Positions 1-25,348 of a DNA stretch of 25,348 nt are shown here, in pieces; the stretch's first letter is position 1; each line of letters starts with the position of its first letter. The DNA is taken from positions 1 through 25,348 of IMG/VR virus record IMGVR_UViG_3300006109_000240; one strand, given 5' to 3'. The notes beneath the pieces were generated by a model. It was not told the DNA's origin and did no database searches. It worked only from the letters and a program-made list of their open reading frames with translations. This stretch comes from a virus. The position numbers were made by a program, and so were the translations under genes.

Positions 1-179
1 TACACAACATCATACTCATTATGATCTTCATGGGCATTACCGGCCCAATTGACGTCAACGCGATCATACTTGCCGGTCTGACGAATCTGATCCGCGTAGA
101 TGACGCCTTGTGCGGATCGATGGGATGCCAGACGAGGAACTATCGGAATGAAGGGTGCGGTTACAAGAGCTTTCATCAT
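1..179 (-). CDS. 5' part of an unidentified protein, cut by the window edge
   Basis: The reading frame starts with two consecutive Met codons at 179 and 176 and stays open for 59 codons to the left window edge. The N-terminus has a hydrophobic beginning, MKALVTAPFIPI, and ends with YDVV at the edge. That is compatible with the first strands of a Rossmann-like or glycosyltransferase-like fold, but the fragment is too short to name. It follows the 353-residue transferase-like gene (199-1260) in the same direction with a 19-base gap, so it probably belongs to the same modification operon. The rest of the gene lies outside the window. Confidence 0.6.
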   Translation of the reverse strand, partial: MMKALVTAPFIPIVPRLASHRSAQGVIYADQIRQTGKYDRVDVNWAGNAHEDHNEYDVV

Positions 180-198
180 GTAAGTATTATATCGCACT

Positions 199-1260
199 TC
201 AGACTTCTGTAAATTCCAAAGTAGCGCGATCGTAATTTTTATCCCAGAGACGACGCGTCGTGTGCCCATTCAGCACGACCTTGCCTTCCGGATGCTTGGC
301 CAGATCGAAATCCATCGGAAAGATCCAATCATAAGGAATACGCTTCGTTGGATGTTTTACGCCATGATGGATAAAAATAGACTTTGCAAAAAAACATGAC
401 TTATCCTCTACGTTCAGCATCTTCTGCGAAGTCATAGGATTGTCTGGATGCTCACAGAGGTAACTCATCTGAGAAAGCCACACGTTGGCCTGATGATTCT
501 TTGGAACGAACTCGCCGTCCGCATCGATCTCATACTTCACCTTGCCGTTGACGTTCTCGAGGAAGATCTGATGCATGCCGTCGAAGTGTCCGGTGCCGCC
601 GAAAAGGACAGACTCCGGATCGACGAGATGAGGATAGGCCATTGCGACGTATCGAGCCGTGTTCTTACACGGATAGAGCGGAGAACGAAAGTTTTGTTCC
701 TTCTTGAAGTGAGCCTCGAGGATCTTGGCAAACTGCATCATCGTGTACCTCTTGCCGTTTGTAAGGTGATGATGCAGAGCATTCGCCGCTTTCAGCGGTC
801 CAGTCAGGAGCCACTCCTTCACGTCCGTACCCTTGGGATAGTAGATCTGAAAGAGGTCCGAACGGGCATGGCGATTATGCTTGAAGTGTTCGCGAGTCTT
901 ATCGATGCCGTGGGTCATCAGATGAGTTAGAGTACCCCAATGCTCATTGGTAAACGAGAAGACGAGGGCGTACCAAAGACGATCACGAGAGTCTTTTACT
1001 CCTGTCATGAGCTCCACGAAAGGATGTTCATGCCAATGAAGACGATGGGAGAAGATCTGATAGTCTTCTCGAAGGAGACGATCTTCTCGCTTATCAAACT
1101 CTCGGCAGAATTCAAAGAACTTCTCGAGCCTCTCGTCTTGAGTCCACTCACGCATCCAAGAATCCGTAGGCTTACCGTCTTTCAATAGTACCTGCGTCGT
1201 ATTTGGATACTCGATGTTGCGATAGGGAATGGATCCCTCGATGAAAGGCTCGAGACTCAT
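199..1260 (-). CDS. alpha-glutamyl/putrescinyl thymine pyrophosphorylase-like protein (amino acid:DNA transferase-like), copy 2
   Basis: This 353-residue protein is rich in His, Trp and aromatic residues. I assign it to the phage aGPT-PPlase / amino acid:DNA transferase family, whose members are implicated in linking amino acids or polyamines to activated 5-hydroxymethyl-pyrimidines in DNA. The assignment rests on its resemblance to the 402-residue protein at 3110-4318. Both have a helical N-terminal half with an aromatic WY(A/I) helix, then a helix ending in YP, about seven residues, and F(G/Y)G. Here this is AYP at 208-210 and FGGTG at 220-224. The start at 1260 follows the 74-residue gene's stop by one base. 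The operon contains a hydroxymethylase and a PLP enzyme, which supports a role in base modification. Sequence similarity between the two copies is low, so the family call is moderate and the substrate is inferred. Confidence 0.55.
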   Translation of the reverse strand: MSLEPFIEGSIPYRNIEYPNTTQVLLKDGKPTDSWMREWTQDERLEKFFEFCREFDKREDRLLREDYQIFSHRLHWHEHPFVELMTGVKDSRDRLWYALVFSFTNEHWGTLTHLMTHGIDKTREHFKHNRHARSDLFQIYYPKGTDVKEWLLTGPLKAANALHHHLTNGKRYTMMQFAKILEAHFKKEQNFRSPLYPCKNTARYVAMAYPHLVDPESVLFGGTGHFDGMHQIFLENVNGKVKYEIDADGEFVPKNHQANVWLSQMSYLCEHPDNPMTSQKMLNVEDKSCFFAKSIFIHHGVKHPTKRIPYDWIFPMDFDLAKHPEGKVVLNGHTTRRLWDKNYDRATLEFTEV

Positions 1261-1261
1261 G

Positions 1262-1486
1262 TTATTCGCGTTCTTCGACTGAATCGGCGATCTCGAGGAG
1301 CGAATCAGCGATCAGACGAGCCGCGCGAGGCTCGAACGTAAACGTCGTTACGTCTTCCTCGTTCTCGATGTACTTCAGCGTAACAAACCCCGGGGCCTGT
1401 TGATCCTGCTCGACGAGCCAATGATAGTAGCCGTGACAGTCACTGATTTTTACCGTTTTTTCCCGTGTGTATGTTTTGTTGCTCAT
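1262..1486 (-). CDS. small hypothetical phage protein (74 aa)
   Basis: I do not recognise this 74-residue acidic protein. It contains a short aromatic stretch (GYYHW, about residues 19-23) and a C-terminal amphipathic helix rich in Ala, Asp and Glu. There are no Cys pairs, membrane segments or catalytic motifs. The frame is intact, and its stop lies one base before the start of the downstream 353-residue transferase-like gene, which implies translational coupling. The upstream 52-base gap is very AT-rich and may hold a promoter. Function unknown. Confidence 0.65.
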   Translation of the reverse strand: MSNKTYTREKTVKISDCHGYYHWLVEQDQQAPGFVTLKYIENEEDVTTFTFEPRAARLIADSLLEIADSVEERE

Positions 1487-1538
1487 ATTGTTTATTGTTT
1501 TTTTTATCTCGATCCGAATTATTACTTATCTAGATAAA
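1487..1538 (-). promoter_or_regulatory. AT-rich gap with TATAAT-like element and TTATCTAGATAA palindrome
   Basis: On the minus strand this short gap contains a TATAAT sequence that directly overlaps a perfect 12-base palindrome (1526-1537). After it come an A-rich stretch and the start codon at 1486. I see no clear -35 element at the right spacing and no Shine-Dalgarno sequence. It is one of the few non-coding AT-rich gaps in the modification operon, so an internal promoter or operator is plausible but unproven. Confidence 0.25.
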
Positions 1539-1739
1539 TTATAGGGTCTCATTTTTGAACAGAGATTTCAATCTTTTCCAAAACGACTTAAACCAAAAAT
1601 TTCTAATATGGCTACAAACAGGACAATACTCCAATTGATATTCAGCGGTATTAGTCCAGTGAAAGTGACGTTTTGAATGGTCACACGCGATTGATTGGGC
1701 TTCCATTGTTTTGTTAATATTTGTGTCTTTATCGTTCAT
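1539..1739 (-). CDS. small zinc-ribbon-like protein (66 aa)
   Basis: This 66-residue protein has one Cys/His centre: C19 and H21 in ACDHSKRH, followed by CPVC near residues 39-42. That spacing is typical of a small treble-clef or zinc-ribbon structural zinc site. The C-terminal third is basic and aromatic (FWKRLKSLFK), a possible nucleic-acid- or membrane-facing helix. Its start codon overlaps the stop of the upstream YopX gene in an ATGA arrangement, so the two are translated together. The base composition is clearly more AT-rich than the flanking transferase genes. Function unknown. Confidence 0.6.
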   Translation of the reverse strand: MNDKDTNINKTMEAQSIACDHSKRHFHWTNTAEYQLEYCPVCSHIRNFWFKSFWKRLKSLFKNETL

Positions 1740-2152
1740 TTTAGTAAATCCTTATTTTCAAATATGTTGCCAACCACCTCGAAATCGCACAAAACATCCA
1801 CCATCGAATACCACCATGTATAATCTGCAGATTTGTATTTTCCAAAAGCAAACGCACAATCTTCAGATGAATACCACACCTCAGCATTTTTTACATTTTC
1901 GGCTTCAGGCCCATGAGTCATTCCATATTCAGTGAAATTTACAATATCACCTTCATATATCTCTTTACCATTTTTATCTTTGAGTCCTGTGTATTGTTGA
2001 ATCACATAATCGCCATCATCAATATTGGATATTGTTATTTGATTGCCTGTGTGATGCCATAGTAATTGTCCACCACTACAGGAATAAAATGGAATATCCG
2101 TAAAATGTTTGGTGGTATTGCACCAGACTCTAAACTTAATTTCTCTATTCAT
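1736..2152 (-). CDS. yopX: YopX family protein
   Basis: This 138-residue protein matches the phage YopX family. It has the family's opening REIKFRVW, the central signature YTGLKDKNGKEIYEGDIV, and the closing FEVVGNIFEN near the C-terminus. YopX proteins are common in Gram-positive and other phages and prophages. Their role is not established, although an SH3-like beta fold is expected. The gene sits in an AT-rich stretch (about 1500-2160) inside an otherwise more balanced modification operon, and it is coupled to the next small gene by ATGA. This suggests a later insertion of a cassette. The start at 2152 is the only Met before the conserved opening. Confidence 0.9.
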   Translation of the reverse strand: MNREIKFRVWCNTTKHFTDIPFYSCSGGQLLWHHTGNQITISNIDDGDYVIQQYTGLKDKNGKEIYEGDIVNFTEYGMTHGPEAENVKNAEVWYSSEDCAFAFGKYKSADYTWWYSMVDVLCDFEVVGNIFENKDLLK

Positions 2153-2160
2153 ATTTTATA

Positions 2161-3102
2161 TTATTCATTCCACATGCGACTGCGGTCCAGATCACCGAAG
2201 TCTTTCCACTTGCGCTGAGAGTTGATGCGCTTCACGTCAACCTTCGAGAGGTTGCGATTGATGTGAGCGTCCGAGCCGACATTGATGAATATCGCACCTG
2301 GCTTTCCGTCTTTGACGAATCCCTCCCATGCCTTGGCATCGTATGCGGCCGTGGACGGGAACGGCATAGTCTTGGCACACTTATGAGGAGTCAAAAATGG
2401 CATCGTGGCCGAAACCACCTTGGCATCGCCGATCTCTCCCTTATGAATGTTTCGAGCCACGGCGACTCCATATGCTTGAGCCGTCGGCCATCCGATCTGC
2501 AATGCACGGACCATCGTGCCAGTAGAAACCGCACACCAGATTTCCGTGGGCTCATCGCCGATGATTTTTGTAATCGTATTGGCCATGTTGGCCAAGCCAG
2601 CCGTGACCATGGGGTTTCCGGTCAGACCAAATGGAAGGTATTGAGCATTGTTGGCCTCGGCCCACTTACGTGCATATGAGTTGAGAACCGGCATCGCGGC
2701 GATCTTGAAGAATCGAAGGTCTACATGTGAATACGCGGCCAGAGATCCTTGATGATTGGAAACTTCCGAGGATGCCGGACAGAAGAAGACGCACTTCTTA
2801 CCATACATCTCCGCGAGCATCGCAATAGCATCCGGAGCATGACCCTGGCGAGGGGCGCAGTACACGAGCGTATCCTTATTCGTCTCGGCGATCACTCGCT
2901 CTCCGCCAAAGGCTTTTAGTCCACCTGGTGCCAGATCCGCGCGCAAAATGTACTTATCTCTAAAGCGTTCAACGATCGGCTCGGCGATCTTGGACTTAAA
3001 CGTCCCCCAGATCTCCGCATAGTATTGTTTGGCCTCAGATCGAGACATGCCCATCGGAATATCCTTGTTGCTTCCATCCGTAACTATCGTATATGGTTTC
3101 AT
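2161..3102 (-). CDS. PLP-dependent enzyme, fold type II-like (tryptophan synthase beta / threonine synthase superfamily)
   Basis: This 313-residue protein shows the layout of fold type II PLP enzymes. An N-terminal LRADLAPGGLKAFGGER segment puts K63 where the Schiff-base lysine is expected. NHQGS (about 116-120) lies on the substrate side, and the glycine-rich STGT at 193-196 fits the cofactor phosphate loop. It is shorter than free-living ACC deaminase or threonine synthase relatives. Start 3102 (MKPYTIV) fits the 7-base gap after the stop of the upstream transferase-like gene; the longer frame would only read into that gene. In hmU-hypermodifying phages such as ViI, a PLP enzyme decarboxylates or trims an amino acid already attached to the base. 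The same role is inferred here from the neighbours. The exact reaction is unknown. Confidence 0.8.
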   Translation of the reverse strand: MKPYTIVTDGSNKDIPMGMSRSEAKQYYAEIWGTFKSKIAEPIVERFRDKYILRADLAPGGLKAFGGERVIAETNKDTLVYCAPRQGHAPDAIAMLAEMYGKKCVFFCPASSEVSNHQGSLAAYSHVDLRFFKIAAMPVLNSYARKWAEANNAQYLPFGLTGNPMVTAGLANMANTITKIIGDEPTEIWCAVSTGTMVRALQIGWPTAQAYGVAVARNIHKGEIGDAKVVSATMPFLTPHKCAKTMPFPSTAAYDAKAWEGFVKDGKPGAIFINVGSDAHINRNLSKVDVKRINSQRKWKDFGDLDRSRMWNE

Positions 3103-3109
3103 GGTAAAA

Positions 3110-4318
3110 TTATTTAGTGGGGAACTTATCAGGCACTCCGATCCAGTCCTTGAAGTCAGAATGGGATTGAACAAGCTTGATGTAGGCCTGTGGAGTCAGA
3201 TTGTTCGCCTTCAGCACCTCGTCGTAATAGAAGTTCTGTGTTGAATCGTTGAACGTCTTCACGAGGCCGAGCTTAAGCATAGGAAGCTGACGACCGTACG
3301 GATGAATGATCTTCGTGGAACTGAATACTCGATCTCGATCGATCGTATTGTAGGCTTCTCCCAGGCGAACATACGATGTCACCCAACGAATGTAGTCACA
3401 GCAAACATCTTCGCAATCGTAAGGCACACTGCCGGTATCTTTGCATGCCATCTCCATGACCGAGTCTAGAAAGTCTTCGGTCTTCATCTTCTTGAGGGGA
3501 CGAGCCAGGTACGAGATACATTCGATCGCATTGGAACCATAGAAGAACATCGAGTCGCGAACGACGTATTGAGGATACCAGTCGGCGATGTCGGCCACGA
3601 TCGCCGCGTACTGAAAGTGATACTGTCTCAGGCCATTTCGCACGTTCCAGTCAAGCATGAAGCTTCCGATCTCTCGAAGAGTCTTCTTCTGACCCTTCAC
3701 GAGCCAATCGGCCAGATCTCGTGCCAGTCGTGGAGCATACTCACAAAGGAAGTAGTCTCCTCCACGTTTGTACTTCGATGAAGGCTTGGGAAACGCCGGA
3801 AACTGATAACCCACGGATGTGTAGAATGAGTTCGACTCATGACGGACCATCTCGCACATATCCTCGATCGTCTTGGCTCGATGAAGCTTGAAGAGGAGAG
3901 TGTTATGGTACCCCGAAGGTTTCTGAGCATAGTTGATGCCAGAACCACACACTCGATGAAGGATGAAGATGTAGAGCCATTCGGCCAGAGAGAAGTCATC
4001 ATGCTTTCCAATCCAGTCATGAGCCACTTGACTCCTCTGCTCGGTGATCATTCCGGCTTGCATCTTCTTCCAGTACGGATGACGATCGGTCCATCCATAG
4101 AAGACGTCATTGACGATCTGAGAGAATCCGGCATACTTACGCTCGACGACGTCGTACAGTTCGACGTGTTCCATGAGATCATCACCCATCTTCGATTCTC
4201 GATGAGTCATCATTCCATATGGAGGCAGAGAGGAGACATTGCACTTGGTCTGTTGCTCTCGAGCCAGATCGTAATACCGCAGAAAGTCCTGATAGTATGG
4301 AGTCGCTTCAATTTTCAT
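3110..4318 (-). CDS. alpha-glutamyl/putrescinyl thymine pyrophosphorylase-like protein (amino acid:DNA transferase-like), copy 1
   Basis: This 402-residue, largely helical, aromatic-rich protein is the stronger of two family members in the window. Visible blocks are LAEWLYIFILHRVCGSGINY (111-130), WYPQYVVRDSMFFYGSN (247-263 region) and a Cys-containing DCEDVCCDY (301-309). The family (aGPT-PPlase, also called HMUDK-associated helical or AADT) occurs in phages that hypermodify 5-hydroxymethyl-uracil, where it attaches amino acids or polyamines to phosphorylated bases. Start 4318 overlaps the dCMP deaminase end by 11 bases and begins MKIEATPYYQ; longer starts run inside the deaminase gene. Next in the operon is a PLP enzyme. 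No DNA-base kinase, which the known pathway needs, is visible in this window. Confidence 0.65.
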   Translation of the reverse strand: MKIEATPYYQDFLRYYDLAREQQTKCNVSSLPPYGMMTHRESKMGDDLMEHVELYDVVERKYAGFSQIVNDVFYGWTDRHPYWKKMQAGMITEQRSQVAHDWIGKHDDFSLAEWLYIFILHRVCGSGINYAQKPSGYHNTLLFKLHRAKTIEDMCEMVRHESNSFYTSVGYQFPAFPKPSSKYKRGGDYFLCEYAPRLARDLADWLVKGQKKTLREIGSFMLDWNVRNGLRQYHFQYAAIVADIADWYPQYVVRDSMFFYGSNAIECISYLARPLKKMKTEDFLDSVMEMACKDTGSVPYDCEDVCCDYIRWVTSYVRLGEAYNTIDRDRVFSSTKIIHPYGRQLPMLKLGLVKTFNDSTQNFYYDEVLKANNLTPQAYIKLVQSHSDFKDWIGVPDKFPTK

Positions 4319-4766
4319 AATATTGAATCCAATCGTATTCAATTCCGGCTTCCGCAAAGAGTTCTTTAGTAAAGTCACATGACTTAATCCATTGCTCGGC
4401 CACGATCTGTCGTGGAACGACCACGCGTTTAATACCAACCTGAATGATTCCCTTGGCACATTCAGAGCAAATTGGTAAGCCAGTGGCATAGAGAGTTGCT
4501 CCTTTCAGAGAAACACCATGTTCGACCGCGTTGTAGATCGCATTCATCTCGCCATGAACAATATACTTGTATTTGACTTCACGAACATTTAGACGATCTG
4601 GATTATCCTCAATTCCACTAGGAAAGCCATTGTAGCCAGTAGACAAAATCTTTCGATCTCGAACAACAACCGCTCCAATACGAGTCGATGGATCTTTGGA
4701 CCATGATGCGACTTGTCGAGCCATGTCCAAAAATCTTATGTCCCATTTGTCGACTTCAGTTTGCAT
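4308..4766 (-). CDS. cd: deoxycytidylate (dCMP) deaminase
   Basis: This 152-residue zinc enzyme converts dCMP to dUMP for thymidylate supply. The zinc and catalytic motifs are plain: HGEMNAI (His ligand and catalytic Glu) and PICSECAKGII (two Cys ligands), as in T4 Cd. An N-terminal SKDPSTRIGAVVV strand and a GYNGFP loop are also typical of dCMP deaminases. It is shorter than T4 Cd (193 residues) but complete. Its start overlaps the end of the hydroxymethylase gene by 11 bases, and its end overlaps the next transferase-like gene by 11 bases. Because it is coupled to a hydroxymethylase, it could also deaminate hm-dCMP to hm-dUMP, which would change the substrate of the downstream modification enzymes. 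That is an inference. Confidence 0.95.
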   Translation of the reverse strand: MQTEVDKWDIRFLDMARQVASWSKDPSTRIGAVVVRDRKILSTGYNGFPSGIEDNPDRLNVREVKYKYIVHGEMNAIYNAVEHGVSLKGATLYATGLPICSECAKGIIQVGIKRVVVPRQIVAEQWIKSCDFTKELFAEAGIEYDWIQYYEN

Positions 4767-5502
4767 AGGGGCGTACTTTAGGATAGAACTTACGATATTC
4801 TTCCTTACTTATCGAGTGCTGTCCAGTCAGATCGAAATGATCGATCAGATAGAACTGACTCGAATAGACATGTAAATTTCCAACGTTCCAGACGATGTGA
4901 CCCAGATCGACGTTGGATTCCGTCAAACGATTGTAGTCATTCAGAAGCTTCTTCAATACATGAAGCTGCCAGGCGTAGTCGTTACGATATCCAGCCCAGG
5001 CATCGTTGCTTCGCATCGAGACGATGGCATGCATGGAATTCTCACGAATGAAGTACTGAACCGTGTTCGTGCAGATGAAATCCGACATGCCGTCCTTACA
5101 GAAGTCTTCATGCATGGAAGGACGCGTGTAGATCATGATCGCACGACGTGAATTCTTATTGCAGATGAGTTCTCTCAGGCATCCGTCATATTGACTACCA
5201 TTCTCCTTCGACCAGATGCACCATCCATAGTTCGAGTTGATCAATCCATTGGGCGTCGCGATCTTCTTCCAGATCTCTGGAACCTTGGCGGGAATGTCAT
5301 TCACGTTTAGTGACTTTGACTCATACCATTGAAGCTCACGCTTCACGTAGTCGTCATTCACGGAGCCAAAGATCGTCGGCTCATCGGCCATGAATTGAAC
5401 TCCGATGATCTCGACGGTCAGAGCTCCGGTCTTGTCGATCGTGAAGTTCTCGTTCCTCAAAAGATCCGAGAACTCTTTGCGAATGTCATTGATGTTCCGC
5501 AT
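4756..5502 (-). CDS. 42: dCMP hydroxymethylase (T4 gp42-like, thymidylate synthase fold)
   Basis: This 248-residue protein closely follows T4 gp42 along its whole length (FADEP/IFG, INSNYGW, IYTRPSM, DGMSDF, CTNTVQY, MRSND, GYRNDYAWQ, IWNVG.LHVYS). C144 in SDFICTNTVQ is the nucleophile that attacks C6 of the pyrimidine. D175 in GYRNDYAW sits 31 residues later, exactly as C148 and D179 do in T4, and that Asp is the residue that favours dCMP over dUMP. The product is 5-hydroxymethyl-dCMP, so the phage DNA probably carries modified cytosine. A strong AAGGAGG ribosome site inside the end of the upstream gene, and a TAATG junction, define the start at 5502. High confidence in family; cytosine preference inferred from D175. 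Confidence 0.95.
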   Translation of the reverse strand: MRNINDIRKEFSDLLRNENFTIDKTGALTVEIIGVQFMADEPTIFGSVNDDYVKRELQWYESKSLNVNDIPAKVPEIWKKIATPNGLINSNYGWCIWSKENGSQYDGCLRELICNKNSRRAIMIYTRPSMHEDFCKDGMSDFICTNTVQYFIRENSMHAIVSMRSNDAWAGYRNDYAWQLHVLKKLLNDYNRLTESNVDLGHIVWNVGNLHVYSSQFYLIDHFDLTGQHSISKEEYRKFYPKVRPYAN

Positions 5503-5885
5503 TATCCCTTGACCTCCTTCTTGGGACGATTAAAAATGTCATGATTTGCTTTTTGACCATCCATCTTGCCTCGACAGTATGAGACGATGAACGAGCAATA
5601 GTTAGCCATGTCCTTGGCCGAGTCCTCGATCGATTCGAAGTTGGGTTGATAGTTTGGATCGTTTAGCATGGCTGAAACCACGGATTCCAAACGAAGCTTC
5701 TTGGCATGGACGATGTCCATCAGAGTCAAGATGCCATTTGGATAGTAATCGGCTTGCTTGATTCGAGACACGGCATTTTGATAGTCCACGCCTTTACGAG
5801 TCTGCAATTCAATGCATTCTTGTAAGACGCGAATCGATTCACGAGATGTTGATAGAATAGGTGACATAAAATGAAGAGACATCAT
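5502..5885 (-). CDS. Nmad1 / DUF1599 nucleotide-modification-associated protein
   Basis: This protein of up to 127 residues fits the DUF1599 family, renamed nucleotide modification associated domain 1. Supporting segments are ELQTRKGVDYQN, IKQADYYPNGILTLMDIVHAKKLRLESV and a C-terminal PNYQPNFESIEDSAKDMANY block. Family members lie next to thymidylate synthase-type and base-modifying genes in phages; their activity is not established. Here it is directly coupled (TAATG) to dCMP hydroxymethylase. The start is uncertain: Met codons at 5885, 5882 and 5867 are all possible, none has a good ribosome site, and the conserved part begins after the third. Confidence 0.75.
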   Translation of the reverse strand: MMSLHFMSPILSTSRESIRVLQECIELQTRKGVDYQNAVSRIKQADYYPNGILTLMDIVHAKKLRLESVVSAMLNDPNYQPNFESIEDSAKDMANYCSFIVSYCRGKMDGQKANHDIFNRPKKEVKG

Positions 5886-5946
5886 ACGGCATTGAGCCGC
5901 TGAAGTACAGTAAATTGTTTCTCAGAGATAGTCCGGCTTCAGATGT

Positions 5947-6243
5947 TCATTTGTAGTAGTTTGGGTTGGTGCAGCAGCCGCAGCAGCCGTGCGTCGAGTC
6001 TTTTTGGGCGCGTTGGCAGTCGGGGTCGGGGTGGCCGACTCCGCAGCGGCAGATTCGTTCGGTGATGCCTCGGTCGGTGCGGTAGTTCAGCGGCCAGTAG
6101 CGCATCGTGTGGTTGCTCGGGTTGTGGACGGGGCAGTGGTTACCAGCGCAGGCGTCTGGGTCGTGGGTGACGAATGCCGACCAGTATTCCCGTTCGTGCG
6201 GCAATAGTTCGCCTGATCGTCCAAGCTTTTCTTTATTTGTCAT
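5947..6243 (-). CDS. Cys-rich small phage protein, GC-rich and probably acquired
   Basis: This 98-residue protein has nine Cys residues and several His in the segments CAGNHCPVHNPSNHTM, RICRCGVGHPDPDC and HGCCGCC, so it very likely binds zinc. The pattern PSNH.M..WPLNYR.DRGI.ERIC.CGVGHPDPD resembles a small protein I recall from actinobacteriophages. The gene is visibly richer in G and C than all its neighbours, which supports horizontal transfer. Its ATG overlaps the stop of the upstream 35-residue membrane peptide (ATGA). Function unknown. Confidence 0.75.
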   Translation of the reverse strand: MTNKEKLGRSGELLPHEREYWSAFVTHDPDACAGNHCPVHNPSNHTMRYWPLNYRTDRGITERICRCGVGHPDPDCQRAQKDSTHGCCGCCTNPNYYK

Positions 6244-6347
6244 GGGCGTTTTTGATGGTCGATGAAGTCCTTGATCAGGTATACGATCACGACTAAGTCG
6301 ATGATGATTCCATTGATCGTGTAGATGTGTTGCATTGTATGTTGCAT
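6240..6347 (-). CDS. tiny single-pass membrane peptide (35 aa)
   Basis: A short frame starts at 6347, just downstream of the tRNA-Glu gene, and encodes 35 residues; a second Met at 6335 is an alternative start. The centre, TINGIIIDLVVIVYLI, is a plausible transmembrane helix followed by a charged tail DFIDHQKRP. Its stop overlaps the next gene's ATG (ATGA), which is the main reason to accept it as real. Small membrane peptides of this type are common in phages; function unknown. Confidence 0.5.
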   Translation of the reverse strand: MQHTMQHIYTINGIIIDLVVIVYLIKDFIDHQKRP

Positions 6348-6353
6348 TGTAAA

Positions 6354-6428
6354 TGGCGACCCTACCGGGAATCGAACCCGGGCTACCTCCGTGAAAGGGA
6401 GGTGTCCTAACCGCTAGACCATAGGGTC
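6354..6428 (-). tRNA. tRNA-Glu (anticodon UUC)
   Basis: The minus strand folds into a full cloverleaf with a perfect 7-bp acceptor GACCCTA/TAGGGTC, D-arm and T-arm GGTTCGATTCC. The anticodon stem is CCTCC/GGAGG with loop CTTTCAC, giving anticodon TTC. CCA is encoded (6354-6356) after discriminator G. It lies six bases downstream of the 215-residue gene and just before the 35-residue peptide gene. Confidence 0.97.
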
Positions 6429-6434
6429 GATGGA

Positions 6435-7082
6435 TTAGTTATAGTTCTGAGTCTCGTCGTCTCGACACTCACGACAACGCAGAGCGATCCAGTGATTGGA
6501 CCTCGACTTCACATCATGATTTGATCCACAGGCCTCGCATGTTCGTGCGGACCAGGACTCGGCCATGGAGATCAAGCCATCCACATATTCGTCCGAGACA
6601 TTCTTGTAGATACGCAGAGTTCCGAACTTCTCCTTGACCTGTTCAAAGGTAACTTGAGGATGAACCTTTCGACCAGAGAGCTCTTGGTAAAATATCCATC
6701 TGGCGTCCCATCTGTCTTGAAAAGCCACCAGTTTCTTCCATTGACCGTCATATCGAGCATATTCAGGAGAACCATCTACCGGAAAGCTTTGTGGAACTCC
6801 GGCCTTCGTGATGAAGTGCCGATAAGCCCAACGTTCGATGAATCGATTGTAGAAGCGATGCCACTCACGAAATACCCAGTAAGTGATCGGACTATACTTA
6901 GGAACATATTCATCACGATCACAGTGATGTTGAATTTGTGCACAGAGTGTGTCGAGGATGTCATACCATCCGTCGTCACATTCGATTCCCCAGCACATAC
7001 ACGTCTCCGTCATTGGCTTCGACGCGGAGGCAAAGATCTTTGGATACTTGTCGTAAAGGGATTTTTGTTTTTTAGGTGTCAT
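6435..7082 (-). CDS. conserved phage protein of unknown function with C-terminal zinc site (215 aa)
   Basis: This 215-residue protein resembles a conserved hypothetical seen in many tailed phages: LYDKYPKIF near the start, ETCMCWGIECDDGWYDILDTLC (about residues 26-47), then FEQVKEKFGTLRIY and DGLISMAESWSARTC. The C-terminal TCEACG...RCREC arrangement looks like a zinc ribbon. The role is unknown. The start at 7082 has no Shine-Dalgarno sequence; it is preceded by a T7 tract directly after a strongly folded RNA (7097-7175), so translation may depend on that structure. tRNA-Glu follows its stop by six bases. Confidence 0.85.
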   Translation of the reverse strand: MTPKKQKSLYDKYPKIFASASKPMTETCMCWGIECDDGWYDILDTLCAQIQHHCDRDEYVPKYSPITYWVFREWHRFYNRFIERWAYRHFITKAGVPQSFPVDGSPEYARYDGQWKKLVAFQDRWDARWIFYQELSGRKVHPQVTFEQVKEKFGTLRIYKNVSDEYVDGLISMAESWSARTCEACGSNHDVKSRSNHWIALRCRECRDDETQNYN

Positions 7083-7084
7083 AA

Positions 7085-7175
7085 TAAAAAAATCGAGCCG
7101 AATCGGAGTAAGCCGTTGTCGAGTGACTAGTATCTTACCGGACGGGGCATGGAGCCCCTTGTCCTCCGATTCGGC
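7085..7175 (-). ncRNA. three-way-junction structured RNA followed by a U tract
   Basis: A perfect 12-bp closing stem (7097-7108 with 7164-7175) encloses two more hairpins. One is GTAAG/CTTAC (7108-7112 with 7134-7138). The other is a GC-rich stem with GGAC/GTCC plus GGGGC/GCCCC (7140-7148 with 7154-7164, TT bulge). On the minus strand it is followed four bases later by seven T residues (7091-7085) and then the start of the 215-residue gene. It lies between tRNA-Met and that gene. It may be a stable small RNA comparable to the extra stable RNAs in the T4 tRNA cluster, a terminator, or a leader element controlling the next gene. Confidence 0.6.
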
Positions 7176-7179
7176 AAAT

Positions 7180-7254
7180 TGGGAGCAGGGGACGGAATCG
7201 AACCGCCGACCTGGTGGTTATGAGCCACCCGATCTACCACTGATCTACCCTGCA
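7180..7254 (-). tRNA. tRNA-Met (anticodon CAU), with unusual 1:72 pair
   Basis: The minus strand forms a D-arm GATC/GATC, anticodon stem GGTGG/CCACC with loop CTCATAA (anticodon CAT) and a T-arm GGCGG/CCGTC with loop TTCGATT. The acceptor has six pairs (GCAGGG/CCCTGC) and a T-T mismatch at position 1:72 before C-CCA. The anticodon stem lacks the three GC pairs of initiator tRNAs, so it is more likely elongator Met, or Ile with a modified CAU. Confidence 0.88.
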
Positions 7255-7344
7255 GTTAAAATTTATTCTGAGATAATTCTATCATGAAAGGCCGCATCTC
7301 AGTCATTCGGCCACTTACTCACTTCCGCTACCGCTCTAAACATA
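7255..7344 (-). other. inter-tRNA spacer with hairpin
   Basis: The 90-base spacer between tRNA-Asp and tRNA-Met has no reading frame. It contains a perfect 7-bp inverted repeat CTGAGAT/ATCTCAG (7268-7274 with 7296-7302). It may be a processing signal for the tRNA transcript. No further tRNA can be folded from it by eye. Confidence 0.35.
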
Positions 7345-7421
7345 TGGCGCGAGTGACGGGGCTCGAACCCGTAACCTCTGCCGTGACAGGGCAGCGCTCT
7401 AACCAATTGAGCTACACCCGC
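7345..7421 (-). tRNA. tRNA-Asp (anticodon GUC)
   Basis: The minus strand folds as a canonical tRNA. The acceptor is GCGGGTG/CACTCGC (one G-U pair), the anticodon stem CTGCC/GGCAG with loop CTGTCAC gives anticodon GTC, and the T-loop is TTCGAGC. Discriminator G and encoded CCA end at 7345. It is the first tRNA of the cluster in the direction of transcription. Confidence 0.97.
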
Positions 7422-7634
7422 TAAATTAAATATCCCGCTGCAAGTGTCCACCGGAATTTTCAGCAGTATTTGCCCACTTGCACTTCGTTCGAGCTTTCCT
7501 CAGCGTATCGCCTAGTATATTCCCGAATCTCGTCCGGCAAAGGAACGGGATAAATTGGAGCGTCGCGGGCGGTTTCCCTGATCGATCAGAGAGGACGTCC
7601 TGTCCAATCGACTTGACCCGCAACGCATTAAGAT
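7422..7634 (-). other. apparently non-coding, palindrome-rich stretch before tRNA-Asp
   Basis: These 213 bases contain one open frame (7426-7623, 65 codons), but its composition looks random and I do not call it a gene. The region holds a GCGGG/CCCGC pair (7565-7569 with 7617-7621). This encloses a perfect 12-base palindrome CTGATCGATCAG (7578-7589) and a 10-base palindrome AGGACGTCCT (7592-7601). A folded RNA or protein-binding site is possible. Confidence 0.35.
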
Positions 7635-7805
7635 TTAGGCCGGACGAGGACGATGGCCACAGATGTATGACTGCTCGAGCAAACTCGGACCCGGCTTGCC
7701 ATATCGACTTGCCGACGCGGCCACCTTGGGCTTCTTGGACTTTCGCTTGGCACCGATGTCGACTTCGAGGATCGCAGGTTTATTACGTTTGGAGTTGTTG
7801 TTCAT
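7635..7805 (-). CDS. small basic hypothetical protein (56 aa)
   Basis: A 56-residue frame begins at 7805, where its ATG overlaps the stop of the upstream zinc-ribbon gene (ATGA). The protein is strongly basic, with Lys/Arg clusters (GAKRKSKKPK about residues 18-27) and a proline-rich tail ending RPRPA. It could be a small nucleic-acid-binding or disordered protein. I do not recognise it. Coupling to the preceding gene and the coherent basic composition are the evidence for coding. Confidence 0.5.
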   Translation of the reverse strand: MNNNSKRNKPAILEVDIGAKRKSKKPKVAASASRYGKPGPSLLEQSYICGHRPRPA

Positions 7806-7957
7806 GTATGTTGTGATTTATCTATGACGATGGATTCAGACATGCATCGATCACAGTAGCAGTTGCCGTACTCATCTACACGCATCTGAAAGACGTCGTG
7901 TAGGTCGTGACAGCACTGGCACTCGATCAGTCCGTATGTCTGATCATCTTCGTCCAT
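7802..7957 (-). CDS. small zinc-ribbon-like protein (51 aa)
   Basis: A 51-residue acidic protein with two Cys clusters, CQCCH (13-17) and CYCDRC (33-38), an arrangement expected for a single zinc-binding ribbon or knuckle. It starts at 7957, 45 bases after the end of the glf gene, and its TGA overlaps the ATG of the next small gene. Similar tiny zinc proteins are frequent in T4-like genomes. Function unknown. Confidence 0.6.
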   Translation of the reverse strand: MDEDDQTYGLIECQCCHDLHDVFQMRVDEYGNCYCDRCMSESIVIDKSQHT

Positions 7958-8002
7958 TGCCAGATCATATTACCATGAAAGGTTCAGAAGTACACGGCGA
8001 AA

Positions 8003-8995
8003 TTACGACAGAATTCGATCGACTCGAATCATCACTTGCTTGACGGCCATCCACATGTCGAGGTAAGTATAGGTTGCCAATCGTCCCAGGAAGATTGTCT
8101 TCCTCTCCGCATCAGCCAGCTTCTTGTATTCCATATAGACCTTCAGGCCTTCTCCGAATGGGATTGGATAGAACGGAACGTCTTCATTTCCGCAAGTCTG
8201 AGGATACTCCTCGGTGATGACAGTCAATCCTTCATGATTTGCAGTGAAGTAACCGTGATCGTACTTTCGAGTGTAGTCGTTCGTTCTATTGTTCTCGTTC
8301 TGAATGCAAAACGGCATGCGCTCACTCGTTACTTTATGAACGAATCTGAGAGAACGATAAGGAAGGACACCGAATCGAAAGTTGAAGTACTCGTCGACCT
8401 TTCCAGTGTAGACGATCAGGTCTGTCGAGTGCTTCTTCCATTCGTCTGAGGCGCATCCGAGCTCTACAGGAATGCCTTCGAGCATGGCTTCGAACATTTT
8501 CGTGTATCCGTTTCGGGGAATGCACTGATACTTCTGGCCTTCGAACCAGGTGGGATCGTCACAATCCTTGGTCTTCGGGATGCGATTCGTGATGCTTGCT
8601 GGGATTTGATCGAACGGAACTCCCCATTGCTTTTCGGAGTACTCGCGAAACATATACTCAATGATCTCTTCCTGAGACAGCTCGCGACCAATCTCGGCGA
8701 CGGTCTTTCGAGAATATGGAAGCGATACTAGCCCAAGGCGAGTGTTTCCCTTCGGCTGAAGCTTAAATGGAGTCCACTCTGTGAAACGGGATAGGAATTC
8801 AAACACTCGCTCATCGTCCGTGTGAAAGACGTGAGGGCCATAGTTGTGAACCGTCACTCCACATACATTGGAATCATAGCAGTTACCGCCGATGTGCTTG
8901 CGCGAGTCGAAAATGCGGCACTCATGTCCAGCATCGGTCAGGAGTCGTGCGGCCGTGATACCAGAGAGGCCGCATCCGACGACGTTAACTTTCAT
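8003..8995 (-). CDS. glf: UDP-galactopyranose mutase
   Basis: This 330-residue flavoprotein interconverts UDP-galactopyranose and UDP-galactofuranose. The FAD-binding VVGCGLSGITAARLL (5-19), GGNCYD, YGPHVFHT, YSEKQWG, RIPK, NGYTKMFEAML, VYTGKVDEYF and GRLATYTYLD segments follow E. coli Glf along the whole length. The protein is about 35 residues shorter than E. coli Glf, mostly in the region around residues 85-110, which forms part of the helical domain. Its ATG overlaps the upstream methyltransferase stop (ATGA), and it is the last gene of the glycan operon. It implies that the phage attaches galactofuranose somewhere, on the virion, on host surface glycan or on DNA. Which one cannot be read from sequence. 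Confidence 0.96.
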   Translation of the reverse strand: MKVNVVGCGLSGITAARLLTDAGHECRIFDSRKHIGGNCYDSNVCGVTVHNYGPHVFHTDDERVFEFLSRFTEWTPFKLQPKGNTRLGLVSLPYSRKTVAEIGRELSQEEIIEYMFREYSEKQWGVPFDQIPASITNRIPKTKDCDDPTWFEGQKYQCIPRNGYTKMFEAMLEGIPVELGCASDEWKKHSTDLIVYTGKVDEYFNFRFGVLPYRSLRFVHKVTSERMPFCIQNENNRTNDYTRKYDHGYFTANHEGLTVITEEYPQTCGNEDVPFYPIPFGEGLKVYMEYKKLADAERKTIFLGRLATYTYLDMWMAVKQVMIRVDRILS

Positions 8996-9645
8996 AGCTT
9001 TTCAAATTCAGGCAGACGTATGGTCTTCGACAGGATGTCGAGGAGATGGTTTCGTTTCTCAAATGTAGCCCGCCAATCTTTGAAGTTCTGCTGAGGAGAA
9101 AATTGCTTTTTCACTTGCACGAACGTCATTCCCCATGATTCCGGATAATGTTTCGACTCGACAAATTCAGTCTTTTGATCCAGACTCGAGATGCCGAAGA
9201 ACGCTTTGACCGCTTCTTCTGGCCTTTCCCAGACTATGCCTCCGTACATATCGTGCTTGTCTTTCGGCCATGCGGTGTCATGGAATACGACATAGCCACC
9301 TTCCCTGATGTGAGGGAACCAGAAGAATAGCTCACAAAGAACCTGCTCTTTGATGTGGCACGTGTCAATGAAGAGCAGGTCGATGGATCCTTTGTTCCAG
9401 TGTTTGCCGATCGTAACTGAGTCTCCGAGTATGAATGCATATCGTTCATGATTCGTCAGATAAGATGGAACCTGAGCAGAGTCAATGTCGACTCCGTGCA
9501 CTCTATTATTTCGAGCAGAAGCATCGCGAATCATCATCATCGACGACTCTCCGCTTCTAACGCCTAGATCCACAAACATTCTGTCGGATCCAAGCGAATC
9601 GACGGTTTGTGCTAGAATCTCTTGATTTGGTCCTAGATCGTTCAT
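8992..9645 (-). CDS. class I SAM-dependent methyltransferase (Methyltransf_24-like)
   Basis: This 217-residue protein has the Rossmann methyltransferase order. FVDLGVRSGESS (24-35) is motif I for SAM, VHGVDIDS gives the acidic ribose-binding Asp, and IDLLFIDTCHIKEQV and GGYVVFHDTAW follow. IDTCH and the FHDTAW block are typical of the small-molecule and sugar methyltransferase or cephalosporin-hydroxylase-like group. It overlaps its neighbours on both sides by ATGA, and an AAGGAA ribosome site lies upstream of 9645. In this operon it most likely methylates a sugar or glycan, an inference from context. Confidence 0.85.
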   Translation of the reverse strand: MNDLGPNQEILAQTVDSLGSDRMFVDLGVRSGESSMMMIRDASARNNRVHGVDIDSAQVPSYLTNHERYAFILGDSVTIGKHWNKGSIDLLFIDTCHIKEQVLCELFFWFPHIREGGYVVFHDTAWPKDKHDMYGGIVWERPEEAVKAFFGISSLDQKTEFVESKHYPESWGMTFVQVKKQFSPQQNFKDWRATFEKRNHLLDILSKTIRLPEFEKL

Positions 9646-10526
9646 AATAAGTATTCCTTGATTTGCATGTCCAAGTCAGAACATTGATGTTTAAGAATGT
9701 TTTTACTATTAGCAAATTCGTCTATAATCGTCTCATATGAAGTCAGACATCGTCGAATCACTTCACCTATCATTCGGTGATCGCCGAGTTTATACATGTC
9801 TGGAACCGTTACGTCTTCACTAAAAGCCGCTGAACCTTTACGATTTGTGATAACACAGTTACCGAAAAGCAAAGCTTCACGAGGGATTCGATCCTTTCCA
9901 GGATGATTCCCAAAGTCTATATAAATCTTGCTCTTGCACAGGAGATCGATGACCTGTTCTCGATTCAGTCCTGAGATCGGTCTGAAGTCGATGTTCGGAT
10001 TCTCCGTCATGATCTGCATCGTCACTTCGTACCCCTTGGCCGGATTATAGCATACGAAGTCTTGCTTCTCTGATAGAGGAATGTCTTGAATCGTATTGGC
10101 ACCAAAGATGTAATCGTTCAGCATGTGAACATTCTTAGCTCCATTGCGAGTGACGTAGTCGTAAGCGTACCGCGACTGACAGAAGTGAGTAATTGAGGTG
10201 TCGTGAAAGTCCTGAAACTTAGAATGATTGTTGTCAACGCTTAGCCACCAGATAGCCCGTGATATCGATTTGAATGAAGGAAGCATCGCGGTCCACACTT
10301 CAGGAACGATTAGTAGACTTTCAGCTTCGTCTGGAACAGAGAATCCATACTCTGAAAACTTGTAGTGAGCATAGATGTTTAGGACCGGATTCGAGCAATG
10401 ACGATCAAAGATCGGTATAGCTTTACCTCCAAGTCGATTGATGCCGTCGATCAACTGATACAATGATTCGATCCCTCCGGCCTGATACTGAGCCGGAGTC
10501 ATCACATAAATTGCTTTGAATCTCAT
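9642..10526 (-). CDS. GT-B type glycosyltransferase (GT4-like)
   Basis: This 294-residue protein has a two-domain GT-B look. An N-terminal half contains MTPAQYQAGGIESLYQLIDGINRLGG (nucleotide-sugar enzyme style G.E loop). The C-terminal half has FVCYNPAKGYEV, then ISGLNREQVIDLLCKSKIYIDFG and IPREALLFGNCVITNRKGSAAF, equivalent to the donor-binding E..A.G.PVI region of GT4 enzymes. It uses a nucleotide sugar, unknown from sequence. It is linked to both neighbours by ATGA overlaps in the glycan operon. Confidence 0.8.
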   Translation of the reverse strand: MRFKAIYVMTPAQYQAGGIESLYQLIDGINRLGGKAIPIFDRHCSNPVLNIYAHYKFSEYGFSVPDEAESLLIVPEVWTAMLPSFKSISRAIWWLSVDNNHSKFQDFHDTSITHFCQSRYAYDYVTRNGAKNVHMLNDYIFGANTIQDIPLSEKQDFVCYNPAKGYEVTMQIMTENPNIDFRPISGLNREQVIDLLCKSKIYIDFGNHPGKDRIPREALLFGNCVITNRKGSAAFSEDVTVPDMYKLGDHRMIGEVIRRCLTSYETIIDEFANSKNILKHQCSDLDMQIKEYLL

Positions 10527-11224
10527 GTGCGCACGTACTTTCTTCTTACATATTCAAGTTCAGATTGCTTCTTCGCATCGCTAACCAAAGACGAGCTTAT
10601 CTGATTCGAATGCTCGCGATTTGCCACCGTGATCTGATTGCAGATCGCTGGAAGCCCATGCTTATCATACAGCTGCTTATAGTAGTCGACATCCATCAGC
10701 CATATCAAATTCTCATCGAATCGCAGGACGTTTTCATTCTTGAACATAATGACACTCGGCGAGCTGATAGTATTTGTGCCATATTGAATCTCATCATGAT
10801 AGAATGGAAAGTTCGGTCGTTCCAGCCTGACACCGTCCGGAGACTGGCATGAAGCCGTTGCCAACCAGTAGTTTTGACTTCCCGCGAAATAGAACATCAT
10901 TGCTTCAAGACTTCGATCGGAAGTTAGGAAGTCATCTTGAAAGAGTGGCTTTATCACCTTTCCACATGCGTGATGAATCGCATTGTTGGTATTGTGAGAA
11001 GAGTTACCTCGATTCATCGCTTTAACATATCGAATGAGTAAACGATCATTCCATCGTTCGCATAGTCGATTGATCCCATCGTCGATGCTCTGATCGGACA
11101 CGATCACTTCGAAAGACTTGAATGTCTGACGAGTTAGTATTGAAAATGAATGTTCAAGGTAAGCGACGCCTTGACCGGCCATTTCATAAGTTGGAATGCA
11201 TATCGATACGATCGGATCGTTCAT
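10523..11224 (-). CDS. GT2 family glycosyltransferase
   Basis: A 233-residue GT-A fold enzyme. PIVSICIPTYEMA opens the nucleotide-binding domain, FKSFEVIVSDQSIDDG follows, and FQDDF (about 94-98) stands in place of the DxD metal motif. It lacks any transmembrane segments, unlike polymerising GT2 synthases, so it probably adds a single sugar in the cytoplasm. It overlaps the next gene by ATGA and is preceded by the GT10-like gene with the same arrangement. Confidence 0.9.
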   Translation of the reverse strand: MNDPIVSICIPTYEMAGQGVAYLEHSFSILTRQTFKSFEVIVSDQSIDDGINRLCERWNDRLLIRYVKAMNRGNSSHNTNNAIHHACGKVIKPLFQDDFLTSDRSLEAMMFYFAGSQNYWLATASCQSPDGVRLERPNFPFYHDEIQYGTNTISSPSVIMFKNENVLRFDENLIWLMDVDYYKQLYDKHGLPAICNQITVANREHSNQISSSLVSDAKKQSELEYVRRKYVRT

Positions 11225-12051
11225 AGCTTGGGTAGATTTAGATTCTCAAGTATTTCACTCAGACGATAGAAATAGTCACCCCAGTAGAGAGCCCTCCGGC
11301 AGTTATCTTCGATTGCCTGACTCCTCTTATGATAGTCTTCTTCCGTTAGACCATTGACGATTTGAATGAGTTCGTTCTCGTCATTGAACGTGATGTACCC
11401 ATCTGGATTGAAGAAGTCTGATAGATTTGGACATCCCCAGTATATGGGAACGGTCTTGGTCAGGAAGCTGTCAATCACTTTCTCCGTAAAGTAGTTCTTA
11501 TTCCTCGAGTTTTCGACCGCGATATGGAACATGCTTTTCCAGCATACTACTTTGTCTTGAGGTTCGCATTGAAAGATCCAGCTGTTTGGAGTTGTCACTG
11601 AAGATCGAGAGTTGAAGATGCTGTGTCTAAGCCGATGACCCTCGATGGCATTCTTGACACCGCAAAGAAATGAAGTTTCAAACTTCTTTTCTTTGATGCT
11701 GATATTCTGATATGTCCGCTTGTTGTCCCAGATGAAAGACGTACCAAAGGGAAACATCATGGAGTTTGGACACTTTGACAGTATTGAATCTCCCCAAGTC
11801 AAAATCAAATTAAAAGCTCGATGATTTGTGATCGCCCAGTCGTGTAGACCAAACAATTGATTCGGTTCCTGTATGACGAGTATGTTACATGCGCTAAGTT
11901 TCAGCTGATCTGTATTCGGAATAAAGTCGGTGAATACGGTAACGTTCCTATCGGAGAAGTCGACTTTTTTGCTCGGAAGAATGAAGTCTTCTCCAGTCAG
12001 AAGAGTCTTCTCATAAAGAGAAGGTGGTATGAAGGTCGAGAAGAATTTCAT
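11221..12051 (-). CDS. GT10-family alpha-1,3-fucosyltransferase-like protein
   Basis: A 276-residue protein whose C-terminal half carries the GT10 donor-binding signature: FHIAVENS, then NYFTEKVIDSFLTKTVPIYWG and CPNLSDFFNPDGYI. The GT10 family moves fucose from GDP-fucose to GlcNAc or glucose. Start 12051 is an ATGA overlap with the stop of the GT11-like gene; longer starts only extend into that gene. No GDP-fucose synthesis genes (gmd, fcl) are in the window, so the donor must come from the host or elsewhere in the phage genome, or the enzyme uses another deoxysugar. Confidence 0.88.
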   Translation of the reverse strand: MKFFSTFIPPSLYEKTLLTGEDFILPSKKVDFSDRNVTVFTDFIPNTDQLKLSACNILVIQEPNQLFGLHDWAITNHRAFNLILTWGDSILSKCPNSMMFPFGTSFIWDNKRTYQNISIKEKKFETSFLCGVKNAIEGHRLRHSIFNSRSSVTTPNSWIFQCEPQDKVVCWKSMFHIAVENSRNKNYFTEKVIDSFLTKTVPIYWGCPNLSDFFNPDGYITFNDENELIQIVNGLTEEDYHKRSQAIEDNCRRALYWGDYFYRLSEILENLNLPKL

Positions 12052-12863
12052 ATAATGATCCAGTTTTTCTGATACAGGTCGCTGATATTTGCCTCCGCCA
12101 GGTGCTGACGAAACCACACAGACGGAGCTATAACTTTCTTATTTGGATTAGAGTTTAGCCAACTTCCCCACCATGAGAACGTTGAGTTTGCGATGATATT
12201 GTGCTGGCACAGGGACATCAGGCATAGCTCGACGAACTGATTGTTAGCCGTGCAAAGACGGACCGAATCGCTCGGACGAATCTTTTGCCCCAGGAATGCC
12301 GGATCGTCCGTGATGTAGATGAAGTCATATGGCTTATCCAAAAAGTTCTCTTCAATGGCCCTACGGTAATATGTTTCATCGCATAAGCCATGCCATGTAT
12401 TTTGCACATAGTCACCTCGCCGAACATGAATCGATACCGTCTCATGATCAGGACGAAGATATTTCTTGGCTTCTTCGATGATCTCGGGTTTGAAAGTGAA
12501 TTCACGTCGTACCCGATCTTCAATGTGTTCAAAGTATCGATGAGTTTGAAAGTATCCACGTAGACATACATTATCACCTGTATGAAAGAATTTCTCTTGA
12601 AAATGAAATTCATTTGGACTATTCTCAATGGCAAACTTATACTCGCCAGGAACACAATCCTTACACGACAGATTAAATGCCTTATCAACCGTCATGGCGT
12701 GAAAGGTATTATCAATCGGAAATTCTTTCCACGTAAGAGAATTTCCATATCGTCGATCGATTCCCCAATCGAGATTCTGTTTAGTCGCGATGCCCATCAG
12801 AGCCGCATATTGAAACATTTGATTGCCCAACCTCCCATTAGGTCCTATGAGTGCCGTAATCAT
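12048..12863 (-). CDS. GT11-family alpha-1,2-fucosyltransferase-like protein
   Basis: A 271-residue protein with the GT11 hallmarks: GRLGNQMFQYAALMGIA near the N-terminus, HVRRGDYV (the GDP-fucose-binding motif) in the middle, and NIIANSTFSWWGSWLN in the C-terminal third. It would transfer fucose in alpha-1,2 linkage. Start 12863 (MITALIGPNGRLGNQ) matches family starts and is four bases after the stop of the upstream GT2 gene. Length is close to the usual 280-300 residues. Confidence 0.93.
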   Translation of the reverse strand: MITALIGPNGRLGNQMFQYAALMGIATKQNLDWGIDRRYGNSLTWKEFPIDNTFHAMTVDKAFNLSCKDCVPGEYKFAIENSPNEFHFQEKFFHTGDNVCLRGYFQTHRYFEHIEDRVRREFTFKPEIIEEAKKYLRPDHETVSIHVRRGDYVQNTWHGLCDETYYRRAIEENFLDKPYDFIYITDDPAFLGQKIRPSDSVRLCTANNQFVELCLMSLCQHNIIANSTFSWWGSWLNSNPNKKVIAPSVWFRQHLAEANISDLYQKNWIII

Positions 12864-12867
12864 AATA

Positions 12868-13563
12868 TCATTTATAGTATTTTTCCGCACGAGGTAGTCC
12901 ATCTGCTCCATTGACGAAGACGATGGCCTCAGGTGGAGGAACTTTGCCGTGACCGGTATAATGAACGGCAAACTTAGTCGTATAGTTTACCGTAGGCTTG
13001 AAAGATCTCGCCACATGTTGCTTAGGCAAATGATGCCAGAAGATACGATCTCCGATAATACCGAGTTTCTTCTCCTTAAATGTCCAGAATCCGATGAGAT
13101 TGAAAGCCGATCGAGCGATCAGATAGCAATTCGTATCACAAAAGTTAACGCCGTCGGATTCGAGGCACGTGGCAATGACTTCACCTTGCAGATCTCGCAA
13201 AGTCCTTCCAGTCGTAACGATCGGAGTCTGATCCGTAACTTTAGATATAGCCTCGGCTACGTGATCGGATTCATACCAACAGTCCGCATCGAGGAAGCAC
13301 ACGGCGTCGAATCCTTGATTACAGGCAATGGCCGCACCAATCGCTCGTGGAGTGTCACCATAGTCTCCGCAGTTTGGAATCGAAAAATGACGATTCTTGC
13401 CGAATTTCACGCTCGGTAAATCATCGATCCAGGCTTGAGGATGACCATCCGCAACAATGAAGTGAGACACATATGGGTGAGTCTGACTCGTCACGGAACG
13501 CATGCATCTGACCAGAGTATCGGGATCTTCCTTATAGTAGGGAGTAATGACGGCGACATTCAT
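12868..13563 (-). CDS. GT2 family glycosyltransferase
   Basis: A 231-residue GT-A fold enzyme beginning NVAVITPYYKEDPDTL. It continues with RSVTSQTHPYVSHFIVADG and ends the donor domain with AVCFLDADCW, where DAD (about 104-106 region) is the metal-binding DxD. Residues IIGDRIFWHH lie in the acceptor half. The start at 13563 follows the stop of the primase-like gene by four bases, and the longer frame would read through that gene. It is first in the glycan operon. Confidence 0.9.
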   Translation of the reverse strand: MNVAVITPYYKEDPDTLVRCMRSVTSQTHPYVSHFIVADGHPQAWIDDLPSVKFGKNRHFSIPNCGDYGDTPRAIGAAIACNQGFDAVCFLDADCWYESDHVAEAISKVTDQTPIVTTGRTLRDLQGEVIATCLESDGVNFCDTNCYLIARSAFNLIGFWTFKEKKLGIIGDRIFWHHLPKQHVARSFKPTVNYTTKFAVHYTGHGKVPPPEAIVFVNGADGLPRAEKYYK

Positions 13564-13567
13564 AAAA

Positions 13568-14518
13568 TTATCTAGACGCTCCACGAAGTGCAAAGGAAAT
13601 GGCTCGCGCGGCCTCGGTCTCCATGCCTCGATTCTTATACCACGATCCGGTATCTCGATCGAGCTCACGACATAGATCGGCGATCTCTCTTGCCGTGATT
13701 GGATATCCGCGACGAATCGCCGTGGCGGCAATCGAGGACATGACCTGATACATCTTCAAGTACCAGCCGGTCGACGAGATCGATCGATACTGATTGATGA
13801 GCTCGCGCTTTACGAACGGACAGTTACGGTATGATGTCCACGAATACTTATGACCATTGGTCAATTGACTTCTCTGATGCTTCTCGATGGCCTTCTGCAC
13901 GTGTTCTGGCAGATTGTCGAGGATTCCAGTGGAATGCTTCTCGACATATGGCCATCGGCTCATGAGTTCATATGGATTCAAAGCCGGACCCTTATTCGAG
14001 AAGATGAAGTTGTACGCGTTTGGATACTGAGCCGGAACATAGTACATGCGACTGAGATCCTTGGTCTGCGGATCGGCCAGGGACTTAAACTCCTTGTTCA
14101 GCGCATACCAGAAGTGCCTGATCTTATCGGCCGAAATCGCACAAGTTAACTCGAGGACGACTCGAAACTTCGGATGCTCCTTCTTCGAAGAGGCCGACGA
14201 GTAGATCACGGAGCGATAGAGCGAAAACGCTTTCACGGCATCGTCATAGCCACCGACTGGATACTCATCGACGTCGATGGCCGCCCATTTGGCCCAGCAG
14301 TCGACGTTGGCGTTAGATCTAGTGGTACCTGGCTTGAAGATCGCCGGAGTGATCAGAGGAGACGCATCCTTGCAGAATCTTTCTTCCTTCTTGGGCTTGT
14401 ATCCGGGGACTCTGGACAGCTCATATAAAAGCGACTCAAGCTCGTCAAAGGAATCGAATTCCATTCGACGATGAGTCTTGTTATCGAAGATCGACTTGAA
14501 TATAGTCAAAGCTATCAT
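13568..14518 (-). CDS. possible archaeo-eukaryotic primase-like replication protein
   Basis: This 316-residue protein has features that recall AEP/PrimPol-type replication proteins. KWAAIDVDEYP gives D82-V83-D84 as a possible metal pair, RSVIYSSASSKK follows, then KFRVVLEL and LADPQTKDLSRMYYVPAQYP with D149 and R157, as in plasmid and phage RepB/PrimPol families. The C-terminal helical part (about 240-316) resembles PriCT-type domains (EAARAISFAL). I cannot be sure that it is catalytically active. It sits between the MazG-like gene and the glycan operon, upstream of which the polymerase lies, so a replication role is reasonable. Confidence 0.45.
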   Translation of the reverse strand: MIALTIFKSIFDNKTHRRMEFDSFDELESLLYELSRVPGYKPKKEERFCKDASPLITPAIFKPGTTRSNANVDCWAKWAAIDVDEYPVGGYDDAVKAFSLYRSVIYSSASSKKEHPKFRVVLELTCAISADKIRHFWYALNKEFKSLADPQTKDLSRMYYVPAQYPNAYNFIFSNKGPALNPYELMSRWPYVEKHSTGILDNLPEHVQKAIEKHQRSQLTNGHKYSWTSYRNCPFVKRELINQYRSISSTGWYLKMYQVMSSIAATAIRRGYPITAREIADLCRELDRDTGSWYKNRGMETEAARAISFALRGASR

Positions 14519-14564
14519 GATGAAGTATGAGCATCATACCATGAAGCTCGGCAAACGTAAACGT

Positions 14565-14978
14565 TTATTTTTCGTATGCCTTCGAAATGATTCCATGATT
14601 GTTGGAATGATCAGGCGCTTTCCATCCCGGCTCTTTTATCAAATCCGGAAGTCCCCAAGGATTCGGACGAGACGCCTTAATGCCAACCTTCTTGTTCATG
14701 TTGGCGCGCAGAACTTCTTCCCAAGCTTCCTGAGCGTCGACGTCGTATGCATCCAGAGTGCCGATGGCTACGACGCAGAGATCGATCAGCGCATCAACGA
14801 TTTCTTCGGCATCACCGGCCTCAACGGCCTTCATTCCCTCATTGAGTTCCTCTTGCAAAAAGCGAAAGCGAAAGCTGAGGTACTCGCGCAGATGTTCCTT
14901 CGATAGCGTGAGAGTCTTGGTCTTCACGCCGTAATGCTTATGCATATCCTTGATGTCTTGATTCCAGTTTAAGCTCAT
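14565..14978 (-). CDS. MazG/PRA-PH-like nucleotide pyrophosphohydrolase
   Basis: A 137-residue all-helical protein of the phosphoribosyl-ATP pyrophosphohydrolase-like / MazG superfamily. The EELNEG (39-44 region) and EEIVDALIDLCVVAIGTLDAY segments supply the E..E and E..D metal-binding residues. A conserved tail NKKVGIKASRPNPWGLPDLIKEPGWKAPDH is typical of a phage-specific subgroup. It would hydrolyse a nucleoside triphosphate, and in a phage with hydroxymethylated cytosine such an enzyme could cleanse unmodified or damaged dNTPs. That role is inferred. Confidence 0.8.
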   Translation of the reverse strand: MSLNWNQDIKDMHKHYGVKTKTLTLSKEHLREYLSFRFRFLQEELNEGMKAVEAGDAEEIVDALIDLCVVAIGTLDAYDVDAQEAWEEVLRANMNKKVGIKASRPNPWGLPDLIKEPGWKAPDHSNNHGIISKAYEK

Positions 14979-14983
14979 AATGA

Positions 14984-15199
14984 TTATTGATTGATGATTA
15001 AGTTTCGAGAATTTAGAATGTTGTGAAGTTCCGTGCGAATCGCATTGACTTCATCATAGTTGGAAAGTTTCTCATACTTGAGTCGACGCCGTAGGTATTC
15101 ATCAAGCTCCTGAATCGCGAACTTGTACTGTGTACCATTGATGGCATCAGCGTGTTGTTCCTCTTCTTCGGGCAGATTGAATTCTAGTATTGCTTTCAT
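14984..15199 (-). CDS. small conserved phage protein (71 aa)
   Basis: This 71-residue protein begins MKAILEFNLPEEEEQHADAI. It matches a common phage small protein whose members start with a beta strand followed by an acidic EFNLP(E/D) and then helices with (Y/F)...L.E.LR. Start 15199 is an ATGA overlap with the upstream gene; longer starts would sit inside it. Function unknown. Confidence 0.75.
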   Translation of the reverse strand: MKAILEFNLPEEEEQHADAINGTQYKFAIQELDEYLRRRLKYEKLSNYDEVNAIRTELHNILNSRNLIINQ

Positions 15200-15423
15200 G
15201 CTATGTCCTTGAAGATATGTTCGGCCCATTCGGAAATATGTCGGCACGACCATCCTTGCTCGATGAGTACCTCGGAGATCGCCGCGCTCAGATTTGAAAA
15301 CACTCCAATCGATCGATTGTTGAATGCCACGACGAATGTCTCATTTGCGGTCGTCGATGACCTGTGAATGGTGTATTGACCGATGTACCAGTATTGACCG
15401 TTGTTATCTGTTGCTTTCGTCAT
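15196..15423 (-). CDS. small hypothetical protein (75 aa)
   Basis: A 75-residue protein with start at 15423, four bases beyond the stop of gp43B, and an ATGA overlap to the next gene. A beta-rich N-terminal half (YWYIGQYTIH..) precedes an amphipathic C-terminal helix ending WAEHIFKDIA. No Cys or catalytic motifs. I do not recognise it. Confidence 0.6.
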   Translation of the reverse strand: MTKATDNNGQYWYIGQYTIHRSSTTANETFVVAFNNRSIGVFSNLSAAISEVLIEQGWSCRHISEWAEHIFKDIA

Positions 15424-15427
15424 AATC

Positions 15428-16501
15428 TTAAAAGAAGCTTTCAAGGCTACCGACATCTTCGGACGTCCAGTCGATCGACTTTAGAATCAGATCGAGAGGT
15501 TCCAAGAACGTCTTCTCGAATTGAGTGTCATAGTCGACAGAATTATGTAGGCCGAGTTCCTTCGGCAGATCTCCTGCGGCCGGAAAGGCGATCACGTTCT
15601 CCTGAATCTCATTTGGAATCTTCAGATACACGAAGCGAATCTTGTCGCCAGACTGAATGCCTCGATAGGTGGATGTCAGGCCCTTGGCCTCGATCCAGTG
15701 ATTGTACAGAAGTGCTCCACGAACGTGAATCGGTGTTCCCTTCTGATAGATGGTTCCATTACTCTGCCAACCATCAACATCTGAAGTTCCTCGAGGAAAG
15801 GCGACTTCTCGAGGACTCATGGAAGAAAACTGCTTGCGAAATTCCGCGATGGCTTCCTGAGTAGCCGCCTTATTGCCAGTCATAATGATCTTGAACATGC
15901 GCTTCATGGCCGAACGACAGACGGCCGGAGTCGACGACTTGATCGCTTCAATCCCCATGATCTTTAGCTTAGGTTCCGTGTACCGCACTCCCTCATTGTC
16001 CAGAACGTTTAGAATGTAACGCTTCTTGGCCGTCCATACGGCACGATCCGCGATGGCCTCACGCTTCATGATCATGCGATTCACATAAGCATTGGTAGCC
16101 TTGGCGAACTTATTGAATGCGACCTCGAGTTCCAGACCAATACCCTTCTCATAGAACTCATCGAGAAACTTGATAGGATCTTTTGGCTTGAACTTGTCGA
16201 TCACGTCCTTCAGAGTCACATACACGGAGTCGGTATCGACGGCCAACACTCGATCCTTCTCGATGCCAATCATCTTAGACACGTAACGATTCACGGTAGC
16301 TTCGGCCAAACGAATGGCCGTCTGACCGGACAGAGTCACGGCCTCGGCCACCTTAATGTTGAAGTAGCGGAAAAAACGATTTCCGAGTGCTCCGTACAAA
16401 CTATTGAGAAGCACCTTCAGTGACTGTTGTTCGATTTCCAAGTTAGAAATCTGGGTATCGAGTTCTTTCAATTCCTTTTGCAATAATAAAAATTCACTCA
16501 T
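15428..16501 (-). CDS. 43B: DNA polymerase gp43, C-terminal part (fingers/palm/thumb)
   Basis: This 357-residue ORF holds the second half of a T4-type family B DNA polymerase. It carries motif B KVLLNSLYGALGNRFF (29-44), motif C VLAVDTDSVYV with catalytic D89 and D91, WTAKKRYILNV (KKRY thumb motif) and a C-terminus ending in DVGSLESFF, which resembles a clamp-binding tail. All catalytic residues are intact. The first 26 residues are Leu/Gln/Glu-rich coiled-coil-like sequence with AT-rich codons, unlike the rest. Together with the 510-residue ORF upstream it makes 867 residues, close to T4 gp43 (898). So the two products probably associate into one enzyme. Confidence 0.93.
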   Translation of the reverse strand: MSEFLLLQKELKELDTQISNLEIEQQSLKVLLNSLYGALGNRFFRYFNIKVAEAVTLSGQTAIRLAEATVNRYVSKMIGIEKDRVLAVDTDSVYVTLKDVIDKFKPKDPIKFLDEFYEKGIGLELEVAFNKFAKATNAYVNRMIMKREAIADRAVWTAKKRYILNVLDNEGVRYTEPKLKIMGIEAIKSSTPAVCRSAMKRMFKIIMTGNKAATQEAIAEFRKQFSSMSPREVAFPRGTSDVDGWQSNGTIYQKGTPIHVRGALLYNHWIEAKGLTSTYRGIQSGDKIRFVYLKIPNEIQENVIAFPAAGDLPKELGLHNSVDYDTQFEKTFLEPLDLILKSIDWTSEDVGSLESFF

Positions 16502-16522
16502 AAATTCACATCATTTATACTC

Positions 16523-18055
16523 TCAAAGCACTCCATTTTGCTTCAATTGTTCAATCTTTTTTACAATAATTTCACGTTTTCTTTTTAATGAAAGGGTTTC
16601 ATTTTTTGCGAGTTTTCTTTTAGTATACAGCTCCTCAACCAGAGTCGGAATGATGCCCTTCACGTCCTTTCGAAAGCACGCTCCGTTGGCCGCAACACAG
16701 ACTCCAGGATCCTCGTCGAAGAGCGGCTTACCGGTCAACACGGCATCGATGATCTGATTCGGATCGACCTTCATCGTCACGTGCGAGATGTAGGTTTCCG
16801 GAGACATGTTGTACTGCACGATGAGATTGGGATACTCCGAGTTGATGTCACATGAGAGCACCCACTCATGCATTCCTTGCTGAACGTCCTTGACGTATCC
16901 ACCAGCAAACTGAGGCACATGAGATGGAGGCTCGGATTGAAAGGGAACGACGACATTCCTATTGGCCAGCTTTCGAAAGATGATGGAATCCCAGATCGCC
17001 GTGGTTCCCAAAGTGTCCGCGTAATTCACACCACCCATGTATGACATCATCATCACAAGTTGAATCAGACCGAGCTTCTCTTCGAGGCGATCTACGAGCT
17101 CCACGTCTTTTATGTTGTACTCCAAAAATTTTTGATGATCCGCATGATAGAGGTCATCGAGAGTGCCTTCATATTCCAACTTGCTTTCGTCAAGAACAAC
17201 CTTGGCGATGTGATCGAGCGTGTATTGTTCCTGAGCACCATACGTGTAGCCAAACTTCTGAAAGAGATCCATGTAGTCAAGCTGTTGAATGCCGACGAGC
17301 TCATACATCAGCTGCATGCGACCTTTGAGCTTTACTTCCTTGGATTCAATGATGTTCCAGGGACTTAGCATCTTCGAAGCCTCTTCTCCACCAAGCTTGG
17401 AGATTCGAGTGGCCAGATACGGCACGTCGAATGCACGGGTGTTCCATCCGGTGATGATGTCTGGCGAGTTATCCGGATGAATCCACCAGCGAAGAAAGTC
17501 CTCGAGCATCTGACCCTCGGTTTGAAACTGACGATAGTCGATCATATATCGAGACGTCTTGCAGAGTGAAGGATCAAAGGCCTTGAGTCCCCAAGTGTGG
17601 CACGTATTATCCGTCGAACACTTGACCGTGATCGCGACGATGGGATTCTTGGCTTCCGATGCCTCCGAGTAACCCCAAGCTTCCTTACCAACCTCGATGT
17701 CCAACGTGCACGTACGAATCAGCGACTGCTGATAATGAATGCTCAGAGGAAACTGAGCTTGAATAAATGCCGGAACGTGACGATCATTGCCATAGATCTT
17801 GAAGGATGGCACGTGCTTATACGTCTCCACGAACTTACGGCATTCCGACATAGAGTCAAATTGCATAGGTTCGACTGGAGTTCCGTCGAGTCCTTTGAAT
17901 TTCGTCTTTGATGGATCCTTGGCTTCAAGGTACATGGTCGGACGAAAACGAACCTTCTCCTGAACTCTCTGACCGTTACGATCATACCCACGAATCAGGA
18001 GCGAGTTTATAGAACGGGCGATCGATGTGTAGAATGCGAGGTCTAGTTTGGCCAT
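16523..18055 (-). CDS. 43A: DNA polymerase gp43, N-terminal part (exonuclease and palm motif A)
   Basis: This 510-residue ORF contains the N-terminal domain, the 3'-5' exonuclease and the first palm motif. Exo I is TLDIEV (D119, E121), Exo II is GWNTRAFDVPYL (D210) and Exo III is YNIKDVEL (Y313, D317). Motif A, SCDINSEYPNLI (D403), follows. Numbering fits T4 closely. It ends with a Lys-rich, AT-rich helix (about 474-510) in the fingers region, just before motif B, which lies in the following ORF. It starts 23 bases downstream of a strong hairpin (18078-18117), a position where gp43 autoregulation acts in T4. Confidence 0.95.
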   Translation of the reverse strand: MAKLDLAFYTSIARSINSLLIRGYDRNGQRVQEKVRFRPTMYLEAKDPSKTKFKGLDGTPVEPMQFDSMSECRKFVETYKHVPSFKIYGNDRHVPAFIQAQFPLSIHYQQSLIRTCTLDIEVGKEAWGYSEASEAKNPIVAITVKCSTDNTCHTWGLKAFDPSLCKTSRYMIDYRQFQTEGQMLEDFLRWWIHPDNSPDIITGWNTRAFDVPYLATRISKLGGEEASKMLSPWNIIESKEVKLKGRMQLMYELVGIQQLDYMDLFQKFGYTYGAQEQYTLDHIAKVVLDESKLEYEGTLDDLYHADHQKFLEYNIKDVELVDRLEEKLGLIQLVMMMSYMGGVNYADTLGTTAIWDSIIFRKLANRNVVVPFQSEPPSHVPQFAGGYVKDVQQGMHEWVLSCDINSEYPNLIVQYNMSPETYISHVTMKVDPNQIIDAVLTGKPLFDEDPGVCVAANGACFRKDVKGIIPTLVEELYTKRKLAKNETLSLKRKREIIVKKIEQLKQNGVL

Positions 18056-18077
18056 TGAACGGATATCTTAACGCAAG

Positions 18078-18117
18078 ACGGGGACGAAGTACACATAAAA
18101 GTTTCCTTCGTCCCCGT
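18078..18117 (-). promoter_or_regulatory. 12-bp hairpin in the gp43A leader
   Basis: A perfect 12-bp inverted repeat (18078-18089 with 18106-18117), ACGGGGACGAAG and its complement, with a 16-base loop. It ends 22 bases upstream of the gp43A start codon at 18055. In T4, gp43 represses its own translation through a hairpin operator in this place. The stem here is much stronger and the loop is different, so a terminator or RNA-processing element is also possible. There is no good U tract on the minus strand. Confidence 0.45.
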
Positions 18118-18143
18118 TTGATTTACGATTCAAGAAGCTTTCG

Positions 18144-18198
18144 TTTTAGGAAAACCGTTCGTTTTAATGGCTCACTAAAACATAGGCTTTTCCTAAAA
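18144..18198 (-). promoter_or_regulatory. second hairpin between hsp20 and gp43A
   Basis: A perfect 11-bp inverted repeat TTTTAGGAAAA/TTTTCCTAAAA (18144-18154 with 18188-18198) encloses a 6-bp inner pair GTTTTA/TAAAAC (18161-18166 with 18176-18181). It starts 12 bases after the hsp20 stop, so it could end the hsp20 transcript or belong to the gp43A leader. Confidence 0.4.
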
Positions 18199-18210
18199 TC
18201 AAGGTTTCCT

Positions 18211-18639
18211 TCAACCCTTCAGACACTGTTTATCAGCATTGATGGAGATCTTCTTGGGCTTGAGTTCATCCGGAATATTATGAATCAGCGTGATCGACAA
18301 GACACCGTCAATGAAGTCCGCGGACTTGACCTCCACGTGTTCGGCCAGCGTGAACTTCTTCGTAAAGTCTCGACGAGAGATTCCCTGATGAAGAGTCGCG
18401 GACTTGAGAGAGCTTTCGTTGAGGCCCTTGGTGCCGGAGATCGATAGTTCTCCATTATGAACTTCAATTGAGATCTCTTTCTGCTTCCATCCGGCCAAAG
18501 CCAGATCAACACGATACTCATGATCCGAGATCTTCAGCACGTCGTGTGGAGGATAGGTTTGAATGTTGGACCAGTTTTCCGTCTCGAGGAGATCGAAGAG
18601 ACGATTGAACCCGATGAAGTAATGACGAGGATACTGCAT
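18211..18639 (-). CDS. hsp20: Hsp20 / alpha-crystallin family small heat shock protein
   Basis: This 142-residue small heat shock protein carries the alpha-crystallin domain, about residues 35-125. YRVDLALAGWKQKEISIEVHNGELSISG is followed by RRDFTKKFTLAEHVEVKSADFIDGVLSITL, and then a basic C-terminus. Such genes are widespread in T4-like phages of environmental bacteria, especially cyanophages; their role may be protein folding during virion assembly. The start at 18639 follows a clear AAAGGAAAG ribosome site; longer starts lack one. A TATAAATA late box lies about 110 bases upstream. Confidence 0.95.
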   Translation of the reverse strand: MQYPRHYFIGFNRLFDLLETENWSNIQTYPPHDVLKISDHEYRVDLALAGWKQKEISIEVHNGELSISGTKGLNESSLKSATLHQGISRRDFTKKFTLAEHVEVKSADFIDGVLSITLIHNIPDELKPKKISINADKQCLKG

Positions 18640-18718
18640 AATGACTTTCCTTTCCCGCTTCCAATTAAGCGAAGCGATTGTTGTTGTGTTTCTCGACCAT
18701 CCGATAGGCATGATCGAA

Positions 18719-18741
18719 GATCGTCCAACCTTGGACCGATC
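18719..18741 (-). promoter_or_regulatory. hairpin at the 5' end of the hsp20 leader
   Basis: The repeat GATCGTCCAA / TTGGACCGATC forms an imperfect stem with one bulge, just downstream of the TATAAATA box at 18748-18755. It would be at or near the 5' end of the hsp20 mRNA. It may stabilise that mRNA or end the transcript of the preceding fusion gene. Confidence 0.3.
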
Positions 18742-18747
18742 AGAGTT

Positions 18748-18755
18748 TATTTATA
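18748..18755 (-). promoter_or_regulatory. T4-type late promoter box upstream of hsp20
   Basis: TATAAATA on the minus strand is the exact T4 late promoter consensus read by gp55 holoenzyme with gp33 and the gp45 clamp. It lies between the stop of the 834-residue gene (18762) and hsp20. A start about seven bases downstream would give a leader of roughly 100 bases. Confidence 0.6.
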
Positions 18756-18761
18756 TACGAA

Positions 18762-21266
18762 CTAGGCGGCCCGTGAAACTTTTGTCTGAGCGTACTGCTG
18801 CGCATAGGTCGAGAAGGCATCCGCATTGTCTTGCATGCGCTTCTTCACACCTGAAAGTCCGCTTCGAAAGTCCTTTGAATTCAGGTACTCATTGGCCACA
18901 TGAGACCAGTTTCCAGAGGTGATCAGTGCCCAGGTCTTTGGCGTCGCCCTCGGTCCCAGATCTCCACGATACCAAGCCGAGAGGATCGCGTTCTTCACGT
19001 ACTGAGGAAGCGTGTCATAACTCGGTAGATTCATGCGAATCGAGGCTTCACGAATCGCGATATCCTTCTTCAGAAGATTCAGCGCCTCAGAGTCCGTGAG
19101 TCCTGCTGAGAAGTCTTCATCGGGTTGAATCTTGTGACCGTAAGCGATCGTGTCGGATCCGCCTTCCAGACTTCGCGCGGGAAACCACTTTCCGGAAGCT
19201 TTGTCATATCCGCCGTTAGGATTGTCTTTGGAGTTCTCGTAGCCCATCAGGAGCTGTTCTGGAGTGGTGGCCGTCAGAGGTGTCATCTTATTGGAAATCG
19301 TATGAGTGATGTGTGCCTTGTTATGAGGCACGGAATGATGCTTGGCCGATGCGCCATGAGCTCCGGTCAGAGAAGCCGCACCGATCAATCCAGCCGCGGC
19401 CAGCGATCTCCAGTCCTCTTCCAGCGCATCGGGATCATCGGACCATGATAGCAAGTGGTCCTTGAGCTCCGCGATCGTCTGAGTGGCATTCCGATGAAGG
19501 ATGCCGATGCCTCCTCGAGATCTCCAGGCGCGAATGTTTTCTTCCAGATCATCGATGAGAATGTGATTCGGCGCGGCCCAATACTTCTTATCCTTTCCAT
19601 GATCGGCCACAATGACTTCAAAGGAATTACCTAATTCTCGTGCGCACCAGATCTTCTTTCCTCTCTCAGCACGATCTCCAGTCATAGAAGTCGCACCGGC
19701 CGTAAGAATGATGGGATTCTTATCCTTGATGAAGTTCCAGAGCTGATGGCCGTCCTGTGCCCAGGAAAGGTCGCTCCACCACTCCACACCGCCAGCATTG
19801 ATTCGACGCCAGAGTTCCTCGAGACCATATTCCTTGACCGCGTCATTCCACAGAAGGCCTCCGGTAAGCTTCTTTAGAGGCGTGTCGAAGTCGATCAGAA
19901 CACCATCCATGTCGCAGTAGATCTGAAGCTTCTTGAAGTTCTTCTGATCGGTGCCTTCATCCATTCCGGGTTGCCACAGCACGCGATATTTCGAGTTGAC
20001 ATCGTCGATCAGTATAAGTTGATTCTCGATAGCCAAGTTCTTGAGCTCACGAATCTGAGACGGACTGGCCTTCCATGAAAACACCAGGCTTTCACCGTCA
20101 CAGATCACTCGCACCCATCCAGCCTCGGCCAACTGAGCGCTCCAACGATCCATCCATGAATCGTCCGAATCGTACTTACCACCAAGGATCTCGGCCGCAG
20201 CGGGTTCATGATCCTGCACGGAGATGAGTCGAAGATCCGGAGTCATGAAGAACTTGCCTTCCTGAAACGGATCCTTCAGAGTGCCTTTATCAACTTTTCT
20301 AAAAAGCTTGCCAGAAGCGGAGACGGAAGAGGCATTCAGACTCTCATACATCTTGAGAAGGGATCGATCCGAGATGATCTCGAAGAAAGTCTTGGCCTTC
20401 TCGCCGCCATTAAGCTTATGATAGTCGAATTCGATCGAGGAATGAATCGGACGATAGTGAAGAGTACGATCTCCCGAGACGATCAGGATCTGTCCCGTAG
20501 TAACCATCTCACCCTTGGCCGGATCGCCTTTGCGAATCGGATTCATGAACTGATCGTCCTTGTTCGGACACCGAGCCAGAGCCGTCATGAGATCTCGTGG
20601 ATTCACGGCATCTGGAACGCTTTCCGCGGCGATGGCCAAGCGTGACTCGGAAGACTTACGAGCGCGAATGAACTTCTCGTCCGTGGCCGTGGACGAGTAG
20701 CCTAGTGTAGGAACGTTGATGCCGTGATTGGTACGAGCCGACCATCCAACCTCCTTGGAGATCTCCGTGACCGTGGAAGTGTATTTACGAGGATTGTCTT
20801 TGGTCTCCTCTTCTTTGGAAACGTTCCATCCGCCCTCGAGAAGGTAGCAGTGTTCCGTGTCGAAGGCATAGGTAGCACCGGCCAGTTCCTCTTCTTGAAG
20901 GAGCATGATGGCGTCCTTGGCCGTCGTCTGTAGAAGAGCCTTGCGAATCTTCTTGCCGTCTGGTGAGTAGTAGTCCGTAGACTTCTTGTACTTGTCGCCG
21001 GGTTTGGGCATCCCCTTACTTTTGCCTTTACTTGCCAGTTCTCCCTCTTTCTCATCTCGCTTGACGGAGAATGAGGCCGAGATGATTCCAACGCCGAACT
21101 CATTGACTCCCTCGGTCCATCGTGAAAGAGTGTCGTCGATGTAGATGCGTTGAATGCCGTCTTTATTGGACTGAACGATCTCGATCTTGGTTGGATACCC
21201 ACGATCGCGATTTTTTGCTCCTACCCACCCGTATTTTTCGAAGTATTTGACAGCGCAAGTACACAT
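18762..21266 (-). CDS. 834-residue fusion: Ntn-hydrolase-like + HAD-phosphatase-like + lysozyme-like
   Basis: The N-terminus begins MCTCAV, so Cys2 or Cys4 could become the N-terminal nucleophile after Met removal. Then VGAKNRDRG (15-23), TYAFDTEHCYLLEGGW and WSARTNHGINVPTLGY (185-200) match the C45 / acyl-CoA:6-APA acyltransferase-type Ntn hydrolases. A middle part (about 300-445) is unassigned. Residues 457-620 have HAD motifs: YCDMDGVLIDF (DxD 461-463), ILTAG (about 550) and HILIDDLEENI (about 578-588), as in 5'(3')-deoxyribonucleotidase-like phosphatases. Residues 684-825 resemble GH24 lysozymes (MGYENS with E687, SDTIAYGHKI, LTDSEALNLLKKDI). A small-residue linker joins the last two. A late promoter box seven bases upstream suggests virion or lysis use. 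The fusion is unusual. Confidence 0.75.
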   Translation of the reverse strand: MCTCAVKYFEKYGWVGAKNRDRGYPTKIEIVQSNKDGIQRIYIDDTLSRWTEGVNEFGVGIISASFSVKRDEKEGELASKGKSKGMPKPGDKYKKSTDYYSPDGKKIRKALLQTTAKDAIMLLQEEELAGATYAFDTEHCYLLEGGWNVSKEEETKDNPRKYTSTVTEISKEVGWSARTNHGINVPTLGYSSTATDEKFIRARKSSESRLAIAAESVPDAVNPRDLMTALARCPNKDDQFMNPIRKGDPAKGEMVTTGQILIVSGDRTLHYRPIHSSIEFDYHKLNGGEKAKTFFEIISDRSLLKMYESLNASSVSASGKLFRKVDKGTLKDPFQEGKFFMTPDLRLISVQDHEPAAAEILGGKYDSDDSWMDRWSAQLAEAGWVRVICDGESLVFSWKASPSQIRELKNLAIENQLILIDDVNSKYRVLWQPGMDEGTDQKNFKKLQIYCDMDGVLIDFDTPLKKLTGGLLWNDAVKEYGLEELWRRINAGGVEWWSDLSWAQDGHQLWNFIKDKNPIILTAGATSMTGDRAERGKKIWCARELGNSFEVIVADHGKDKKYWAAPNHILIDDLEENIRAWRSRGGIGILHRNATQTIAELKDHLLSWSDDPDALEEDWRSLAAAGLIGAASLTGAHGASAKHHSVPHNKAHITHTISNKMTPLTATTPEQLLMGYENSKDNPNGGYDKASGKWFPARSLEGGSDTIAYGHKIQPDEDFSAGLTDSEALNLLKKDIAIREASIRMNLPSYDTLPQYVKNAILSAWYRGDLGPRATPKTWALITSGNWSHVANEYLNSKDFRSGLSGVKKRMQDNADAFSTYAQQYAQTKVSRAA

Positions 21267-21273
21267 TTGTTCC

Positions 21274-21281
21274 TATTTATA
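21274..21281 (-). promoter_or_regulatory. T4-type late promoter box upstream of the fusion gene
   Basis: TATAAATA on the minus strand ends eight bases before the start codon at 21266. The sequence in between includes AGGAAC, a weak ribosome site. If used as in T4, transcription would begin only a few bases ahead of the ATG, giving an almost leaderless mRNA. Confidence 0.55.
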
Positions 21282-21288
21282 TCGAAAT

Positions 21289-21732
21289 CTACTTCGTTTT
21301 CTTAACGTTGCCGATCTGATACTTGGCTACCAGATTCCAAGTTGGCTTGTCTTTGAACGGAATGATCTTGATCTGCTTGAGATCCAACTTCTGTGGCTGT
21401 GCTTTTTCGGAGTGTCGAATCTTCACCAGACCCCAGTCGTCCAGAAGCTGAGCGATCGTGTTTCGACGAGATAGATCATCGATTGAGAAGTCCGATGGCT
21501 TTCCGTCTAGCATGAAGAGCTCCTTGAAGTGAACTATGAAGTAGTATCCGCGCTTATGGAGCAGATGACAAGACTGATAGAGCGTGTTGACTTCCTTCTT
21601 GGAAGCGATGCCGATTCGAGTCAGCGTTTCACGTACCTTGAGAAAGTCGTCGGGCTCGTTGAGAGTTACCTCGAGCATCTCCTGAGGAGACCAAGGAGCA
21701 AGTGTGTCTTGAGATTCTTGTTGTGGAGTCAT
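21289..21732 (-). CDS. regA: RegA translational repressor
   Basis: This 147-residue protein is a clear RegA: EVTLNEPDDFLKVRETLTRIGIASKKE, LYQSCHLLHKRGYYFIVHFKELFMLDGK, RRNTIAQLLDDWGLVKIRHSEK and a closing KYQIG. RegA binds start-codon regions of early phage mRNAs, including its own, and blocks translation. T4 RegA (122 residues) begins at the position of Met19 here (MLEVTL), so the first 18 residues are an extension or the true start is internal. The first ATG (21732-21730) is buried in a 9-bp hairpin (21726-21756). Its order with 62, 44 and 45 is the same as in T4. Confidence 0.95.
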   Translation of the reverse strand: MTPQQESQDTLAPWSPQEMLEVTLNEPDDFLKVRETLTRIGIASKKEVNTLYQSCHLLHKRGYYFIVHFKELFMLDGKPSDFSIDDLSRRNTIAQLLDDWGLVKIRHSEKAQPQKLDLKQIKIIPFKDKPTWNLVAKYQIGNVKKTK

Positions 21733-21756
21733 AGCAAAATTCGATCACTATGACTC
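21726..21756 (-). promoter_or_regulatory. hairpin that contains the regA start codon (possible operator)
   Basis: A perfect 9-bp inverted repeat GAGTCATAG/CTATGACTC (21726-21734 with 21748-21756) with a 13-base AT-rich loop. In the mRNA the AUG at 21732-21730 sits in the 3' arm, so it is base-paired. This would suit autoregulation of regA, as in T4, but the structure itself is not conserved from T4. Confidence 0.5.
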
Positions 21757-21770
21757 TATTTATTCGAAAG

Positions 21771-22184
21771 CTACTTTCCACCTGTATCGAGTGAACGAGC
21801 GATAGCTTTGAGCTGATCATCGGAGAGAAGATCAGCGACCTGACGAGCCTTCTCAGAAGAGTATCCATAAGCTTTCTTGATTAGATCTATGGAATCGGAC
21901 GGCTCGTTCTTGAGCCACTTGGAGAAGCGTTTACGAGGACGAATCGAGTTGCGTAGGAATTCATACTGAGCTCGAGTCGGAATCGTTGGTCGTTGATTCA
22001 TCTCATTGGCAAGCAGAATCGTATCAGAGAACCATGAGAGGCTGCGATTACACATGAAGGGAACATATGCCTTCTCCTCCGTCGTCGGATCGGCAAAGAG
22101 ATCCTTTCCGCGGCTTCCTTCATTGATCGAGTTGAGGAAGTCGAAGAATGATAGTTTTTTGGATTTGGATTCAGTCACATTCAT
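21771..22184 (-). CDS. 62: clamp loader small subunit gp62
   Basis: This 137-residue protein matches T4 gp62 in its conserved parts: SFFDFLNSIN, AYVPFMCNRSLSWFSDTILLANEMNQRP, EFLRNSIRPRKRFSKW and YGYSSEKARQVADLLSDDQL. With gp44 it loads the gp45 clamp onto DNA. It is shorter than T4 gp62 (187 residues), mainly at the N-terminal side and between blocks. The start at 22184 overlaps the stop of the upstream 50-residue ORF by ATGA. Confidence 0.93.
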   Translation of the reverse strand: MNVTESKSKKLSFFDFLNSINEGSRGKDLFADPTTEEKAYVPFMCNRSLSWFSDTILLANEMNQRPTIPTRAQYEFLRNSIRPRKRFSKWLKNEPSDSIDLIKKAYGYSSEKARQVADLLSDDQLKAIARSLDTGGK

Positions 22185-22333
22185 CCGATCAACATTTGAT
22201 CATTATTCCAGTATTTCATCATGTTTCGAATCAGAAGGTAAAGGGTATCACCCGTATACATGTAGCAACCATGAAAGCATATCCAAATTGCCTTCTCGGA
22301 TATTACTCCGGCTTTTTCTCGATATATTTTCAT
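22181..22333 (-). CDS. 50-residue ORF between genes 44 and 62
   Basis: A small frame fills the space between gp44 and gp62 and is coupled to both by ATGA: its ATG at 22333 overlaps the gp44 stop and its stop overlaps the gp62 ATG. The peptide is hydrophobic and aromatic in the middle (AIWICFHGCYMYTGDTLYLL) and rich in Asn and Met at the end. An alternative ATG at 22339 gives 52 residues. In T4, genes 44 and 62 are adjacent. I do not recognise the protein; it may help translation pass from 44 to 62. Confidence 0.6.
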   Translation of the reverse strand: MKIYREKAGVISEKAIWICFHGCYMYTGDTLYLLIRNMMKYWNNDQMLIG

Positions 22334-23283
22334 TTCCATTGAACGTTGGCCATGAGTTCGGTCAGGCACGCGACCGTGTTTAGCTCTTTATCGGCCACAA
22401 AGACGTTTTTATATTGATAGTCTGCCAAGATGATGACGGCCTGTGGAACCGCCGTGGGTTCCGCCGTGTCCGTGATGGAGTCGTAGATCGAACGATACAC
22501 CTGTGCTGAATCGACGTCGTTGTTGGCGACGACCCAGGCTCGCATGGTACGAAAGTCTTTTTCCTTCAGAGACTTGATGAGTTCCTGAATGCTCGAGTTC
22601 GAGAGTCCAACGATCGCATTAGCCGCAATCTCACCAGAGGCCGCATGGCGCTGGCACTCATTGAGAACTCGACGCCAGTCCGGAGCGTGCTTGATGATGA
22701 GCTCGGCCAGCACGGCATCCGTAGCCTTGATTTTCTCGAGCTCGAGGATCTTCTTCAATCGCGTCATGAACTGACCGGCCAGACCGGCCAACTCCTTCTT
22801 GGTCGTGTTGAATTCAATGACGGCCAATCGTGAATGGAGAGGCTCAATGATACGATTCTTGAAGTTACAGGTCAGAATGAATCGACAGTTGGCCGAGAAT
22901 TCCTCGATGAAGGCACGAAGTGCTGGCTGTGTCGACTGAGCATTCAGATAGTCCGCTTCGTCGAGAATGACGACCTTGGGCCGATTCGAGCCGCCCAGAG
23001 AAAAGGTGGAAGCAAAATGCTTGATCTTGTTACGAAGCACATCGATGCCTGACTCTTCGGATCCGTTGATGAGAATGTAGTCACAGCCAAGTGCGTTACA
23101 GAGAGCTCGAGCCACCGTGGTCTTACCTAGGCCGGCCGTGCCGGTCAGCAGCATATTCTGAAGTTGACCGCTCTTGACGATCTCATTGAACGTCTTTTTC
23201 AGTGAGGTCGGCAGGATGCATTCGTCGATCGTGCGTGGTCGATACTTTTCGACGAAGAGGAATTCATTTGAATTAGATGTCAT
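22330..23283 (-). CDS. 44: clamp loader ATPase subunit gp44
   Basis: A 317-residue AAA+ ATPase with Walker A GTAGLGKTTVA (about 48-58), Walker B VVILDEADYL (about 104-113), sensor-like FILTCNFKNRI and a LHSRLAVIEF segment containing the SRC-like arginine finger region (SR). It is almost the length of T4 gp44 (319) and forms the 4:1 gp44/gp62 loader. Start 23283 begins MTSNSNEFLFVEKYRPRTI, where VEKYRP is the universal clamp-loader opening; a longer frame lacks family support. A structured leader (23284-23516) precedes it. Confidence 0.97.
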   Translation of the reverse strand: MTSNSNEFLFVEKYRPRTIDECILPTSLKKTFNEIVKSGQLQNMLLTGTAGLGKTTVARALCNALGCDYILINGSEESGIDVLRNKIKHFASTFSLGGSNRPKVVILDEADYLNAQSTQPALRAFIEEFSANCRFILTCNFKNRIIEPLHSRLAVIEFNTTKKELAGLAGQFMTRLKKILELEKIKATDAVLAELIIKHAPDWRRVLNECQRHAASGEIAANAIVGLSNSSIQELIKSLKEKDFRTMRAWVVANNDVDSAQVYRSIYDSITDTAEPTAVPQAVIILADYQYKNVFVADKELNTVACLTELMANVQWK

Positions 23284-23516
23284 ATAAAATTGGTCGAGAT
23301 GGCCGGCTTCACACCGGCGTTGAATCGAATTCGTCAAACTCGACGTTCCTAAGAATTCTCATCATCAGGCGTTCCTTCCCGCAGTCGCTTTCTACGACGA
23401 TGCATCTCGATAGAAAGCAAGGGTTTATTGATTCTACTTTAGGAGTTCTGCGCGCCTTGCAATCACGCTTTCCATAGGTACGCTCTTGATACGGTGGCAA
23501 CCTACACCGTCGATTG
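23284..23516 (-). ncRNA. structured non-coding gap upstream of gene 44, with a tRNA-like 3' end
   Basis: These 233 bases lack a convincing gene and contain three inverted repeats. ACGGTG/CACCGT lies at 23491-23510. GCTTTCTA/TAGAAAGC (23387-23394 with 23411-23418) encloses a GATGCATC palindrome. GTCGAG/CTCGAC (23293-23298 with 23339-23344) encloses a 5-bp stem with a 7-base loop (23302-23318) like a T arm, then ends CCA eight bases before gp44. It could be a leader RNA, processing signal or a degenerate tRNA. Two very short frames of about 18 codons also occur here; I cannot judge whether they are translated. Confidence 0.4.
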
Positions 23517-23759
23517 TTATGCCGTATACACGGCCAAGATGGACTCGATTGGAACACGATAGGTGTCTTTGGAGACCTCAATCTGCTTGCCTCCGGCCAC
23601 CTGCACACGATCACCAACCTTGATCGGCTCTTCGACTTTTGAACCTACTGACTGAACGATCCACTTCCATTCAGGCTCGATCGTCACGAGTAAGTTACTC
23701 TGCTGTGAAGCATAAGACGCCTCACGCTTGACGATGACATTCTTTCCGATAGCTTTCAT
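23517..23759 (-). CDS. GroES-like small protein (Cpn10 fold candidate)
   Basis: This 80-residue protein has the outline of a GroES/Cpn10 chain: MKAIGKNVIVKREAS at the start, WIVQSVGSKVEEPIKVGDRVQVAGGK in the centre and TYRVPIESILAVYTA at the end. T4 uses gp31 (111 residues) as its co-chaperonin, but that is longer and encoded elsewhere. The mobile loop that contacts GroEL would be near residues 15-25 (SYASQQSNLL). The call is based on pattern only. Start 23759 lies 12 bases after the end of gene 45. Confidence 0.55.
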   Translation of the reverse strand: MKAIGKNVIVKREASYASQQSNLLVTIEPEWKWIVQSVGSKVEEPIKVGDRVQVAGGKQIEVSKDTYRVPIESILAVYTA

Positions 23760-23770
23760 GATATTATGTA

Positions 23771-24442
23771 TCAGATCGTTGAGGTCTTCTCGAGTGCCAC
23801 GAAGTATTCGAGCTTGAAGTCCTGATGAGTCCACTTGGAGATCAATTTGGACGAGACTTCAACGGAGTAGTCGCCACTCATCACCTTGAGATTGTCGATC
23901 AGGAACTCCAGAGAGAACTCCTTGCCCAGCTGATGTTTCTCGATCAGCTCGATCGAGAACGTGTTGGCCGATGTGTCCTTGGGATCCAGAACGACCAGGC
24001 TCAACGAGCCGGATACTGTACCCTTCAGAGCGACGATGGAATGCCCAAGGACCGATGCGGCGCGGCGAATCTTGGAGAGCAGAGCATTCGTGACTTTCAC
24101 TTGAATGTCGGCCACTGGCATCTTGATCTCCTTCTGAGGAGTCGTGAGGACCGATGGATTGGCAAATCGATACTTCAAAGTCGTCACGTCTTTGGAAAGG
24201 ATCGCGGAGTCTTCTTGCAGATCGATTGTCGGATCATCGATCAGATTTAATGCGGAGATGAACTCATTTAGATCGTAGACTCCAAAGGAACGATCGAACG
24301 TTTCCGGAACCGTGACCGTGGCCATGATGTTCTTGGCCTCCGCGATCGTCGAGAAGGTATTGCCCTCCTTGATTACGAGATTGGGATTGATGGATGCGAA
24401 GTTCTTTAGAACGTCGAGTGTGAACTTGGATAGTTTAAGCAT
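23771..24442 (-). CDS. 45: sliding clamp gp45
   Basis: This 223-residue protein is the phage sliding clamp, close to T4 gp45 (228 residues). It opens KLSKFTLDVLKNFASINPNLVIKEGN and has MATVTVPETFDRSFGVYDLNEFISALNLI in the first domain. FSLEFLIDNLKVMSGDYSVEVSSK and a C-terminal FKLEYFVALEK follow. It holds polymerase gp43 on DNA and, in T4, also activates late promoters such as the TATAAATA boxes seen here. The start at 24442 overlaps the end of the upstream gene by eight bases. Confidence 0.96.
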   Translation of the reverse strand: MLKLSKFTLDVLKNFASINPNLVIKEGNTFSTIAEAKNIMATVTVPETFDRSFGVYDLNEFISALNLIDDPTIDLQEDSAILSKDVTTLKYRFANPSVLTTPQKEIKMPVADIQVKVTNALLSKIRRAASVLGHSIVALKGTVSGSLSLVVLDPKDTSANTFSIELIEKHQLGKEFSLEFLIDNLKVMSGDYSVEVSSKLISKWTHQDFKLEYFVALEKTSTI

Positions 24443-24770
24443 GTGATTTATTATTATTTGATTGCGGTTGTTGATCTTTTTCGGCAAATTGAAGATAAGC
24501 TCGTGCGTCGACGTAGTTGTCGGCATGAAACACACGTGCGGCACGTTGAACCTTGAAGGACACCATCATGAGCTCGACGAGCCATGATGGCATCGCATGA
24601 TCCAGGCGAATCTGATAGTGCTGCTGAATCAGAGCGGTCCATGCCAGACCGATGTTCTCGTGGGACAGAGTCGCGTCGCCATATACCTTGCCGCGTTCGG
24701 CAATGGTCGCTTGAACGACGTCATTCGTGGATTGGGTGTCTTTCATCGCTGAGTATGGGATCTTGGACAT
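24435..24770 (-). CDS. DUF6378-like phage protein
   Basis: A 111-residue protein. ERGKVYGDATLSHENIGLAWTALI followed by LVELMMVSFKVQRAARVFHADNYVDARAYLQFA fits a domain widespread in phages (DUF6378), in which YGD...H and K..R....H.D...D are the conserved residues. Those acidic and His residues suggest metal binding, and the fold resembles MazG-like helical proteins; the activity is unknown. Start 24770 is chosen; a Met three codons upstream (24779) is also possible. It overlaps gene 45 by eight bases. Confidence 0.75.
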   Translation of the reverse strand: MSKIPYSAMKDTQSTNDVVQATIAERGKVYGDATLSHENIGLAWTALIQQHYQIRLDHAMPSWLVELMMVSFKVQRAARVFHADNYVDARAYLQFAEKDQQPQSNNNKSHA

Positions 24771-24797
24771 AAAATTCATTGATCGATCTGAAGATAA

Positions 24798-24833
24798 GCG
24801 GCCGACCTGGGATCGAACATCCAGATCGGCCGC
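24798..24833 (-). terminator. strong GC-rich hairpin, probable terminator or processing site
   Basis: GCGGCCGA/TCGGCCGC (24798-24805 with 24826-24833) extends after one mismatch by four more pairs, with a 10-base loop. It lies between the 99-residue gene and the DUF6378 gene. On the minus strand it is followed by TTATCTT, a weak U tract, so termination would be incomplete. Confidence 0.5.
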
Positions 24834-24851
24834 CATTGATCATTCGAGCGA

Positions 24852-25151
24852 TTAGTTGCTCAAACGATAACGATTCTCGATGCCGGCCGGAGTGCGACCA
24901 TAGTTGCACGCGTGTGGACGACGCCCGGTGGCGGACTTGCCAGTCTTCGCGTTGTGGGGATTCGAGTAGATGATGAAGCCATCATCGCGAAGCTTGGTCA
25001 CGACGGAAGTCGGATTGGTGATGCCGGCCGCACGAGCTTCAGCGTTCGTGAACGGCATACCTTGAGAGAGGGTTTCGAGGATCGCACCCTTCTGTGTGCC
25101 GGTGGCTTTGTAGTTCTTGATGAGCTGTTTGATTGCAGTCTTATTGTTCAT
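24852..25151 (-). CDS. winged-helix/HTH-like phage protein (99 aa)
   Basis: A 99-residue protein with an HTH region QKGAILETLSQGMPFTNAEARAAGITNPTSVVTKLRDDGFIIYSNP (about 20-65). This has the pattern of phage HTH domains in which an N-terminal helix is followed by an (T/N)xxEAxxxGI turn and a recognition helix. The basic C-terminus (KTGKSATGRRPHACNYG) could contact DNA. It may be a regulator; the target is unknown. It heads the visible replication cluster and is followed by a strong hairpin. Confidence 0.7.
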   Translation of the reverse strand: MNNKTAIKQLIKNYKATGTQKGAILETLSQGMPFTNAEARAAGITNPTSVVTKLRDDGFIIYSNPHNAKTGKSATGRRPHACNYGRTPAGIENRYRLSN

Positions 25152-25268
25152 GTTATGTTGTTTTCAATTGCCGATTTATTGTTTTCTCAGTGGTACTCGG
25201 CTAACATACCGTTGAGAGATCATAATAAACTGAGTGAGTCGACTTGTACAGCCAATTGTTTCCCAGCG
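25152..25268 (-). promoter_or_regulatory. 117-base AT-rich gap, possible promoter region
   Basis: The gap has no reading frame. On the minus strand it contains a TATTAT sequence (about 25224-25229) and a stretch CTGAGAAAACAAT. It also has GAAACAATTGGCTGTAC, similar to the sequence GAAACAATTTACTGTAC in the 5886-5946 gap. It is a good place for an early or middle promoter for the 99-residue gene, but I see no -35 element with proper spacing. Confidence 0.3.
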
Positions 25269-25348
25269 TCACGCCTCAATGAGCTTATACTTCTTGCCAT
25301 CAATCTCGATAAGCTTGCCAACACATGAGGATTCAGGCTTCGATTCTT
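25269..25348 (-). CDS. 3' end of a gene cut by the window edge
   Basis: A frame open from the window edge ends with KLIEIDGKKYKLIEA and a TGA at 25271-25269. The 25 visible residues include ESKPESSCVGKLI and look like a genuine protein C-terminus, with alternating Lys and hydrophobic residues typical of a beta strand ending. Its identity cannot be told from this piece. Confidence 0.55.
   Translation of the reverse strand, partial: ESKPESSCVGKLIEIDGKKYKLIEA

Follow-up and report, generated by a model that had tools for sequence, protein, structure and literature searches.

To our knowledge, the decoration of DNA by amino acid:DNA transferase-type enzymes has so far been known on thymine. The thymidine hypermodification chemistry of the phages M6, ViI, PaMx11, phiW-14 and SP10 was reportedly described by Lee et al. 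in 2018 and 2022. An outline of this hypermodification, given in a section of PMC6449724, leads from hmdU via a kinase to a transferase. Two further systems concern cytosine: Synechococcus phage S-B43 features 5-carboxymethylcytosine-glycine, obtained via CmoA, CmoX and CmoY (PMC12783734), and a 5hmC carbamoyltransferase was reported with MetaGPA (PMC8670742). Among the matches listed from the open-licence literature searched, no published pathway of the transferase kind was found for hydroxymethylcytosine (hmC).

The DNA analyzed here, referred to as the window in its full length of 25,348 nucleotides, includes a cassette which, as predicted from sequences and structure models, probably makes an amino-acid-derived hypermodified cytosine with the protein U1 in place of the kinase; our confidence in this reading is modest. 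The initial annotation had combined the genes named there into one operon. All of them are indeed present on the minus strand of the window, from the outermost P1 (199-1260) to N1 (5502-5885), while their individual labels are treated separately below. The features are as follows:

1-176, minus strand: U1, start only (first ~58 residues; the gene continues past the window edge)
199-1260, minus strand: P1, 353 aa, amino acid:DNA transferase-like fold according to the AlphaFold model
2161-3102, minus strand: PLP-dependent enzyme by PHROG (phrog_7093, as M6 gp52)
3110-4318, minus strand: P5, 402 aa, amino acid:DNA transferase-like fold according to the AlphaFold model
4308-4766, minus strand: dCMP deaminase (Pfam PF00383, E 9.7e-22; phrog_174, E 4e-46)
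4756-5502, minus strand: dCMP hydroxymethylase (HMT) of the T4 gp42 type by Pfam, PHROG and PDB sequence
5502-5885, minus strand: N1, 127 aa, frequent HMT neighbor (phrog_1485, E 6.4e-12; function not assigned by PHROG)
14565-14978, minus strand: MazG-like nucleotide pyrophosphohydrolase (PRA-PH, E 3.9e-10; phrog_671, E 3.4e-24)

A megablast search of the window against phage records gave no match. The adjacency of the cassette genes is repeated, in a few arrangements, across many diverged contigs, and this recurrence is far beyond chance. The carriers together form a group of large T4-like phages, most of them uncultured. P5 was matched in 119 loci, from which 70 were chosen by hand with removal of most contig repeats and most short loci; this set still includes near-identical viruses, e.g., L040/L041/L042 and L054/L058. 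The 34 well-flanked loci correspond to 24 P5 types at <95% identity and 18 at <85%. U1, which goes beyond the genes of the initial annotation, is the constant partner of P5, accompanying it in all 34 well-flanked loci and adjoining it in 58/70 loci. Of the same 34 loci, seven lack P1, and HMT is missing from the available DNA of ten. The protein N1 occurs in 41 of the 70 loci and matches PHROGs only, namely phrog_1485, which has no assigned function, and phrog_18404 ("hydrolase"). Its earlier label as an Nmad1 protein is not confirmed, as the HMM of DUF1599 (PF07659), which we take to be the Nmad1 family, matched nothing in the window up to a threshold of E<=10.

The hydroxymethylase is 60% identical to enzymes of Salmonella T4-like phages and matches the T4 structure 1b49 among PDB sequences (E 5e-91). 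It keeps the catalytic Cys148 and the cytosine-selecting Asp179 (T4 numbering), the latter being D175 in the window and invariant in 23/23 aligned relatives. Asp occupies this position in all 43 distinct HMT copies from loci with P5, a set which includes close relatives, and Asn does so in 29/29 M6-type dUMP enzymes. The earlier view of a T4 gp42-like enzyme pointing to dCMP is thus supported. Likewise, the label of the dCMP deaminase is firm by PF00383 and phrog_174, and so is that of the PLP enzyme by PHROG. The latter belongs to phrog_7093 (E 3.3e-73), the same PHROG as M6 gp52 (E 2.2e-159), and its homology to M6 gp52 is further supported by an hhalign value of 96.5%. A lysine (K62 of the aligned sequence) is invariant in 26 sequences of this family, and the family profile had no match among PDB sequences at 0.001.

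The statement that a base kinase is missing from the window was borne out, and the 5-hmdU DNA kinase (PF18748) was likewise found in 0/15 related contigs, which range in length from 23 to 168 kb and are possibly incomplete (M6 control, 1/1). The M6-type kinase profile retrieved just two P-loop ATPases (E 1.2e-4 and 0.0068) in the two long relatives G001 and G002, which were set aside as better matches to T4 gp46/gp44. Searches of the ORFs of these two relatives with T4 gp1, gp56, tk, pseT, BGT, AGT, denA, denB, arn and frd gave a best E of 0.25 or worse, and no T4 glucosyltransferase was recognized in them. In the same search, 57B reached E 0.063; an alc match (E 0.0028), to an ORF of 77 aa running against the direction of the remaining genes, was disregarded.

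P1 and P5 had been described as two aGPT-PPlase-like proteins. By sequence, membership in the families ADDT (PF18724) and HMUDK_hel (PF18723) did not hold, since neither family turned up at E<=1 for any of 22 P1 or 28 P5 members, and both were found in 0/12 contigs. Neither protein had a significant Pfam, PHROG or phage-record match, and tblastn against 50,697 phage records gave none at E<=0.01. Comparison by hhalign with M6 ADDT and HMUDK_hel remained at the background level (0.1-0.6%), in a test that is itself weak as the known ADDT and HMUDK_hel score just 6.0% against each other (1.4% reversed); P1 against P5 reached 12.8% in one direction and 0.9% in the other. The fold is the part of the earlier description which found support. 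The AlphaFold models (P1: pLDDT 83.4, pTM 0.82; P5: pLDDT 88.7, pTM 0.89) feature an HhH-GPD glycosylase-like, transferase-like fold. After re-alignment of Foldseek-preselected PDB chains (719 for P1, 770 for P5), the amino acid:DNA transferase PUGT ranked first for both, as 8z2n for P1 (Z 9.5, rmsd 4.3, 228 aa) and as 8z2m for P5 (Z 8.9, rmsd 4.1, 207 aa; in a tie with DUF2419, which reached 8.2), followed by AGOG glycosylases and DUF2419 with Z of ~6 to 8.2, although Z below ~13 may reflect a common arrangement only in these mostly helical models. In the BFVD, the better-ranked named matches following close homologues were aGPT-PPlase clade 1 proteins (E 0.0015 and 0.0054) and HMUDK_hel proteins (E 0.014 and weaker). 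A plain Foldseek search of P1 against the PDB gave nothing better than E 2.2, with PUGT not among the matches listed; hence, the putative membership rests on the structure models. In addition, an E-x3-C motif near the C-terminus, noticed in this analysis and not taken from a published definition, occurs in P1 (22/22; E285/C289 invariant in the aligned sequences), P5 (28/28; E303/C307 likewise invariant), the HMUDK_hel-like protein A44 (21/21), M6-type ADDT (34/34) and HMUDK_hel (23/29), compared to 0/26 for PLP, 2/23 for HMT, 4/32 for U1, 0/18 for V1 and 13-22% for shuffles, with sequences within one family not being independent of each other. The structure models suggest that P1 and P5 may belong to the amino acid:DNA transferase/aGPT-PPlase superfamily, in which they would be structural relatives of ADDT/HMUDK_hel and not Pfam members.

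The full-length U1 comprises 371 aa in a near-identical contig (L041:14314-15426). Its N-terminal part resembles T4 beta-glucosyltransferase weakly (~50 residues aligned, hhalign 34.6%; Pfam T4-Gluco-transf in 10/32 members, best E 0.003), and its C-terminal part is weakly SGNH-like (GDSL lipase families, best E 0.1). The U1 profile found no match among PDB sequences at E 10. In the cultured Aeromonas phage 44RR2.8t, the U1 domain is fused to the HMUDK_hel-like domain A44 (ORF233c), and sister cassettes pair U1 with A44 as well; the 60 A44 loci, like the HMT set, include close relatives. V1, which had been suspected from its length to be a P5-like protein, proved to be a myo-inositol/cyclitol-phosphate synthase, as identified from one member tested.

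Taken together, a four-step pathway is proposed. A well-supported first step would be the formation of 5-hydroxymethyl-dCMP by the gp42-type enzyme, leading to hmC in DNA. U1 and P5 may then recognize and flip hmC in the DNA, whereby the hydroxymethyl group would be made reactive or exchanged; U1 would thus fill the position held by the P-loop 5-hmdU kinase in thymine pathways. As suggested by their fold, P5 and/or P1 might couple the C5 methylene with a free amino acid. Finally, the homology to M6 gp52 suggests that the PLP enzyme could trim the amino acid once attached, with decarboxylation as the most likely reaction. The end product, an aminoalkyl cytosine with a positive charge, would shield the phage DNA against host nucleases.

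The decoration would sit on uracil if hm-dCMP were deaminated to hm-dUMP, a route offered in the initial annotation beside that on cytosine and considered distinctly unlikely here. The dCMP deaminase travels with the cassette, being present in 38/70 P5 loci, mostly adjoining HMT, and in 16/22 genomes searched, which makes hmU possible; nevertheless, this enzyme feeds dTMP synthesis and is also a normal T4 gene. Moreover, the search of P5-type loci and genomes revealed no hydroxymethylase of the dUMP type, HMT is dCMP-type wherever found in P5-type relatives, a T4 gp56-like dCTPase occurs in 24/60 sister-cassette loci with U1, and U1 weakly resembles the hmC-specific T4 BGT. Cytosine decoration is therefore favored over deamination to hmU, and with it the hmC route of the two originally offered. 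The MazG-like protein, encoded in 24/70 P5 loci and near HMT in other clades, is possibly a dCTPase. Very unlikely, in our estimation, are P1 and P5 as HhH-GPD-like DNA or nucleoside hydrolases of the repair or queuine-salvage type without a transferase role. Such a function would suit the AGOG glycosylases and DUF2419 ranking behind PUGT, including the tie for P5, but PUGT came first for both proteins, and the BFVD matches, the E-x3-C motif and the linkage to PLP enzyme, U1 and HMT argue for transferase relatives.

A real chance, though smaller than that of the amino-acid reading, is given to hmC being decorated by U1 and the AADT-like protein with another small molecule, i.e., a sugar, cyclitol or polyamine, which the PLP enzyme would make or change. 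The sister cassettes, composed of U1, A44 and the V1 synthase (59/60 loci), are consistent with this, as no PLP enzyme of the cassette family was recognized in their 60 loci beyond a marginal 4-locus match. Against this reading speaks that the PF01658 synthase was found in 0/11 genomes searched, nine of them of the P5 type, and the PLP family is common to M6 gp52, which is part of an amino-acid pathway. A sugar is brought into view by phage phiAS4, where a UDP-galactopyranose mutase lies two genes before U1; phiAS4 was not among the matches of the P1, P5 or A44 searches, so that U1 need not be amino-acid-specific. A similar mutase is present in the window, but together with its neighboring genes it occurs in just 7 to 10 of 130 loci. 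Beyond the amino-acid-bearing cytosine preferred for this cassette, a kinase-free core for cytosine hypermodification can be put forward tentatively, with more doubt than confidence. Here, U1, with its BGT-like acceptor half and SGNH-like half, and AADT-like proteins would act on hmC while the donors vary, the PLP enzyme indicating amino acids in this cassette and the cyclitol-phosphate synthase marking the sister cassette. Many large phages might accordingly feature undescribed amino-acid- or cyclitol-bearing cytosines.

If the proposed pathway is true, amino acid:DNA transferase chemistry extends beyond thymine, the P-loop base kinase of known pathways is replaceable, and T4-like phages across a wide group possess a new kind of DNA armor. 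With the M6 pathway, the cassette shares a hydroxymethylated pyrimidine (as predicted here), AADT-like protein(s), the phrog_7093 PLP enzyme and a dCMP deaminase in the genome. M6 differs in its base, hmU, in the Asn of its hydroxymethylase where the cassette enzyme has the Asp of T4 D179, and in its HMUDK P-loop kinase and radical SAM gene; furthermore, its ADDT and HMUDK_hel proteins are recognizable by Pfam, whereas P1 and P5 are not. For M6 gp51, the entry 25qc offers a close ADDT-domain structure. The T4 hmC pathway (gp42, gp56, cd, BGT/AGT) resembles the present one in the gp42-type HMT, the dCMP deaminase and the T4-like replication core. Unlike T4, the relatives G001 and G002 feature no recognized glucosyltransferase, gp1 or gp56, and the cassette includes PLP enzyme, P1, P5 and U1. 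An amino acid on a modified cytosine of phage DNA, predicted here, is also found in S-B43, which relies on Cx-SAM together with an ATP-dependent amide ligase (PMC12783734); the terms aGPT, ADDT and PLP are absent from the main text of that article. In the MetaGPA system (PMC8670742), hmC from a dCMP hydroxymethylase is likewise tailored afterwards, there with a carbamoyl group by a carbamoyltransferase. Phage 44RR2.8t resembles the cassette carriers in being of the T4 type, in its gp42-type enzyme (Cys148 and Asp179) and in the U1 domain, which its ORF233c joins to an HMUDK_hel-like domain; ORF233c is not matched by P1 or P5, and no PF01658 synthase was found in this phage. Due to this U1-A44 fusion in a cultured phage and the hmC DNA obtainable from T4 mutants, the hypothesis is directly testable.

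The 25,348-base virus record is near-identical to the longer contig G001 (117,947 bases) and more distantly related to contig G002 (167,599 bases), both featuring a T4-like core (gp43, gp44, gp45, gp46/47, gp41, uvsX, gp32, gp59, gp17, and others). The gp43-like DNA polymerase is split into two ORFs in the window (15428-16501 and 16523-18055) and likewise in G001, and G002 encodes it in one ORF. The window also carries tRNA genes for Glu(ttc), Met(cat), and Asp(gtc), three in all, at 6354-7421. The two gene sets considered here are:

1-5885, minus strand: the window's cassette, with N1, the hydroxymethylase HMT, dCMP deaminase, the transferase-like P5, the PLP enzyme, three small genes, the transferase-like P1, and the start of U1
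L195-L254 (e.g., L196:2496-6057, L235): sister cassette in other viral loci, with U1, V1, V3, and the HMUDK_hel-like A44, often with a gp56-like dCTPase and a gp42-type HMT

The region 8003-13731 holds a UDP-galactopyranose mutase (GLF) gene and several putative glycosyltransferase ORFs. As six genes of this block are 93-100% identical to those of locus L043 (a seventh 62%), compared with 62-89% for the cassette genes, the shared genes were probably exchanged recently.

The hydroxymethylase shares 60% identity with dCMP hydroxymethylases from T4-like phages of Salmonella, and it matches structures of such enzymes (1b49, 6l18, and 6a9a) with E-values from 5e-91 to 7e-89. Distinct TS-type proteins of the loci were aligned to T4 gp42, and Cys148 and Asp179 were both present in the window's enzyme and in 43 of 43 distinct proteins from loci retrieved with P1, P5, or PLP, each of these loci carrying a P5 match, whereas Asn occupies the place of Asp179 in 29 of 29 enzymes of the type of Pseudomonas phage M6, known for thymidine hypermodification, and in three canonical TS-like matches of the genome search. 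The signature residues show a dCMP-type enzyme, as the initial annotation had proposed from the Asp at the T4 D179 position, and cytosine is taken with good confidence as the hydroxymethylated base. Both residues also occur in 17/17 HMT-class proteins of the sister loci and in 17/17 HMT-class matches of the genome search, three of which align with little other likeness. Two further TS-type proteins of sister loci feature one Asp and one Asn at 179, and one fragment stops short of the site. Among 25 long records, 20 contain a TS-type protein, including nine of the 11 of P5 type; the other two of that type are 93-kb and 83-kb contigs.

P1 (199-1260) and P5 (3110-4318) gave no significant match in Pfam or PHROGs (one P1 and 28 P5 members in the latter) and none in 50,697 phage records; in viral contigs, relatives of P1 occur in 38 loci and those of P5 in 91 matches, the best 80 of which were used. 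AlphaFold models built from alignments of these relatives reached pLDDT 88.7 and pTM 0.89 for P5, and 83.4 and 0.82 for P1. After re-alignment of PDB candidates preselected by Foldseek, the 5-phosphomethyl-dU glycinyltransferase of phage PaMx11 (PUGT) ranked first for both P1 (Z 9.5, next 7.6) and P5 (Z 8.9, next 8.2, thus tied), with HhH-GPD glycosylases and the queuine-salvage family DUF2419 in the ranks below, although helical models with Z below ~13 can, by the aligner's own caveat, reflect a common arrangement. Plain Foldseek of P1 against the PDB gave a best E of 2.2, with no PUGT among the 50 matches listed. In BFVD, the P1 model retrieves a homologue of P5 with E 2.6e-4, and the P5 model one of P1 with E 4.2e-4; UniProt lists both as amino acid:DNA transferase domain proteins, despite which no P1 or P5 member matched Pfam ADDT (PF18724); next rank aGPT-PPlase clade 1 (E 0.0015 and 0.0054), HMUDK_hel proteins (E 0.014 and weaker), and some unnamed proteins. 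P1 (22/22), P5 (28/28), M6-type ADDT (34/34), A44 (21/21), and HMUDK_hel (23/29) carry E-x3-C close to the C-terminus; the occurrence of this motif is 0/26 in PLP, 2/23 in HMT, 4/32 in U1, 0/18 in V1, and 13-22% in shuffled sequences. It is superposed on itself in the profile alignments P1-P5, P1-HMUDK_hel, and A44-HMUDK_hel, of which only the last scores clearly over background. The models make an AADT-like fold very likely. Because the PUGT-first models, BFVD matches, and E-x3-C point to the amino acid:DNA transferase superfamily but plain Foldseek of P1 and the Pfam ADDT searches gave nothing significant, both proteins are classed as its structural relatives, set outside the Pfam families; the transferase likeness initially annotated is supported by structure models and not by sequence.

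The PLP enzyme (2161-3102) belongs to phrog_7093 (E 3.3e-73), as does M6 gp52 (E 2.2e-159), which is encoded between the M6 ADDT and radical SAM genes; hhalign of the two families gave 96.5%, and the family assignment is shown. All 26 aligned sequences share one Lys, the putative cofactor lysine. Enzymes of the gp52 kind are putative decarboxylases of a base-bound amino acid. In tblastn (E<=0.001), the PLP enzyme matched three phage records only, including Erythrobacter phage R6L and Microcystis phage Mae-JY30 (L132 and L133); in all three the match is labelled 'DNA (modification) methyl(transfer)ase', and in Mae-JY30 it comes after two ParB/sulfiredoxin genes. The three matching genes possibly serve another PLP-linked DNA modification.

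The base kinase noted as missing from the window did not turn up in a wider search either: PF18748, the family of 5-hmdU kinases, matched the M6 control but 0 of 15 possibly incomplete contigs (three of ~167 kb), and no small P-loop kinase of this type was seen in G001 or G002. The constant partner of P5 is U1 (~330-370 aa), which accompanies it in 58 of 70 hand-chosen loci and in all 34 whose flanks exceed 4 kb ahead of P5 and 4.5 kb beyond it (24 P5 types at <95% identity). The same 34 loci show a conserved gene set, with PLP in 32, P1 in 27, and HMT in 24; of the ten counted without HMT, L086 has it in the locus, and L054 and L058 have it elsewhere in their contigs (G004, G005). From the cassette set, the available sequence of L104 contains only HMT, deaminase, U1, and P5, and that of L094 only U1 and P5. 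A small conserved gene, U2 (~138 aa; e.g., L044:9600-9998), precedes P5 in 32/70 loci; its family search gave no significant match, and no counterpart was seen in the window's cassette. The invariant G-D-S-H and D-x-R-H-H blocks of U1 resemble those of SGNH proteins, a likeness weakly supported by Pfam, and the N-terminal region of U1 weakly matches T4 beta-glucosyltransferase in Pfam (best E 0.003, 10/32 members) and in hhalign (34.6%). Among phage records, 43 contain U1 relatives, and 38 of these are from Aeromonas phages.

In the cultured T4-like phage 44RR2.8t, the 795-aa ORF233c (L192:6001-8388), labelled 'hypothetical protein', consists of a U1 domain followed by the 425-aa A44. A44 alone matches HMUDK_hel (PF18723) with E 0.0007, scoring 19.4 bits where the cut-off is 25, and hhalign gives 44% for its match to HMUDK_hel proteins of M6 type; the gp42-type enzyme of this phage features Cys148 and Asp179. 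Clustering of 60 viral loci found with A44 revealed U1 in 57, V1 in 59, V3 in 46, a gp56-like dCTPase in 24, and HMT in 22. V1 is an inositol/cyclitol-phosphate synthase (myo-inositol/cyclitol type) and V3 an FkbM-like methyltransferase, one member of each having been tested. The sister cassette as a whole suggests a cyclitol-bearing cytosine. Since PLP occurs in P5 loci and V1 in A44 loci, a core of U1 and an AADT-like protein is combined with two different small-molecule enzymes; the hydroxymethylase, where seen, is mostly dCMP-type. As the HMUDK and HMUDK_hel genes adjoin in M6, U1 may by analogy act as the catalyst alongside a helical protein that flips the base. Against a strict link counts phage phiAS4, where U1 lies two genes downstream of a GLF gene; none of the searches with A44, P5, or P1 retrieved the record of this phage. 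A protein resembling C5-cytosine DNA methylases and bearing the motif CPC(A/S)GLS (L041:15426-16622, L196:7319-8536) is present in 15/70 P5 and 17/60 A44 loci, mostly adjoining U1, with up to 60% identity between the systems.

Taken together, an amino-acid-type decoration of hmC is somewhat favoured as the overall reading. In such a pathway hmC would very likely be the acceptor and an amino acid probably the donor; decarboxylation by the PLP enzyme would be an evenly balanced proposal, and replacement of the kinase by U1 a tentative one. Among the literature matches listed, 5cxmC-glycine was the only amino-acid cytosine found, with no hmC pathway using this transferase family. Another hmC tailoring, carbamoylation, is described in PMC8670742. 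According to PMC12783734, 5cxmC-glycine is made by an unrelated route in which a ligase places the amino acid on cytosine, whereas the window's cassette features predicted AADT-like proteins instead.
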